Source of the DNA: a bacterium | Lineage (GTDB): Bacteria; Zhuqueibacterota; QNDG01; JAFGCO01 | Reading direction: 5' to 3' | NCBI GenBank assembly: GCA_016932575.1 | Contig: JAFGCO010000042.1 | Location: 1-64,000, forward strand | Length of the DNA stretch: 64,000 bases | Shown: one piece after another, positions 1 to 64,000 of the stretch | Position numbering within the stretch: the first letter of the stretch is position 1 | Layout: every line of letters starts with the position of its first letter | Program-made: the position numbers and the translations under genes | Notes under the pieces: generated by a model | The model's database searches: none | What the model saw: only the letters and a program-made list of their open reading frames with translations | Told to the model about the DNA's origin: nothing

Positions 1-87
1 GAGTAGAAGAGTAGAAGAGTAGAAGAGTAGAAGAGTAGAAGAGTAGAAGAGTAGAAGAGTAGAAGAGTAGAAGAGTAGAAGAGTAGA
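1..87. repeat. Octanucleotide tandem repeat
   Basis: The unit GAGTAGAA is repeated ten times without a mismatch, followed by a 7-base partial unit. The array begins at the window edge, so its full length is unknown. No ORF runs through it and no role is evident. An 8-bp unit is not a multiple of three, so copy-number change would shift the frame of any gene running into it from the left. Confidence 0.97.
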
Positions 88-184
88 TCCCCCTTCCTAA
101 GCATAGCTGAGGGTTCCCCTTCAAAGGGGAACTCCCTTATCTCCCCTTGAGGGGAGACCCTCCGCGTCAGCCGAGGAAGAGGGG
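88..184. repeat. Nested inverted-repeat element
   Basis: Two internal hairpins are visible: GTTCCCCTT-CA-AAGGGGAAC and CTCCCC-TTGA-GGGGAG. They are enclosed by outer arms CCCCCTTCCT near 89-98 and AGGAAGAGGGG near 174-184, with GAGGGT and ACCCTC pairing between. The whole segment can fold into a branched structure. It looks like a non-coding palindromic repeat or small non-autonomous element. I see no transposase and no other full copy in this window. Confidence 0.6.
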
Positions 185-288
185 TGTAAATTTGGCGGGG
201 TAAGGAGTGGACACATAAACTCATCAACTCATTTACCCATCTACTGATTCTTTACTACTTGCGATCCGTGGTCCATGGTCTGAAGACT

Positions 289-330
289 GAAACGGAGCAT
301 GGGAGAAACGGAGAGGGGAGAATATCACAG
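289..330 (+). repeat. Purine-rich dispersed repeat, copy 1
   Basis: A G/A-rich block beginning GAAACGGAGCATGGGAGA recurs almost unchanged at 31002-31020 and in diverged form at 1452-1486. It sits directly before an AT-rich repeat copy, the same order as near 1450-1690. Non-coding; function unknown. Confidence 0.7.
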
Positions 331-333
331 ATA

Positions 334-511
334 AAAGACAAAGAGAACCTGTGGATAGGTGGTAAAAAAATACCAAATAACAAAATCCAAATGACAAATA
401 AATTCCAAATTCCAATGACCAAAATCGCAAACAAAGAAAAGTGTGTTTGGAATTTGTTTTTTGTGATTTGGATATTGTTTGATTTTTGATATTTGGTATT
501 TGTGATTTTCC
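334..511. repeat. AT-rich interspersed repeat, copy 1
   Basis: The block starts with AAAGACAAAGAGAAC and continues as short motifs such as AATTCCAAAT, ACAAATAAATTCCAA and CAATGACCAAAATC. A second half then contains TTTGGAATTTG and GATATTTGGTATTTGTGATT, roughly the reverse complement of the first half. The element can therefore form a long imperfect hairpin. A second copy lies at 1538-1690. Short open frames on both strands here are by-products of the AT-rich repeat. Confidence 0.8.
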
Positions 512-571
512 AACTGTGCTTATTACATATTCAATCCATCTTTTTCTATTCATTAAACTGAATTTTAATCC

Positions 572-1321
572 ATGATTTTCCAAAGATATGATCAGCAGTG
601 GGTAGGACGATTCGATACTTTATTGTCCGAATCCCGTCTGGTTCATGGCTTCAGTACACGAAAAGGCGGTATAAGCAGTGCGCCTTTTGATTCTTTGAAT
701 CTGGGGATCAATACATTCGATGATTCAAAAAATGTATCCATCAACCGGCGGAGGTTTTTGCATCTTTTAGGTGTATCGGAAGAACAACTGATTTGTCCCA
801 AGCAGATTCATGGAGACAGGGTGGCTGTAATCAATGTACAGCCGGAGTATTCCCAAACAGACGCCATGATAACCAAAACAATGAATGTGGCTCTTTCAAT
901 TCAGGTGGCCGATTGTGTTCCTGTTTTTTTTTATGATCCTTCTGTGCCATGTATCGGTTTGGCACATGCAGGCTGGCGGGGCACTGCCGCTCGAATCACA
1001 TGGAAAACAGTAAACACCATGGTTCGTTCTTTTAAAGCGGATCCGAAATCGATAAGGGCGTTTATCGGCCCTTCCATTGGACCATGCTGCTATCAGGTTG
1101 GGAAAGAGGTGCAACCCCGGTTTCATAGTCAGTATGTCTTTCATGATCATCTGGATTTATGGGGATGCAACCGTGATCAATGTCAGGAAGCCGGAATTCT
1201 TGATCAGCATATACAAATAAGCGGTGTCTGTACCCGCTGCAATCCGGAATTCTTTTTTTCACATCGGGCGAGTGGCGGTAAAACCGGCAGAATGATGGCA
1301 GTCATAATGCTTAGGGAATAA
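572..1321 (+). CDS. pgeF: Peptidoglycan editing factor PgeF (YfiH/laccase-domain family)
   Basis: A 249-residue cytoplasmic protein of the YfiH/DUF152 family, once annotated as polyphenol oxidase or laccase. Characterised members are purine nucleoside phosphorylases/adenosine deaminases or hydrolyse mis-incorporated residues from peptidoglycan precursors. The metal-site motifs are all present: CPKQIHGD near residue 72, QVADCVPVFFYD near 113 and GLAHAGWRGT near 131, followed by FIGPSIGPCCYQVG. Length is normal for the family. The start ATG has no clear Shine-Dalgarno sequence, but no better start lies nearby. It stands alone between two repeat clusters, so context adds nothing about function. 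Confidence 0.93.
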   Translation: MIFQRYDQQWVGRFDTLLSESRLVHGFSTRKGGISSAPFDSLNLGINTFDDSKNVSINRRRFLHLLGVSEEQLICPKQIHGDRVAVINVQPEYSQTDAMITKTMNVALSIQVADCVPVFFYDPSVPCIGLAHAGWRGTAARITWKTVNTMVRSFKADPKSIRAFIGPSIGPCCYQVGKEVQPRFHSQYVFHDHLDLWGCNRDQCQEAGILDQHIQISGVCTRCNPEFFFSHRASGGKTGRMMAVIMLRE

Positions 1322-1537
1322 AAGCAGAAAGAAGCGGGTATCGGGAGATAGCGGAAATAAGGGAATATGGGAGAGGGGGTCGTAGAGTCAAAAGAAACAA
1401 GACATAGACAGGGAAATAGGGGATATACGGGCAATAGAGGGGATGTAAACGGTGAAACGGAGCAGGGGAGAGACGGAGAAACGGAGAAAGAAAGAATCAA
1501 GAAGCAAGAAAATAATCAAGAAACAAGACAAATAATT
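1322..1537 (+). repeat. Purine-rich dispersed repeat, copy 2
   Basis: A strongly G/A-rich tract on the + strand directly after the pgeF stop. It contains GTGAAACGGAGCAGGGGAGA at 1452 and tracts of the type CAAGAAACAAGAC. Related blocks occur at 289, 14749, 16077 and 30952. No convincing gene lies inside it. Confidence 0.7.
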
Positions 1538-1690
1538 AAAGACAAAGAGAACGTATGGATTGGTGGCGTGAAAATTCCAAATTTAAAATTCCAAATTTCA
1601 AATAAATTCCAATGACCAAAATCACAAACAAATAAAGTATGTTTGTAATTTGGATATTGTTTATTTGTGACTTGGTATTTGTGATTTTTC
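1538..1690. repeat. AT-rich interspersed repeat, copy 2
   Basis: Shares with 334-511 the opening AAAGACAAAGAGAAC, the following TGGATTGGTGG-like stretch, the AAATTCCAAAT motifs and the closing TTGGTATTTGTGATTTTT. The two halves are again near-complementary. It is followed at 1690-1720 by a GTCGACCGTCAGCGGTC-like block of short overlapping palindromes. Non-coding. Confidence 0.8.
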
Positions 1691-1833
1691 GACCGTCGAC
1701 CGTCAGCGGTCTGCGGTCTTTGGGGTGCGTCGTAGAGTCGTTGTTTGAGAGGCCGAGGATAGAAGAAGATCAAAAGATCAAAGAAATAAGAGTGACGGAC
1801 CCAAACAAGGGCGGGTATCGGATTCAACAGATC

Positions 1834-1870
1834 AAAAAAAAAGGGGACTGCATAAAAGTTGCAAATCCCC
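1834..1870 (-). terminator. Rho-independent terminator for the 1900-2643 gene
   Basis: Read on the - strand: GGGGATTTGCA, a 7-base loop, TGCAGTCCCC, then a run of nine T (the A-run at 1834-1842). It lies about 30 bases beyond the stop codon of the - strand gene, as expected for an intrinsic terminator. Confidence 0.85.
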
Positions 1871-1899
1871 TTTCATATTCATATACAGTTGTTATATTT

Positions 1900-2643
1900 T
1901 TACAGGGTCAACAGATATCCGGCTGTGATTTCAAAATCCGGAGCTCCGTCATCCACGCCGAATCCGAGAGCGCCGCGGACACGGCCTCCTCCCATATTGT
2001 AATCCATACCGGCACTGAGCATCATGAAATCGAATTCACTCTTAATAACCATTTCACCGACGATATCGAATTTTTTATCCATTGGATAAATGACGCCGGC
2101 TCCGATTTCCAATGAAGATTCACGGTCGTCTCCTGCTTCATAAAAAATCAAGGCAAGATTTCCTGTAATAACAATGCCGCCTTCCAGCTGGTGACGAACG
2201 GCTCCGTATCCCCCGAAGTTAAAATTTCCCTGCGATACATCTTCAGAGCCTATGGGCAGAGTGAGCATACCGCCGGTAGAAAATTGGGTGTCCTTATTAT
2301 CAGAAAGTTTATACCTTGCGTAAACAGCCAGATCTGATAGTCCGCTTTGCCCTTTTCCATGCTCATGGCTAATGCTCAGAAAACCCAGACTGCCAAGCAG
2401 CTCGATTTTCTTATTTAAAGCAAAACCTCCATAAGATCCTATTTTTAGTACATTCTGACCTTCGTATGTATCATATATTAATCCGGGTTGGACATGATGT
2501 GTTTTTGCAATGGGGGCATCAATAAGATAAGACTGAAACAGGCGTACATTGTCTGCACCTGTCTGGGCAAAACCCGATAAAACAAATACAAACAGTAAAG
2601 CAGCAATTCCTGAAATTAAAAGATTTCTTTTGCGATCAACCAT
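1900..2643 (-). CDS. Outer-membrane beta-barrel-like protein, unknown function
   Basis: The ATG at 2643 gives 247 residues and is preceded at ideal distance by AAGGAGG; an upstream in-frame ATG at 2673 has no such site. The N-terminus is a signal peptide: MVDRKRNLLISG, a hydrophobic core and a cut near GFAQTGA. The rest is alternating polar/hydrophobic strands rich in glycine, such as GSYGGFALNKKIELLGSLGF and GEMVIKSEFDFMMLSAGMDY, and the protein ends in a short hydrophobic strand (ITAGYLLTL). This suggests a small transmembrane barrel, but I do not recognise the family. It is monocistronic, with its own terminator and an inverted repeat upstream of the ribosome site. Confidence 0.75.
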   Translation of the reverse strand: MVDRKRNLLISGIAALLFVFVLSGFAQTGADNVRLFQSYLIDAPIAKTHHVQPGLIYDTYEGQNVLKIGSYGGFALNKKIELLGSLGFLSISHEHGKGQSGLSDLAVYARYKLSDNKDTQFSTGGMLTLPIGSEDVSQGNFNFGGYGAVRHQLEGGIVITGNLALIFYEAGDDRESSLEIGAGVIYPMDKKFDIVGEMVIKSEFDFMMLSAGMDYNMGGGRVRGALGFGVDDGAPDFEITAGYLLTL

Positions 2644-2665
2644 GGCTCGCCTCCTTAATAAATGG

Positions 2666-2685
2666 TTTATCAACTGGTTGATAAA
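2666..2685. promoter_or_regulatory. Perfect inverted repeat in the leader of the - strand barrel gene
   Basis: TTTATCAAC-TG-GTTGATAAA has 9-base arms and a 2-base spacer, about 10 bases upstream of the Shine-Dalgarno site of the 1900-2643 gene. The tiny spacer favours a protein-binding operator over an RNA hairpin. No regulator is encoded nearby. Confidence 0.55.
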
Positions 2686-2854
2686 ATGTATGGAACCTTT
2701 TATTTACTGTCAAGATGAATTTTATTTTTTTTTGTTTTTATTGATTTTCCCCCGGCTATTTTTTTATTGCTTCTCATGATTGAAAACTGTATAATACAAT
2801 TCATATTTAATATACAGGAATTTCTTGATATATGAAACAGGGCAGGCGGACCGG

Positions 2855-2878
2855 ATTGATATAAACATTGATATAAAC
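2855..2878. repeat. Two tandem 12-bp units in a divergent intergenic region
   Basis: ATTGATATAAAC occurs twice head to tail. It lies in the 344-base gap between the divergent genes starting at 2643 (-) and 2988 (+), where promoters for both must lie. It may be a regulator-binding repeat. I could not read a convincing sigma-70 promoter in the gap. Confidence 0.5.
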
Positions 2879-2987
2879 ATAGTGGAACAAGAATGACAAA
2901 TATCCAAACTTAAATGCCAAATCCTGTCTGATACGGGAACCATTGACAGATCAAGGCGGGTGATTAAAAAAGTCAGGAGTCATTTCA

Positions 2988-3695
2988 ATGAATAAAAAAT
3001 GTTTCTATCATGTCATTCTTTGTATTTCCTTTTTCAATATTGTTCATGCACAATCCTCATCACGATCGTTGAGTGCGGGAATAAGTGCAGGCCTGGGAAT
3101 TCCGGTGTTTAATGCGGTTTTTCGTGATTATTGGAATAAGGGTGGCAATGTAGGACTGGAATTTCAGCTTTATTTAAGCAGCAGAATCGCTTTTTGTCCC
3201 AGAGTATGCTATCATCGGTTCGAATTAAATCAGAATCGTATTCAGGATGATCTGGGCTCATCTGTAGCGGAAAGTGGTGGTCAGATACATTTCAAGCACG
3301 GTCGTAGGGATGCATGGGAAACGGGTGCAAGCTTCCAGTTATATTTGTCGCAGCCAGAGGATGTTGTTGATTTCTATTTGACATTCGGGGGCAGCTATTG
3401 TGCTGTTCTGTATGATGATGTACAGGGTGTGTTTGAAAAAGACGACCAGAAATTTATCGAAATATTGCGGGACAAAGTATCTTTTCATGGATATGGCCCG
3501 CAAGGCGGATTCGGTCTGGAATATTGGCTTAATCAGCGACTTTGTGTTTTTGGTGAAGCCCAGCTTCATTTTTTAATCGCTTCGCTTGCTGCAAACCGAC
3601 CTGAGAATGATGACGAGATAGAATATGTGTTTTATTATGACAGTAAATATATGGCATTTATCTCTGTGTTATGGGGAATTCGCTTTGATTTTTAA
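2988..3695 (+). CDS. Predicted outer-membrane protein, unknown function
   Basis: A 235-residue protein with an evident signal peptide: MNKKCFYHVILCISFFN followed by a likely cut at VHAQ-SSS. The body has amphipathic strands (GISAGLGIPVFNAVF, GGNVGLEFQLYLSSR, GGFGLEYWLNQRLCVFGE) and ends in a strand finishing with F (WGIRFDF), typical of outer-membrane barrels handled by BamA. No enzyme motif is visible. It resembles the porin-family/outer-membrane beta-barrel proteins common in FCB genomes, a similarity of style rather than a family match. Confidence 0.7.
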   Translation: MNKKCFYHVILCISFFNIVHAQSSSRSLSAGISAGLGIPVFNAVFRDYWNKGGNVGLEFQLYLSSRIAFCPRVCYHRFELNQNRIQDDLGSSVAESGGQIHFKHGRRDAWETGASFQLYLSQPEDVVDFYLTFGGSYCAVLYDDVQGVFEKDDQKFIEILRDKVSFHGYGPQGGFGLEYWLNQRLCVFGEAQLHFLIASLAANRPENDDEIEYVFYYDSKYMAFISVLWGIRFDF

Positions 3696-4005
3696 TCCTG
3701 ACCAGGTTGTCAATACTTCCGTCAGATCCGTTTTTATTATGGAAATGATCACAATATCTGCTAAAAATTTGCATGTCGTAAATAGCGCAAAGATGTCCTG
3801 ACGCTTTAAGAAAGATTTTCAGCAAAAAGCCCCTTTTTTTATTCCGCTGTTTCTAAGAATTTAAGTAAAACTTCCCTCAGGAAAAAGTGTCGATTGTCAG
3901 GTAGGCAAGAATTGCCGTTATCCTTTAAAAAATACAAAAAAACAGGAGTGTAATAATGCTATAAAAATAAATTAAACAATATATTATAAGACTATATAAT
4001 TGTTG
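3696..4005. other. Intergenic region upstream of the giant surface protein
   Basis: About 310 bases, increasingly AT-rich towards the right end. It contains a TGATCA at 3746-3751 but no open frame or strong hairpin. It leads into the sigma-54-type promoter at 4006. Confidence 0.5.
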
Positions 4006-4021
4006 TGGCATGAGCATTGCT
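4006..4021 (+). promoter_or_regulatory. Sigma-54-type promoter (-24/-12)
   Basis: TGGCAT-GAGCA-TTGCT matches the sigma-54 consensus TGGCAY-N5-TTGCW at every defined position, with exact spacing between GG and GC. Transcription would start near 4032, about 50 bases upstream of the preferred start of the giant surface protein. Confidence 0.7.
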
Positions 4022-4082
4022 TGAAAGGGGATAGAAAATTCAGGTTGTGCCAATTTTACAGAAGAAAATGAAGAGGAATTCA

Positions 4083-7000
4083 ATGTCACAGCAAACAAAA
4101 AGTCGTCTCGGGGAAATTGTTAGAATCTTATATGTGATATTTTGCTTTCCAGTCCTGTTGACAGGCGCTTCAGCGACAGTTACATGGAATCCAAATACGG
4201 AGTCGGATCTGGCGGGTTATCAGGTTCATTATGGTACCAGCCCTGGTGTTTATTCGACGATTGTCGATGTCGAAAATGTGACTGAATACAAAGCTCAAAA
4301 TCTGGTGATCGGTCAGACATATTACTTTGCAGTGACCGCATATGACAACAGCGGAAATGTCAGTGATTACTCCGAAGAGGTCAGTTATACAGCGCAGGAC
4401 GGTGTTCCCCCGACCGTGAGCAAGGCATATCTTCTGGATGTCGATCGTTTGAAAGTTATTTATTCAGAATCTGTTGATGAAGTTACCGCTGAACAAGTCA
4501 GTAATTATTCCATTAACAATAGTATTGCAATTCAGCAGGTTGAATTGCAGCCTGATCAAATCAGCGTTATTATCTATACCATTCAGCATGCAAATGGCAA
4601 TTATACATTGACAATTAACAATGTCACGGATTGTGCGCCAATTCCCAATGCAATTGCGCCGAATACGACAGCCACTTACAGCTGGGACCAAAATGATGAA
4701 ACCAAACCCACTGTGACCTCTGTGGCGCTTGTCGGCACGGATCATGTGCAGGTTAATTTCAGTGAACCTGTTGAGCAGAATTCTGCAAAGACATTAAGCA
4801 ATTACCAAATTTCAGGCGGTATCAGTATTTCAAGTGCCAGCTTGACAGATGATTTTATGTCTGTTATATTAACAACATCACAACACACACCGGGCAGCAG
4901 TTATACAATTTCTATCAGCAATGTTAAAGATGCGGCATCGAATGTCATGAATTCTGTTTCCAAGTCATATACGGCGCCTTCAGCGAATGCAGAAGCACCG
5001 CGTCTGATTGCCGTGCAGGCGGTTAATCAGAATGTGGTCGAAGTTCAATTCAGTGAGACGGTCAGCCAGACCACTGCCCAGAATGCGGGCAATTACAGTA
5101 TTCAGCCGGGAATTACAGTGATCAGCGCTTCATTGAATGCTGATAAAACCACAGTGACACTGTCAACCACTGCGCACAGCAGTGGTGATTATACGATTAC
5201 TGTCAGCGGTGTTCAGGATCAAGGGCAGCCACCACTTACCATGAATGGCGCACAATTGTCATACAATTATACACCCCCCGATAATGTTAAACCCCAGGTT
5301 GTTGATGTTGAAATCAGCAATGGCACACTTTTATTAGTCAAATTTAACGAATTGATCGATCAAAGTTCAGCCGCCAATGTCAATAATTATCAGATCAGTC
5401 CGGCAGTGTCTGTTTTAAATGCGGCCATGGACAATACGGGCATGAATGTCTATCTTATTACTGAAGAGCATCCGGCGGGGGATTTCAATCTGTCCATTTC
5501 AGGTGTAAAAGATCTCGCCCAGAATGTGATGAACAATACTTCAAGAACATATACATATGTTCCGCCGGACCGCACGCCCCCTGTGTTAACCGGCGCTGTT
5601 ATTGAAGGGGCTTCTTTTTTAGAGTTGGCCTTTAATGAGGAACTGGACCGTAACTCCGCTCAGACAATTGGCAATTATACCGTTTCTCCTTCTGTCAGTG
5701 TCACTCAGGCCGATTTGGTGAATGGAAATCATGTCTATCTTAAGACCGGGACGCATCAGTCCGGACAAAATTATACCATTACTGTCAATGGTGTCCGGGA
5801 TAAGGCCATGAATGTCATTCAATCAGGCAGCAACACAGCTTCTTATCAGGCCCCGATTGTGGATAATATTTCACCCCTTTTATCCAGTGTTGAAGTGCTG
5901 GGAGCAAAATCCATTCAATTGACATTCAGTGAGGCAATGGAAGAAGCCAGTGCCTGCCAGACAGGAAATTACAGTATTAACGGGATTACAGTCCAGGGAG
6001 CATCAATGGATCTTTCCAAGCGGACTGTTTATCTTAAGACGAGTGAACATCAGCCGGGTGTGCAGTATAAAGTGAATGTTGCCAATGTCAAAGATTTGGC
6101 AGGGAATACGGTTCCCTCAACGCAAAGCAAAATATATACACTGCCGGCTCAGGATACGCAGCCTCCACGGGTGAAAGAAGTCGATTTGCTTGGTGATGAT
6201 GTGGTGGTGATCTATTTTGATGAATCTGTGGATGCGACTTCAGCGGCACAAAAAGGCAACTATGATATCAATGGCGGCATCTCTATTCTCAGCATCAATA
6301 TTACAGGCGGTAACACTGAAGTTTGGCTCGAGACATCTGTTCATCAGAGGGGAACATATCAACTCACGGTCCGAAATATCAAAGATCAAACTGATAATGC
6401 GATGACAGCCAATACATATGAATATCAGTATTCACCGCCCGATAACGATCCGCCGGTATTGCTGGATGTCGAGGTGATTTCTCCATATACACTGGAGTTG
6501 CAGTTCAATGAAGCTCTGGATCCTGTGACTGCAGAGAATGTATCCATTTATAAAGTTGAGAATTCTGTTAATCAAGAGGTGCTGTCCGTAACCAAAGCGA
6601 TACTCGACAGAACCAACACCAAGGTTACTTTAATTACGAGTGAGCATATTCCGGGAAGTTACACGGTGACTGTCGATGGTGTAAAAGATGGGAACAGCGG
6701 TAATGTTTCAGGCAGTTTGTCTCTCGCCTATCCCTATACTCCCGCAGATAAGACACCCCCGGTTATCGAATTGGCGAGCCTAGAAACCAGCACATTACTG
6801 GCTATCCAGTTCAGTGAAGCTCTGGAAGCAGTAAGTGCTACTAAAAAAGCCAATTACACCATAAACAACGACATTACAGTCAAAAGTGTTTTTCTGAGCT
6901 CAGAGGGAGATGTCATGCTCGAAACCACAGAGCATGCAGCGGGTGAGTACACGCTGACCGTGAATGGTGTGAGAGACGCTTCCAATAATACGATTCAGCC

Positions 7001-9380
7001 TTACAGCCAAGTTGCTTACACCTGGAATCCCAATGATACAATTCCGCCCCAGCTGGCAGCGGCTTCATTGGTCGATAATAATTTCTTGAAACTGGTTTTC
7101 AATGAACCGGTGAATGCCACAGACGCCGAGAATATTGCAAATTATTCCATTAACAATAATGAAATTGCCATCAAGAATGCCACTCTTTCAGCTCAGGATC
7201 CCAAGGAAGTATTTTTGTTAACCGATGTGCATGAACCAGGCACTTACCAGATTAAAGTGAACAATATTAGGGACCGCGCATTTGTTCCCAATGTTATTAA
7301 AACCAATAATCAGAAAACCTATTTATGCAGCAATCCGGATACAGAACCGCCTGAAATCATTACGGTGGAAGCAAAAAGTCCCTATGCCGTATATCTGACC
7401 TTTAATGAAACCGTTTCCATGGAAGAGGCTCAAAATATTACCAATTATACGATCACACCAAATATCCAGGTAAACGGCGCCACCCTGATGGCCAATCGGC
7501 AAACCGTGATTCTGGAAACCAGCATTCATGATGCAGGCATTACTTACACAGTGGAAGTGCGGAACATGAAGGACCGTGCGCCTATACCCAATGTGATGAC
7601 CTCTTCTCAAAGCAAAAATTATTATTATACGAAAATTGACGATGTGCCCCCCAAACTGATGTCTGCAAAATTACTGGAGTCTGATCTGCTGGAGCTGATA
7701 TTTTCCGAACCTCTTGAAAAGACTTCAGCCGAAAAAAGAAACAACTATCAGATCGTTCCGGGTGTGGAAATTGCCAATGCGGTTCTGGATTTGGAGACTC
7801 AGAAAAAAGTCATGCTGGAAACTTCCATGCATTTGCCGGGTTTTACTTACACAGTCAGTGTCAGAGATGTGCGGGATCTTTCGCCTGTGCCCAATACAAT
7901 TGATCCCTATACATCGAAAAGCTATTCGAATTTGATCACTGCAGATAACAGTACTGAATTGCAGGTGGTCCGCATCGAACCGTTGAATGCGACTCAGATC
8001 GATGTTGTCTTTAACAGACCGCTCGATAAAGCCTCTGCGGAAAATAAGAGCAATTATATTATTAATGAAGGGGAAATTGATATCCAGGCGGCCGTGATTG
8101 ACTCAAACCTGGCCAGGGTACATCTGACCACAGCATCGCATGATCTGGGGCAGGCCTACCATCTTCAGATTCGAAATATCAAAGACCGGTCGGCCACACC
8201 CAAACTGCTTTCCGGCACATCCGGGATCCCCTATATTATGTCGACAGGCATGTCCATGAGCAGCTTGAGCCGTTCAGGATATCAGTTTGCATCTTTTGAG
8301 ATCAATGCGCCCAGTTTTACAGACCGGGATTATACTGTGACACAAGCACCGGAATATCTGGATGGGTCTCTTCGTATTGTGACAGCCAATAATGATAAAA
8401 TGATGACGGATGATTCGTTTTTAACCTTTGAACTCAAAGGCGGTGCAAAATGCGTCCTGGCTTACGATGCACGAATCGATTCGGTTCCGGTGTGGCTGTC
8501 CGAATGGGAGTTGACAGGTGATAAAATTGTAGACTCACGCAGCAATGTTTTCGATCTTTATGAAAAATACCTGTCCGAAGGCAAGGTGGCGTTAGGTGCC
8601 AATTGCGGTGGTCCCGAAGACAATATGTATCAAGTTTATTTTGTTCCGCAAGGAACAAGTGGGCTGCAGATTACCAGCCTCAGCAAATCCAATTACCAAT
8701 TATCACACTTGGAAGTGGGCGACAAGATGTATATCGACCGGGATTATACACTGGCATCCGTCCCTGATATTTTAGACGGATTAATGTGGCTGAAAACTGC
8801 GAATGACGACAAAGCCAATCAAGAGTCCGTAAACTTTCTGTCGTTTACTGTCAGTGATTCAAGTCAGATTTATGTGATTTTCGATTCTCGAATCGCCTCG
8901 GTTCCTCAGTGGCTGGATAACTGGGAGGCTTGCGACGGTCAAGTTGTGGATTCGCGCGGTACACCGTTTGATGTCTATACAAAAATGTACTCTGGAGGCA
9001 AGGTTGAACTGGGTGGAAACGGCGGTGATCCTGAATCCAATATGTATCTGGTTGCGTTTCGGTCTCTTGCTTCGACTGAAAACAAGTGGAGCAAAATGCC
9101 CGGTTTCTTTACACTGGACCAGAACTACCCAAATCCGTTTAATCCAATCACGAATATCCGGTATACGGTGCATAAACCGGGTCTGGTGACGCTGTCAATA
9201 TACAACGTGCTGGGTCAGCGTGTGAAAGTGCTTGTTAATCGGAATTTAAATCCGGGCGAATACAGTGAACAATGGGATGCCAATGATCATCGCGGTATCG
9301 CCGTCAGCAGTGGTGTTTATTTCTACCGGATCGAGACTCACGATTTCGCGAAAACAAAACGAATGTTGCTGATCAGGTAA
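4083..9380 (+). CDS. Giant Ig-repeat surface protein with C-terminal sorting domain
   Basis: The ATG at 4083 (1765 residues) has AGAGGA five bases upstream; in-frame GTG 4047 and ATG 4068 have poorer sites. Order: signal peptide (RILYVIFCFPVLLTGASA); fibronectin type III-like domain (WNPNTESDLAGYQVHYG to about residue 105); thirteen Ig-like repeats of about 95 residues with the pattern V-x-F-x-E, NY-x-I, L-x-T-x-x-H-x-x-G-x-Y-x-x-x-V-x-x-V-x-D; two copies of a roughly 115-residue module (each with DRDYT, LDG, TAN and WL); and a FlgD-like type A sorting domain starting FTLDQNYPNPFNP. In FCB bacteria that tail directs secretion by the type IX system and surface attachment. An adhesive or matrix role is inferred. 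It ends 3 bases before the prepilin peptidase gene and has its own sigma-54-type promoter. Confidence 0.88.
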   Translation: MSQQTKSRLGEIVRILYVIFCFPVLLTGASATVTWNPNTESDLAGYQVHYGTSPGVYSTIVDVENVTEYKAQNLVIGQTYYFAVTAYDNSGNVSDYSEEVSYTAQDGVPPTVSKAYLLDVDRLKVIYSESVDEVTAEQVSNYSINNSIAIQQVELQPDQISVIIYTIQHANGNYTLTINNVTDCAPIPNAIAPNTTATYSWDQNDETKPTVTSVALVGTDHVQVNFSEPVEQNSAKTLSNYQISGGISISSASLTDDFMSVILTTSQHTPGSSYTISISNVKDAASNVMNSVSKSYTAPSANAEAPRLIAVQAVNQNVVEVQFSETVSQTTAQNAGNYSIQPGITVISASLNADKTTVTLSTTAHSSGDYTITVSGVQDQGQPPLTMNGAQLSYNYTPPDNVKPQVVDVEISNGTLLLVKFNELIDQSSAANVNNYQISPAVSVLNAAMDNTGMNVYLITEEHPAGDFNLSISGVKDLAQNVMNNTSRTYTYVPPDRTPPVLTGAVIEGASFLELAFNEELDRNSAQTIGNYTVSPSVSVTQADLVNGNHVYLKTGTHQSGQNYTITVNGVRDKAMNVIQSGSNTASYQAPIVDNISPLLSSVEVLGAKSIQLTFSEAMEEASACQTGNYSINGITVQGASMDLSKRTVYLKTSEHQPGVQYKVNVANVKDLAGNTVPSTQSKIYTLPAQDTQPPRVKEVDLLGDDVVVIYFDESVDATSAAQKGNYDINGGISILSINITGGNTEVWLETSVHQRGTYQLTVRNIKDQTDNAMTANTYEYQYSPPDNDPPVLLDVEVISPYTLELQFNEALDPVTAENVSIYKVENSVNQEVLSVTKAILDRTNTKVTLITSEHIPGSYTVTVDGVKDGNSGNVSGSLSLAYPYTPADKTPPVIELASLETSTLLAIQFSEALEAVSATKKANYTINNDITVKSVFLSSEGDVMLETTEHAAGEYTLTVNGVRDASNNTIQPYSQVAYTWNPNDTIPPQLAAASLVDNNFLKLVFNEPVNATDAENIANYSINNNEIAIKNATLSAQDPKEVFLLTDVHEPGTYQIKVNNIRDRAFVPNVIKTNNQKTYLCSNPDTEPPEIITVEAKSPYAVYLTFNETVSMEEAQNITNYTITPNIQVNGATLMANRQTVILETSIHDAGITYTVEVRNMKDRAPIPNVMTSSQSKNYYYTKIDDVPPKLMSAKLLESDLLELIFSEPLEKTSAEKRNNYQIVPGVEIANAVLDLETQKKVMLETSMHLPGFTYTVSVRDVRDLSPVPNTIDPYTSKSYSNLITADNSTELQVVRIEPLNATQIDVVFNRPLDKASAENKSNYIINEGEIDIQAAVIDSNLARVHLTTASHDLGQAYHLQIRNIKDRSATPKLLSGTSGIPYIMSTGMSMSSLSRSGYQFASFEINAPSFTDRDYTVTQAPEYLDGSLRIVTANNDKMMTDDSFLTFELKGGAKCVLAYDARIDSVPVWLSEWELTGDKIVDSRSNVFDLYEKYLSEGKVALGANCGGPEDNMYQVYFVPQGTSGLQITSLSKSNYQLSHLEVGDKMYIDRDYTLASVPDILDGLMWLKTANDDKANQESVNFLSFTVSDSSQIYVIFDSRIASVPQWLDNWEACDGQVVDSRGTPFDVYTKMYSGGKVELGGNGGDPESNMYLVAFRSLASTENKWSKMPGFFTLDQNYPNPFNPITNIRYTVHKPGLVTLSIYNVLGQRVKVLVNRNLNPGEYSEQWDANDHRGIAVSSGVYFYRIETHDFAKTKRMLLIR

Positions 9381-9383
9381 ACA

Positions 9384-10160
9384 ATGATGACACTTTCAAT
9401 GTACATACTAATTGGAATTTTAGGGCTGGGAATAGGCAGCTTTCTGAATGTGGTCATTTACCGATTGCCAAAAGGCCTGTCTCTTTTGGGCCCTCGGTCG
9501 CTGTGTCCCTCATGCAATTCGGTCATTCGGTGTTATGATAATATTCCGGTTCTCAGTTTTGTTTTACTTCGCAGAAAATGCCGGCAATGCGGCGCCCTGA
9601 TATCCTGGCGGTATCCGCTGGTTGAATTGTTGACAGCATTGATGCTGATTGTCATGGCCGTACGGTATGGATGGGGTATCGAATTTTTGAAATTCAGCGT
9701 TTTATGTCTGGTTCTGTTGCCTATCAGTTTTATCGATTGGGATGAGAAAATTATTCCTAACCGGTTAACTTTTTCCGGGTTCATTGCCGGTATCGCCATC
9801 ACTCTGATTTTTCAGATCGAACTGTGGCTTTCGATGCTGCTGGGGATGACGGCTGGGGGGCTTTTTATGATCGGTCTCATGGTTCTTGGAAAGCTCATTT
9901 TTAAAAAAGACGCCATGGGTATGGGAGATGTTAAATTCATTATTATGATTGGGACTTACGTGGGTGTGGCCGGTGTTTTTATCAGCATTTATCTGGCTGC
10001 AGTGACCGCTTTGGTCATTTTGGCTATCCCACTAATTTTAAAGAAAATAAAATTTGGTGATCAAATACCTTTTGGTCCGTTTCTTGCGATTGGTACCATA
10101 GTGTATTTATTGGTTGGAACGGATCTGATTCACTGGTATCGGAATCTTGTCATGGGATGA
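9384..10160 (+). CDS. pilD: Prepilin peptidase / N-methyltransferase
   Basis: A 258-residue integral membrane aspartyl protease (A24 family) that cleaves class III leaders of pilins and methylates the new N-terminus. Visible features: GIGSFLNVVIYRLP near residue 16; the zinc tetracysteine region with CPSC near 41 and CRQCG near 66; the first catalytic aspartate in ISFIDWDEKIIPNRLT; and the second in GMGDVKFIIMIGTYVG. About eight hydrophobic segments are present. It starts 3 bases after the preceding stop, suggesting coupling with the surface-protein gene. Its substrates are the pilins encoded from 13841 onward. Confidence 0.96.
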   Translation: MMTLSMYILIGILGLGIGSFLNVVIYRLPKGLSLLGPRSLCPSCNSVIRCYDNIPVLSFVLLRRKCRQCGALISWRYPLVELLTALMLIVMAVRYGWGIEFLKFSVLCLVLLPISFIDWDEKIIPNRLTFSGFIAGIAITLIFQIELWLSMLLGMTAGGLFMIGLMVLGKLIFKKDAMGMGDVKFIIMIGTYVGVAGVFISIYLAAVTALVILAIPLILKKIKFGDQIPFGPFLAIGTIVYLLVGTDLIHWYRNLVMG

Positions 10161-10186
10161 TTTGAGTATTATTGAGGGAATGAAAA

Positions 10187-10636
10187 ATGGAAGCTGTCAT
10201 GGAAGCACAAAAAGTCGGAAAGATTAAAACAACAATTGATCAATTGCCTCAATCAGAACCGGATAAATTTCAAAAGAGTGTTCTGGTTGTGGATGATGAT
10301 CCGACGATTATTAAAGTGCTTAAGGATCCTCTGACCAAAGCGGGTTATAAAGTACTGGTGGCAAATCACGGACTGGAAGCCTTACAGGTTGTTAAATCTC
10401 ACACTCCCGATTTAATCATCCTGGATATTTTGATGCCACTGCTTGATGGATTCAGAACCGCCCGCATTCTGAAATTTGACAAACGATTTCAGAATATACC
10501 CATTGTGGTTCTGACTTCACGGGCAACAGAAGGGGAAAGAAAAATCGGGGAGCAGGTCGGAGCAGATGAATTTTTGTATAAACCATTCCGTCCTCCCCAG
10601 GTATTAAACATTGTGCAAAGGTATCTCAATGCATGA
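10187..10636 (+). CDS. CheY-like single-domain response regulator beside pilB
   Basis: 149 residues: a roughly 28-residue N-terminal extension, then one receiver domain (VLVVDDDPTIIKVL to the C-terminus). Phospho-acceptor is D80 in LIILDILMP, with acidic DDD at the start, T in VVLTS and K in EFLYKPF. No output domain. GAGGG lies 8 bases before the ATG. The 3' end overlaps the pilB start by 8 bases, so the two are probably translated together. A role in switching or modulating the assembly ATPase is inferred; the cognate kinase is unknown, with the CheA-CheY of the same window a candidate. Confidence 0.9.
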   Translation: MEAVMEAQKVGKIKTTIDQLPQSEPDKFQKSVLVVDDDPTIIKVLKDPLTKAGYKVLVANHGLEALQVVKSHTPDLIILDILMPLLDGFRTARILKFDKRFQNIPIVVLTSRATEGERKIGEQVGADEFLYKPFRPPQVLNIVQRYLNA

Positions 10637-12407
10637 AGCAATCAGTACAACGGTTCGGCAGACGCGCGAACGGGATTATGACCGCGCACTGGCAAAAGCT
10701 TTGGTAGAACGGGAAGTTCTGTCGCTTCAACAGGTCAAAGCTGCATTGAATGAGATTCGCAACGATCAGTCGGATAAGACTCTTGAAGCCTATCTGATTG
10801 GCTCTGAGATTATTGAAGAAGACGAACTTCTTGAAACCAAAGCCGCACTCTGGCATGTGCCCTATATCGATCTTTCAAATTATGAAATCGATCCGGAGGT
10901 TCTGGAATTGGTTCCGGCCAGTATGGTCAGGCAGTTTCAGTTTTTTCCGCTTTTCAGGATTGACAATACGTTGCTGGTGGCCATGGCCGACCCCAAAGAC
11001 GTGAAGGCCATTGATCAGATTACCCGTAAAACCCAGTTGGAAGTTTCTCCTGCGCTTTCTTCAAAAAAGGCGTTAATCGAGGCCATTAATAAACATTACG
11101 GCGAATCCGAGGAGGAACCGATTGGCGACGTCCAGGTAACCAGCGAGGAAATGCAGGATATCCTGGAAATCATCGAAGCCGAGTCAACACAGGAAGATTA
11201 CGAACAGTCTACGGCTGATCTGGAACGTCTGGCTGAAGAAGCCCCGGTCGTGAAAATGGCCAATATGGTGCTGACGCAAGGCATCACCGAAGGCGCCTCA
11301 GATGTTCATATTAATCCCGAAGAAAAGATGGTCCGCGTGCGTTTCAGGGTGGACGGTGTCCTGCGTGACAGCCTGAAGCTTCCGAAGAATCTGCAGGAAG
11401 CGCTGGTGTCGCGTATCAAGATCTTATCCAATCTGGATATTGCCGAGCACCGGATTCCCCAGGACGGTCAGATGCAGATCAAATTGAAAAACGGGCGGCG
11501 CATTGAAATCCGTGTTTCTACATTGCCGTCGGCTTTCGGCGAGAATGTGGTTATGCGTATTTTAGACAAAAGCGCAGCCCTGCTGCAAATTGAGAATCTG
11601 GGGTATGAAGAGGATATACGCCAGAAAATGTATGACTTGTTGGACGCAGCCTATGGCATTATCCTGCTGACAGGACCGACAGGAAGCGGTAAAACTACCA
11701 CCCTCTATGCTGCTCTGAACCGGCTGAATTCCGTGGAAAAAAATATTATTACCCTTGAAGATCCTATTGAATATCGTCTTGAATTGATCCGCCAGTCCCA
11801 GGTGAATGTCAAGGCGGGCATGACCTTTGCCAAGGGATTGCGCTCTATTCTGCGGCAGGACCCGGACATCGTTATGGTGGGTGAGATTCGTGATTCCGAA
11901 ACCGGAAATATTGCCATTCAGGCAGCCCTGACCGGTCATTTGGTTTTATCCACCCTGCATACCAATGATGCGGCCGGTGCGGTCACCCGTCTTGCAGAAA
12001 TGGATATTGAACCCTTCCTGATTTCCTCGGCCGTGCTCGGCGTTCTGGGACAGAGGCTGGTGCGGAAGATTTGCCCCAACTGCAAGGAAGAAGTGAAAAA
12101 ACATGTGGAAATTCCGGATCATGTAATGCAGGCTCTGGGGATCGAAAATGCCAAAGATATCAAAATTTACCGCGGCCGCGGATGCAGCAAATGCCGTGAA
12201 AGCGGGTACAAAGGCCGGATGAGTATCGTTGAAGTGCTGAAAATCACGGAACCGATCCGGGAATTGATCTTTAGAGGCGCATCCACAGATGAAGTGCGTA
12301 ACGCAGCCATTGCAGACGGTATGCGCACCATGATGACCGACGGCTGGATCAAGATATTGAAAGGCATTACCACCATTGATGAAGTGATGCGTGTTACGAA
12401 TCTTTAA
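10629..12407 (+). CDS. pilB: Type IV pilus extension ATPase PilB
   Basis: 592 residues from ATG 10629, which has AAAGG 8 bases upstream; the frame remains open to 10611. It powers pilin polymerisation at the inner membrane. Features: N-terminal MshEN/GspE-N domain (to about residue 160), then the ATPase core with Walker A GPTGSGKTTTLY, the Asp/His boxes, Walker B region DPDIVMVGEIRD, and a zinc site formed by CPNC and CSKC around residues 490-530. Length and motifs are fully typical. It is followed 20 bases later by pilC. Confidence 0.97.
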   Translation: MHEAISTTVRQTRERDYDRALAKALVEREVLSLQQVKAALNEIRNDQSDKTLEAYLIGSEIIEEDELLETKAALWHVPYIDLSNYEIDPEVLELVPASMVRQFQFFPLFRIDNTLLVAMADPKDVKAIDQITRKTQLEVSPALSSKKALIEAINKHYGESEEEPIGDVQVTSEEMQDILEIIEAESTQEDYEQSTADLERLAEEAPVVKMANMVLTQGITEGASDVHINPEEKMVRVRFRVDGVLRDSLKLPKNLQEALVSRIKILSNLDIAEHRIPQDGQMQIKLKNGRRIEIRVSTLPSAFGENVVMRILDKSAALLQIENLGYEEDIRQKMYDLLDAAYGIILLTGPTGSGKTTTLYAALNRLNSVEKNIITLEDPIEYRLELIRQSQVNVKAGMTFAKGLRSILRQDPDIVMVGEIRDSETGNIAIQAALTGHLVLSTLHTNDAAGAVTRLAEMDIEPFLISSAVLGVLGQRLVRKICPNCKEEVKKHVEIPDHVMQALGIENAKDIKIYRGRGCSKCRESGYKGRMSIVEVLKITEPIRELIFRGASTDEVRNAAIADGMRTMMTDGWIKILKGITTIDEVMRVTNL

Positions 12408-12427
12408 AACAGAAGGAATGATGCAAT

Positions 12428-13642
12428 ATGGCCATGTTTGAGTACAAAGCCGTGACCCCTTCGGGTGCCGTTGTCACGGAAACACTGGAAGCGTCGAATC
12501 CGCAAAAGGCACGCAGTGAAATTGCCAAAAAGGGCTACCGTCCGATTTCCGTGACCCAGAAGAAAGGGGAAGGACTGGCCGGCAAAGAGATTTCTCTGTT
12601 CACGAAAAAGGTAAAAACCGATGAAATCGTACTGTTTACACAGGAACTGGTGACTCTGCTCAAAGCCGGTGTGCCGCTTTTAACTTCCATTGAAGCGTTG
12701 TCTTCCCAATGTTCCAAAGAATTTGGAGAAGTCCTGAATAAAATCTATGTGGATGTGATGTCCGGAAAGAGTTTCTCACAGGCCCTGGATGCTCACCCCA
12801 AAGTGTTCAGCAAGCTTTATGTCAATTCCGTACGCGCCGGTGAGGTCAGCGGTTCCATGGATGATGTGCTGTCCCGTATGGCTTTATTACTGAAAAAAGA
12901 CGAAGAGATGAAGAAACAGGTCAAAAGCGCCCTGCGGTACCCGATTATTGTGGTCTGTGCCATGATCGGCGCGTTCTTTGTCATTATGCTGAAAGTCATG
13001 CCCAATTTTGTCGATATGTTTTCAAAAATGGATATGGAGCTGCCCGTACCTACCCAGATATTGATCGCTGTCAGTACTTTTATGCAGGCGAATTACGGTT
13101 ATTTTATTGTGTTATTTGTCGGATTGGGCTTTGGCCTGTTTATGTTTATACGCACGGAAAAGGGGCGGTTCTGGTGGGATGGTCTGATGATGAAGATTCC
13201 GGTAACCGGAAACCTGGTCATAAAGACAGCCATGGCCCGCTTTACCAAGATGTTCGAAACTCTGAACCGATCCGGTCTGCCTATTATTCAGACATTGAAT
13301 ACCGTGTGTACAGCCGTGGGTAATGTGGTGATCGAAAGCATCATCCGTGAAGTGGCGCTGAATATCGAGAAAGGCCAGGGCATTGCCGGATCCATGAAAA
13401 AGTATGACCTGTTTCCACCCATGGTGGTGCGCATGATCAGTATTGGTGAACAGTCCGGTTCTCTGGATAACATGCTGGAGAGCATCGCCCAGCATTATGA
13501 AACCGAAGTGGGGTATGCGGTGAAAGGCCTGGTCGCCATGATCGAGCCCATGCTGACTGTTGTCATCGGCGGGGCCGTGGCTGTAATGGCGCTGGCTATA
13601 TTTATGCCCATGTGGAACATGGTCGGGGCGATTAAACATTAA
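12428..13642 (+). CDS. pilC: Type IV pilus inner-membrane platform protein PilC
   Basis: A 404-residue GspF/PilC family protein, the platform on which PilB and PilT act. It has two repeated cytoplasmic domains, the first with FTQELVTLLKAGVPLL and the second with FTKMFETLNRSGLPI, and three membrane segments (about 170-195, 218-240 and 372-395). AAGGA lies just upstream of the ATG. The stop is followed closely by a large hairpin that may separate it from the pilin message. Confidence 0.96.
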   Translation: MAMFEYKAVTPSGAVVTETLEASNPQKARSEIAKKGYRPISVTQKKGEGLAGKEISLFTKKVKTDEIVLFTQELVTLLKAGVPLLTSIEALSSQCSKEFGEVLNKIYVDVMSGKSFSQALDAHPKVFSKLYVNSVRAGEVSGSMDDVLSRMALLLKKDEEMKKQVKSALRYPIIVVCAMIGAFFVIMLKVMPNFVDMFSKMDMELPVPTQILIAVSTFMQANYGYFIVLFVGLGFGLFMFIRTEKGRFWWDGLMMKIPVTGNLVIKTAMARFTKMFETLNRSGLPIIQTLNTVCTAVGNVVIESIIREVALNIEKGQGIAGSMKKYDLFPPMVVRMISIGEQSGSLDNMLESIAQHYETEVGYAVKGLVAMIEPMLTVVIGGAVAVMALAIFMPMWNMVGAIKH

Positions 13643-13646
13643 TGAT

Positions 13647-13688
13647 GAGGGAAAAAAAAGGCCTTGGGCAAAAACGAGCCTTTCCCTC
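13647..13688 (+). promoter_or_regulatory. Large hairpin between pilC and the major pilin
   Basis: GAGGGAAA pairs with TTTCCCTC and GGC with GCC, giving an 11-bp stem with a 5-A bulge on the left and a 15-base loop. There is no T-run after it, so it is more likely an attenuator, processing site or mRNA-stabilising structure than a simple terminator. Confidence 0.55.
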
Positions 13689-13840
13689 TTGAAATCTGTA
13701 AATTTGGAAATGAAATTAAGAATAAGACATTGAGAAAAGACGCGAAATTATAAGGAGGTGGCCGGACCAAAACACTCGGGGGGTGGTTGTGGGGTTCCTA
13801 TGTTTGGATAATCAAAAATGAAAAAACATGGAGGTTCAAC

Positions 13841-14230
13841 ATGTTACGCAATTTTTTGAGAAACAACAAAGCATTCACGCTGGTCGAACTGGTTATCGTA
13901 CTCGTGATTATCGGTATTCTGGCGGCCATCGCCATTCCGAAATTTGCTGATTTGTCAGAATCCGCGCAGATTTCCGCCTGTATTCAGAATCAGGAACAGC
14001 TGGAATCTGCCTGTACCATTTTTTATACACGTTCAGCAGTGGCTCCCACGGATGTGGGTCTGACTGCGACTGACGGGGCTCAGTATCCTGCAGCCCTGTC
14101 CGATCTCGTAACCTATGATTTAGTCGATGCAATCCCCGGCTGTCCGCGTACCGGTGACTTTGCCGGCGGCTCCTATAGTCTGAACTCAGACGGCGACAGT
14201 GTAACCTGTTCGAATGGCTGCGGTGACTGA
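13841..14230 (+). CDS. pilA: Major type IV pilin (PilA/GspG-like)
   Basis: 129 residues from ATG 13841, preceded by GGAGG at a 6-base spacing; the longer frame from GTG 13787 is not supported. It carries a class III leader of 11 residues ending K-A, then FTLVELVIVLVIIGILAAIA with the conserved glutamate at +5. The residue before the cut is alanine rather than the usual glycine. The short globular part has four cysteines, three near the C-terminus (TCSNGCGD), suggesting a disulfide-closed loop. Calling it the major subunit rests on its position after pilC, its strong ribosome site and flanking hairpins. A GspG-like pseudopilin is the alternative. Confidence 0.88.
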   Translation: MLRNFLRNNKAFTLVELVIVLVIIGILAAIAIPKFADLSESAQISACIQNQEQLESACTIFYTRSAVAPTDVGLTATDGAQYPAALSDLVTYDLVDAIPGCPRTGDFAGGSYSLNSDGDSVTCSNGCGD

Positions 14231-14247
14231 TTATTCGCAGGATAATA

Positions 14248-14279
14248 AGCAGGGGGGGGCTTGACAGTTCCCTCCTGCT
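14248..14279 (+). promoter_or_regulatory. GC-rich hairpin after the pilin gene
   Basis: AGCAGGGGGG pairs with CCCTCCTGCT, a 10-bp stem with one G-T pair and a loop of about 12 bases, starting 18 bases after the pilin stop. No T-run follows. It could protect the 3' end of the pilin message or partly terminate before the minor pilins. Confidence 0.6.
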
Positions 14280-14301
14280 GTTAAAAATTCGAGATTAAAC
14301 C

Positions 14302-14748
14302 ATGGCAACGTACGTAAAAAATAACGGTTTCACGATTGTAGAAATCGTGCTTTTTCTTATCATTACAGGGGTCATTGGCGCGATTATCGGGGTTAGGGCC
14401 GTAAATTACAACAAGTTGATTGATCTCGACCGCGCAGCCCGTCAGGTGCTGTCAGATGTGCGGTATGCCCAGGAAATGGCCATGTCCAGCAACCGGGGGG
14501 TTACATTTAATATCAGCGGGAACGGCTATTTTTTAACCTGGGATGACGGATCAGCTCTGGCTTCAACATTTCATGGAAGAAGTGTTCAGGAAGATTTAAG
14601 CGATGCAAGGGTGACATTTGCCGGCTCAGATTTTTCATTTACGAGTAACGGACTTCCTGATTCCCCGGTCTCTCTGACTGTCAGCAATTCAGCCGGTTCA
14701 AAATCTATTCGTGTGAATGCCACCACGGGATTTTCGAGGATGAATTAA
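14302..14748 (+). CDS. Minor pseudopilin, GspH/FimU-like
   Basis: 148 residues with a 9-residue leader ending in G, then FTIVEIVLFLIITGVIGAII (glutamate at +5). The following DLDRAARQVLSDVRYAQEMAMSS is the amphipathic segment typical of GspH/FimU minor pilins, as is the beta-rich head with VTFNISGNGYFLTW. It is the first of four minor-pilin genes whose products probably form the tip complex that primes pilus assembly. No strong Shine-Dalgarno site is visible. Confidence 0.88.
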   Translation: MATYVKNNGFTIVEIVLFLIITGVIGAIIGVRAVNYNKLIDLDRAARQVLSDVRYAQEMAMSSNRGVTFNISGNGYFLTWDDGSALASTFHGRSVQEDLSDARVTFAGSDFSFTSNGLPDSPVSLTVSNSAGSKSIRVNATTGFSRMN

Positions 14749-15056
14749 GAGGAAAAGATTCAAGAAACAAGAAATAAGAAACAAGAAACAAGAAGCAAGA
14801 AACAAGAAATAAAGAAGTATTTACTGGCCGGGGATGGAGAAGAGGTACGGAAGAAAATTTATTTTTATAAAAATCATGGAAAGCGGTGGCGGTTTGCAAA
14901 GGAAGGACTGTTGACAGAGAGAAAGTGTTTGAATATCAAAACCGTGAGAATACAATGGGGAATTGTGCGGGAGCAGAAAAAAGCTGAACAATGTCAGCGG
15001 ATATCGGATAACTCAATTATGAGGTATCACGTGGATTATGAAGGGGTGATGCGACA
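14749..15056 (+). repeat. Gap with purine-rich repeat (CAAGAAACAAGAA tracts)
   Basis: The first 65 bases after the stop are a tract of CAAGAAACAAGAA/TAAGAAAC units, as also seen after 15985 and 30951. The remaining 240 bases have no convincing gene. A loose sigma-70-like pair (TTGACA near 14911, 17 bases, TATCAA) could start the next message but is weak. Confidence 0.6.
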
Positions 15057-15473
15057 ATGCGAATAAAAAAAACAGCAAAAATTTTGCAGAAACAGCAGGG
15101 AATTTCTCTGGTAGAGACCATTTTTCTTATTATTATTTTAGCCATCTCTCTGCCGGCCATTTCCCGGCTGCTTCAAAGAAATATAGAATCATCCGTGGAA
15201 ATGAATGGATTGAACAAGGCGACATTTTATGCGCAGAGCCGTCTGGAGCAGATCGTGGCCGATTATGCCAATACAGCGGAAACCGGTAATGTTGTTTTTG
15301 ATGAGATTACAACGGATGCATATGAGGCAGAAACCTTTGAAGCCGGCTATACCACAACAGTGGCAGTCATGCTGGATTCTCTGAACAGTGTCAAGTATAA
15401 GGAAATCACAGTGATGTGCACCAATCCGCAGGGACCGAGCGTCTCCCTGCAGACATGGATCGCCAATATTTGA
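15057..15473 (+). CDS. Minor pseudopilin, GspI/PilV-like
   Basis: 138 residues; leader of 15 residues ending QQQG, then ISLVETIFLIIILAISLPAI with glutamate at +5. The FYAQSRLEQIVADYAN segment after the helix is the AM-x-L/QSRLE type found in GspI/PilV proteins. It precedes the GspJ-like gene by 11 bases, the normal I-J order. Function: part of the minor-pilin tip complex. Confidence 0.85.
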   Translation: MRIKKTAKILQKQQGISLVETIFLIIILAISLPAISRLLQRNIESSVEMNGLNKATFYAQSRLEQIVADYANTAETGNVVFDEITTDAYEAETFEAGYTTTVAVMLDSLNSVKYKEITVMCTNPQGPSVSLQTWIANI

Positions 15474-15484
15474 GGGGATGCATC

Positions 15485-15985
15485 ATGAAAGGCATGAAGG
15501 TGAACGTTCGAAAAAAGAAACGCGGATTTACTGTTCTCGAAATGATTCTGGCTTTGATCATTATGGGTATTATTGTCACGGTCCTGACGCCATTGTTCAG
15601 AAACAGCATCAGTATGTATATCTATACCACAGAGATCGCTGAAGAAGGTCAGATTGCGCGCATTGCGTTCAACCGGATGCTTATGGATATGCGGGATATC
15701 ACCACTCTGAATTCAGGAACCTCAACCAGCATTGATTTTATCGATGTGGATAATGATAATCTCAATTATTATGTGTCCGGTTCCAACCTGTTTTTAAACG
15801 GAAGCCTTGCTGCTGAAAACCTGAATGATCTGACAATTGAGTATATTGATTGGAATGGTGCGTCTATAGATGAACCCGATTCCAGCACATGGCAGATACG
15901 CATCACCATGGAGTTTGATATTATGGGTTCACCACAGACGTATACCGGAGAGATTCAGCCGAGAAACTGGCAGGGGGGTATATAA
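15485..15985 (+). CDS. Minor pseudopilin, GspJ/PilW-like
   Basis: 166 residues from ATG 15485, with GAGGGG just upstream; the open frame extends further left but overlaps the preceding gene. Leader KKKRG, then FTVLEMILALIIMGIIVTVL with glutamate at +5. The head has the J-type pattern: arginine-containing helix (ARIAFNRMLMDMRDI), strand IDFIDVDN, then LTIEYIDWNGA and WQIRITMEFDI. Partner of the GspI-, GspH- and GspK-like proteins beside it. Confidence 0.85.
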   Translation: MKGMKVNVRKKKRGFTVLEMILALIIMGIIVTVLTPLFRNSISMYIYTTEIAEEGQIARIAFNRMLMDMRDITTLNSGTSTSIDFIDVDNDNLNYYVSGSNLFLNGSLAAENLNDLTIEYIDWNGASIDEPDSSTWQIRITMEFDIMGSPQTYTGEIQPRNWQGGI

Positions 15986-16197
15986 AAAATAAAATTAAAA
16001 ATGAAATATTAAAAATTAAAGATGAAATAAAAAAGAAGACCGCAAAGGCTCAGAGAACACAGAGAAAAATTTAAAAAACAAGAAGTAAGAAACAAGAAAC
16101 AATAAACAGGAAAAAAGAAGTAAGACAGGTCAGAGGGGATTGGTTATCGGGGCCGTGAGATTTTGATTGAGAAGGTTTTAAATTAAATATTTAAATA
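15986..16197 (+). repeat. AT- and purine-rich gap with dispersed repeat
   Basis: Low-complexity AAATTAAA tracts, then ACCGCAAAGGCTCAGAGA, then CAAGAAGTAAGAAACAAGAA at 16079. This is the third occurrence of the purine tract type, again directly downstream of a pilus gene. No coding potential seen. Confidence 0.6.
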
Positions 16198-16224
16198 TGC
16201 AGGAGCGATTTTTCCTGCAGGAGG
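16198..16224 (+). promoter_or_regulatory. Hairpin competing with a ribosome binding site
   Basis: TGCAGGA (16198) pairs with TCCTGCA (16213-16219), and the second arm overlaps the first bases of the strong AGGAGG (16219-16224) of the next gene. TCCTGCAGGA is itself palindromic. The arrangement could make initiation of the GspK-like gene depend on folding. Confidence 0.5.
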
Positions 16225-16230
16225 CACAAC

Positions 16231-17349
16231 ATGAAACGCAATTTTTTCCGGGGGGAAGAGGGGTTCTGGTCCTCTGTATTTCTGGTTATGATGGTATCTC
16301 TGGGTACCATGGCATTGTCGGCTTTTTATATGATGAATAAAGAGGCCGAAAACTCCGTGAACAGCGCATCAGCCATGCAGGTGGATTATTCGGCGACGGG
16401 GGCAGCCTATTATGCGATCGGTGCTCTGCGGGACGGCTTATATCAGGACGGATCGACCGATGTGGTTTCGGTTTCAGGTATCGATGTCGGGGTTTCGGTT
16501 TTACAAACCGCGGGTGCGACTGGCAGGACTGTCTGGCGGCTGCAGATTCAGTCGCAGACAGACGTGGGCGTGTCCCGGGCCATGGAAATTGATCTGAGCA
16601 TTCCTGTCGATCTTGCCAATCTGGCCATTGCGGCAGAGGGCGATGTGGATGATTCGATTTATGCCTATGACTGGAGTACAGATAATGAACCCCAGGCGGG
16701 TGACACACCAAATCCGGATCTTATTGTAGAAAACACTACTTTGCCTGACATCGATTTCGACACCTTGATGGATCTCGTGATTGCGGAGTATGATTATGAT
16801 ACCGACAAGGGGGAGAACACGCTTGAGGACGGATTCGATCCGACAACGGGCGTGCCCAGCGGTGTGATTAATCCGGATTATGCGGATTCCCTTGACGCCG
16901 ATCCGTTTTTTTACTGGAAAGACGGGCAGAAACTGCCGCATGTCATTTACATTGACGGGAATTCAGATCCTTCAGCCAGTAAAAATAATATCAAGTTTTT
17001 TCAGAATGAATGCTACTACGGCATTTTCATCGTGAATGCGAATGTGACCATTCAAAGCGGTCAGACCGATATTTACGGGGTGATCGTGCAGCTGAGTGAC
17101 GAGCAGACGATTACGGAAGAAGACACGGATCTGAACGGAGCCACAGGCGGCCGTTATAAATTTTCAGGCGGTGTGGTCTCTTACGGCAGTGTTCACGGTA
17201 CAGGGAATGCCACCATTAATGTTCAGCACAATCCCGTGTATATGCAGACCTTTGCGGACTATGCCAATCAGGATCTTAACCGATTTCGGATTCTCAGCTG
17301 GAAATATGTGGGAGATGATTATTTCAATAATGAGACCTACGAATATTAA
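16231..17349 (+). CDS. Large minor pilin, GspK/PilX-like
   Basis: 372 residues; AGGAGG six bases before the ATG. The leader ends EEG, followed by FWSSVFLVMMVSLGTMALSAF. Position +5 is valine, not glutamate; absence of E5 is the hallmark of GspK-type tip subunits. The helix continues into ATGAAYYAIGALRDG, also typical of GspK/PilX. The large head is acidic, rich in D/N and carries long loops (for example ADSLDADPFFYWKDGQ). It likely caps the GspH-I-J complex. A hairpin in the leader may control translation. A 660-base gap follows. Confidence 0.82.
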   Translation: MKRNFFRGEEGFWSSVFLVMMVSLGTMALSAFYMMNKEAENSVNSASAMQVDYSATGAAYYAIGALRDGLYQDGSTDVVSVSGIDVGVSVLQTAGATGRTVWRLQIQSQTDVGVSRAMEIDLSIPVDLANLAIAAEGDVDDSIYAYDWSTDNEPQAGDTPNPDLIVENTTLPDIDFDTLMDLVIAEYDYDTDKGENTLEDGFDPTTGVPSGVINPDYADSLDADPFFYWKDGQKLPHVIYIDGNSDPSASKNNIKFFQNECYYGIFIVNANVTIQSGQTDIYGVIVQLSDEQTITEEDTDLNGATGGRYKFSGGVVSYGSVHGTGNATINVQHNPVYMQTFADYANQDLNRFRILSWKYVGDDYFNNETYEY

Positions 17350-17500
17350 GGACTCCTGAAACGAATTTATCCGGTATCTGATAATGAAATCCGGATGTCG
17401 GGCGGATCTGGTAAAAAGGAAAAAAAGACTTGAATTTATCAAAAATGTTATATATAATGCCTTATCAGATGATAAATAATAATTTAGGATGAAAATAAAT

Positions 17501-17527
17501 GTCAGGCGGGGTGTTTGTTTGCCTGAC
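17501..17527 (+). promoter_or_regulatory. Hairpin downstream of the minor-pilin cluster
   Basis: GTCAGGC and GCCTGAC form a perfect 7-bp stem with a 13-base loop, about 150 bases after the gspK-like stop and followed by the palindrome TGATCGATCA. There is no T-run. Either a weak terminator or part of a structured intergenic RNA. Confidence 0.5.
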
Positions 17528-17551
17528 CATTGATCGATCATAAATCAGCAC

Positions 17552-17647
17552 AAAAGCGCTTTTTTCACAGGTTTTAACCCAGGGGCTCAGCGTACTATAA
17601 CCATAGGGGGGAGCAAGACGGGTGGAACAACAGGAAAGCGCTTTTTT
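17552..17647 (+). ncRNA. Candidate structured RNA bounded by AAAGCGCTTT palindromes
   Basis: AAAAGCGCTTTT at 17552-17563 and AAAGCGCTTT at 17635-17644 flank about 70 bases containing GGTTTTAACC and a G-rich stretch. The left AAAAGCGC can pair with the right GCGCTTTT, followed by TTTTTTGTTTT, so the whole block could be a terminated small RNA or an alternating structure. It does not match the cyclic-di-GMP, cyclic-di-AMP or other riboswitch cores I know. Confidence 0.3.
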
Positions 17648-17709
17648 GTTTTAAGGCGGCCGGAGATAAACCATTGACAGGATTGATAATTAAATCCCGG
17701 CAATGATGT

Positions 17710-17817
17710 TGTCATTTCGAGCGTTTTTTGCGAGAAATCTTAAATGTTCAATGAAATGATATGCAATATACTGAAGGATTGAAGATCTCTCACCTGATAA
17801 AGAGGTTCGAGATGACA
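17710..17817. mobile_element. Palindromic MITE-like repeat
   Basis: Ends are TGTCATTTCGA and TTCGAGATGACA; inside, GCGAGAAATCTT and AGATCTCTCACC also pair. This is the GTCATTTCGAG / CTCGAGATGAC type of terminal inverted repeat widespread in FCB and other genomes, often as non-coding hairpin repeats. It has no ORF and lies about 100 bases upstream of the promoter of the pilM-like gene. Confidence 0.7.
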
Positions 17818-17918
17818 AGATTTCCGGTCCGGTCCAAAAGAAAAACTTGCGGGAGTGAAACCGTGGATCCATCTTTAAAAATATTGAACTTATCCTTTTT
17901 CCGTTTCAGACATGTTAT

Positions 17919-17934
17919 TGGTACAGTATTTGCT
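17919..17934 (+). promoter_or_regulatory. Sigma-54-type promoter upstream of the PilM/N gene
   Basis: TGGTAC-AGTAT-TTGCT has the -24 GG, -12 GC and exact spacing of sigma-54 promoters; TGGTAC is an accepted variant of TGGCAC. Predicted start is near 17945, 65 bases before the gene. Confidence 0.6.
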
Positions 17935-18009
17935 TTTAAAAAAACGTCACAATTATGACATGCATGTCATAAAAGGCGTTTCAATTTGAAATATTAGGGA
18001 AACTTAACC

Positions 18010-19773
18010 TTGGAACTATTGAATTTCACATCATCAGCAAGCTGGTCGAGGGTGCTGGGGGTTGAGCTCGGCCAGGAAGCATTGAAGTATGTGCTTTTGA
18101 ATCGCAAGGGCGGCAAACCATTGGTTGAAAGTTTCGGGAAATATACATATAAAGGCGCCCAGGATGCGGTCGAAGGCCTGTATGAAGCTGTACCACAGCT
18201 GTTCAAGAACCGCGGTTATTTCAAAAATGCCAAACTGATCATCGGCATCAATGAAGCCATGGTCGTCATGAAAACGGACAGTTTTCCCCCGCTGACAGAC
18301 AAGGAGCTCAAACAAACCATTGCTTTTTCCTTTGAAAAAGAACTGGCCAGCGGTGAAGAGGGTGCTGCGATTGTCTGCGGCAACTATCCCATGGGATCGG
18401 ATCCGGACAAGAAGGAAAATCAGCTCCATATTGTTGTAGGCATGTACGAAGATGAAGTCCATCAGATTGTGCAGCCCTTTATTGATCAGGGACTTATACC
18501 GGTTAAACTGGTTGTGCGCATGATGGCCCTGGGGAATCTGGTTGCCATGCTGCCGCACGGCAGGAGTGATATTCCTGTAGGTATTTTGAACATTGGCCCT
18601 TCAAAAAGCATGCTGGCTATTTTTCGTAAAGGCAAGCTGGATTTCCATCGTGAAATCGTCATGGGCGATATGGATTTTACCAAAGCGATTATCGGGACGA
18701 TTTTTCACGAGGGAAAAGCCATTCAGTTTTCCATGGAAGAAGCCGTTGAATTCAAGAACAAGTTTGGCTATCCCCTGGGATTTGCGGACAGCATGTCTTT
18801 CAAGGGAGCTCCGCTTTCCGAACTGGGTGCCATGATGAGGCCGGTGGTTGAGCGGCTGACCGGAGAAATCCAGCGTTCCATCGGATTTTACAGTGATAAA
18901 ACCAAAGGTCAGTCCGTGGATTCCCTGTTTCTGATCGGCAAAGGCGCCAAAATACAGCATCTGGATCAGGTGCTGAATCAGCGGGTCGGCATCCCCGTTG
19001 CCCGGCTGCCTCTGCCTAAAACCATAGCGGTTTCGGGAGGGAAAAAACAGAGGAGTGTGTTTAAAAAGAAATTCCCGGATCATACAATCAGCCTGGCCGT
19101 GGCATCCGAAACCACACAAAACGGCAACTTATTGCCTGATGTTTATCGAATTCGTCAATGGCAATCGGCGATTCAAAAATGGGGGGCTGTGGTTGGTTTT
19201 GTTTTCCTGGGCTGGATGGTTGTTGCGGCAGCGGGTGTGTTTTACCAAACCTCCAACCTGAAAAGTAATATCAAACGGGCGAAAAAGATTGCCCTGGAAG
19301 CTGAGACCGCTGAAAGACGGTATGGCAGGGCCATCACGCAGAAGGATGAATTGCATAAAACACTGGTTGATATTCATAAGCGCATTGAACAGGACCAGGA
19401 TCTGGTTCAGGTGTTACGGCTGTTTTCACATCAACTGCCAAAAGAGCTGATGATCAGCAGATTCGATTATAAGTGGGAAAAGAAAAAGGTGCCTAAAAAG
19501 GAGCCGGCCCGGAAAGCCTCGAGAAAAAAGGCAAGTGCAAAGGAGGCCCAGCAGACAGAGATTAAAAATATCCGCAGGGTGGTATTTGAAGGCGGCAGCA
19601 ATGCACCGAAAGCGGATGTGAAAATTGCCGTTGCGGATTTTCTGATTCATCTTCAGGAGTCCGGGTATTTTGAAAAAGTCGAATTAAATGATGAACTGCT
19701 CCAGGAAAAATCCGGAAAGGAAAATTCCGGAGGTGTTTACTGGTTTCAGGCGCAGGGCCTTTTGAAGGAGTAG
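18010..19773 (+). CDS. PilM-PilN fusion (GspL-like) pilus assembly protein
   Basis: 587 residues from a TTG start with AGGGA 9 bases upstream. Residues 1-350 are an actin-like PilM/SHS2 domain (VLGVELGQEALKYVLL, VGILNIGPSKSMLAIF, FHREIVMGDMDFTKAI, LFLIGKGAKI). One transmembrane helix follows (about 394-416, FVFLGWMVVAAAGVFY). Then comes a coiled-coil and ferredoxin-like PilN-type periplasmic region with a lysine/alanine-rich insert near residue 500. In most type IV pilus systems these are two proteins; the single chain resembles type II secretion GspL. It would link the cytoplasmic PilB/PilC machine to PilO and PilP. It lies one operon step before pilO. Confidence 0.85.
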   Translation: MELLNFTSSASWSRVLGVELGQEALKYVLLNRKGGKPLVESFGKYTYKGAQDAVEGLYEAVPQLFKNRGYFKNAKLIIGINEAMVVMKTDSFPPLTDKELKQTIAFSFEKELASGEEGAAIVCGNYPMGSDPDKKENQLHIVVGMYEDEVHQIVQPFIDQGLIPVKLVVRMMALGNLVAMLPHGRSDIPVGILNIGPSKSMLAIFRKGKLDFHREIVMGDMDFTKAIIGTIFHEGKAIQFSMEEAVEFKNKFGYPLGFADSMSFKGAPLSELGAMMRPVVERLTGEIQRSIGFYSDKTKGQSVDSLFLIGKGAKIQHLDQVLNQRVGIPVARLPLPKTIAVSGGKKQRSVFKKKFPDHTISLAVASETTQNGNLLPDVYRIRQWQSAIQKWGAVVGFVFLGWMVVAAAGVFYQTSNLKSNIKRAKKIALEAETAERRYGRAITQKDELHKTLVDIHKRIEQDQDLVQVLRLFSHQLPKELMISRFDYKWEKKKVPKKEPARKASRKKASAKEAQQTEIKNIRRVVFEGGSNAPKADVKIAVADFLIHLQESGYFEKVELNDELLQEKSGKENSGGVYWFQAQGLLKE

Positions 19774-19777
19774 ATTG

Positions 19778-20386
19778 ATGATGAATGCATGGATTAAAAG
19801 TGTTATTCTGCCGGTTGTCTGTCTGGTTATTTTTATCGCTGTCATGATTGTCTATGTAAAACCTCAAAGAGCTAAAATCAATGAGATGCAGGATGAACTG
19901 GATATTCTGCTGGGCAAGGGTGACAAGATGGTTCCGATAGAAAAGATAATGGCCCAGGAAGCCATTGTTGACAGTCTGCGTCAGTTGATTGAAGACGTGA
20001 AGGACCGGTTATATCCGGTGGCTGAATTTGGAGAACTGGGAGAGGCCATTGAAAACAGCGGACGCAGATTTAATTTGCGTCTCGTTACTCTCACTCCGGA
20101 TTATTCCAAACTGAACCTGATACAGAAAGACGGAGAAGAAATCACTGAACTTCCGATCACCATTGATATGGAAGGCCGGTTTTTGCAATTTGCCCAGTAT
20201 CTCGAAAGATTGTCCGAGTTTCCCTATGTCAAAGCGAGAGAAGTCAATCTTTACCGGTCTGATAAAAAAGTGCGGTCCGATGAAATTGTCATTGAAGTGA
20301 AGGGTGTGGTTATTTTTAAAAATAAATTGAATCAGAAATCAAAAAAAGAGAGTCAATTGGCATCCGCCATCAAAGGTGTTATTTGA
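19778..20386 (+). CDS. pilO: Type IV pilus alignment protein PilO
   Basis: 202 residues from ATG 19778 (AAGGAG 7 bases upstream; neighbouring TTG 19775 and ATG 19781 are also possible). One N-terminal membrane helix (ILPVVCLVIFIAVMIVYV), a coiled coil (RAKINEMQDELDILL) and a ferredoxin-like C-terminal domain with the PilO pattern of small strands (PITIDMEGRFLQFAQYLERLSEFPYVKAREV). It dimerises with the PilN-like part of the upstream gene product. Starts 4 bases after that gene. Confidence 0.88.
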   Translation: MMNAWIKSVILPVVCLVIFIAVMIVYVKPQRAKINEMQDELDILLGKGDKMVPIEKIMAQEAIVDSLRQLIEDVKDRLYPVAEFGELGEAIENSGRRFNLRLVTLTPDYSKLNLIQKDGEEITELPITIDMEGRFLQFAQYLERLSEFPYVKAREVNLYRSDKKVRSDEIVIEVKGVVIFKNKLNQKSKKESQLASAIKGVI

Positions 20387-20459
20387 ATGAAAATATATGA
20401 CAAATATTATATTTATTTAACTTTATTGAGAAACAGAAAACTCTCTGCAGGAGGAAAAA

Positions 20460-23333
20460 ATGTTGTCGTCCAGGCAATTGAATAGATTATTAATTGCATC
20501 GGGCATGATTATTTTAATCGGCCTGTCCTGTACCCAGAAAAACCCGCTGGACTCCACGAGCTCCATCCTCGGCAATCAGCCCAATCTGGTCAATATGAAA
20601 GCAGAACCTCATGAAGTCGCTGCAGGCGGCGGCATCTCTGTCATTCAGGTGACATTGCTCGATAAAAATGACAAACCCATGGAGGGAGGCATTATCTATT
20701 TCTCTCTGGAGGGTGAAGGAACTTTGGATACCACAGCTGCAACAACCAACAGTCAGGGAGTCGCCAGCGTAAGTTTTTACAGCGGTACCAAAGCTGCACA
20801 GCCGGTGATTAAAGCCACTTATAAAAAAAGCACAAAACAAGTGGCACTCTCCGTGCTTTCCGCCTCTTCGGGCAAAGCCATGCTGCTGGTTTCATCTTCG
20901 AAGTCCTCTCTTTATGCCAATGGTGTGGACAGCACCAAGATCAATATTCATATGATTCCCGGTGAAGATACTGACGTATCATACGTTCTGGTGGATCTGT
21001 CGACTTCATTCGGCACGATGCCGCTGAATGTGCTTTTGAATAATGATGGGAAGGGAAGCGTTACCCTGACCAGTGATACATCTTATGTGGACACACAGGC
21101 CCTGGTCACCGCGACTTACGAATCCATGATCGGGAATTCGGCGGTTCCGATCAAGGCGGTCAGCTTTGATGTCACCACAGACCAGGCAAGGCTTCCGGCT
21201 GACGGCAAAAGCACATGCAAAATAACAGCCACAACGAAACAGAAAAGCAGCGGCAAGCCCATCGCGAATGCTGCAATTATCTTTGATTCAGATGTCGGAG
21301 ATATTCAAAGCCAAAGTAACACAGAAGTCAACGGTAAGGCCACGGTGACATTGACCAGCACATCCATGCCGGATACAACCATGGTCACAGCCTGGTACGG
21401 CAGCCTGTCCGATTCCGTACGGGTGATCTTTTATTCCAGCAATGTTTCTGATGAACGGTCTTATATTCGGTCCATGACTGCTGAAAAAGCGGAAATCTGG
21501 TCCGATCCCCAGTATGAAGACAGGATTACTGTGCAAGTCGACAGCGCAGACGGCAGTCCAAAACGGGGAGCCACTGTCTATTTCACGACATCGGCCGGCA
21601 TGCTGAGTCATGAACAGGTTGTCACAGATGCGAACGGCCAAGCAGAAGTCTATTTGTCCGGATATCCGAGTGACTTTGATTCGACGGCTACAATCACGGC
21701 TGATCTCTACAATGGCACCTCCTCTGCCGGAGTGAGTGTTTTACTCAAGAGCGAATCCTATAAGCCCAGGTACATCGAAATCAGGTTTGACCCGGCCGCA
21801 ATCGGCGTGATTGAAACCGGCCAGATATCAACAACCAATGTGATTGCTTCGGTGAAAGATGTCAAATACCGCCTGGTCGGGGACAATATCCGGGTATTCT
21901 TTGATATCATCGAAGAACACGGCGGCGTCAAAGTAACAACGGTGACCAATCAGGGGGTTCCCACGATCAACGGACAGGCAAAAATCACACTGACGGCGGG
22001 AACCCGCTCCGGTGTGGTGCGCATGCGTGCCCGTCTGGTTGATGATCCGCTTACCATAGATGATGATGAGTCAGAAATCGAAGTGGAATCCACCAAACTG
22101 CTGATTCACGCAGGCCCGCCGTTTATGGCGGACCGGAATGATCCCAATACCTCGCACCTGGATATTGTTGCAGACCGTCTCAATATCTGGGAAGGCCAGG
22201 ATTATGCGATCATGTCCGTTATCGTGGGTGACAAGTACAAGAATCCCTGTGACCGCCAGACAGCCATCTATTTGACGGCCACGGGGGGCGTGATTACCAC
22301 GCAATCCTTTACAGACAAGAACGGCATTGCCATTGATACGCTTTATGCGGCCAGTCCGTCTCCCACAGTCAACCGGTACCATGGATTTGATCTGAACTTA
22401 TATGATGCCAGCGTGTCCCAGCATAACGGCGGGGTCGGTCCCGCTCCGAATTTTCTCGGGACCATTCCTCCTTTGGATTACGGAGGGGATTATATCTGGA
22501 ATCCGAATTACGATCCGGATAATAATGAGAAGTTCCATGTGATTCAGTATATACCGGGAGATTCTCCTGATTTTGAGGGCAGCGAAGTGCCCAATACCAA
22601 CAGTATCAAATTCAGTGATCCGGAAACGGATATTACAGGATTCCCGACATCCTGGGATTGGGGTGAGAATGACGGTATTGCCAGGATTCGCGCCTCCACC
22701 ATTGGTGTGGACGCGAACAGCGATTCCATCTATGTATGGAACTGGGGCGCGGTCATTTTTTCCGGCCATATCCTGACCGGGCCTGTGCGAACCCCTGCGG
22801 GTGTCTGGCTGGATGGATTCCGGGATAACAGCGAGGAAGCCATGGCTGCCCGCGAAGCAGCCAACCGGCCTCGGATCGAGGCCATTATCGGTGCCCTCAG
22901 AAACGGCAGTGATGTGCCTGCGTCGGTCACCAACAGCCAGATATATGACCAGTTTTTTCCAACGGGAACCGGGCACATAGTCTTTCTCGGGGAATCCATT
23001 AATCTGATGATCCGTATTTATGACCGCAACGGGAATCCCATTCACTGCGGTGCCAAGATCACGGCTAAGCTTGCCAGCAGTGCGCCTCTGGGTCTGAGCT
23101 GGACTGAGTACGAAAATGAAACAGGAACCGGGACGACCTTTTATCCGCTGACAGTGAACAATGAAGTGAATCCGGCAAAACCCAGAACCGGGGCATCCCC
23201 GGTTCAGATTGAAGTGAATTACAGAGGGGGCGATGTTTATATACAGACACGGTCGATTCGCGCCGAGGCGATGGCGGTCGAAGATTACATCGATTATATG
23301 CTGTTTTTGTATTATGAAACCTTCACGTTTTAG
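20460..23333 (+). CDS. Large Ig-domain putative lipoprotein in the pilus operon
   Basis: 957 residues; AGGAGG directly before the ATG. The N-terminus (SGMIILIGLSC at about residue 22) reads as a lipoprotein signal with cysteine as first mature residue, though -3 is glycine rather than leucine. Several invasin/intimin-like Ig domains follow (VTLLDKNDKPMEGGIIYFSL; VDSADGSPKRGATVYFTT; VGDKYKNPCDRQTAIYLTAT), each with the pattern of strand, G-A-x-V-x-F and D-x-N-G-x-A. Intervening regions are rich in D, N and P. Between pilO and the secretin gene, it could be an outer-membrane accessory anchoring or gating the pilus. This is inference from position. Confidence 0.75.
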   Translation: MLSSRQLNRLLIASGMIILIGLSCTQKNPLDSTSSILGNQPNLVNMKAEPHEVAAGGGISVIQVTLLDKNDKPMEGGIIYFSLEGEGTLDTTAATTNSQGVASVSFYSGTKAAQPVIKATYKKSTKQVALSVLSASSGKAMLLVSSSKSSLYANGVDSTKINIHMIPGEDTDVSYVLVDLSTSFGTMPLNVLLNNDGKGSVTLTSDTSYVDTQALVTATYESMIGNSAVPIKAVSFDVTTDQARLPADGKSTCKITATTKQKSSGKPIANAAIIFDSDVGDIQSQSNTEVNGKATVTLTSTSMPDTTMVTAWYGSLSDSVRVIFYSSNVSDERSYIRSMTAEKAEIWSDPQYEDRITVQVDSADGSPKRGATVYFTTSAGMLSHEQVVTDANGQAEVYLSGYPSDFDSTATITADLYNGTSSAGVSVLLKSESYKPRYIEIRFDPAAIGVIETGQISTTNVIASVKDVKYRLVGDNIRVFFDIIEEHGGVKVTTVTNQGVPTINGQAKITLTAGTRSGVVRMRARLVDDPLTIDDDESEIEVESTKLLIHAGPPFMADRNDPNTSHLDIVADRLNIWEGQDYAIMSVIVGDKYKNPCDRQTAIYLTATGGVITTQSFTDKNGIAIDTLYAASPSPTVNRYHGFDLNLYDASVSQHNGGVGPAPNFLGTIPPLDYGGDYIWNPNYDPDNNEKFHVIQYIPGDSPDFEGSEVPNTNSIKFSDPETDITGFPTSWDWGENDGIARIRASTIGVDANSDSIYVWNWGAVIFSGHILTGPVRTPAGVWLDGFRDNSEEAMAAREAANRPRIEAIIGALRNGSDVPASVTNSQIYDQFFPTGTGHIVFLGESINLMIRIYDRNGNPIHCGAKITAKLASSAPLGLSWTEYENETGTGTTFYPLTVNNEVNPAKPRTGASPVQIEVNYRGGDVYIQTRSIRAEAMAVEDYIDYMLFLYYETFTF

Positions 23334-23347
23334 TAAAGGGGATCAAT

Positions 23348-24136
23348 ATGCGTCGCAACTTGATTTTGTTGTTGACTTTCATAAGCATTTGTTCGCTGTC
23401 ATATGCCCAGATGGTCGGCAGCCCTGTGGGCAACCAGGGGCAGGGTCAGTGGTCGATATCATGCAGCGGCTCATTCATGAACCAGCAGGTTGGTTATGAA
23501 ACCGCCCATTCCCAGCGATGGATGCTGAAAAGCACCTACGGCATTGTGCCCTGGATGGATTTTACTGCCATGATCGGGGCCGCGGATTTGCGACTGGATT
23601 CACCCAGAGAAACCATTGAGGATTACCAGGACAAGCACCGGTTTGCCGTCGGCGCCGGTCTGACCTTTACACCGAAGCATGAAGCGCCGGGAAAACCCTG
23701 GGCCGTTTTCGGCGGGGGCCACTTCCTTAGATTCCCTTCAAAGGGTGAATTTTATGAGACTGTATCCGGCCAGGATGTCATTTATCTGCACCGGGAATAC
23801 AGGATGGAGTATGACTGGCGGGAATATTTAATTTTTGGAGGCATTTCATACAGGCTCCGGAACTTGCGGTTTTACGGATGCGGGGCGGGCTGGGGAATTT
23901 CCCGTTTGGAAAAGCAAATGGAATATCATTATGAAAATATTGAAAATAAGGAATTTATAAAAGAAAGAAACGGTGAGTTTCAATCCGAACTGTGGACCGG
24001 TGCGCTGGCCGGCATAGAAGTTGTTTTTCCGAAAAACGGGTATACCTTAAGTTTTGAGGGATTGTTTTACAATGAAAAGAACTTTATTCTGATGGTGGGT
24101 ATCGGTCAGGTCGGTATATTACATGGAGATTGGTAA
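23348..24136 (+). CDS. Predicted outer-membrane barrel in the pilus operon
   Basis: 262 residues with signal peptide (RRNLILLLTFISICSLSYAQ). The body is composed of amphipathic strands: GIVPWMDFTAMIGAADLRL, HRFAVGAGLTFTPKH, WAVFGGGHFLRFP, YLIFGGISYRLRNLRFYGCG, GYTLSFEGLFYNEKNFILMV. I recognise no named family. It starts 14 bases after the Ig lipoprotein gene with AAAGGGG upstream, so the two are likely co-expressed and may act together at the outer membrane. Confidence 0.72.
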   Translation: MRRNLILLLTFISICSLSYAQMVGSPVGNQGQGQWSISCSGSFMNQQVGYETAHSQRWMLKSTYGIVPWMDFTAMIGAADLRLDSPRETIEDYQDKHRFAVGAGLTFTPKHEAPGKPWAVFGGGHFLRFPSKGEFYETVSGQDVIYLHREYRMEYDWREYLIFGGISYRLRNLRFYGCGAGWGISRLEKQMEYHYENIENKEFIKERNGEFQSELWTGALAGIEVVFPKNGYTLSFEGLFYNEKNFILMVGIGQVGILHGDW

Positions 24137-24213
24137 AACACGATGGATGGTGAACGGCTTACAGACAAAAATGATTCATTATGTTTCAATGCTGTGATTG
24201 ACGGAGGCATTTG

Positions 24214-25137
24214 ATGCCACAGGCCGCCATTTGTATCAAAAATTTAACCAAAGTATTCTCCGGAGATCTGGGGAAAAAGCCGGTAAAGGCGGTCGATGCG
24301 CTTTCATTGGATGTCGTGCCGGGCGAGGTTTTTGCATTTCTGGGTGCCAATGGAGCGGGCAAGACCACAACCATCAAATGCATGATGCGGCTGCTTTTTG
24401 CCACCCGGGGAACGGTTGGGTTGTTCGGTATATCCAACCAGTCCCCCGACGCCATGAAATCCGTCGGTTTTATGCCCGAACAGCCTCAGTTTTACGGATA
24501 TCTGACGGGCAGGGAGTTCCTGTATTTTATCGCCAGACTTTATAAAATGAAGAAGAACGAGCAAAAAATAAGGATCGAAACCTGCCTGGACCGTGTTGGA
24601 TTAACCGGCAGGGCAGACCAGCGCATCAAAGGATACTCCCGGGGCATGATGCAGAGGCTGGGTCTGGCTCAGGCGCTGATCGATGATCCGAAACTGCTGA
24701 TTCTGGATGAACCCATGTCAAATCTGGATCCGATCGGACGGAAAGAATTCCGTGATTTGATTCTTTCGTTAAAAGAGCAGGGAAAAACGCTGTTTTTCAG
24801 TTCTCATATTTTATCGGATGCGGAAATCATCGCTGACCGTGTGGGCATTTTGAATCACGGCAAGCTGATCAATACCGGTAAATTGAAAGATCTGATCCAA
24901 TCTCAAACGACATCCATTGATGTGACCTTTGTTTTGGCACAGGAGAAATTGAAAAAATTGAACCTTGATCAGTCGCAAATCGTCCGGCAGGATGAAAAAA
25001 ATCTTGTGCAATTACAGAGTGAAAAAGAGGTTCAGACATTGATTGAAAATATTATCCGGCTTAAAGGGAACGTGGTCTCTGTGATTCCGCAGAAGCGGAA
25101 TCTGGAAGATATATTTATGACAGAAATCGGAGGATAA
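24214..25137 (+). CDS. ABC transporter ATPase (PilH-like position)
   Basis: 307 residues from ATG 24214 (GGAGG 6 bases upstream; a TTG 3 bases earlier is weaker). Walker A GANGAGKTTTIK, signature YSRGMMQRLGLAQAL, Walker B LLILDEPMSNLDP, H-loop FFSSHILSD. The C-terminal 80 residues are an extra domain as in ABC-2 exporters. The next gene encodes its permease. In Myxococcus xanthus an ABC pair (pilH, pilI) also sits in the pilus cluster and is needed for pilus assembly; this pair is the probable counterpart. Confidence 0.93.
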   Translation: MPQAAICIKNLTKVFSGDLGKKPVKAVDALSLDVVPGEVFAFLGANGAGKTTTIKCMMRLLFATRGTVGLFGISNQSPDAMKSVGFMPEQPQFYGYLTGREFLYFIARLYKMKKNEQKIRIETCLDRVGLTGRADQRIKGYSRGMMQRLGLAQALIDDPKLLILDEPMSNLDPIGRKEFRDLILSLKEQGKTLFFSSHILSDAEIIADRVGILNHGKLINTGKLKDLIQSQTTSIDVTFVLAQEKLKKLNLDQSQIVRQDEKNLVQLQSEKEVQTLIENIIRLKGNVVSVIPQKRNLEDIFMTEIGG

Positions 25138-25143
25138 AGGGCC

Positions 25144-25908
25144 GTGTCGATCTGGACGATCGCCTTAAATACCTATCGGGAATCGATTCGCAACCGAATT
25201 TTAATCAATATTTTATTATTCGCGATTGCGTTGATGCTGCTTTCCATGATATTGGGTGAATGGTCGCTTGGTGAACAGGTGAAGGTCATTAAGGATTTCG
25301 GTTTGTCCGCTATGTCAATTTTCGGATTGCTGATCGCGATTTTCATCGGTATCCGCCTGATCGTTCAGGAAATGGAACAGCGGACCATTTATATGATCGC
25401 GTCCAAACCCATTCATCGTTATCATATTGTGCTGGGCAAGTATGTCGGCCTGGCGCTAACGCTGGTGGTTAATGTGGCACTGATGAGTGTGACACTTCTG
25501 GGGATGAATTTTTTAATCGAAGGCGTTTTGGATACAGCCCTGCTGCCGGCGATATTTCTGATCTATGTTGAAATATTGATTATAGTGGTATTTTCACTCT
25601 TTTTTTCATCATTGATGAGTCCCCAGCTGGCGGCGATTGCCACATTGATTGTGTATATTGTCGGTCATCTGACCAATTTTCTGTATGAATATGTTCAGGT
25701 GTATCCGGACAAGGGATTCCACTGGTTGTTAAAGGGGATCTATTATATTGTTCCCAATCTGGAAAAACTCAATTTAAAGCTCGCAGCTGTGGAACATCTG
25801 ACTCAGCCTTTACACACGGTTGAGATCGCCGCGCTTTACGGGCTCAGTTACATTGTCGGTATGCTTATCATTACCGTGTGGATATTTAATAAAAAAGACT
25901 TAAAATAG
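25144..25908 (+). CDS. ABC-2 type permease (PilI-like position)
   Basis: 254 residues from a GTG, 6 bases after the ATPase stop. Six hydrophobic segments (about 20-40, 55-75, 98-120, 137-162, 168-188, 228-248) typical of ABC-2 membrane subunits. Conserved early motif TYRESIRNRILINILLFAI and the amphipathic ASKPIHRYHIVLGKYVG loop. It works with the upstream ATPase. The transported substrate is unknown. Confidence 0.9.
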   Translation: MSIWTIALNTYRESIRNRILINILLFAIALMLLSMILGEWSLGEQVKVIKDFGLSAMSIFGLLIAIFIGIRLIVQEMEQRTIYMIASKPIHRYHIVLGKYVGLALTLVVNVALMSVTLLGMNFLIEGVLDTALLPAIFLIYVEILIIVVFSLFFSSLMSPQLAAIATLIVYIVGHLTNFLYEYVQVYPDKGFHWLLKGIYYIVPNLEKLNLKLAAVEHLTQPLHTVEIAALYGLSYIVGMLIITVWIFNKKDLK

Positions 25909-25939
25909 AAAACAGAAATGAATGTGACAAAGCAGAAAA

Positions 25940-26902
25940 GTGAAAAAACCTAAACACATAGTGATTGTTATTATGATGACAGGATCGTTAATTTTTCTTG
26001 GAATGGTTATCCACAGATCTCAGGTCTATCTGGATCATCAGCGCGAAATCCGGTTTGTTAACCGGATACCGGTCTATCTGCCGAAAGGAAAACTGCTGAA
26101 AGCGCTGTGTATGGGGCATCAGGCACTGGCAGCCGATTATTTCTGGATTCAAAGTGTGCTGTATTTCGGAAGACGGGCGATTGAGCATGATAATATTTAT
26201 TATATATACGAACTCTATGAAGGGGATATGGAAAAAATAGAACATATCCGTGAACTGCAGCAGCATCATCATTTAACCGATCCGATAGAAACCGATGACT
26301 TGAATATTCTTGATGATATGCATGAAAAGCATATTCAATTCGAGGAAGCACTGAATGCATGGCAGAAGGAAAAACCGGCGCCGCCGGATTCCATTCCCTT
26401 GTTGGACCGGAAAGCGCCGGCACGGATTTTTGAATTTCCCTGTTTCGGACTCATGGATTATCTTTTTCCGTTGATTGACCGTGCGACGGAGCTGGATCCT
26501 TATTTCAAGACCCCTTATATTTTCAGCAGTGTGACAGTATTATCAAAAACCGGAGAGATCGACTGGGCGCTTGAATTGTTGAAACGGGGATATGCACATA
26601 ATCCTGAAGATTGGGAATTCCCTTTTTACCTGGGGTATGTGTGCTGGCTGTACAAAGGGGACATTCAAACAATGACGGGGTATTTCAAGGAAGCAGTGCA
26701 AAAACCCGGATGCCCCTCCTATGTCGGTGAATTGCTGGTCGGCTTTGCCAGACATATGAACCAGCAAGAAATGGCCCGGCTCTATTTTCTGAGCATGATC
26801 AATAGCACCGACAATCCGGAAATTAAAAAACGGATTCAGAAATTGCTGAGGCGGCTGGGAACGAAGAATGAATCGAAAGAATTATTGTATGAATCTTTAT
26901 AA
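25940..26902 (+). CDS. Membrane-anchored TPR-like protein of the ABC/pilus cassette
   Basis: 320 residues from a GTG start. One N-terminal membrane helix (IVIVIMMTGSLIFLGMVI) is followed by a region with CMGHQALAADYFWIQSVLYFG, an acidic insert and then helical repeats of TPR type (TGEIDWALELLKRGYAHNPEDWEFPFYLGY in two pieces, and KPGCPSYVGELLVGFARHMN). It follows the ABC permease closely, in the place of the poorly characterised pilG of the Myxococcus pilGHI set. Equivalence with PilG is inferred from order only. Confidence 0.65.
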   Translation: MKKPKHIVIVIMMTGSLIFLGMVIHRSQVYLDHQREIRFVNRIPVYLPKGKLLKALCMGHQALAADYFWIQSVLYFGRRAIEHDNIYYIYELYEGDMEKIEHIRELQQHHHLTDPIETDDLNILDDMHEKHIQFEEALNAWQKEKPAPPDSIPLLDRKAPARIFEFPCFGLMDYLFPLIDRATELDPYFKTPYIFSSVTVLSKTGEIDWALELLKRGYAHNPEDWEFPFYLGYVCWLYKGDIQTMTGYFKEAVQKPGCPSYVGELLVGFARHMNQQEMARLYFLSMINSTDNPEIKKRIQKLLRRLGTKNESKELLYESL

Positions 26903-27018
26903 GGCTGAAAATCGGAAGACGTAACTATATGAAAGTATCCACGTGTCTGAAAGGGGAATATGAACCAGGATGTATCCCGGTTGACAGGGGGCCAATGTTT
27001 GAATAAAGGCGTGATATA

Positions 27019-27486
27019 ATGAAATTGAAAAAAAGTGAAAAAATTCTGCTGGCCGTTGCAGCATCGGTGCTCGTGGTCGGAGGGATATGGACAATAGCAG
27101 GATCGGGTAAAAAATCTGCAGGTCCATCGCCCGGAAAAACTGCTGCAAAGCGTGTCGCTGATAATATTGAGACCGGCATAAAGAATGTTCAATCTATTAT
27201 AAAACCAGATTCAGCCTCTGCCGTCAAGGTGCGGTATGACTCCTGGGGACGGGATCCGTTCAGGGATTTGTATGCGAAAAATCCGGAGGAAGAAGAAATC
27301 ATCAGTAATTTGACAGTCAAAGGCATCATTCGCAGAGGCAGTCATAAATTTGTCATGATCAATGATATCATTTTAGCCGAGGGAGAAGAAAAAGACGGAC
27401 TCTATATCGAAAGAATAGACGACAATCAGGTATTTTGCAGAAAAAGTGGCAAATGGTTTACTCTCACATGGAAGGAAGAACCATGA
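27019..27486 (+). CDS. pilP: PilP/GspC-like secretin-linking protein
   Basis: 155 residues: membrane helix at 9-27 (ILLAVAASVLVVGGIWTIAG), a linker, then the motif WGRDPFRDLY that is the hallmark of PilP/GspC homology regions, and a small beta domain (NLTVKGIIRRGSHKFVMINDIILAEGE). It would connect the PilN-PilO inner-membrane complex to the secretin. Unlike classical PilP it is not a lipoprotein but has a TM anchor, as GspC does. It overlaps the secretin gene by ATGA. Confidence 0.82.
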   Translation: MKLKKSEKILLAVAASVLVVGGIWTIAGSGKKSAGPSPGKTAAKRVADNIETGIKNVQSIIKPDSASAVKVRYDSWGRDPFRDLYAKNPEEEEIISNLTVKGIIRRGSHKFVMINDIILAEGEEKDGLYIERIDDNQVFCRKSGKWFTLTWKEEP

Positions 27487-29720
27487 GATTTCGAATTTCA
27501 CAATCCATTACGGCCGGCATGTTCTGTCTGCTATTCATGCACGCTGAAATGGTTCACGCAGCTCCCAGTCTGATTTCATTAAAACGCGGACATGAAGGAG
27601 AGAGGTATTGGGCGGCTTTTGTATTTGATGAAAACGCCCGCTGGCTTGGCGTTTCTCAGTCGAGAAACGGGGCATATGCCGTGTATTTCAGCGGTAATGC
27701 CAAAGACAAGGATGGAGAAAGAATGTCCATGGATGACGGGCAGTGCCTTATTGGTATTCAACAGGTCAGCCGGCAGCCTTCTATATTCAAGGCCGATATT
27801 CAGTGTGACGTCTCTTATCCGGTTGCTGTGATCCGGAGGTCCAACACTGTCGTGATTGGACTGAACGATCCACGCCTGCTGACCCAAAGCAGTCAGGCAG
27901 TTTCTGCTGAAGATCAGTATGTAGAACTAATTTCTGTGACAGAGAATCAAAAAACATCGGGAGCAGAAACCCGTTTGCAGTTCAGTGATGATTATGACTG
28001 GATGGGCTTTTTTAAAACCGCATCCAATGAAGCGACACTTCTATTCGCAGGTGTGTCGAATATGTCTCCGGTTGATTCCTATATGATGAGCAATAATATT
28101 GTCAGAAATGTGCAGTTGTCCACTGATTATAAGAATCCAAGTATGCTGAAAGTGGATATGAAATTTGCCTCGAATGCCCCATATGCCATTATGAAAAAAA
28201 GCAATGATCTGGTCGTGTCGGGCCGATCCTCCTTATCGGATGATCAGTCGATGGCTGAGGAGGTATTGCGTCCTCAGGAAGAATCCCTGGCTTTGTGGGA
28301 GGATGATTCTGGTTTGTCTGACGCTTCGCTTTATGATGAAGGTCATTTGTTTGACCGGGAACAGGCCGGATCATCGAATACAGGGACAATGAATCAACCA
28401 GTCTCTCAAAAACAGATGAAACGAGACTGGACGATGCCTGTTTATACGGAAGGCAGGGAAGGCAGTTCGATTCCCTGGGATCAGATTGTGTCTTTTGAGT
28501 TCACAGATACTCCTATCAAGGATGCCTTGCGATTAATTGCTGTTTCCAACAATTTAAATATGGTTATTAGTGAGAATATCACCGGCACTGTGACCATGAA
28601 TCTTCAAAATGTAAGTCTGCGCCAGGCCATTGAACGCATTTTACACACACATAATATGGAATATATTGTTCAGGATGACATCATTACGGTAAAACCGGTG
28701 AGAATCTATTTTACCGGCGGTATGCAGACAAAGGTGTACCGGCTTCAGTATGCGGATGCCAACAATGTGGTGAGGGTGGTACGCCGTGTCGCTTCCAATG
28801 ATTCACTGGTCGAAGTGTTTAATACAGAGTTTTTAAACTATGAGATCGCAGGAAAAAATCGGAAGTCAGCCGGCGGTGTGGCTGTTCAGGGTATCCGTCG
28901 GGCCAGTATGCTCGTAGTGACAGACCGGCCTGAAAAAATACGGGAGATCGATGCGATTATTCAGGCATTGGACGAGCCGCCGGTTCAAATTATGATTGAA
29001 TCGAAACTGGTGGAAGTATCGCCGACTTATGAGGAGGAACTGGGCATTGACTGGGACAGAACGCTTGGGATGTATCTTCAAAACAGCCGGGATGATTCGG
29101 AAGAAGGGGAACAGAAATTCTTTCAAATCTTTGATGAGAGTGACAAACTCAGATATGAGAATACCTGGAAAATGGGCCGCCTGACAGCGGAGCAGTATTT
29201 GACAGTGCTGGATGTATTAAAAACAAGAACCAACGCGAGACTGCGTCTGAACCCGCGGATTCTGGCCATGAATGATGAGGAGTCCTGTATCAGTGTGGGT
29301 ACCACGGTTCCAATTCCTCAAATTCAGCAAGCCATAGGTGGGGCGGGTGGTCAGGAACGCGTAACGTTTCAGTACAAAGAGATTAATGTGCAATTGAATG
29401 TCACTCCGCATGTGAGTGACAACAGTGAAATTATCATGTATGTGAATCCCATCATCGAAGAGATTACCGATTGGGTGCAATTTGGCGGTCAGGAAGCGCC
29501 GGTTACCTCGAAACGGGCAGTGAACAGTATTGTAAGCATCAGAAACGGGGAAACCATCGTGATTGGAGGGCTGATTAAAAATCAGAAAATGGAGACGGTC
29601 AAGAAAGTGTGGCTGCTGGGCAGTCTGCCGCTGTTGGGCCGTTTTTTCCAGCACACAAACCAGCAAGAAGTGCAAACTGATCTGATGATTTTTATTACAC
29701 CGACTATTGTTCAGGGATGA
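27483..29720 (+). CDS. pilQ: Type IV pilus secretin PilQ
   Basis: 745 residues from ATG 27483, overlapping the pilP stop (ATGA) with AAGGAAG upstream; the frame is open earlier but inside pilP. Signal peptide ends near MVHAAPS. N-terminal beta domain (AMIN-like, uncertain), then an STN domain (SFEFTDTPIKDALRLIAVSN), an N1/secretin-N domain (VYRLQYADANNVVRVVRRV) and the secretin pore domain (about 560-745) with VGTTVPIPQ, NVQLNVTPHV, VIGGLI and the C-terminal LPLLGRFF and DLMIFITPTI. It forms the outer-membrane channel for the pilus. Confidence 0.95.
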   Translation: MRFRISQSITAGMFCLLFMHAEMVHAAPSLISLKRGHEGERYWAAFVFDENARWLGVSQSRNGAYAVYFSGNAKDKDGERMSMDDGQCLIGIQQVSRQPSIFKADIQCDVSYPVAVIRRSNTVVIGLNDPRLLTQSSQAVSAEDQYVELISVTENQKTSGAETRLQFSDDYDWMGFFKTASNEATLLFAGVSNMSPVDSYMMSNNIVRNVQLSTDYKNPSMLKVDMKFASNAPYAIMKKSNDLVVSGRSSLSDDQSMAEEVLRPQEESLALWEDDSGLSDASLYDEGHLFDREQAGSSNTGTMNQPVSQKQMKRDWTMPVYTEGREGSSIPWDQIVSFEFTDTPIKDALRLIAVSNNLNMVISENITGTVTMNLQNVSLRQAIERILHTHNMEYIVQDDIITVKPVRIYFTGGMQTKVYRLQYADANNVVRVVRRVASNDSLVEVFNTEFLNYEIAGKNRKSAGGVAVQGIRRASMLVVTDRPEKIREIDAIIQALDEPPVQIMIESKLVEVSPTYEEELGIDWDRTLGMYLQNSRDDSEEGEQKFFQIFDESDKLRYENTWKMGRLTAEQYLTVLDVLKTRTNARLRLNPRILAMNDEESCISVGTTVPIPQIQQAIGGAGGQERVTFQYKEINVQLNVTPHVSDNSEIIMYVNPIIEEITDWVQFGGQEAPVTSKRAVNSIVSIRNGETIVIGGLIKNQKMETVKKVWLLGSLPLLGRFFQHTNQQEVQTDLMIFITPTIVQG

Positions 29721-29871
29721 TGTGGATTAAATAATACATAATCAGGGATTGTTCTGAATATTTACGGTTGGATTGAAATATGTATCACTGGATATTGATA
29801 ATTGTAATTGATCGATTGCTTAAGCGATTGATTCTTCAGCATGATAAATCTGATATAAAAAGGTTAATTCT

Positions 29872-30951
29872 ATGATTACAAGGGACAAAGTCAATCAGTT
29901 GTTAACACACGCCTACCGTATACAAGCTTCCGATATTCATCTCAGCAGCGGATATCCTCCAATTTTTCGTGTCGATGGTAAAATGCAGCCTGTAGGAAAC
30001 AAAGTCATCTCCAAACAGGATATGGAAGATATTATTGTCCAGATATTGGATGATTTTCAGATGGAACGATTCAGGGAATTAAAAGAGCTTGATTTTGGAT
30101 ATTCGGTGCAGAATGTCGCCCATTATCGGACCAATGTTTTTATGAAACTGGATGGTTACGGGCTGGCTTTCCGTGTCATTCCGGACCGTATTCGATCCCT
30201 TGATGAGTTAGGTATGCCGGAGGGAGTGGTTTCATTGGCCCGCCGTATGGAAGGATTGATCCTGGTCACGGGACCGACTGGCCATGGAAAATCCACAACA
30301 CTGGCCGGAATGATCGACTTGATTAATTCCGAGCGGCATTCCCATATTATCACCATTGAAGATCCTATTGAATATACACATCCTAAGAAACAGTGCCTCA
30401 TTCAACAGAGAGAGCTGGGAAGCCATACGCATTCATTTGCCAATGCATTAAGGAGTGCGTTACGTGAAGATCCCGATGTCATCCTTGTGGGTGAGATGCG
30501 TGATGTCGAAACCATTTCTCTAGCGCTGACGGCGGCGGAAACCGGTCATTTAGTCATGTCAACACTGCATACAAGAAATGCCCCTGATACCATCAACCGT
30601 GTGATTGACGTATTCAGCGGGGATCAGCAAAATCAGGTGCTGACACAGCTTGCCGGTTCACTTGTTGGTGTGATCGCGCAGAGACTTCTGCCTACAGCAT
30701 CCGGTACCGGACGATGCGCTGCTGTGGAAGTCATGATCGCAACAAGCGCAATACGAAATCTGATTCGTGAAAAAAAGACACATCAAATTCCCTCGACCAT
30801 GCAGTCCAGCGCTTCCCAGGGTAATGTCACCCTGGATGAAAGTTTAACCCGAATGCTTAGAAGCGGTACAATCACAAGGGATGTGGTGTTGAAATATGCC
30901 ATTGAACCGGAACGATTTGTTCAAACTGTCGCAAAAAAGGGGAGGGCATAG
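29872..30951 (+). CDS. pilT: Type IV pilus retraction ATPase PilT
   Basis: 359 residues; AAAGG 8 bases before the ATG. Walker A is GPTGHGKSTTLAGMID, Walker B region REDPDVILVGEMRDVET, then the His box TGHLVMSTLHT and the PilT-specific AIRNLIRE motif near residue 285. These distinguish PilT from PilB and GspE and mean the pili can retract, supporting twitching motility over a pure type II secretion role for the whole cluster. It follows pilQ after 150 bases with no strong promoter visible. Confidence 0.96.
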   Translation: MITRDKVNQLLTHAYRIQASDIHLSSGYPPIFRVDGKMQPVGNKVISKQDMEDIIVQILDDFQMERFRELKELDFGYSVQNVAHYRTNVFMKLDGYGLAFRVIPDRIRSLDELGMPEGVVSLARRMEGLILVTGPTGHGKSTTLAGMIDLINSERHSHIITIEDPIEYTHPKKQCLIQQRELGSHTHSFANALRSALREDPDVILVGEMRDVETISLALTAAETGHLVMSTLHTRNAPDTINRVIDVFSGDQQNQVLTQLAGSLVGVIAQRLLPTASGTGRCAAVEVMIATSAIRNLIREKKTHQIPSTMQSSASQGNVTLDESLTRMLRSGTITRDVVLKYAIEPERFVQTVAKKGRA

Positions 30952-31260
30952 GGAGAGGCAAGAAACAAGTCGTTGGGTCACAGAGTCGTTGGTTGAGTGA
31001 CGGAAACGGAGCATGGGAGAGACGGGGAAACGGAGAAAAAGAATCAAGAAAAAAGAATCAAGAAAGAAACAAGAGGCAAGAAACAAGAAGCAAAAAACAA
31101 AAGACAAGAGACAAGAAGGTAGCAGCCGAAAACCGGATAAACGAGTCGCTAAGAATCAGAAACCGGAAGCCAGAAGCCGTAAACCGGATACGGGGACAAT
31201 CACGATTATTGCAGGGGGGATTATATTTAAGAGGAATATCTGCCGTTATTACCTTGTCAA
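30952..31260 (+). repeat. Purine-rich dispersed repeat, longest copy
   Basis: Starts at the pilT stop. Contains CAAGAAACAAG, GTCACAGAGTCGTTGGTTGAG (compare GTCGTAGAGTCGTTGTTTGAG near 1728), GGAAACGGAGCATGGGAGA at 31002 (same as 289) and a long run of CAAGAAACAAGAAGCAAAAAAC type to about 31140. Open frames across it are low-complexity K/R/Q/E strings and not genes. Confidence 0.75.
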
Positions 31261-31317
31261 ATTTATTATTATCCTATTATATATTTTGAGCAGTGCGATT
31301 TTTGTATTAAAAAAGAC

Positions 31318-31346
31318 TTGACAAAGTGATCGCTAATTAGTATATT
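31318..31346 (+). promoter_or_regulatory. Sigma-70 promoter of the thioredoxin operon
   Basis: TTGACA at 31318-31323, a spacer of exactly 17 bases, and TATATT at 31341-31346. This is the cleanest housekeeping-type promoter in the window and contrasts with the sigma-54-type sites elsewhere. Expected start near 31353. Confidence 0.75.
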
Positions 31347-31351
31347 AAGTT

Positions 31352-31367
31352 ATTCGAATATTTGAAT
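31352..31367. promoter_or_regulatory. Probable ArsR-family operator
   Basis: ATTCGAATATTTGAAT is a near-perfect 16-bp palindrome (one mismatched pair) covering the predicted transcription start. Its TTCRAATATTYGAA core resembles ArsR/SmtB operators. The ArsR-type regulator encoded second in the operon is the natural ligand, giving autoregulation. Confidence 0.6.
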
Positions 31368-31386
31368 TAGCTATGGAGACAATAAG

Positions 31387-32316
31387 GTGTCTGATATGAT
31401 ATTTGATGTTTTGATTCTTGGTGGCGGTCCCGGGGGATTAACAGCAGGAATCTATGCGGGAAGAGCCCAGTTGAAAACGGGAATGATTGAGCGTCTGATG
31501 CCTGGTGGTCAGGTGGCCGGCACGGAACTCATTGAAAATTATCCCGGGTTTGCCGATGGTGTCGCCGGTCCGGATTTGATGATGGCTATGGAAAAACAGG
31601 CCAGAAAGTTTGGTCTGGAGATCATGACCGGAACCATTGAAAGCCTGGATTTCAAGTCCGCACCCAAAAAAGTGGTTGCCAGTGGCAAGACTTATTATGC
31701 CAAAGCGGTTATCATTTCAACCGGGACAGATCCCAAATTGCTGAATATTCCCGGTGAAAAGGAATTTAAAGGGAGAGGAGTTTCTTACTGCGCCACATGT
31801 GACGGACCGTTTTTTAAAGATAAAGACGTGGTCGTTGTAGGCGGAGGCAGCTCGGGAGTACAGGAAAGTCTGTATTTGACAAGATTTGTAAATAAAATCA
31901 ATCTTGTTGAATTTATGGATCATTTAAATGCGGAACGGATACTTCAGGAGCGGGCGAAAAAAAATCAGAAATATACATTTTATCTCAACCATCAGATGTT
32001 GTCGATCAACGGATCTCAAAAGGTTGAGTCTGTGACAGTGAAAAACCGTGCAACAGAGGAAGCATTTGATATTCCGGCTGAGGGCGTATTTATCTGGGTA
32101 GGTATGAATCCAAATACTGAATTTTTACAAAATCATATTGATATTAATCCATGGGGATATATTGTTGCCGGGGAAGACTGCCAAACCTCAGTGCCCGGTG
32201 TTTTTGCTGTCGGTGATGTAAGGGATAAAGAGGTCAGGCAGATCACTACAGCTGTTTCCGATGGAACGGTTGCTGCGGAACATGCTCTGAAATACGTTGA
32301 ATCCCAAGAAAATTGA
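31387..32316 (+). CDS. trxB: Thioredoxin reductase
   Basis: 309 residues from GTG 31387 (GGAG 8 bases upstream; ATG 31396 is an alternative with AAGG). FAD motif LGGGPGGLTAGIYAGRA, redox CATC at about residue 136, second dinucleotide motif VVGGGSSGVQESLYLTRF, and C-terminal FAVGDVRDKEVRQITTA. The HRRxxxR signature that binds the NADPH 2'-phosphate is replaced by VEFMDHLNAERIL, and the usual GGGDS/T by GGGSS. The electron donor may therefore be NADH or something else. It reduces the TrxA encoded two genes on. Confidence 0.95.
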   Translation: MSDMIFDVLILGGGPGGLTAGIYAGRAQLKTGMIERLMPGGQVAGTELIENYPGFADGVAGPDLMMAMEKQARKFGLEIMTGTIESLDFKSAPKKVVASGKTYYAKAVIISTGTDPKLLNIPGEKEFKGRGVSYCATCDGPFFKDKDVVVVGGGSSGVQESLYLTRFVNKINLVEFMDHLNAERILQERAKKNQKYTFYLNHQMLSINGSQKVESVTVKNRATEEAFDIPAEGVFIWVGMNPNTEFLQNHIDINPWGYIVAGEDCQTSVPGVFAVGDVRDKEVRQITTAVSDGTVAAEHALKYVESQEN

Positions 32317-32317
32317 T

Positions 32318-32602
32318 ATGAATACTGTTGAAAATAACAATAATTATGAAGAGAATGCCCGTTTTCTGAAAGCGCTGGCACACCCGACAAGACTGCATAT
32401 TGTTGAATTGATACGAGATAAGGAGCCTTGTGTGAAAGTGATGGAAGAGGTTTTGGGCGTCTCTCAGGCCAATGTTTCACAGCATCTGACGCTGTTGAGA
32501 CATTTGAACATTGTTGAAGCAAAACGAACAGGAAATCAGGTTTGTTATCGAATTAAAAATCCACGTGTCCTCAAATTAATGGATATGCTTACTGATCAAT
32601 GA
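32318..32602 (+). CDS. ArsR-family transcriptional repressor, probable redox or thiol sensor
   Basis: 94 residues from ATG 32318, one base after the trxB stop; an in-frame TTG at 32297 would overlap trxB. Winged helix: RFLKALAHPTRLHIVELI, then recognition helix SQANVSQHLTLLRHLNIV and wing EAKRTGNQVCYRI. It has only two cysteines, C38 and C76, and lacks the ELCVCDL metal site of ArsR. A cysteine pair sensing persulfide or oxidation (as in BigR/SqrR) or another effector is possible. It probably binds the palindrome at 31352. Confidence 0.88.
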   Translation: MNTVENNNNYEENARFLKALAHPTRLHIVELIRDKEPCVKVMEEVLGVSQANVSQHLTLLRHLNIVEAKRTGNQVCYRIKNPRVLKLMDMLTDQ

Positions 32603-32617
32603 AAGGAGAATTCATTT

Positions 32618-32944
32618 ATGGGAAAAGAGATTGAACTGAATGAAACCAACTTTAAACAAGAGGTTTTAGAAGCTGATACTCCGGTATTGGTTGATTTTTG
32701 GGCTACCTGGTGCGGTCCATGCCGGATGGTTGGACCTATTGTTGAAGAAATCGCCGAGGAATATGCAGGAAAAGTCAAGGTAGGAAAGGTGAATACTGAG
32801 GACAATGCGACTCTTGCCGGGGAATACGGAGTTATCAGTATCCCTACATTGATCCTGTTTAAAAATGGAAAACCTGTGGATCAGATTATTGGTGCTGTAC
32901 CCAAAGAAGTCATTGCCAAAAAATTGGATGCAGTCATTTCATGA
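32618..32944 (+). CDS. trxA: Thioredoxin
   Basis: 108 residues, classic thioredoxin fold with active site ATWCGPCRM at residues 29-36, cis-proline motif ISIPTLILF and length typical of TrxA. A strong AAAGGAGAA lies upstream. It is reduced by the TrxB of the same operon. Its stop overlaps the next start (ATGA). Confidence 0.97.
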
Positions 32945-33126
32945 GTTTATTGGAAAACAAACAGTTGATCCGTATCATTGCGGGTATTCTTATCGGGGGA
33001 TTTCCGGGATTTCTTTATTATCGTTTTATCAGATGCTCAACAGGTACCTGCCCGATTACGCGACACCCGATTTCGACGATGATCTATGGTGCTGTACTGG
33101 GGTCTCTGATTGCATCCAGTTACTAA
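32941..33126 (+). CDS. Small membrane protein, DUF6132-like
   Basis: 61 residues overlapping trxA by 4 bases. Two hydrophobic segments ([19 protein letters not shown] and [14 protein letters not shown]) flank [14 protein letters not shown]. This small two-helix family with a C-x4-C-P-I-T loop recurs beside thioredoxin genes in FCB and other anaerobes and is often annotated DUF6132. The two cysteines could be a thioredoxin substrate or a sulfur or metal site; function is not known. Confidence 0.8.
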
Positions 33127-33423
33127 ACAGAAATCATTATCAGCTTCTGGATACATGTATGAAATGTGTGGGAAGACAAATCGCAATGATCGATTCGTAG
33201 ATGATGCTATTCAATGCTCTTGCAGTGCTATTACATCCTGTCTGAGAAGTGTTTATCCGGCATTTGCATGAGAGTGAATAGCAGCGCGTAATAATTAACT
33301 GAAGATGCAGACACTGCCAATGACGCTGTCATTTTATAATTCAAATGAGTATGCGCGCGATTTATTTTGATCGTCAGGTGATCAATATAAATCATCCCTT
33401 AAAAAATGAGAGGAGTCTAAGCG

Positions 33424-34071
33424 ATGCTCCGGGAAGAAGATAAAAAACAGATTCAGGCTCAGCTGAAAGACATGAAAGATCCTGTTCGTTTTGTTTTTTT
33501 TACGCAGCAAATGGCTGGTACATGTCAGTATTGCATAGAGACAGAAACATTACTGAAAGAACTCGTTGAAATTTCAGAACTTCTGTCTTTGAAAATATTA
33601 AATTATATTACAGATAAAGATGATGTCAAATCGTTGAGTATTGACAAAATACCAGCCACGGCAGTACAGGCTGATAAAGATGCGGGGATTCGTTTTTATG
33701 GTATTCCGACCGGATATGAATTCGCAGCTTTTCTTCAAATGATTCTGGCACTGTCGCAGGGAAACAGCGGACTGGATGACATTTTGAAAGAACGTCTGCA
33801 TCAAATTCAAAATCCGGTTCATATTCAAACATTTGTGACTCCCACCTGTCCCTATTGCACCCGTTCTGCATTTACATCCTATCAATTTGCCATGGAAAAC
33901 AGTAATATCCGTGCGGATGTTGTTGAAATCTCCGAATTTCCTCATCTGGCACAGAAATATGGGGTTATGGGGGTACCCAAAGTCGTTATCAATGAATCTC
34001 ATTCGTTTGAAGGCGCTCTTCCTGAAACAATGTTTCTTGAGCATATTGAGATTGCACTTAAGAAAGAGTAG
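33424..34071 (+). CDS. Protein disulfide oxidoreductase (two thioredoxin folds)
   Basis: 215 residues with two tandem thioredoxin-like domains, as in the PDO/glutaredoxin-like family of thermophiles and anaerobes. The first has GTCQYCIETE near residue 36, the second TPTCPYCTRSAF near 139, each followed by a cis-proline segment (KIPATAV; GVPKVVI). It probably receives electrons from the neighbouring TrxB. GAGAGGAG lies upstream; the 300-base gap before it shows no promoter I can read. Confidence 0.9.
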   Translation: MLREEDKKQIQAQLKDMKDPVRFVFFTQQMAGTCQYCIETETLLKELVEISELLSLKILNYITDKDDVKSLSIDKIPATAVQADKDAGIRFYGIPTGYEFAAFLQMILALSQGNSGLDDILKERLHQIQNPVHIQTFVTPTCPYCTRSAFTSYQFAMENSNIRADVVEISEFPHLAQKYGVMGVPKVVINESHSFEGALPETMFLEHIEIALKKE

Positions 34072-34376
34072 AGGCTCCTAAATCAGATAATGTCAGTAAT
34101 ATATTGCTCCCTATGCTGTTTATGGCAGGGGAAATCGTCTTTTAGGGACGATTATAGGAAAGAAATTCTTGGTATCTGATGATATTTCCCTATTAAGTGT
34201 AAATTTTATTCGATTTATTGAATGTTGATGTATTTAATTTTGGCTTTGATAATGGAATCTTTTTGTGTGAGAACAAGCCAGAAGAGATGCAATTCTGCAA
34301 TGATCATTTTTTTAAGCATATGATAAAATTTCCTTTGATTTTTGATGTTGAATTTTGCATTTTTATAGTGATTTGT
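34072..34376. other. AT-rich intergenic region before the chemosensory operon
   Basis: Contains an inverted repeat AATCGTC-7-GACGATT at 34133-34153 and the palindrome AATGATCATT at 34299-34308. Both strands are open over 34215-34514, but the translations are low-complexity and lack ribosome sites, so I do not call a gene. Confidence 0.5.
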
Positions 34377-34392
34377 TGGCACAGCTTTTGCC
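34377..34392 (+). promoter_or_regulatory. Sigma-54-type promoter of the chemosensory operon
   Basis: TGGCAC-AGCTT-TTGCC has a perfect -24 half and the invariant GC at -12 with correct spacing; only the last base departs from TTGCW. It lies about 115 bases upstream of the first operon gene. The palindrome AATGATCATT sits about 70 bases further upstream, a plausible place for an activator. Confidence 0.55.
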
Positions 34393-34507
34393 GAAATAGT
34401 TATCGTCTTGTAAAAAGCGGATTTAAAGGGAAAAATTTTCCTTTTGAAACACGAATTGTTCATATTGAAAGTACTGATATGTGTGTGATCGCCAAGAGGA
34501 GGAAATA

Positions 34508-34879
34508 TTGCCATTAAAAGTACTCATTGTGGATGATGATAATGGTATTCGAAAACTTCTTGGTCGTTTTTTGGAACGAGAGGGTTTTGCTACGCTTGAA
34601 GCAGAAAACGGGCTTGAGGGCGTTGAGACAGCGAAAAGGGAACAGCCTGATCTGATTATTATGGATGTTATGATGCCCCAGATGGACGGCTTAACAGCTG
34701 CCAGGCTTATTAAATTTTACAAACCGTTGAGTGAAGTCCCGATTATCTTTTTAACGGCCAAAGACGCTGAGAAAGAAATCGAATTGGCTGAAGCCACAAG
34801 AGCTGAAGCGTATGTAACCAAGCCTTTTGATGTCAGGCAGGTTATAGAGGTTGTAAAAAGTCTGTTTGAGAAAGTATAA
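34508..34879 (+). CDS. CheY-like response regulator, first gene of the chemosensory operon
   Basis: 123 residues from TTG 34508, five bases after a strong AGAGGAGG; the frame remains open to 34481 but without a site. Single receiver domain: LIVDDDNG, phospho-acceptor D53 in IIMDVMMPQMDG, T in FLTAKD and K in AYVTKPFD. Likely output of the CheA in this operon, perhaps acting on the pilus motor or on the SpoA-domain protein encoded 19 kb downstream. Confidence 0.93.
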   Translation: MPLKVLIVDDDNGIRKLLGRFLEREGFATLEAENGLEGVETAKREQPDLIIMDVMMPQMDGLTAARLIKFYKPLSEVPIIFLTAKDAEKEIELAEATRAEAYVTKPFDVRQVIEVVKSLFEKV

Positions 34880-34944
34880 CCGGTTATTATACTCGTGATA
34901 ACAGTGGAACAGGATGCGGTATTTCCAGGAGGACCTGAACCTTT

Positions 34945-35463
34945 ATGAACGAAACCAGACATTGTGTTGTTTTTTCACTTGATGAGCGGTTATTTGCATT
35001 GCCATTGTCGATCGTAGAACGGATAACGCGAGCTGTCGCAATCACTCCTTTGCCTAAATCATCGGAAGTTATTCTTGGTGTTATCAATCTTCAGGGACGG
35101 GTTATCCCTGTCGTTAATATTCGAAAGAGATTTTCATTCGATGAAAAGGGATTAAATACAGAGCAGCATTTTATTATTGGCAAGGCAAATGAAAAAGATG
35201 TAGCGATTTTGGTCGATAATGTATTGGATATCATTGAGGTTTCCAAGGATAAACTGGTCAATCAAGAAGAAATTACTTCTAATATGCCTTATATATCCGG
35301 TGTGATCAAACAAGATGAAGAGATGGTGCTTGTTCATGATTTGGACACTCTGCTGTCACTGGATGAAATTCAAAAAGTTGAAGATGTCATCAAGTCGATG
35401 GATAATGACTCGAAAAGCAAAAATCCACTAAAAACCAAGCGAAGAACACAAAGAAAGAAATAG
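34945..35463 (+). CDS. cheW: CheW-like coupling protein 1
   Basis: 172 residues. The CheW fold covers about 5-145, with FSLDERLFALPLSIVERI, GVINLQGRVIPVVNIRKRF and ILVDNVLDIIEV. It has a basic, probably disordered tail (KSKNPLKTKRRTQRKK). It couples the receptor to CheA. A second, diverged CheW is encoded at 37028. It lies 5 bases before cheR. Confidence 0.93.
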   Translation: MNETRHCVVFSLDERLFALPLSIVERITRAVAITPLPKSSEVILGVINLQGRVIPVVNIRKRFSFDEKGLNTEQHFIIGKANEKDVAILVDNVLDIIEVSKDKLVNQEEITSNMPYISGVIKQDEEMVLVHDLDTLLSLDEIQKVEDVIKSMDNDSKSKNPLKTKRRTQRKK

Positions 35464-35468
35464 CCATT

Positions 35469-37031
35469 ATGAAAAGCACACACATCAGTAAGCGCATCCC
35501 GAATGAGCTGCTTTCTCGTCTCAGCGATTTTATCAATATCAATATCGGGCTTTATTTTCCCAAAGATCGCTGGCTGGATTTGCTGCGAGGTATTCGGTCG
35601 GCCATGCCCGACTTCGGTTTTGATGATCTGGAAGAAGGAATTCGCTGGTTATTATCTAATCCGTTAAAACAAAAACAGATCGAAGTGCTGGCTTGCCATC
35701 TTACAGTTGGCGAAACGTATTTTTTCAGAGAACCCAAGACGTTTGAGGCATTGGAAAAACACATTTTACCAAAGCTTATACGAACACGCTGGCAGAACCA
35801 GAAGCGAATACGTGTATGGAGTGCGGGGTGCTGCACAGGCGAAGAGGCGTATTCGATGGCAATTTTACTCAGTCGTCTTATTCATGATATTCAGGACTGG
35901 AATATTACCATATTGGCTACTGACATCAATCCGATTTTTCTTAAAAAGGCTCAGGACGGTATCTATCGGGAATGGTCATTTCGGGGAACGCCTTTCTGGC
36001 TGAAAGAGCAGTATTTCCGAGACAGGGGGAATGGATTTTATGAAATACTGCCTCAGTTCAAACGTATGATAAAATTTCAGTATCTTAATCTGGTGGAAGA
36101 CACATTCCCTTCTATTTATAATGATACCAATGCCATGGATTTGATTTTTTGTCGAAACGTCTTGATGTATTTTTCAACCAAACAAGTCGAAAAAACCATT
36201 AGCCGATTTCATCAATCCCTGCTTGATGAAGGATGGCTGGTGACTGCGTCCAGTGAAACCTCTCATATTTTTTACTCCCAATATATCACGGTTAATTTTC
36301 CGGGTACCATTCTTTATAAGAAGGGAACATACGAGGCACAAGGGTATACGAGAATAGAAGATGGATATTCGGATAGTGCATCTCACCTTCATGAAGATGA
36401 GGATATTGTTCATTTTCCAATGATCACACCTGTCAAGATTTCCTCTCATCAGGTTTCAGAACCCCAGGAAAAACAGGCTTCATTCGTCGAAGAGCCAGAA
36501 GTCACAGCCGATAATAATGAAGAAGTTATTGAACAACTTTTTCAGGAAGCCCTTTTGACTTACAATCAGGGAAATTATATCAAAACCATTGATTTGATAT
36601 TAGGTTCGATTGTGCAATGTGAGTCATATCCGAAAATGATGACCTTGCTGGCCAAAGCGTATGCAAATCGGGGAGAATTAAATCATGCGCTCACCTGGTG
36701 CGAAAAAGCTCTCAAAGAAGATAAGTTGAATCCGGCTTTTCATCATTTACATGCTGTCATTTTACAGGAACAAGGCGAGCATGACAAGGCTGTCCATGCG
36801 TTAAGACGGGCGCTGTATCTTAATCCTGATTTTGTTTTGCCATACTTTATGCTTGGAACCCTGCAGCGCCAGCATGGCAAGCTTGTGGAAGCCGATAAGT
36901 ATTTTGAAAATGCGTTGAATATCTTAAACAATTATGAGCAAGATGATGTGCTGCCTGAATCTGAAGGGATGACTGCAGGGCGAATGTATGAGCTCATTCG
37001 TGTGACCATGAATAAGGAGATGCCGGCGTGA
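35469..37031 (+). CDS. cheR: CheR methyltransferase with C-terminal TPR domain (FrzF-like)
   Basis: 520 residues. Residues 1-285 are the CheR domain, with VGETYFFREPKTFEAL, SAM-binding VWSAGCCTGEEAYSMAI, LATDINPIFLKKAQ and LIFCRNVLMYF. A linker rich in E and S follows, then three or four TPR units (about 350-500; ALTWCEKALKEDKLNPAF, AVHALRRALYLNPDFVLP). A CheR with TPR tail is the architecture of FrzF of Myxococcus. It methylates receptor glutamates, here the MCP encoded at 37639. Its stop overlaps the next GTG start. Confidence 0.95.
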   Translation: MKSTHISKRIPNELLSRLSDFININIGLYFPKDRWLDLLRGIRSAMPDFGFDDLEEGIRWLLSNPLKQKQIEVLACHLTVGETYFFREPKTFEALEKHILPKLIRTRWQNQKRIRVWSAGCCTGEEAYSMAILLSRLIHDIQDWNITILATDINPIFLKKAQDGIYREWSFRGTPFWLKEQYFRDRGNGFYEILPQFKRMIKFQYLNLVEDTFPSIYNDTNAMDLIFCRNVLMYFSTKQVEKTISRFHQSLLDEGWLVTASSETSHIFYSQYITVNFPGTILYKKGTYEAQGYTRIEDGYSDSASHLHEDEDIVHFPMITPVKISSHQVSEPQEKQASFVEEPEVTADNNEEVIEQLFQEALLTYNQGNYIKTIDLILGSIVQCESYPKMMTLLAKAYANRGELNHALTWCEKALKEDKLNPAFHHLHAVILQEQGEHDKAVHALRRALYLNPDFVLPYFMLGTLQRQHGKLVEADKYFENALNILNNYEQDDVLPESEGMTAGRMYELIRVTMNKEMPA

Positions 37032-37564
37032 CAGAAGCCAGGATAAAAGATATCAACCGTATTTTAAAAGAACGCGCCAAAGAACTTTCTGAAGCGAGTG
37101 TTGATCAGGAAATTGTAGAAGAAAGTGTTGAAGTGGTCGAGTTTGTATTGGCGTATGAAAAATACGCCGTTGAATCTGCATATATCGATGAAGTATACCC
37201 CATGAAAGATTTTACAACCGTACCGGGGACACCTCCTTTTGTATTGGGGATTATTAATCTTCGCGGTAAAATATTATCTGTGATCGATATCCGCAAGTTT
37301 TTTGATTTACCTGTGAAAGGGCTCTCAAACCTGAATCGTGTCCTCGTTATAAAAACCCCGGAAATGGAATTGGGAATTTTATCTGATTTTATTTTAGGGG
37401 TCCATGTCATCCCAAAGAAAAGCATTCATCCCCCTATGCCTACATTAACAGGGATTCGAGCCAAATATTTACATGGTGTTACGGATGAAGGATTGGTATT
37501 ACTGGATGTGTTGAAAATATTGTCTGATCCGGAAATTATCGTTCATGACGATATCGAAGCGTAG
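37028..37564 (+). CDS. CheW-like coupling protein 2
   Basis: 178 residues from a GTG overlapping the cheR stop. A 35-residue helical N-terminal extension precedes the CheW domain (VEFVLAYEKYAVESAYIDEV, LGIINLRGKILSVIDIRKFF, LGILSDFILGVHVI). It could be an alternative coupler, or a FrzB-type protein that binds receptor but not kinase. Translational coupling with cheR suggests fixed stoichiometry. Confidence 0.9.
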   Translation: MTEARIKDINRILKERAKELSEASVDQEIVEESVEVVEFVLAYEKYAVESAYIDEVYPMKDFTTVPGTPPFVLGIINLRGKILSVIDIRKFFDLPVKGLSNLNRVLVIKTPEMELGILSDFILGVHVIPKKSIHPPMPTLTGIRAKYLHGVTDEGLVLLDVLKILSDPEIIVHDDIEA

Positions 37565-37638
37565 TATATTGTTGTTACATTACCTAATCGTGGCCCGGAG
37601 CAAGGGCTGATCTGTTTAGTCATATAAAGGGGCTTATT

Positions 37639-39249
37639 ATGCGGCTAAAACTGAACCTTTCCATGAAATTAATTTTTATCCCCGCCGTTGTTCTGGTGGC
37701 ATTTATCATTATATTCCTCATTATGAGAAATGCCATTAAAAAGAATGAGGAAATGATGAACAAAATTGTCAGGGGATATGTACCCGCCTGGGAAATAAGT
37801 CAGAATTTATTGGAATCCCTTGAAAATATCCAATACAGTCTTCAAAATGCTGTCGCTGCTGAGGATTTGGAAGAACTGACCCAGGCAGACAATTATTATC
37901 AGACATTTCTCGAGCTGGTTCAAAAACAGGCTGATAATCATGTTATTGATCAGACGGCCGAAATGAGCGAGTTGAAAAATATGGTGGAAGAGTATTATAC
38001 ACTCTCACGCGGCAATTCCCAGCGTTTGATTAAGGGAGAAACAGGTGAGCAGATGATCTGGGAATTAGAGAATATGACCAAACAATATAATAATATTAAA
38101 AACCTTCTGAATCAGAAAAATCAAATCAATAAGAAAAATATGAAAGAAAACTTCGAGAATGCCATTGAAAATAATGCAAAAGCAGAGGGTGGAATTACAA
38201 TATTGGCACTGATCGCCTTTATCTTTATTGTGGCATTTTCATGGTATATGGTCAATAGCATTACCGGACCTCTGAAATCCGCAATCCAGGTGGTGAGCCG
38301 TATATCTGAAGGTGATTTAACGATAAAGGTCAAAGAGAGTAATTCGAATGACGAAGTTGGTATTCTCATGCGGTCTTTTAAAAATATGCTGGATACCCTG
38401 CGAAATATGACTTCTCAAATTAAAGAAGCAGCCAATGGTCTGGCGACAGCCGCCAGTGAAATATCGGCCTCAGTCACGCAAATTGCTTCCAGTGCTACAG
38501 AAACGGCCACGGCTGCCAATGAAACCAGCACGACTGTTGAGGAGGTTCGTCAAACAGCGCTTGATTCCAATCGTAAGGCGAAGCATGTTTCCGAGAGTGC
38601 CCAAAAGGCCGTACAAATTTCACAAGCGGGTGAAAAATCGGTCAGTGAAACAGTGGAGGGAATGCACCGTATTGAGCAGCAGATGGAATCAATTGCACAA
38701 AGTATTATGAAGCTCAGTGAACACGGTCAGGCCATTGGTGGTATTATTGCTACTGTCGAAGACGTTGCAGAACAATCGAATCTGTTGGCTGTTAACGCCT
38801 CAATCGAAGCAGCCAAGGCGGGTGAGCAGGGAAAAGGATTTGCAGTCGTGGCGCAGGAAGTCAAGAGTCTGGCCGAACAATCGCGGCAAGCAACATTACG
38901 TGTGAGACAAATTCTGGATGACATTCAAAAGTCCACCAGCAGTGCGGTCATGACAACAGAACAGGGCTCGAAAGCGGTTGAGGCTGGCGTCGCCAAATCC
39001 AAAGAAGCCGGAGATTCCATTCAGCGTTTGGCAAACAGTGTGGGTGAGGCAGCTCAAGCGACAACGCAAATTTCTGTTTCAAGCCAGGAACAGCTGGTTG
39101 GAATGGATCAGGTGGTTTCAGCGATGGAAAGCATTAAACAGGCCAGTACTCAGAACGTGACTGCAACAAAGCAGGTTGAATCAGCGTCTCGAGATCTGCA
39201 TGATTTAGGACAGAGATTGAAACAGTTGGTTGAACAATATATTATATAA
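37639..39249 (+). CDS. Methyl-accepting chemotaxis protein, membrane bound
   Basis: 536 residues; AAGGGG upstream. TM1 at 11-29, a roughly 150-residue four-helix periplasmic sensor region, TM2 at about 184-204 ([17 protein letters not shown]), HAMP (about 205-258, [21 protein letters not shown]) and a cytoplasmic signalling helix pair with tip [20 protein letters not shown], followed by [18 protein letters not shown]. It is the only receptor in the operon and presumably its dedicated sensor. Unlike soluble FrzCD it is membrane spanning. Ligand unknown. Confidence 0.95.
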
Positions 39250-39303
39250 CCTTTCAAGTGAGTGGGCTCAATGCAGTGTTATCAACAGAAGTAAGGAGTT
39301 ATT

Positions 39304-39726
39304 ATGGGATTAGATCCTGAATTTTTTAAAGAATTACTGTCAATGTTTAAATTGGAATGTCAGGAACATATTCAAACCATGCGTGCAGGAGTGGCCACAC
39401 TGGCGGAAATTGAACCCTCTGATGAACAGGTTGAGATTTCCGAAACAATCCACAGGGCGGCTCACAGTTTAAAGGGAGCAGCCAGAACAATTGGTTTGGT
39501 TGATGTCGAGCCGATCTGTCAATCTTTGGAAAGTTGTTTTAGTGTCCTGAAACGACAAAAGGTGAAATTACCCATGGAATTGATCAGCATGCTACAGCGT
39601 GCTGTCGAAAGATTGAATGATCTTTTAGGGACCTTGGATGAAGCGGGAAAAGTAACAGGTGAAAAGTCCGAACTCACATTATTGATCGATGATATTAATG
39701 GCAAAGTTGCGACTTTAGCAAGGTAA
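39304..39726 (+). CDS. Stand-alone Hpt (phosphotransfer) protein, paralogue of the CheA N-terminus
   Basis: 140 residues forming one Hpt four-helix domain with phospho-accepting H54 in RAAHSLKGAART. It is clearly related to the Hpt domain of the adjacent CheA: both begin with FFKELLSM, and both have AHSLKGA-R and VE-x-x-CQS-x-ES. This suggests tandem duplication. It could take phosphate from CheA or the hybrid kinase and pass it to one of the receivers. Confidence 0.9.
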   Translation: MGLDPEFFKELLSMFKLECQEHIQTMRAGVATLAEIEPSDEQVEISETIHRAAHSLKGAARTIGLVDVEPICQSLESCFSVLKRQKVKLPMELISMLQRAVERLNDLLGTLDEAGKVTGEKSELTLLIDDINGKVATLAR

Positions 39727-39766
39727 ATGATAAAGAGTCAAATCAAGCTTTATTTCAGGAGAATCC

Positions 39767-42157
39767 ATGCTTAGTCAGGAAGAAGCATTTTTTAAAGAAC
39801 TTCTCTCAATGTACAAGATAGAGGCTGAAGAACATCTGAAAGCTATTTCTTCCGGTTTGATTGAAATGGAAAAAGTAAAGGCTAAGGATAAAAGGAAGTC
39901 TATTGTTGAGACAGTATATAGGGAAGCTCACAGTTTAAAAGGTGCCTCGAGAGCAGTAAATTTGGAAGATGTGGAAACAGTATGTCAATCAATGGAATCC
40001 ATTCTTTCATTAATGAAGCAAGACGCAATCGATACAAATGCTGAGTTATTTGATATTCTGTTGAAAGCTGTTGATGTGATCGATCAATTAATTAACGATT
40101 CTGAAAAAACAGATATTTCTGAGATTATGAATAAACTGCATTCTCTGGAAGAAGGAACGTCTCAGGAGAAGTCTGCAGAAAAGAAAAAAGAAAAATCAAA
40201 AAAATCCGAGGCAACGCCGGAAAAGAAAGAGAAATCTGCAGAGAAAGAGGAAGAAAAGCCAGAAGCGAAACATGAACCCCCACTGAAAGAAGAATCCGAA
40301 CCGGAGGTTCCGGAAGAACAGGAGCAGCCGAAAGCATCAGATTCGACTGCAGCTCCCAGCCAACCTGTCGAAGTGCAGAAACGGCTTGTGTCGGATACCA
40401 TTCGCATTGCTACGGAAAAACTGGATTCTCTTTTACTGCAGGCAGAGGAAATGCTGGCAGCAAAACTGACATCAGAACAACATAATAAAGATCTGCAGTC
40501 TCTTTCTTTGGAACTGGAACAATGGAAGAAACGATGGGATTCTTATGATGCAGAGATTACCAGCGCCAGGCATCAATCCGAAATAAAAGGCCATAATCAG
40601 TCGCAGGGAAATGGCACACTCATTGATTTTTTACTATGGAATCAGGAACAATTAAAATCAGTGGACACCCGTATCAATGAGTTGATTCGGATTTCTGAAA
40701 ATAACGCGCGGCTTCTTGGCGGTATGGTGAATAACCTTTTGGAAGACATGAAAAAGGTGCTGATGCTGCCGTTCTCCACTTTGCTTAAAATTCTTCCAAA
40801 GGTGGTCCGCGATCTGTCCCGTGATCAGGGAAAAGATGTTGAATTAATCGTGCGGGGAAGTACCATTGAAATTGACCGGCGTATCTTAGAGGAATTAAAA
40901 GATCCATTTATTCATGTGCTTCGCAATTGTGTGGATCATGGTCTGGAAAAGCCGGAAGAACGCCGGCGAAGCGGGAAACCTGTCACCGGGACGATTTCTA
41001 TTACCATTTCTCAGCAAAGCGGAAATAAGGTTGAAATATTAATTAACGATGATGGTCGAGGGATTGATCCGGAAAGGGTGCGTAAAGTCGCAGTGAAAAA
41101 AGGCATTGTTATTGAATCTGAAGCCGCGGCCCTAAGCGATGAAGAATGCCGTATGTTAATTTTTCAATCGGATGTTTCGACCAGTCCCATTATTACGGAT
41201 ATCTCCGGGCGTGGCCTGGGATTGCCAATTGTTCGGGAGAAAGTTGAGAAATTGGGTGGATCCTTGACACTGGAAAGTGAAGTTGGTGTTGGAACGACTT
41301 TTCAGATCACCTTGCCGGTGACCCTGGCTACCTTTCGGGGTATTATGGTGGAAGTGAATGGCCAAGTTTTTGTCATTCCAACAGTGAATGTTGAACGCGT
41401 GATTCGCGTATCTGAAGGTGATGTGAAAACTGTTGAGAATCGGGAGGCAGTGATTATTGATGATAAGCCTTTGGCATTGGCTCATTTGGGAGACGTTCTG
41501 AGGGTACCTAAAAAGAATCAAACCATTCAGCAGACAAATCTTCATCAGGCCATGTTGCTGAGTTCAGGTGAAAAACGTTTTGTATTTACTATTGATCGGA
41601 TTCTCAGTGAACAGGAAGTGTTGGTGAAGGGATTAGGCAAACAGCTTTCACGGGTCAGAAATATTGCCGGGGCGACGATATTGGGAACTGGTCAGGTGGT
41701 TCCGATTTTAAATGTTGCAGATTTGATAAAATCCGCCGCCCGAATAACAACTATCCCGACGCGTGTATCAAAAACGGAGGAAGCAAAATTGGAAAAGAAA
41801 TCTATCCTGGTTGCGGAAGATTCCATCACGTCACGGACCCTGCTAAAAAATATTCTTGAATCGGCGGGCTATGAGGTGAAAACAACCGTGGATGGCGTGG
41901 ATGCACTAACGGCTGCCCGTGCCGAACAATTTGATTTGATTGTTTCGGATATTGAAATGCCTCGCATGAACGGATTCGATCTTGTGGCGAGTATTCGTTC
42001 TGATAAAAGGACTGCTGATTTACCTGTAATTTTAGTTACAGCTCTTGAATCACGGGAGGACCGGGAGCGGGGCATTGATGTAGGTGCGAATGCCTATATT
42101 GTAAAACGAAGTTTTGATCAAAGTAATTTATTGGATGTTATCAGAAAGCTTATCTAA
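39767..42157 (+). CDS. cheA: CheA-CheY hybrid kinase (FrzE-like)
   Basis: 796 residues: Hpt (1-125, H55 in REAHSLKGASR); a K/E/P-rich linker (about 128-205) in place of a folded P2 domain; dimerisation helices; HATPase with N-box VLRNCVDHGLEKPEERR, G1 DDGRGID and G2 GRGLGLPIV; a CheW-like domain (about 525-665); and a C-terminal receiver with D728 in IVSDIEMPRMNG. The CheA-receiver fusion is that of FrzE in Myxococcus, where the receiver tunes kinase output. It is the central kinase of the operon, phosphorylating CheB, its own receiver and probably the CheY-like proteins. Confidence 0.95.
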   Translation: MLSQEEAFFKELLSMYKIEAEEHLKAISSGLIEMEKVKAKDKRKSIVETVYREAHSLKGASRAVNLEDVETVCQSMESILSLMKQDAIDTNAELFDILLKAVDVIDQLINDSEKTDISEIMNKLHSLEEGTSQEKSAEKKKEKSKKSEATPEKKEKSAEKEEEKPEAKHEPPLKEESEPEVPEEQEQPKASDSTAAPSQPVEVQKRLVSDTIRIATEKLDSLLLQAEEMLAAKLTSEQHNKDLQSLSLELEQWKKRWDSYDAEITSARHQSEIKGHNQSQGNGTLIDFLLWNQEQLKSVDTRINELIRISENNARLLGGMVNNLLEDMKKVLMLPFSTLLKILPKVVRDLSRDQGKDVELIVRGSTIEIDRRILEELKDPFIHVLRNCVDHGLEKPEERRRSGKPVTGTISITISQQSGNKVEILINDDGRGIDPERVRKVAVKKGIVIESEAAALSDEECRMLIFQSDVSTSPIITDISGRGLGLPIVREKVEKLGGSLTLESEVGVGTTFQITLPVTLATFRGIMVEVNGQVFVIPTVNVERVIRVSEGDVKTVENREAVIIDDKPLALAHLGDVLRVPKKNQTIQQTNLHQAMLLSSGEKRFVFTIDRILSEQEVLVKGLGKQLSRVRNIAGATILGTGQVVPILNVADLIKSAARITTIPTRVSKTEEAKLEKKSILVAEDSITSRTLLKNILESAGYEVKTTVDGVDALTAARAEQFDLIVSDIEMPRMNGFDLVASIRSDKRTADLPVILVTALESREDRERGIDVGANAYIVKRSFDQSNLLDVIRKLI

Positions 42158-42176
42158 GTTGTGTGGAGTGTTCTCA

Positions 42177-43238
42177 ATGATTAAAGTACTTGTTACTGAA
42201 GATTCGCCGGTTGTTCGTGGTTATTTGCAATATGTTCTAAATTCCGATCCTGATATTGAAGTGATTGGTATTGCCGAAAATGGTGAAGAAGCTGTACGCA
42301 TGGTCGAACATAACAAACCGGATGTTGTGACCATGGATATTCATATGCCGAAAATGGATGGTTTTGAAGCCACACGTCAAATTATGGAAACCAATCCTGT
42401 CCCCATTGTGATCTGCAGTGCCAGCTGGAATCCGGAAGAAGTAGACAAAACGTTTCGCACTATGGAAGCAGGCGCTGTGGCTGCCCTTGAAAAGCCGAGA
42501 GGAATGGGGCATCCGGATTCTGAAGCATCGGTTCGTGAACTGCTTCAGACAATTAAATTAATGGCCGGTGTTAAAGTTGTTAGACGATGGTCAAAAACGC
42601 GAATTAAAAAACCGGTGGAAAAAACGATCAAGGTAGCCGAAGAAGCATCAAGAGATCTTCGGTATAAGATTGTCACTATGGGCTCTTCTACTGGAGGACC
42701 CATGGTCCTGCAGACGATTCTTGCGGGTTTGCCCAAGGATTTTCCATTACCAATCATGATTGTTCAGCATATCGCACCGGGATTCTTAAGCGGTTTGGGC
42801 GAATGGTTAAGCCGAACAACCAATTTGCCGGTACATATCGCTTCTGACAATGAGGTCATTGAGCCCGGGAAGGTTTATTTGGCTCCTGATGGATACCAAA
42901 TGGGTGTGAGCCGAGATGAACGGGTAAAATTGAAAGAGGGATATAACAATTATACACTTTGTCCTTCTGTTTCATATTTATTCCAGGCTGCCTGTGAGAC
43001 TTTTGGAAGTGAGGTGATCGGTGTATTACTGACCGGTATGGGGCGTGATGGCGCGGAAGAGTTGAAGGCACTTCGGAGTCGGGGTGCGCCTACCATTGCC
43101 CAGGATAAAGAGAGTTCTGTGGTACACGGAATGCCGGGAGAAGCGATTAAATTGGGGGGAGCAACCTATGTGCTCAGCTCTTCAAATATTTCAAAAAAAT
43201 TGGTCGAACTGGTTGTCAAATCGGAAAAAAAGAAATAA
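42177..43238 (+). CDS. cheB: CheB methylesterase
   Basis: 353 residues from ATG 42177 with TGGAG upstream; the longer frame from 42114 overlaps cheA and has no site. Receiver domain 1-125 with D54 in VTMDIHMPKMDG, linker, then the esterase with catalytic triad S171 (GSSTGGPM), H198 (IVQHIAPGF) and D291 (GMGRDGAEE). It removes receptor methyl groups, counteracting the CheR-TPR protein and giving adaptation. Confidence 0.95.
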   Translation: MIKVLVTEDSPVVRGYLQYVLNSDPDIEVIGIAENGEEAVRMVEHNKPDVVTMDIHMPKMDGFEATRQIMETNPVPIVICSASWNPEEVDKTFRTMEAGAVAALEKPRGMGHPDSEASVRELLQTIKLMAGVKVVRRWSKTRIKKPVEKTIKVAEEASRDLRYKIVTMGSSTGGPMVLQTILAGLPKDFPLPIMIVQHIAPGFLSGLGEWLSRTTNLPVHIASDNEVIEPGKVYLAPDGYQMGVSRDERVKLKEGYNNYTLCPSVSYLFQAACETFGSEVIGVLLTGMGRDGAEELKALRSRGAPTIAQDKESSVVHGMPGEAIKLGGATYVLSSSNISKKLVELVVKSEKKK

Positions 43239-43324
43239 ACACGTTGAATGTCATGGTCAGGATATTTATATAAGATAATATTCTTAATCATCATAGATCA
43301 TTTTTTTAAGTAAGGAAAAAGCAG

Positions 43325-46300
43325 GTGTTGAATCAGCAAAGACCCAAGAAAAATATTGGAATTGAAATTCTGGTTGTTGAAGACAGCGCTACACAGGCAT
43401 TGCATTTGAAGCATATACTTCAACAGCACGATTATGCTGTGACAGTGGCCAAAGATGGCAAAGATGCTCTGGAATACATGAAATCGCATAAGCCAACCAT
43501 TGTCATCAGCGATATATTAATGCCGGAAATGGACGGATATGAATTATGCCGACAGATTCGTGCTGATTCAAACTTGAAGTATGTGCCGGTTATTCTTCTT
43601 ACGCAGCTGGTCGATCCTCGTGATGTTATCCGCGGTCTTTTAAGTGGTGCCGATAATTTTGTAACCAAGCCTTACAGTGAGCAGTTTTTAATTTCCCGTA
43701 TCCAGTATATCCTGGCCAATCAGGAATTAAGAAGAAATGCCATCACTGAGATGGGCATTGAAATTTTCTTTGCCGGACAGAAGCATTTTATCACGTCTGA
43801 TCGTATGCAAATTCTCGATCTTTTGTTTTCAACATTTGAAAATGCTGTTCAGCGCAATCAGGAATTAGAGCAGGCCAACAAAGAACTCCGTAAAGCGTTA
43901 GAAACCATTGAAACGATCAATGAGGTTTCTGAAAAATTAAACCGATCTTTAAATCCAGAAGAAGTGGCCGAAGCGGTGGCGATTGGCGTGAAACGTCTGA
44001 TTGATTATGGAGAATGTCGTATATATCGTATTGATGACGATGGTCAATATCTGATCCCTCTCTATTGCAGAAAAGAAAAAATTGATCCTTCTGACAGTCA
44101 GACCATCGAAGATTTGAAACTGGAAGTGGGAGAGGGGATTATCGGGCTGGTTTTTGCCAAAGGCAAAGCAGAAATGGTAAGTGATGTTTCCAGACACCCG
44201 AAGTCCCATTTTCCTGAAGCGGACAAGCCCCCCCAGGAATCCATGCTGGCTGTTCCGATGCAATACGAAGATCAGACCCTGGGTGTAATCGCACTGTTAA
44301 AATCAGGACTCCATCAATTTTCTGATGCCCATTTAAGAACATTGTCAATCCTGGCAGGTCAGGCGGGAGTTGCTATTGAGAATGCCCGGCTGATGCAACA
44401 GGAACGACGCCGGACACGTCAGCTTTCTTTGATCAATGAAGTATCCAAAAAGGCAGCCTCAACATTGGAGATTGATGAGCTGTGCCACCTCGCTGTAGAT
44501 GCGATTCATTCAGAATATGAACATGCCCAAGTTCTGTTAATGCTTTTGGATGAGGAAAAAGAGGAACTTTATCTGCAAATGCAAAAAGGGCCTTTTACAA
44601 AGCAGATATCCAAAAAATTACACTGCCCATTAAATAAAGGAATTGAGGGGAAGGCTGCCAATACCGGTGAAGTGGTTGTCGCCAGGAATATAAAATCTGA
44701 TAAAAATTTTAAAGCCATGATTCCGGAATCGGAATCCGAGCTGGTTGTGCCCTTATCAAAGGGCGATAATCTTATAGGTGTTTTACACCTGGTCAGCAAT
44801 AAATTATATGATTTTGATGAAAAAGATATTTCAATGATGAAGACTTTAACTGACCAGATTGCGATGGCCATTGAAAATGCACAGCTATATGAAAGTGAAA
44901 AGAAAAATGCAGCAATGGCCCAGGCAGCCAGCCGGGCCAAGAGTGAATTTTTAGCGAATATGAGTCATGAAATTCGTACACCAATGAACAGCATTATTGG
45001 ATTTTCCGATTTGTTGCTCCAGGAAAATCTGCCTGAAGATTTGGCCGATTTTGTGAAAACGATAAAAATGAATGGTGAAGAATTGCTCTATATCATCAAT
45101 CAAATTCTTGATTTGGCCAAAGTAGAAACAGGCAGAATGGAAGTGGATATTGTCGATTTTGATACGCAGGAATTGGTTAAAAATGTGTCACAGTTGATTC
45201 GTCCGCGTGTACTGGATAGGGGTTTGGCTTTTCAATGTAAAACCGTCCCAAAAATATTACCACCAATTGAGAGTGACAGACTCAAAATCCGACAGGTGCT
45301 GGTGAATCTGTTGGGTAACGCTGTTAAATTCACTGAAGAAGGCAGCGTAACAATGGAAATCATTCTTGAACAGAAGAAAGACAAAAAGGGTGAGTTAACG
45401 GCCCATATTACAGATACAGGTGTGGGCATTCCACCGGAAAAACATGCGGCTATTTTTGAATCTTTTACACAGGCGGATGCGTCCATTACACGGAGATTCG
45501 GAGGCACGGGTCTCGGATTGACCTTGTGTAATCAAATGATTGAATTGATGGGCGGAAAAATCTGGTTTGAATCGGAAGAAGGGAAAGGAAGCACGTTTTC
45601 CTTTACAATTCCCGTTACTGTCATTCAAACCAAGGCACACGTTGAGGCTGCAAAAGCTAAAGTAAAAATTGAAAGAATAGAACAAGATTTGGAATCCAAC
45701 CAAGAAGCCGCTTCAGTACTGAGTCAGATCAAAGATAAAGTGATAAAACCGGAAGATGGCTCTCAACCCAAGGTATTGATTATTGAAGATAATGCCAGTA
45801 CGACGGCTTTGTTGCGTCGATATCTTGAACGGGATGGATATATTGTAGAGTCGGCCAATACTGGGGAAGACGGTCTTTTAAAAGCGAAATTCTATCGTCC
45901 GCATGCCATTATCCTTGAAATTCTTTTGCCCGGTAAAATGGACGGCTGGGAAGTGCTTCGAAGTCTGAAGTCCGGAAATTTAACCAAAAATATTCCTGTG
46001 ATTGTATGTTCTGTACTTTCTAACCAGAAAAAGGCGTTCAGTCTGGGTGCTGTCGAATATGTTGAAAAGCCTGCCAAAGAAAAGGCGATTCTTGAAACAT
46101 TGCATCGTTTTATCGGTATGCCGGAAACCAAAGACAAGGAGGTTTTGGTTGTTGATGATGATAAAACCGTTCTTGTATTGTTTGAAAGAATGCTGGCCCG
46201 TGAAGGGATTAAAGTAAAGACCTTCGACAATGGCCGGCCCGCCATCGATTATATTGAACGCAGTGATGATATTGCATTGGTTATTCTTGATCTTTTAATG

Positions 46301-47245
46301 CCAGGCGTGGATGGTTTTGATGTTCTGGCAAAACTGAAAAAGTCAAAAAAGAGCCAGGAGATACCGGTTGTTATTTATACGGGCAAAAAGCTGACTGCAA
46401 AAGACCGTTCTCGTCTGAGCCATCATTATGAGCTTCTTTTACAAAAAACAGAGGAAACACCTGATACATTATTAAAGCAATTAAAACATCTGGTGACACA
46501 AACGGTTCAGATTGAGCGTCAAGAACCCGCCTATGATGCTTCTGTAAAAGGACGGATTCTGCTGGCTGAAGATGATCCATCCGGACAAAAATTGATGAAA
46601 CATATATTGGAACGTTTGGGCTATAAAGCGGATCTGGCAAAAAATGGTCAGGAAGTTTTGGATTGGCTTCAAAGAAATAACTATGACATTGTTTTGATGG
46701 ATATGGAGATGCCAATTATGGATGGTTTTACAGCCACCACAAGAATTCGTGAACAAAAAAAGTATAAAGATTTAACAATTATTGCCTTAACTGCTCATGC
46801 CATGAAGGAACATCGTAAAAAGACGCTTGAAGCGGGATGCACCGATTATCTTTCCAAACCCGTGAATCGTGAGAAATTAGGCGAGATGCTTAAAAAATAT
46901 ATCAAAGTGCCAAAAAAGCCGGTAAAAGCAAAAGAAATGGAGAAAGAGACTGCCGCCGAAACTGAGGAAGATGATGCGATCATGGCTGAACTCACCCAGT
47001 TTTTTATTGAAGATTTAGGTGAGCGGATGAAAAAATTCCTCACAGATGTTGAGACAAAAGTTCAGGATGAAGTGGTAAGATTCGGTCATTCACTCAAGGG
47101 AACCGGCGGCTCATATGGCTTTCCTGAATTTTCAAAAATCGGAGCCGCAATTGAAGATGCAGGGAAAGCCGGAGAATGGGAAAAGGTAACCACTTTGAAG
47201 GATCAGCTGGTGAAGGCTTATGATGACCTGGACGGAGGAAAATGA
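43325..47245 (+). CDS. Multi-receiver hybrid histidine kinase with GAF sensors and Hpt
   Basis: 1306 residues from a GTG with TAAGGA 8 bases upstream. Order: receiver 1 (D63, K115), coiled coil (about 175-205), GAF 1 (205-360), GAF 2 (375-525), HisKA with H548 in [18 protein letters not shown], HATPase (about 655-770), receiver 2 (about 815-935), receiver 3 (935-1060), receiver 4 (1075-1195, [13 protein letters not shown]) and a C-terminal Hpt with H1255 in [12 protein letters not shown]. In receiver 2 the phospho-acceptor is glutamate (E865, [13 protein letters not shown]), so it cannot be phosphorylated normally. No membrane segment, so a cytoplasmic signal integrator. It overlaps the next gene by ATGA. 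Confidence 0.93.
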
Positions 47246-48282
47246 AACCTGAAAATATGACCATTCTCACGGTTGACGATACACCGGCGAATATTCGTTT
47301 GCTGACGCATCATCTTGAAAAACAGGGGTATCGGGTTATTACAGCTGAAGATGGATTTGAGGGATTTAAAGCAGCTATTCAGTATCATCCGGATATTATA
47401 TTATTGGACATTATGATGCCGGGTACAGATGGATATGAAGTATGCGAACTTCTTAAAGCCGAAGAACAAACCCGGGATATTCCTGTGATGTTTTTAACTG
47501 CCAAAGCCGATGTAGAAGATAAAGTACGCGGATTTGAATTAGGAGCAGTAGATTATATCACAAAACCCTTTAACCTGGTTGAAATTTCCACACGGGTACA
47601 AAATCAGCTAAGGATGATACATTTTCAGCAGCAAAATGACCGTCTGAAAAAAATCTTTTATCATATTCATCCTGCCTTGCCTCTGAAACAAGCCGGACAT
47701 CTGCTGGTTCAACAAATGAAAAATCAAAAATCATCAAAGACAATGATGCCAGTCATTGAAGCCTGGCTTTCAATGGCAGATTCATTTTCAACTGAAACCG
47801 AACCGGTCAATATAAAATACTGGATTGATGATGTTGTGGAGATTGTTCAGGGTGGCGTCAGCGGGCTTGTTGGTTTTAACGTAGAGGTTGAGCAAAAAGG
47901 GGAATGCGTTGACGCATATCCAGGTTTATTGCACCTTGCACTCTTAAATGTATTTATGAATGCTTATGAGGCCATGAACAGCAAGGGATTTATTCATATT
48001 TCCAGAGAAGTCTGTAAGATGCCGGATCAGCTTGCCAAACAACTGGAAGTGGAAATATCTGAATCCTATTATAGAATCGATATCAATGACAAAGGTATTG
48101 CTGACGGCCGTGCTGTTTTTAACCTTCAAAATCCTTACGAAATTACTGATATGGATTTTAAGGAGTTTACTCTGCGTTTGGCCGCAGTGCATCAAATTAT
48201 GTTGGCTCATGGCGGTGCTTTGGATATACTGAATGATGATAAAAAAGGGCAGTTTCATACATTTCTTTATTTACCTGTTTAA
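47242..48282 (+). CDS. Response regulator with degenerate kinase-like ATPase tail
   Basis: 346 residues. Receiver 1-120 (D56 in [15 protein letters not shown] in DYITKPFN) joined by a helical linker to a C-terminal HATPase-like domain: N-box-like [12 protein letters not shown], then [10 protein letters not shown] where a G1 box would be, and a final strand FHTFLYLPV. No HisKA helix pair with phospho-histidine is visible, and the G2 box is poorly preserved. It may bind ATP without kinase function, or act on another protein. Translationally coupled to the hybrid kinase, its likely donor. Confidence 0.82.
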
Positions 48283-48440
48283 TAAGGCCTCCTGTTTCAG
48301 ATAACCGGTTTTATTTTCAGTTTACGGAATCCCGGTCAGTGCTTTTATGATATTCTCTTTGAATTTTCCTTAAAGATTATTATCTTTTAATGATTAAGTG
48401 ATACATCACAAATTTTGTTTTTATTTGAAATGGAATAACC

Positions 48441-49421
48441 ATGGCCAATTTAACGACGCATTATCTGGGCCTGACTTTGAAAAATCCGATTATTGCAGGC
48501 AGCTCTGGATTGATGAAATCCATCGATAATTTAAAAGAGGCTGAAACGGCCGGCGCAGGTGCTGTGGTTTTAAAATCCATTTTTGAAGAACAGATCATGG
48601 CTGAAATCAAGCAGGAGCTGGATGTCTCGAATTTAGAAATGCATCCTGAAGCCATGGATTATATCAGGCGGTCAACCCGGGAAAATTCAATTGACGCCCA
48701 TTTAAGACTCATTGAATCAGCAAAGTCTTCACTCAGTATCCCGGTGATTGCCAGTATCAATTGTATGCGAGCAGGCGAATGGACGGAGTTTGGCCGGCGT
48801 ATTGAAAACGCAGGCGCGGATGCTCTTGAATTGAATGTATTGGTGACAGATTATGATCGTTTTGAACCTCGTGAAATTGAATCAAAATATCTGGAACTAT
48901 TAATCAGTATTAAAAATCAGGTTAGCATTCCAATTGCAATGAAAATCAGTTCACAGTTTACAAATTTACCCCATATAATCCAAACTTTAAGTGGGAATAA
49001 TGTGGATGGTCTGGTCATGTTTAATCGCTATTGGAATCCAGATATTGATATTGAAGGACAAGTGATTGTTCCGGCGAGTTCATTTAGCTCCTCCAAAGAA
49101 TTGTATACTCCGCTTCGCTGGATTGCCATGATTTCAAACCGGATCACTTGTGATATATGCGGAAGCACCGGAGTTCATGACAGCAATGCAGCAATTAAAT
49201 TGATCATGGCAGGTGCTCAAACTGTCCAGGTCTGTTCAATTCTGTATCAAAAGGGAATATCCTATCTTTCAACACTTATTCAAGGCGTTCATAAGTGGCT
49301 GGATGATCATGAATATTCTCATATTCATCAAATTCGAAAGATCATGGGTCAGAAATCTCAAAAAGAACTGGATAAGTGGGGAAGAGTGCAGTTTATGAAG
49401 TATTATTCTGAACTGGAATAG
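48441..49421 (+). CDS. Dihydroorotate dehydrogenase-like FMN protein
   Basis: 326 residues, TIM-barrel flavoprotein of the COG0167 family: YLGLTLKNPIIAGSSGLMKS, GAGAVVLKSIFEEQI, PVIASINCMRAGEWTEFGRR, LELNVLVTDYD, and FMN-phosphate site CDICGSTGVHDSNAAIKLIMAGAQTVQ (two adjoining parts). These DHOD-like proteins are common in FCB bacteria in addition to true PyrD and their substrate is not established; it may or may not act in pyrimidine synthesis. No pyrimidine genes are near. Confidence 0.85.
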   Translation: MANLTTHYLGLTLKNPIIAGSSGLMKSIDNLKEAETAGAGAVVLKSIFEEQIMAEIKQELDVSNLEMHPEAMDYIRRSTRENSIDAHLRLIESAKSSLSIPVIASINCMRAGEWTEFGRRIENAGADALELNVLVTDYDRFEPREIESKYLELLISIKNQVSIPIAMKISSQFTNLPHIIQTLSGNNVDGLVMFNRYWNPDIDIEGQVIVPASSFSSSKELYTPLRWIAMISNRITCDICGSTGVHDSNAAIKLIMAGAQTVQVCSILYQKGISYLSTLIQGVHKWLDDHEYSHIHQIRKIMGQKSQKELDKWGRVQFMKYYSELE

Positions 49422-49428
49422 AATATAA

Positions 49429-49458
49429 CCCGTTGATTTTACAACTGGTGATTTTTTT
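49429..49458 (+). terminator. Weak possible terminator
   Basis: CC-x-GTTG and CAAC-x-GG form a short imperfect stem followed after two bases by a run of seven T, 7 bases after the DHOD-like stop. The stem is weak, so this is tentative. Confidence 0.35.
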
Positions 49459-49589
49459 CATATAATGCTAAAGCCGTCATCCTTTTTGTTTTTGATTCAA
49501 AGATTTGATTACAATATTTACTTTTTTCATAGAAAACTGGTTATATAATTACTGTATGTGGTTGGTTATTGAATCATAAATCATCCGAA

Positions 49590-49605
49590 CGGTACTAAAT
49601 TTGCA
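49590..49605 (+). promoter_or_regulatory. Sigma-54-type promoter upstream of the FlhG-like gene
   Basis: CGGTAC-TAAAT-TTGCA keeps the invariant GG and GC at the right spacing, TAC after GG and TTGCA; only the first T is replaced by C. Predicted start near 49616, about 95 bases before the gene. Confidence 0.5.
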
Positions 49606-49712
49606 ATATTCGTTTATTCGTGGGTTTATACCCATAAATAATGAAGGATGTTTCTGATATCTGTCTTCTGCATGCTCGTTTTAAAGCTTGTTTATTCTTA
49701 AGGAATACAATG

Positions 49713-50777
49713 ATGGAGGCAAGGACGTCTTTTAGACAATCGAAGATATTTGCTGTCGCAGGGGGTAAGGGGGGCGTTGGAAAATCTGTTTTGGCAGCTT
49801 CGATGGGTATGGGGCTTGCCATGCTGCATAAACAAGTGACATTAATTGATGCAGATTTTGGGGGCGCTAATTTACATCGCATACTGGGTATGGAAAACAT
49901 AAGACGAAGCAATGTTCAGTTTTTAAGGAGAAAAGTACATTGTCTGGAAGAACTGGCAATTTCACATCCTCGGTTTAATCATCTCAAACTCATTCGTGGC
50001 ATGAATGGGTATCTCGGTGCGGCAAATTTGCCTTATAGTCAAAAGTTAAAAATGATTCGTCATATTTTCCGGCTGCCTGCAGATTATGTTATTCTTGATC
50101 TCGGTGGGGGTACGAATTATCATGTTCTGGATTTCTTTTGCGCTGCCGATGCCGGTATTGTTGTTGTTACACCCGACCCCTTAAGTATTTTGGAAGCCTA
50201 TCATTTTATCAAGCAGGCCTTTTTTCGTAAGCTGACTCAAACATTTAAAAATCAAGATAAAGTATCAGAGATTATTCAGCACTATGCCCATGAAGAGTCA
50301 CACAATCGTCATGCCAATGTGAATAATATGATGACGGAAATTCGATTAACAAACGCGGCTTTGGCAGACAAAATTCAAGATTTTCAAAAGCGTTTTCGAC
50401 CAAAGTTATTGGTCAATCATCTAAGGAAACCCGGTGAAGAGAATGAATGTATGGCTGTCATGGAAGCAGCAAAGGAATTGCTGCTGATCGATGTTGAATA
50501 TTGGGGCGCAGTTCACGATGATTCAACAGTCTATGATTCAGTTAAAGCGAGCCAGCCTTTTATCAGTTACAATTCAAAAAGCCGTGCCTCCCGCGATCTG
50601 GCGACTATTATTATTACCAAAATGTTGAAAAAAACGCATCTGCCTCATCATGAACCAAAGGATATTACAAAGCATTCGAATGCGAAACAGGAAAAAATAT
50701 GCTCGGTTCATTGTCTGTATTGGGAAACATGCGAATTTAAACGTGGTGGATATCCTTGTGATTTATTGCACTTATAA
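49713..50777 (+). CDS. MinD/FlhG-like P-loop ATPase with C-terminal cysteine cluster
   Basis: About 354 residues. TAAGGA lies 8 bases before ATG 49713 (5 before ATG 49710); the frame to 49641 lacks a site. Deviant Walker A GGKGGVGKSVLAASMG, switch I DADFGGANLHRILG, and DLGGGTNYHVLDFFCAADAG followed by VTPDPLSILEAYHFIKQAFF, a stretch typical of FlhG/MinD-like proteins that place flagella and other polar machines. The last 25 residues hold four cysteines (C-x3-C-x5-C-x8-C), a possible metal site not found in classical MinD. Inferred role: cell-pole positioning of the motility apparatus encoded around it. Confidence 0.87.
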   Translation: MEARTSFRQSKIFAVAGGKGGVGKSVLAASMGMGLAMLHKQVTLIDADFGGANLHRILGMENIRRSNVQFLRRKVHCLEELAISHPRFNHLKLIRGMNGYLGAANLPYSQKLKMIRHIFRLPADYVILDLGGGTNYHVLDFFCAADAGIVVVTPDPLSILEAYHFIKQAFFRKLTQTFKNQDKVSEIIQHYAHEESHNRHANVNNMMTEIRLTNAALADKIQDFQKRFRPKLLVNHLRKPGEENECMAVMEAAKELLLIDVEYWGAVHDDSTVYDSVKASQPFISYNSKSRASRDLATIIITKMLKKTHLPHHEPKDITKHSNAKQEKICSVHCLYWETCEFKRGGYPCDLLHL

Positions 50778-51092
50778 AATGCGGGTAAAAAAGTTGCAAT
50801 GATGATAAAAATTATCTACATTAAGTAAAAATGTGCAAGTTCTTATTAAGACGTATCTAATTATACGGTTGTCATCAAAGGTTCTAATATAATAAATAAA
50901 TGATACTGATTTACAGCGAGTGTTAAGCCATAGTGCGATTTGAGTCTTATGGATCCATACTGCTTTTGAACAGTGCTTCGGTTGCCCTTCATTATATAAC
51001 GTTATACATTCATGATCAGGTGTCACTGCTCATTCAGAATAGACGATTCAGAATGTATCATTACTCATGATTTAAAAATTGAATAGTTGGAT
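50778..51092. other. Intergenic region before the kinase/NtrC pair
   Basis: No gene. Notable points are the perfect palindrome TATAACGTTATA at 50995-51006 and TGATCA at 51013-51018, about 75-100 bases upstream of a sigma-54-type promoter, the usual place for enhancer sites. Confidence 0.45.
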
Positions 51093-51108
51093 TGGTTTCA
51101 TTTTTGCA
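51093..51108 (+). promoter_or_regulatory. Possible sigma-54-type promoter of the kinase/NtrC pair
   Basis: TGGTTT-CATTT-TTGCA has the -24 TGG, the -12 TTGCA and exact spacing, but TTT in place of CAC/TAC, so it is the weakest member of the set. It would suggest autoregulation by the NtrC-type protein. Confidence 0.4.
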
Positions 51109-51161
51109 GTTATCAAAGGGCTGTTTTTTGATTTTGTTATCTATTAGGAGCTTCTTAATTG

Positions 51162-52397
51162 ATGAGCCATCCGTCGCCAAAAAAATGTAAATGTGCAGAA
51201 TTTTTTGGGACATTCAATCAGGGAATCCCCGAAATTCAAGCCTCCTATCACGATCTAAGTCATGAAATACAAAAGCATAACAAATCTCTCGCGTTAAAAA
51301 TTCGACAGCTTGAAGACCATCTTGAAAATGCCGATTATTCACAACAGTTTTTTTATACGATTTTGGACAGTATAGACGAAGGTGTCGTGGTTGTCGATAA
51401 CCATGAGCGTATAATATTCATCAATCGCGGCGCTGAGATTTTAACAGGTTACACTCGAAAGAGTGCCGTAGGATGTTTATATAAAGAGTTGTTGGGTCAG
51501 CATCTCAGTGAGCGTTTTACACCGGCATACACTTTGAAATATAAAGAATCTCAGCTCTGTCAGGAAAAAGAAATAATATCAAAATCCAAGAAAAAAATTC
51601 CGGTTCGTTTCAGTTCATATCCCATATTTAATCGACAAGACCATTTGGCAGGCGTTATTGAAGTGATAACGGATTTAACCCGGTTAAAGCAATTGGAATC
51701 TGTTAAGCAGGAAATCAGGACGCAGGCTTCTTTAGAACAAATGGCCGGATTGATTGCCAATGAGATTCGAAATCCTCTTGAGGGTATTTTAGGCAATGTT
51801 GATGTGATTATGAAATCCTCCCACAAGGAGTGTGAGTATAAGGATCGACTGCAAGCAATAAAGACCTCTGTTGATCAGATTAATTCTGTCGTTTCCCGTT
51901 TTCAATGGTTTGCCAAATCTGTAAAACCTAACTTTGAAACACTTGATTTAATTCAATATATAAAGGAAGTATTGAAAATTTTTATTAAAAACAACCATAT
52001 CGATGAGAACAAAATAATTTTTAATTTCATCTATCCCAGATCTCATAAAACCTTTATGTGGTCTATTGATCCGGTTCTTTTGGAGCAGGTTTTATTTGAT
52101 ATATTAGATAATGGGGTGAAGGCTTTATCCGAAACCGGTACAATTACGATACACCTTTTAAGACATTCGGGTCTTTTAAAAAATGATTCAATAGAAATTG
52201 ACATATCAGATACCGGTCGGGGAATGAGCAGAAAAGAGCTAAGTCAATTGTTTACGCCATTTTATACAACGCGTGCAAGAGGGTTGGGATTGAGTCTGGC
52301 GGTTGCACGTCGTTTTATTATTCTACACCGGGGAAATATACAAGTTGAAAGCGCTGTCGGTAAAGGGAGCACGTTTAAAATCAGTTTGCCGAAATAA
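51162..52397 (+). CDS. PAS sensor kinase of the NtrB type, phospho-histidine missing
   Basis: 411 residues from ATG 51162 (AGGAG 11 bases upstream; TTG 51159 at 8 bases is possible). Coiled coil near 30-60, PAS domain (about 62-175, ILDSIDEGVVVVDNHERIIF), then a HisKA-like helix EQMAGLIANEIRNPLEGILG. The position normally occupied by the phosphorylated histidine (HEIRNPL) is asparagine, N200. The HATPase is present (N-box FDILDNGVKAL, G1 DISDTGRGMS, F-box LFTPFYTT, G2 RGLGLSLAVARRF). No membrane segment. Paired with the NtrC-type gene 16 bases downstream. It may be a phosphatase-only or signal-sequestering partner. Confidence 0.88.
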   Translation: MSHPSPKKCKCAEFFGTFNQGIPEIQASYHDLSHEIQKHNKSLALKIRQLEDHLENADYSQQFFYTILDSIDEGVVVVDNHERIIFINRGAEILTGYTRKSAVGCLYKELLGQHLSERFTPAYTLKYKESQLCQEKEIISKSKKKIPVRFSSYPIFNRQDHLAGVIEVITDLTRLKQLESVKQEIRTQASLEQMAGLIANEIRNPLEGILGNVDVIMKSSHKECEYKDRLQAIKTSVDQINSVVSRFQWFAKSVKPNFETLDLIQYIKEVLKIFIKNNHIDENKIIFNFIYPRSHKTFMWSIDPVLLEQVLFDILDNGVKALSETGTITIHLLRHSGLLKNDSIEIDISDTGRGMSRKELSQLFTPFYTTRARGLGLSLAVARRFIILHRGNIQVESAVGKGSTFKISLPK

Positions 52398-52413
52398 ATG
52401 GGGAGAACAGGCT

Positions 52414-53772
52414 ATGAAAGACCGGAGTGTTTTGGTTGTTGAAGATGACCCTATTATTCGACGTTTTATACACGACGTATTAAAACGAAAGGGTTATGAT
52501 ATACAGAGTTGTGAAAATGGACTGGCAGCTTTAGATACTATAAAGCAGAAAGAATACCAGCTTATTATCAGTGATTTGAAGATGGACGAGATTGATGGAC
52601 TGGAACTTTTGGCCCGCGTGAAAAAAATGTCTCCAAAAACGGAAGTCATCATTATCACGGCTTATGGAACAGTGTCGAATGCTGTTGAGGCGATGAAGAA
52701 AGGTGCTTTTGATTATATCATGAAACCTATAGAATTGGAGGAATTGGAAATTGTTATCGAGCGTGTATTTGAGCATCGGTCTCTTGTGGACGAAAATAAA
52801 TATTTAAAAGAGAAGCTCGAAACCAGCCATGTAACACAAAAGCTTATTGGTAAAAGTGTATTTTCACAGCGCATTCGTGAATTGATCGAAATGATAGGGC
52901 CCCTGGATTCGACTGTATTAATCATGGGTGAAACAGGAAGTGGCAAAGAAGTGGTTGCAAATGCAATTCATCAGCTGAGTCCCAGAAAAAGCCATCCCTT
53001 TATTAAGGTCAATTGCGCCGCTTTACCGGATACACTTTTAGAAAGCGAGTTATTCGGACATGAAAAAGGCGCATTTACAGGCGCATTACAGCGGACAAAA
53101 GGACGATTCGAACTTGCGGACAAAGGAACTTTACTCTTGGATGAAATTGGGGAGCTGGGAATGCAGGTTCAGGCCAAGCTCCTTAGAGCTTTGCAGTATC
53201 AACAGTTTGAACGTGTTGGCAGTGGAAAACCTGTAGATGTTGATGTACGGGTGATTACCACAACCAATCGAAACCTGAAACAGGAAGTCAAAAGGGGGGC
53301 TTTCCGTAAAGATCTGTTTTTCCGGTTGAATGTGGTCACCATCACTTTAATTCCCTTACGAGACCGGAAAGACGACATTCCTTTTTTTGTGGAATATTTT
53401 TTACAGATGTACAATCAGAAATACAAACGCAATAAAATTATTTCTGACAAAGCCATGGATTTTTTAATTCAGTATGACTGGCCCGGAAATGTCCGTGAGC
53501 TGGAAAACTGTATGGAGACTGCTGTTATTTTAAATATAGGAAAAACGTTGCTTCCCGAACATTTCATTTTTCTTGAAGATCATCGAGATTTATTGGAAGA
53601 CCAGGGAGATTTCAGTGAAGTGACAACCATAGCGGAGGCTGAAAAACAATTAATTATTAAAACCTATAAAAAGTATAATCACAATAAGACGCATGCTGCA
53701 AAGGCTCTGGGCATCACGATTAAAACCTTGCGGACCAAATTAAGAGAATATGGTTTTATCGATCAATCCTGA
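52414..53772 (+). CDS. NtrC-family sigma-54 activator
   Basis: 452 residues from ATG 52414 with GGGAGAAC upstream; an earlier start would overlap the kinase gene. Receiver 1-120 (D54 in [13 protein letters not shown] in FDYIMKPIE), AAA+ domain with Walker [17 protein letters not shown], the sigma-54 contact loop GAFTGA at about 219-224, Walker [11 protein letters not shown], and a Fis-type helix-turn-helix ([19 protein letters not shown]). It would open promoters held by RNA polymerase-sigma-54. The eight sigma-54-type sites in this window make pilus and chemosensory genes its likely targets. Confidence 0.95.
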
Positions 53773-53777
53773 AGCAT

Positions 53778-53791
53778 TTTATGATCATAAA
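53778..53791. promoter_or_regulatory. Perfect 14-bp palindrome upstream of the SpoA-domain gene
   Basis: TTTATGATCATAAA, centred on TGATCA, about 145 bases upstream of the sigma-54-type promoter at 53933. Candidate activator site; it could also be a stem after the NtrC-type gene, although there is no loop. Confidence 0.4.
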
Positions 53792-53932
53792 TATACCCTA
53801 AATAGTGAAAATCTTCCTGTTTATTATTCAATATTTTAAATATTGATTTTCTCCTATTGATATTACCATCCATAACTCATATAAAATCAGATTATTAAGA
53901 TTATAATTATTTCTGAATTAAATATGAACAGC

Positions 53933-53948
53933 TGGCACATGCCTTGCT
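53933..53948 (+). promoter_or_regulatory. Sigma-54-type promoter of the SpoA-domain gene
   Basis: TGGCAC-ATGCC-TTGCT matches the consensus at every defined base. Predicted start near 53960, 24 bases before the ATG at 53984. The site lies inside the longer frame that begins at 53924, which therefore is not the real start. Confidence 0.75.
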
Positions 53949-53983
53949 TATTGTTCTTGTATGGTAAACGAAAGGTAATTGGC

Positions 53984-54841
53984 ATGACTTCTAATGAATG
54001 CAATTCCATGTCGACAGTGGAGTCTTACCTTATTCTTGAAGCAAATCGAGCGATTTCAAATTTATTGGGCATTCGAATTCATATAAGTCCGGTGATTCAA
54101 GAAACAGTTAATAAAAGGTTTTCGGTAATAAATACCGGGTGGAATTTGGATTTTAAGTGGAATAACATGCCGGGATATTTGCGAATTTATATTGATAGTC
54201 AGGGAATTACAGAAATGCTGGCTATTGATAAAAAATATATAAGCTCGGGGGATTTAAATAAAATTTTATATCAATATGCTTTACGATTTTCTGAAGAATT
54301 GAGCAGAGGGCTCACCCGCTCCTTGATCCAACCCTGGAAAGCAGAGTTAATCGAAGTCACACCATTTTTAAAACTGGATAAAGCGATAACATCATCTAAG
54401 TTATTCCGTATTTATGAATTATATACGGGCGACCGTTTTTTATTGTATGCCGGTGTTTCGGTGGATAATCATTTGTTTCGCACTTGGCGTAATCAATGGC
54501 AGCAACGATTCAAACCCGTTGTCCCTGTTGTTTCCAATCCTGATCCGTTGTCTGTTCAATCCCATTGGCAGGATTCTCTGGAAGTCGAATTTCCAGTATC
54601 CGCAGAATTGGGTAAAACAAACATCCAACTTAAAGAAATATTGGATTTGTGTCCCGGAGATGTGCTCAGCCTGGATAAAATCGAAGAGGATCCAGTGGAT
54701 TTGTATATGAACAGTCAAAAATTTGCTGAAGGCAGAATTGTTCGTACCAATGGAAGAATCGGGATCCAGGTAACGGCCCTGATATGTCAGGAAGACCGCA
54801 TGCGTCAATTATATAAAACTGGTCAGACCCATGAAGCGTAA
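53984..54841 (+). CDS. FliN/FliM-like SpoA-domain protein
   Basis: 285 residues from ATG 53984 with AAAGG 8 bases upstream. The C-terminal 75 residues (about 195-268) read as a SpoA/FliN domain: VEFPVSAELGKTNIQLKEIL, DLCPGDVLSLDKIEEDPVDL, FAEGRIVRTNGRIGIQV. The N-terminal 190 residues are unfamiliar but could be a diverged FliM/FliY-type middle domain (GYLRIYIDSQGITEMLAIDK). SpoA domains build flagellar C-rings and type III secretion sorting platforms, and FliM/FliY bind CheY-P. No flagellar or injectisome gene is present here, yet a FlhG-like ATPase and a full chemosensory set are. A role as switch or scaffold for the pilus system is a hypothesis. Confidence 0.75.
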   Translation: MTSNECNSMSTVESYLILEANRAISNLLGIRIHISPVIQETVNKRFSVINTGWNLDFKWNNMPGYLRIYIDSQGITEMLAIDKKYISSGDLNKILYQYALRFSEELSRGLTRSLIQPWKAELIEVTPFLKLDKAITSSKLFRIYELYTGDRFLLYAGVSVDNHLFRTWRNQWQQRFKPVVPVVSNPDPLSVQSHWQDSLEVEFPVSAELGKTNIQLKEILDLCPGDVLSLDKIEEDPVDLYMNSQKFAEGRIVRTNGRIGIQVTALICQEDRMRQLYKTGQTHEA

Positions 54842-55074
54842 TAAATCAACAGTTGTTTTCTTTTTCCGCAGATTTTTAAAAAGTGAAGAGACAATGAGGC
54901 GAGTGATTCAGGCGGGGAACATTTATAGAGTAAATGGGTAAAAAAGTGTTTGGCTATTCGTCTGAATATCAGTTATTATTCTGATCAGATTCCGGATATG
55001 GTTATTTTGAAAATAGAATAATCAAATATTTAAGCCGATAAGTGGAAAAATATGAAAAAGCGTTTTATCATCAT

Positions 55075-55090
55075 TGGCATATAAGTTGCT
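55075..55090 (+). promoter_or_regulatory. Sigma-54-type promoter of the zinc-ribbon gene
   Basis: TGGCAT-ATAAG-TTGCT matches the consensus at every defined base. It lies in the otherwise empty gap 54842-55134; predicted start near 55101, 34 bases before the ATG. A TCTGATCAGA palindrome lies about 90 bases upstream at 54980-54989. Confidence 0.65.
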
Positions 55091-55134
55091 TGAATAATAA
55101 ATGACAGAGTTAAGCCTGGAAAGGATACTGAATA

Positions 55135-55323
55135 ATGCTGTATGAGTTCAAAGATCAAATTCATCGTCTCATTCCTATGCGATGCCAAATTTGTGGTTCA
55201 TGGGGACACTTCTATTCGGGGACCAAATGGATTTGCGACGCCTGTTTGGCGAAGCTGTTTGATCAGAAACGGATTTCTGTGTCTCCAGAGACCAAAGAAT
55301 ACATACAAATTTCGCTTTTCTAA
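55135..55323 (+). CDS. Small zinc-ribbon protein
   Basis: 62 residues. GGAAAGGA lies 9 bases before the ATG. Two CxxC knuckles, RCQICGSWGHF at about 16 and WICDACLAKLF at about 33, form a treble-clef or ribbon type zinc site. A short tail follows. No known family beyond that. A strong sigma-54-type promoter directly upstream and a good ribosome site argue that it is real and belongs to the same regulon as the SpoA protein. It may be an adaptor or small regulator. Confidence 0.68.
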   Translation: MLYEFKDQIHRLIPMRCQICGSWGHFYSGTKWICDACLAKLFDQKRISVSPETKEYIQISLF

Positions 55324-55416
55324 TGCGTGATGAGTAAATAGTATGACGATTGTCAGTTGTACAAAGGAGGTTTTTTTTCTATAAACCCTGTTCCCTGAAT
55401 ACCCTTTACCCTATAT

Positions 55417-55475
55417 GGAGAGGGGCGAACATTTGGATCGACATCGTTTGAATTACATCTTGTTTGCCTCTCTCC
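55417..55475. promoter_or_regulatory. Inverted repeat between convergent genes
   Basis: GGAGAGGGGCGAAC (55417-55430) and GTTTGCCTCTCTCC (55462-55475) pair over 14 bp if two G-T pairs are allowed, around a 31-base loop. It lies between the + strand zinc-ribbon gene and the 3' end of the - strand nucleoside kinase, so it may act as terminator or as one of the repeats of this genome. Confidence 0.45.
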
Positions 55476-55576
55476 CTCTCTTTAATCAGGCCTTATTGTA
55501 ATCAAATCTATATAGAGATTCCTGTATCAATATCAAAAATCAATTGATTTTTCCCTGGAAAATAAATCAATACGGA

Positions 55577-57247
55577 TTAATAACTGAAGCTGCTTCCACC
55601 AATAAATTCCCGTAAAATGGAATTTAAGGGGACAACTTTTGGGGAAAGCGGTAAGAAACAGCACAGAAGCTCATGAATGCGGCGAGCTTCCGAATATGCC
55701 AGCAGTTCCTGTGATACGGATTCAAGGAGAGGTTTTGCCAGCACACGCAGGACGCTGAGTTCATATGTCAGAGAAGAGTTGAAAACAATGTCAGATGTCT
55801 CCTGAAAAGGAAAGATATATTTTTCTTCGCCGAGACGGACGTGGCGCCAGTAGTCAATCGTTTCAGCAGCATCGTATCCCCTGAATTTTTTTGCTCGTAT
55901 CAACCGTCGAAGTAATCTGACGTCACTGGTAGGAACACGCATGTGTGAAGTGATGTTTAACTGTGTCAGTGCACTGACATAAATTCTTAATTTATTTCTT
56001 TGTGAAATCATTCCCGTTAATTTATCATTCAGACAATGCAATCCCTCAATTAAAATCGGTTGATCTGGCTTTAATTGCCATAGCGGGCCTTTGATGCTTT
56101 TTCCTTTGATAAAGTCGTATTTGGGAATCTGGACTTCCCTGCCATCGAGAAGGTTTTCCAGATCCTGATTGAATCGTGGAATATTGATGGCTCTTAAAGA
56201 TTCAAAATCAAGCAGGCCGTTTTCATCCAAAGGTGTTTTATCCCGGTCGAGAAAATAATCATCCAGAGAAAGAGATACAGGATTCAGACCAATCACCCGG
56301 AGTTGAATAGCCAGCCGCTTTGAAAATGTGGTCTTTCCCGAAGAAGAGGGGCCTGCAATAAGAATGATTCGTAAATGGCGTCTTTTTTTTCTGATAATAT
56401 CCGCGATCCGGGCAATTTTTTTTTCATGAAGACCTTCGGCGATTTTTACAACATCAAAAATTGATTTGTTGATGACCTTTTTATTGATATCGCTCGCTTT
56501 ATTTGTGCATAAAATTTCCTGCCAATGTTTGTATTCATGAAATACCTGAAATAGTTTTTTCTGTTTCACGCGAGGTGCCAGGGCTTTCAAATCATGCTCG
56601 TCAGGTGGACGCAGAATCAAACCTGATTTATAGTATTGTAAATCAAAGACACGGAGACGCCCGGAATAGGGCAGCAGAGGATAGCCCAGATAATCGCGAA
56701 TTGGTCCGCTATGGTAGAGGGTTAAATTGATTTTTTCCGGATTTCCGGCAAGCCAGGCAGGATCTTCTCCTGTCAATTTCATTCGGGCCAGAGCTTTTTT
56801 ACGTGGTGTTTTTTCCGGTACAATGGGTTCATTGTTTTCTATAATTTCCTGCATTCGCCGGCTGATTTGACGTACACGCCCTGGTGTTAATCGGATTCCA
56901 TTTTGAAACTCGCAATATAGACCTTGACCCAGAGAATGATCGATGAGCAGCGTTCCCTCGGGAAAGAGTTCTTTTGATGCGCGAATTAATATCAGACAAA
57001 GCGATTGCTGATAGCTTCTGCGTCCCTCGGGACTCTGCATTATAATCCATTCCAATGTACAATCTTCATCTAATGATTCGTGCAGGCTTCGGATGACATT
57101 ATTAACCCGTGCCAGTACAATATCAGGATCTTTCTCTCGCCTTAAAAATTCAAGGATTTCAAAGAGAGGAGTGCCTTTAATAAAGGATGATTCCTTACCA
57201 TCCGTGAAAATAATCCGGAACGTATTTGCTTTTGTACGGATCAGCAT
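55577..57247 (-). CDS. Nucleoside (uridine-type) kinase with N-terminal ThrRS-like domains
   Basis: 556 residues from ATG 57247 (a TTG 12 bases upstream extends it by four). N-terminal TGS-like and threonyl-tRNA-synthetase-like second domain (to about 200, including DHSLGQGLYCEF), then a P-loop kinase domain with IAGPSSSGKTTFSKRL, LDDYFLDRDKTP, FDFIKG-like YDFIKGKSI and IEGLHCLND. This two-part architecture is a known uridine kinase-like family of anaerobes and FCB bacteria. It phosphorylates nucleosides; the role of the ThrRS-like part is not known. It is the only long - strand gene in the right half, with its own divergent promoter region. Confidence 0.9.
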   Translation of the reverse strand: MLIRTKANTFRIIFTDGKESSFIKGTPLFEILEFLRREKDPDIVLARVNNVIRSLHESLDEDCTLEWIIMQSPEGRRSYQQSLCLILIRASKELFPEGTLLIDHSLGQGLYCEFQNGIRLTPGRVRQISRRMQEIIENNEPIVPEKTPRKKALARMKLTGEDPAWLAGNPEKINLTLYHSGPIRDYLGYPLLPYSGRLRVFDLQYYKSGLILRPPDEHDLKALAPRVKQKKLFQVFHEYKHWQEILCTNKASDINKKVINKSIFDVVKIAEGLHEKKIARIADIIRKKRRHLRIILIAGPSSSGKTTFSKRLAIQLRVIGLNPVSLSLDDYFLDRDKTPLDENGLLDFESLRAINIPRFNQDLENLLDGREVQIPKYDFIKGKSIKGPLWQLKPDQPILIEGLHCLNDKLTGMISQRNKLRIYVSALTQLNITSHMRVPTSDVRLLRRLIRAKKFRGYDAAETIDYWRHVRLGEEKYIFPFQETSDIVFNSSLTYELSVLRVLAKPLLESVSQELLAYSEARRIHELLCCFLPLSPKVVPLNSILREFIGGSSFSY

Positions 57248-57358
57248 ACCGAAATCCAAATATCGATAAAATCAGATATTAAACTAAACATTTTTTCAAT
57301 CATTCACAAGTATTTTTAAAAAAACAGTAAAAAGTCTGAGTCGATACCGTCGTGTTTA

Positions 57359-57372
57359 TATTTACGTAAATA
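57359..57372. promoter_or_regulatory. Perfect 14-bp palindrome in a divergent promoter region
   Basis: TATTTACGTAAATA, about 110 bases upstream of the - strand kinase start and 240 bases upstream of the sigma-54-type promoter at 57614. Candidate operator; the rest of the 57248-57613 gap shows nothing else I can name. Confidence 0.4.
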
Positions 57373-57613
57373 AAAATGAATGTTATATTTTTACACAGGG
57401 TATTTTTTTGCGATGATTTCATGTCGTAAAATCCGGCAGTGATTGTTGTATGAATTCTCTTTGGTTATTTCCGGCCACTGATTGGTGAAATCACCCATCT
57501 CGATCAATATTTCGATAAACCAATTACTTTGGTGATTTTTATATTGAAATATAAACTTCTGATTTACATCAGGTTAATTTCATTTTGAACTTATGGCAAT
57601 ATTGACACATGGT

Positions 57614-57629
57614 TGGCACAATGATTGCT
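57614..57629 (+). promoter_or_regulatory. Sigma-54-type promoter of the orphan pseudopilin-like gene
   Basis: TGGCAC-AATGA-TTGCT matches the consensus at every defined base. Predicted start near 57640, about 20 bases before the ATG. Confidence 0.75.
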
Positions 57630-57660
57630 CCCCATTTCTTCAGTTGAATGGAGTAAAAGG

Positions 57661-58185
57661 ATGTCAAGAAAAGCAATTAAAATTGAGACAGGCATATTCG
57701 GATTGGCCCTGATTTTGACGGTTATTTTATTTGGATTCGGACGGGCCGGAAATTCGAATCATAAAGACAATGTCCAATATTATGGAGGAGAGGTTTCTTC
57801 ACGAATTGTAGGAATTCTTAATGAGATGTATTCTGAAATTCAGAATGCATCGACGTTGCATATTGCCGAACCCAACCATTTGATTTTTGAAAACAGACAG
57901 GGTGATGTTTTTGAATACAGTTATGCGTATCAGGCGATTTGGCACAATAACAAACCAATGATTATGAATATTCATGCGTTTCACTTTGAGTACCGTGACT
58001 ATACGGGGCATGCATTAAGCACGTCTCATTCAGATTTGCTGGATATAAGAACAGTCATGTTTGTCTTAAGGTTACAAAATGAACAAAAGAATATACTTGC
58101 CAATGGTCGAATTCATATTCAACAATGCTGTTACTCTTTTCATGATTCCTCGGAACCTGAGGTGCTTCTCGTGAATGCAAATTAA
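57661..58185 (+). CDS. Membrane-anchored protein resembling a GspJ/PilW head, orphan
   Basis: 174 residues from ATG 57661 with GGAG seven bases upstream; the frame open to 57625 has no site. N-terminus MSRKAIKIETG followed by a hydrophobic helix IFGLALILTVILFGFG. A class III cut after G11 is conceivable, but the +5 residue is alanine, not glutamate. The outer part follows the GspJ order seen in the product of 15485-15985: helix (IVGILNEMYSEIQNAS), strand (LIFENRQGDVFEYSY), then FHFEYRDYTGHAL and IRTVMFVLRLQNE. I infer a diverged minor pilin or pilus-associated protein; it could also be an unrelated membrane protein. Confidence 0.6.
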   Translation: MSRKAIKIETGIFGLALILTVILFGFGRAGNSNHKDNVQYYGGEVSSRIVGILNEMYSEIQNASTLHIAEPNHLIFENRQGDVFEYSYAYQAIWHNNKPMIMNIHAFHFEYRDYTGHALSTSHSDLLDIRTVMFVLRLQNEQKNILANGRIHIQQCCYSFHDSSEPEVLLVNAN

Positions 58186-58218
58186 CTCTCTGATCGTTGC
58201 CCCTCCTCTAAGTCTGGG

Positions 58219-58250
58219 AAAAAGGCGGTCTTCAATGGGGCCGCCTTTTT
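58219..58250 (+). terminator. Rho-independent terminator
   Basis: AAAAAGGCGG and CCGCCTTTTT form a 10-bp stem with a 12-base loop; the right arm provides the T-run. It lies 34 bases after the preceding stop and works in principle on both strands. Confidence 0.88.
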
Positions 58251-58311
58251 CATTGACAGAATTAAAAAAAATCTTTACTTTTTACCGAATCGTTTACACC
58301 CGGAGTCAATT

Positions 58312-59007
58312 ATGAATGAAATATTCATCGCTATGGGTCAGAATATGTGGATACGTTTAGCGCTTGGCCTTGTTATGGGTGGTTTTATTGGATTTGAAAG
58401 AGAGTTGCATGGACGGCCGGCAGGATTTCGAACCCATATTCTGGTTTGCCTTGGAGCTGTGATACTGATGATTTCAACCGAGTTGTTGATTCCATCAGAA
58501 TTATCAGAAATGCGTCATCATGTACTGGGAAGAATTATTGCCGGTGTGATCACAGGAATCGGTTTTTTAGGAGCAGGCGTCATTCTGCGTGTGGGTGATA
58601 CTGTACGCGGGCTTACGACAGCGGCTTCGATTTGGTTTACGGCTGCTTTGGGAGTGGCGATTGGAGAAGGACTGGTTCTTCTTTCTTTGATAGGCACTGT
58701 TCTTATTCTTATTGTCCTTACTGTTTTTAATAGACTGGATGTTTTGATTCCACCAATTGTCTATAGAAAAATTGTTGTTCATTGTACACGCGATCAGGTT
58801 TCTGATTGTCGGGAAGCAATTGAAACTGTATTCTCTCAGTTCCATGTTCATGTTCATGATATTTTAGCAGAATTCAACCAGGAAAATCCATCGGTGAGGT
58901 TTGAATACCAGGTCCATGTGAGAAATAGAATACAGGGTTATGATATTGCAAAACAAATTTCTGAAATTTCAGGTGTATGTAAAGTACGATGGGCCGCGAG
59001 TCAATAA
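58312..59007 (+). CDS. MgtC/SapB family membrane protein
   Basis: 231 residues. Four or five N-terminal membrane helices with the family core GFIGFERELHGRPAGFRTHI, RIIAGVITGIGFLGAGVIL and VRGLTTAASIWFTAALGVAI, then a cytoplasmic ACT-like domain (about 150-231). MgtC proteins help growth in low magnesium and modulate ATP synthase or membrane potential; this member has the longer C-terminal domain. A terminator lies just upstream, so it is transcribed separately. Confidence 0.93.
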   Translation: MNEIFIAMGQNMWIRLALGLVMGGFIGFERELHGRPAGFRTHILVCLGAVILMISTELLIPSELSEMRHHVLGRIIAGVITGIGFLGAGVILRVGDTVRGLTTAASIWFTAALGVAIGEGLVLLSLIGTVLILIVLTVFNRLDVLIPPIVYRKIVVHCTRDQVSDCREAIETVFSQFHVHVHDILAEFNQENPSVRFEYQVHVRNRIQGYDIAKQISEISGVCKVRWAASQ

Positions 59008-59101
59008 ATAACGTTCCATGCTGTTTCATATCATCAAGACAACCCTAAAATAGTATTTTTCACGTGTTTGTTTGGAAATATATCGATGGATTTGATCCCT
59101 A

Positions 59102-60211
59102 TTGAAATATCAAAATGACAAAAGAATTGTAATGACCCTGGATGCCGGCGGAACCAATTTTGTATATTCCGCTATTCAGGGAAACCTGGAAATTGTGCCG
59201 CCTGTTATCCGGGCTGCTCAAACGGAATCATTGGATTTTTGTTTACAGACAATCATCGAGGGATTCGAGCAGGTTATTCAAAGTCTCAAAGAAAAACCTG
59301 CGGCTATCAGTTTTGCTTTTCCGGGACCTGCTGATTATTCGCAGGGGATTATTGGCAATTGTCCAAATTTAGCCTGTTTTCAAGGCGGGATTCCATTGGG
59401 TTCAATACTCGAGGAAAAGTTTGGCTTGCCTGTTTTCATCAATAACGACGGAGATTTATTTGTATATGGAGAAGCCATCGGAGGATTGCTTCCAAATATC
59501 AATCGGATGATTGCTGATGAAGGAAGTGGAAAATTGTATCAGAATTTGCTGGGCATAACTCTGGGTACCGGATTTGGTGCAGGTCTGGTTGTTGGTCACA
59601 GGCTGCACAGGGGAGATAATTCGGCGGCTGCAGAAATCTGGGCGATGCGCCATCCATTTGATCCGGCAATTTTTTTAGAGGAGGGAGCCAGTATTCGTGC
59701 GGTTTGCCGGATGTATGCCGAGTCTGCCGGAATTCGAGTTGAAGAATCTCCTGCACCAGAAGAAATTTTCAAGATTGCCAAAGGAGTCAAAGAGGGGAAT
59801 CAAAAGGCAGCGATACAAACATTTTCTTCTCTTGGTCAGGTCATTGGCTGCGCATTGGCGAATATCGTGTCTGTTGTGGATGGACTGGTTGTGATTGGCG
59901 GCGGACTGTCAGGTGCTCATGAACTGTTTATGCCTTCATTGATTTCAGAAATGAACCGGCCGTTATATACAATTCATAACAATTGCAGAATACCTTCTGT
60001 ATTACGTGCTTTTAATCTTAATGATCCTGATCAATTAACCATGTTTGTACGGAGAGAAATTAAAAAAATACCCATTCCGGGCTCAACAAAGCATATCATT
60101 TATCATCCCGGAAAACAAATCGGGGTTGGAATTTCTGCAATGGGTACCAGCCGAGCTGTGGGGATAGGTGCTTATACATTTGCACTGGATTTTTTAGATA
60201 AAAACAGTTGA
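59102..60211 (+). CDS. ROK-family sugar kinase or glucokinase-like protein
   Basis: 369 residues from TTG 59102 (weak ribosome site; ATG 59132 would remove ten residues). Actin-like ATPase fold: phosphate 1 TLDAGGTNFVYSAI, SFAFPGPADY, the catalytic region VFINNDGDLFVYGEA, and adenosine motif VVIGGGLSGAHELF. The usual ROK zinc motif CxCGxxGCxE is absent, replaced by AAAEIWAMRHPF, so it belongs to a zinc-less branch. The substrate is probably a hexose. Upstream of a propeller sensor kinase and a LacI-type regulator, consistent with carbohydrate control. Confidence 0.87.
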   Translation: MKYQNDKRIVMTLDAGGTNFVYSAIQGNLEIVPPVIRAAQTESLDFCLQTIIEGFEQVIQSLKEKPAAISFAFPGPADYSQGIIGNCPNLACFQGGIPLGSILEEKFGLPVFINNDGDLFVYGEAIGGLLPNINRMIADEGSGKLYQNLLGITLGTGFGAGLVVGHRLHRGDNSAAAEIWAMRHPFDPAIFLEEGASIRAVCRMYAESAGIRVEESPAPEEIFKIAKGVKEGNQKAAIQTFSSLGQVIGCALANIVSVVDGLVVIGGGLSGAHELFMPSLISEMNRPLYTIHNNCRIPSVLRAFNLNDPDQLTMFVRREIKKIPIPGSTKHIIYHPGKQIGVGISAMGTSRAVGIGAYTFALDFLDKNS

Positions 60212-60294
60212 TGATTCTTATTCTTCCATTTATCTCACTGTAAGTTCAGAGTGATCTCAATTTATCAATGTTATTTGGGATTAATGTCGATTTG

Positions 60295-60331
60295 TGCGAT
60301 ATTTTTAATGCGATCATGAGACAATATCGCA
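60295..60331. promoter_or_regulatory. Inverted repeat upstream of the propeller kinase
   Basis: TGCGATATT and AATATCGCA are perfect 9-base arms separated by 19 bases, in the 310-base gap 60212-60521. The arms are too far apart for a simple operator; they might be paired half sites or an RNA stem. AAGGAG at 60361 is not followed by a usable start. Nothing else is seen in this gap. Confidence 0.4.
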
Positions 60332-60521
60332 TGGTTATATACATTTTGGTATGGTTTTTGAAGGAGAATAATAAAGGAAGAGTTGTCATTAACTATATAA
60401 AAGTAAAATGTTTGTTGTGTGTTTTTAAACCAGATTGAAAAATGAGAAAATTCCAGGTGATTTAATAAAAAATGTCTCGGCTTTATTACCGGAATTTATA
60501 TTGCAAATCAATATAAACAAA

Positions 60522-63500
60522 ATGAAGTCACTTGCTATACACCGGTTTCATGTTTTTATACTTCCCCTGATACTTTTCGAGGTTATTCAGGCTGAATCCT
60601 ATTCGCTACGTTTCGAACATCTTTCTGTGGAACAGGGACTCTCCCAAAGCAGTGTGTTGTCGATTGCTCAGGATGATGACGGTTTCATGTGGTTTGGAAC
60701 CTATGAAGGTGTGAATCGTTATGACGGATTTCAATTTAAAAATTATACTTATCACTCGGAAGATACAACCAGTCTGAGTCAAAATGTGGTAAGGGCCATT
60801 GTTTTCGATCAGGCAGGAACACTTTGGGTGGGTACAGAGGGCGGCCTGAACCGGTATGACAGGGATCATGAGATATTTATCCGCTATTATCATGATCCGG
60901 ATGATCCGCACAGCCTTGCGCATAACAGGATCCGGCATCTGTATGTGGATCAATCCGGTGTCTTATGGATTTCGACAGATGACGGTCTGAGTCAATACAT
61001 TCAGGATAAAGATCACTTTGTCAATTATCGTCATGATTCTTCAGATTCGCTTTCATTAAGTAATAGTCGTGTTCGGACTGTATATCAAGACAGTCAAGGA
61101 AAACTGTGGGTTGGCACAGATGAAGGCTTAAATTTATTTGATCCCAGAATACATCAGTGCATTAGATACGTCAATGATCCGGAAGATCCCCATAGTTTAA
61201 GTGATAATCTGATTATTGAGATGACTGAAGATCGTGATTGCAATTTGTGGATATGCACCTGGGGTGGTGGTGTATGCCGATTTAATAAAACTGAAAAGAA
61301 ATTCACTCGATACCGGTTTGATCATAACAATCCCTTTAGTCTGAGCCATAATATTGCCCGTGCTATTCTTAATGACAGAGAAGGCAATTTGTGGGTGGGC
61401 ACCTATGGGGGTGGTTTGAATTTATATGACCCGAAACAAGATCGGTTTATTCGTTTTCAGAATGCATCCAATACATTCAATACCCTGAGCAGCAATGCAC
61501 TGTATGACATATACGAAGATAATTCCGGTATGTTATGGGTGGGGACAGATTTTGGGGGTGTTAATAAAATTGACAGGCGTAAAACCCAATTTATCAATTA
61601 TTTTACAATAACAGATCCCGGTTTTCATGTTGAATCCAATACAATAAATACAATTTTTCAGGATCCGAATTCAGATGAAAATATTTTATGGATCGGTACC
61701 TGGGGTGGGGGACTAATACGATTGAATCGTGCAAACGATAAAATCCGGATTTATCGTCATCATTCTAACGATCCGAAGAGTATCAGCAGTGATATTGTTC
61801 GGTGGATCACAGCCGGTCATGATGGTAATTTATGGATTGGTACAGAAATGGGATTAAGCCGGATGAATGTGAAAACTGAAGTCTTTAAAAATTTTCCATT
61901 CGAATCAACCAATGAATTTGACATGGATTATGACAATGTTTTTACCGTGATTGAAGATCATAAACGTCAGGTTTGGGTAGGCAGTTATTACGGCGGTTTG
62001 CATCGGTTTGATTATAAAACGTCCACATTTTTCCGATATCCTTCCATTCCCGGTGATTCATCAACCATCAATGATTATATTGTGTGGTTTATTTATGAAG
62101 ACTCAAAAGATGTCATATGGATCGGCACAGAAACAGGCGGATTAAATCGGTATGATCCTAAAACACAGATGTTCAGATCTTTTCAGAACGATCCGGATAA
62201 TCCTGAAAGTATAAGTGGAAACAAGGTGATCAGTATATTCGAAGACAGTGATGGTATTCTCTGGGTAGGAACAACGGTCGGTCTGAACCGATTTGACAGA
62301 AACACGGAAACCTTTAAAAAATATACTCTCAAAGATGGCCTCCCCAGCAATGCCATCCAGGGAATCTTGCAGGATAATAAAGGAATATTATGGGTCAGCA
62401 CAACTCAGGGTCTTTCTGCATTCAGTCCCGAAGCCGAAACTTTTCATAATTATTCTATGAGTGACGGGTTGCCGAGTAATGAATTTTATGTGAATTCGTG
62501 CTGCAAAGGTAAAGACGGTGAGCTTTATTTTGGCGGTATCAACGGGATGACTGCTTTCCATCCGGATGATATTCATACGAATACGTTTGTTCCCCCTGTT
62601 GTTATTACAGATTTTAAGATTTTCAATGAATCTGTTCCCACCGGTTACTGGCAGGATGATCGATGTATTCTCAAATCATCTATTACACATACAAAAATTG
62701 TTCACCTTGATCATGATGAAAATGTCCTGTCCTTCGAGTTTGCCGCTTTGGATTTTACATCTCCGGAACATAATAATTATGCTTATATCATGGAAGGTTT
62801 GGAGTCAGAATGGAATTATGTAGGCAACCGGCATTATGCAACATACAGTCGGCTGCCGCCGGGAGAATATATGTTTCGTGTAAAGGGTTCCAATAATAAT
62901 AAAATCTGGAATGAGGCAGGGACATCCCTTCAAATTGTGATCAGGCCGGCGTTCTGGAACGCAATGTGGTTTCGAATTTTTATCCTTGTTTTTATAATTG
63001 GCGCCGTTATTATCATACATCGATTACGGGTCAAGTCAATGCGTAATCGGAATTTGCAATTAGAGCATATAAATAAAATGCTCAATGTTGAAGTTCAGGA
63101 ACGCAAGCTGGCTGAAGATAAAGTACAGGCAAGCCTAAGTGAAAAAGAAGTGTTACTGAAAGAAATTCATCATCGAGTTAAAAATAATATGCAGATTATA
63201 TGCAGCCTGTTAAGTCTTCAATCAAATCGAATTCATGATCCCAAATTGTTGAATATTTTTACTGAATGCCAGAACCGGGTACGGGCCATGGCCCTTATTC
63301 ACGAGCGTCTTTATAAAACAAAAGGCTTGCATCGAATCAATTTTCAGATATATCTCAATGATCTCAGCAGGGATCTGCTGGCGAGTTATACAAATGGCAC
63401 TGACAATATTCAACTGGATATGGATGTAGATCAGATTTACCTGCCGGTGAATCAGGCTGTTCCATGCGGACTGGTAATCAACGAACTTGTCAGTAATGCA

Positions 63501-63764
63501 ATCAAATATGCATTTCCAGGGAGAGAAAATACAAAAAATCGGATCCATATCCGTATGAAAAATGAGAATGAACATGTCATAATGACAGTGGAAGATAATG
63601 GCATCGGATTATCAGATGATACGCAATCGAAAGACAGTGAATCTCTGGGGCTTAAGCTTGTGGATATTCTTGTACAGCAGCAGTTAAGGGGAAAATTAAC
63701 CTGGACAGTGTCTGGTGGAACCCGCTTTAAAGTTCAGTTTAAAGTAAAAAAATGGGAGGTATGA
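60522..63764 (+). CDS. Two-component propeller sensor histidine kinase
   Basis: 1080 residues from ATG 60522, chosen because it places the signal peptide (MKSLAIHRFHVFILPLILFE, cut near IQAES) at the N-terminus; the frame is open to TTG 60435. Neither start has a strong ribosome site. About 14 repeats of the Reg_prop type (LWVGTEGGLNRYD, LWISTDDGLSQY, LWVGTYGGGLNLYD) form two seven-blade propellers. A Y_Y_Y domain (about 745-850, EFAALDFTSPEHNNYAYIME) and one TM helix (IFILVFIIGAVIIIHRL) follow. The kinase is of HisKA_2 type (LLKEIHHRVKNNMQIICSLL) with HATPase N-box INELVSNAIKYAFPG. It lacks the AraC or receiver output domains of Bacteroides hybrids, so the partner regulator is elsewhere. Confidence 0.92.
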   Translation: MKSLAIHRFHVFILPLILFEVIQAESYSLRFEHLSVEQGLSQSSVLSIAQDDDGFMWFGTYEGVNRYDGFQFKNYTYHSEDTTSLSQNVVRAIVFDQAGTLWVGTEGGLNRYDRDHEIFIRYYHDPDDPHSLAHNRIRHLYVDQSGVLWISTDDGLSQYIQDKDHFVNYRHDSSDSLSLSNSRVRTVYQDSQGKLWVGTDEGLNLFDPRIHQCIRYVNDPEDPHSLSDNLIIEMTEDRDCNLWICTWGGGVCRFNKTEKKFTRYRFDHNNPFSLSHNIARAILNDREGNLWVGTYGGGLNLYDPKQDRFIRFQNASNTFNTLSSNALYDIYEDNSGMLWVGTDFGGVNKIDRRKTQFINYFTITDPGFHVESNTINTIFQDPNSDENILWIGTWGGGLIRLNRANDKIRIYRHHSNDPKSISSDIVRWITAGHDGNLWIGTEMGLSRMNVKTEVFKNFPFESTNEFDMDYDNVFTVIEDHKRQVWVGSYYGGLHRFDYKTSTFFRYPSIPGDSSTINDYIVWFIYEDSKDVIWIGTETGGLNRYDPKTQMFRSFQNDPDNPESISGNKVISIFEDSDGILWVGTTVGLNRFDRNTETFKKYTLKDGLPSNAIQGILQDNKGILWVSTTQGLSAFSPEAETFHNYSMSDGLPSNEFYVNSCCKGKDGELYFGGINGMTAFHPDDIHTNTFVPPVVITDFKIFNESVPTGYWQDDRCILKSSITHTKIVHLDHDENVLSFEFAALDFTSPEHNNYAYIMEGLESEWNYVGNRHYATYSRLPPGEYMFRVKGSNNNKIWNEAGTSLQIVIRPAFWNAMWFRIFILVFIIGAVIIIHRLRVKSMRNRNLQLEHINKMLNVEVQERKLAEDKVQASLSEKEVLLKEIHHRVKNNMQIICSLLSLQSNRIHDPKLLNIFTECQNRVRAMALIHERLYKTKGLHRINFQIYLNDLSRDLLASYTNGTDNIQLDMDVDQIYLPVNQAVPCGLVINELVSNAIKYAFPGRENTKNRIHIRMKNENEHVIMTVEDNGIGLSDDTQSKDSESLGLKLVDILVQQQLRGKLTWTVSGGTRFKVQFKVKKWEV

Positions 63765-63804
63765 TTTTGTTCTTGACTTATCTCTCATTTTTTATTATGT
63801 TATT

Positions 63805-63820
63805 GCGTTAACGTTAACGC
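63805..63820. promoter_or_regulatory. LacI-type operator
   Basis: GCGTTAACGTTAACGC is a perfect 16-bp palindrome with the central CG typical of LacI/GalR-family operators. It ends 7 bases before the ATG of a LacI-family gene, where the ribosome site would be, which fits autorepression. Confidence 0.75.
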
Positions 63821-63827
63821 TTAATTT

Positions 63828-64000
63828 ATGTCAACAATAAAAGAAATTGCAAAAAAAGCCAATGTATCGATTGGTACTGTAGACAGGGTTCTTCACGGCC
63901 GGGGCCGGGTTGCACCGGAAACAGCGGAAAAGATTCAGAAAATTATTCGCGAGATGGGGTATAAACCGAATCTCTTTGCCCGCAATCTAAAATTGAGCCG
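63828..64000 (+). CDS. LacI-family transcriptional regulator (N-terminus, runs off window)
   Basis: The first 57 residues are visible: helix-turn-helix STIKEIAKKANVSIGTVDRV followed by LHGRGRVAPETAEKIQKII and the hinge-proximal GYKPNLFARNLKLS. This is the LacI/GalR DNA-binding domain; the ligand domain lies beyond the window. TVDRVLHGRG rather than TVSRVLN is a variant found in LacI proteins of this group. No Shine-Dalgarno site is visible; the operator palindrome occupies that region. Probably controls sugar uptake genes further right. Confidence 0.92.
   Translation, partial: MSTIKEIAKKANVSIGTVDRVLHGRGRVAPETAEKIQKIIREMGYKPNLFARNLKLS

Follow-up and report, generated by a model that had tools for sequence, protein, structure and literature searches.

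A FliY-like SpoA-domain protein near type IV pilus and chemosensory operons in a genome without detected flagellar core genes

What might a protein with the SpoA domain of the flagellar switch do in a bacterium in whose genome core genes of flagella and type III systems were not found, and on a stretch of DNA that carries type IV pilus and chemosensory operons? This question is raised by the gene at positions 53984 to 54841 of the window, a term that denotes here the whole analysed stretch of 64,000 nucleotides. The window belongs to contig C62 of a source genome of 4.41 Mb in 72 contigs that is 94.5% complete. The features relevant to the question are the following:

4006 and 17919: sigma-54-type sites before two pilus operons, the operon starting at approximately 4083 and the pilM operon
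9384-30951, + strand: type IV pilus genes (PilD, PilB, PilC, pilins, PilM, PilQ, PilT)
34377-34392, + strand: sigma-54-type site TGGCACAGCTTTTGCC, ahead of the chemosensory operon
34481-43238, + strand: chemosensory operon (CheY, CheW, CheR-TPR, CheW, MCP, Hpt, CheA-receiver, CheB)
49713-50777, + strand: MinD/ParA-like ATPase with a Cys-rich C-terminal tail (alternative start at 49641)
51162-52397, + strand: PAS histidine kinase that probably pairs with the following regulator
52417-53772, + strand: NtrC/AtoC-type response regulator (receiver, sigma-54 AAA+ and Fis HTH domains by Pfam and NCBIfam), candidate activator
53933-53949, + strand: perfect -24/-12 sigma-54-type site TGGCACATGCCTTGCT / TGGCACATGCCTTGCTT, 35 nt upstream of the SpoA gene
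53984-54841, + strand: FliY-like SpoA-domain protein of 285 aa, with a predicted CheC/CheX/FliM-middle-like N-domain (residues ~1-175) and a SpoA domain (residues 199-267)
55075: sigma-54-type site before the gene of the 62-aa protein
55136-55323, + strand: 62-aa protein in which two CxxC pairs resemble, by eye, a zinc ribbon
57614: sigma-54-type site before the gene of the following short membrane protein
57658-58185, + strand: short protein with one hydrophobic segment and a weak ComGF-like match below the cut-off

The pilus genes have strong matches in both Pfam and NCBIfam; among the NCBIfam matches, those of PilT and of the prepilin leader domain alone pass the curated cut-offs, and the remaining ones score below the equivalog thresholds. 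The operon starting at approximately 4083 is headed by the gene of a 1765-aa surface protein (4083-9380) that contains Big_5 and fn3 domains and ends in a sorting tail of the Por/CHU_C type, and it continues with pilD, pilB, pilC and pilin genes. Within the chemosensory operon, CheY, CheR, CheB, MCP and CheA were assigned by Pfam matches, and the CheW and Hpt proteins were named by eye from the translations. The 62-aa protein gave no Pfam match. An earlier note on this DNA had the locus flanked by the chemosensory operon on one side and pilus genes on the other. In fact the pilus genes come first (9.4-31 kb), followed by the chemosensory region (34.5-48 kb) and then by the locus itself (49.6-55.3 kb).

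Domain composition of the 285-aa protein

The SpoA assignment of the earlier note was confirmed by a HMM search, in which the Pfam model PF01052 (FliMN_C) matched residues 199-267 with an E value of 8e-21 and 74.2 bits against a cut-off of 23.8, and by a sequence search of the PDB that returned the solved structures of FliM-FliN, FliN and FliY. The protein scored below the NCBIfam equivalog cut-offs of FliN, FliY, FliM and SctQ, with values of 56.9 against 84.05 for the FliN equivalog TIGR02480 and of 51.7 against 100.8 for the SctQ model TIGR02551. Judged by these sequence scores, the product of 53984-54841 is a SpoA protein, yet a standard member of none of the four families. Its reading frame is intact. 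An alignment revealed that 15 of the 26 conserved SpoA columns are kept, mainly core glycines and hydrophobic residues, and that 11 are altered, among them E229S, E251R, V254R and R262Q.

No Pfam family model matched residues 1-195, and hhalign comparisons of the N-terminal half with the same part of FliY, FliN-long and FliM did not rise above those of shuffled sequences. Aligned locally with three FliY proteins of spirochaetes, whose genes sit in ordinary flagellar operons, the protein can be matched back to residue 113, a position reached by one of 60 shuffles. The first structure prediction yielded a pLDDT of 48.7 with 15 sequences, and an AF2 rerun yielded 68.0 with 45 sequences, nearly all of which were FliY. 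In the model, residues 198-279 match SpoA chains, and residues 1-175 match CheX (Z 14.6), CheC (11.3), FliY (11.2; 4hyn) and the FliM middle domain (~11), with which Foldseek agrees. By this prediction, the N-terminal half would adopt the CheC/CheX/FliM-middle fold, so that the protein would have the layout of FliY; this CheC-like domain is seen in a model built largely on FliY rows, and its fold is for that reason no independent proof.

Two features of known switch and CheC proteins were looked for specifically. If the alignment is right, the CheY-docking peptide EIDALL (LSQxEIDALL) is absent, as the protein begins after the respective alignment columns. On the same condition, the catalytic Glu of the CheC ExxN sites is missing at both sites, which makes a phosphatase action unlikely, and residue 92 is the sole position to retain the Asn.

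Flagellar genes and relatives of the SpoA protein

The earlier note had found no flagellar genes in this stretch, and in the whole genome no core gene of a flagellum or an injectisome was found either. Exactly one SpoA domain was detected in the source genome, neither FlhA/SctV (PF00771) nor FliF/SctJ (PF01514) was found at its completeness of 94.5%, and no genome-wide match to FlhF (TIGR03499) exceeded the cut-off. Six-frame searches of 82 draft genomes of the phylum detected SpoA in 34 genomes and FlhA in 33. The presence of SpoA otherwise tracks that of FlhA, and SpoA without FlhA was observed in the source genome and in the genomes G055, G056 and G027. The last of these, with FliM and FliN on separate contigs, was set aside, as it probably reflects an assembly gap, i.e. 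a missing contig. Genomes G055 and G056 each encode a protein combining an FHA and a SpoA domain (L033:7055-8776, 573 aa, and L034:9387-10952, 521 aa, respectively), the latter with a weak FliM match. Next to both FHA-SpoA genes lie a gene for a secreted, fn3-like protein of ~1670 aa and a lipoprotein-like gene of ~315 aa.

A tree of the SpoA domain (78 columns, weakly resolved) grouped the 285-aa protein, at an open position, on the side of FliN and FliY and separated it from FliM (support values of 100/97). A single-protein scan of GTDB yielded no full-length relatives. The best 80 of 574 loci obtained by an alignment scan are SpoA matches, and the three loci read in detail are flagellar operons, so far as the scans made go without any relative that shares the N-terminal half outside flagellar operons. 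The protein is known from a single genome, with no orthologue found. With the terms used, no study of a pilus system with a SpoA protein turned up in the open-licence literature.

Sigma-54-type sites and the neighbouring ATPase

Potential promoters were scored with a simple weight matrix, for which the textbook consensus served as the source. The site at 53933 ranks joint first in the window, and the clear sites, to which those at 4006, 17919, 34377, 55075 and 57614 also belong, score 14.8-18.8. The ATPase gene is preceded only by the weak site CGGTACTAAATTTGCA at 49590 (score 10.5) and the PAS kinase gene by a weak site at 51093 (score 8.3); the high scores at 20842 and 21713 lie inside coding sequence and represent background. 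The statement of the earlier note that the ATPase and SpoA genes each follow a sigma-54-type promoter is consequently retained for the SpoA gene and is weak for the ATPase gene. With a fixed pattern, six of 53 genome-wide matches fell into these 64 kb, which make up 1.45% of the genome and for which 0.8 matches were expected; a reversed-pattern control gave 14 matches genome-wide. The binomial probability of six or more sites by chance is ~1.5e-4, calculated for a pattern that was picked after viewing the window. All six sites are located on the coding strand, 28-88 nt ahead of predicted starts. RpoN is present in the genome, and the elements of a sigma-54 regulon, a -24/-12 site, RpoN and an NtrC-type activator, are thus present as sequence matches. 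From these promoter sequences we infer that the SpoA gene and the operons of the type IV pilus, of pilM and of the chemosensory system may be co-regulated.

The ATPase matches MinD/FlhG-type structures in a PDB sequence search and had been called FlhG-like in the earlier note. The enhancer helix DQAxxLR, described as the FlhG-defining motif (PMC12826062), is absent from the protein. The family to which the ATPase belongs occurs in 68 of the 82 phylum genomes, including most of the FlhA-negative ones, and a second copy with 38% identity is encoded in the source genome (G000:C30:67008-68054). An identity as FlhG was ruled out by the lack of DQAxxLR, by the failure to find FlhF in the genome and by the spread of the family over flagellum-free relatives, and the protein is better described as MinD/ParA-like. 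Regions of 6-20 kb compared around the ATPase genes of relatives had no pilus or chemosensory set in common with the window and resembled it at isolated points only, for instance at one NtrC-type regulator, so that the conserved neighbourhood envisaged earlier was not seen either. On these grounds the proposed FlhG link has to be given up.

Possible roles and comparison with known systems

The failure to detect core genes of flagella and injectisomes, along with a kind of promoter that the SpoA gene shares with the pilus and chemosensory operons, suggests that a rotor protein has been reused outside the flagellum. The reading we favour, with a probability of roughly 40%, is that of a FliY-type protein that serves the pilus/chemosensory regulon as an adaptor. 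The protein would be derived from that part of the flagellar switch to which FliN and FliY belong, in a lineage possessing neither flagella nor a type III export apparatus. Its gene would be expressed from the sigma-54 promoter along with the pilus and chemosensory operons, with the neighbouring NtrC-type regulator as the probable activator. The product would most likely be a small oligomeric cytoplasmic adaptor for the pilus/chemosensory system, the CheC-like half of which may act as docking surface for the CheY-type receiver of the pathway and not as a phosphatase. Beyond co-regulation we infer all these steps, including CheY docking, oligomerisation and any effect on the pilus, and the molecular job is speculative. 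Binding of CheY is possible despite the absence of the classical docking peptide: FliN is a binding partner of CheY in E. coli, and two-hybrid and pull-down data from Xanthomonas show it bound by the type IV pilus receiver PilG (PMC7029496), which makes receiver contact without EIDALL conceivable. That the former switch protein is a working part of the pilus, an oligomeric FliY-derived adaptor relaying the chemosensory CheY signal to the pilus base, appears quite improbable.

Two other explanations are serious rivals. The gene could be a flagellar relic, i.e. the last FliY/FliN gene after loss of the flagellum, drifting or moonlighting, with a sigma-54 promoter inherited from flagellar regulation. 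Such an origin would fit the presence of flagellated members in the same order (G016-G018) and the many altered SpoA positions, and sigma-54 often drives flagellar genes. Moreover, a rotor protein is kept in 11% of non-motile species (PMC12199754). However, the flagellar FliN of the order is short, with open frames of 104-121 aa that leave no room for the N-domain, and the gene is thus not simply this FliN left behind. The intact frame, a promoter among the best-scoring of the window and the failure to find any other flagellar core gene in the genome likewise speak against a relic, which we regard as somewhat unlikely. Alternatively, the protein could act solely in chemosensing as a CheC/CheX-like sink or terminator of CheY-P for the nearby CheA pathway, with the SpoA domain serving just for dimerisation. 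The predicted CheC/CheX fold, an equivalent promoter site before the chemosensory operon and the fact that no CheX-family gene was found in the genome are consistent with this function, but the loss of the catalytic Glu at both CheC sites and the position of the gene outside the chemosensory operon render it unlikely.

The earlier note had itself combined the ATPase and the SpoA protein in a pole-organising scaffold for pili, on the grounds that both genes lie within 5 kb and that contacts of FlhG with FliM or FliY are documented (PMC12826062). With an ATPase that is not FlhG, that lacks conserved neighbours and that has only a weak promoter site, this model is highly improbable. What stands of the earlier proposal is a SpoA protein of FliY type outside the flagellum, tied to the pilus/chemosensory regulon by its sigma-54-type site; the part involving FlhG does not. 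The locus provides one concrete candidate that can be tested, an intact FliY-like gene with a promoter tying it to pilus and chemosensory operons.

A comparison with known systems delimits both proteins of the locus. The best copies of the GYF_2/MinD-like family are 35-44% identical to the ATPase of the window along the ATPase part and share its Cys-rich tail, which follows the pattern CSVxCxYWxxCxxxxGGxPCxxxHL and is conserved in the copies read. Several family copies carry a GYF_2-like segment at the N terminus, which Pfam confirmed in one case; the ATPase of the window and the copies read from the same order differ from these copies by its lack. The SpoA domain is shared with SctQ of the injectisome sorting platform, although the SctQ score remains below the cut-off here and SctV and SctJ were not detected. 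The FHA-SpoA proteins of G055 and G056 likewise represent SpoA domains in FlhA-negative genomes of the same phylum, but they differ in their N-terminal FHA domain, their size of 521-573 aa and the large secreted proteins encoded alongside. FliN of the flagellar C-ring belongs to the same side of the SpoA tree, whereas the 285-aa protein possesses an additional N-terminal domain. With SpoA domains of the FliY/FliN type the identity amounts to 31-42%, and the predicted order of a CheC-like domain followed by SpoA is that of FliY in the flagellar C-ring of Bacillus, Thermotoga and spirochaetes. The 285-aa protein is distinguished from FliY by the missing LSQxEIDALL peptide, by the lost catalytic Glu of CheC, by a genome in which no flagellar genes were found and by a sigma-54-type site that it has in common with pilus operons.
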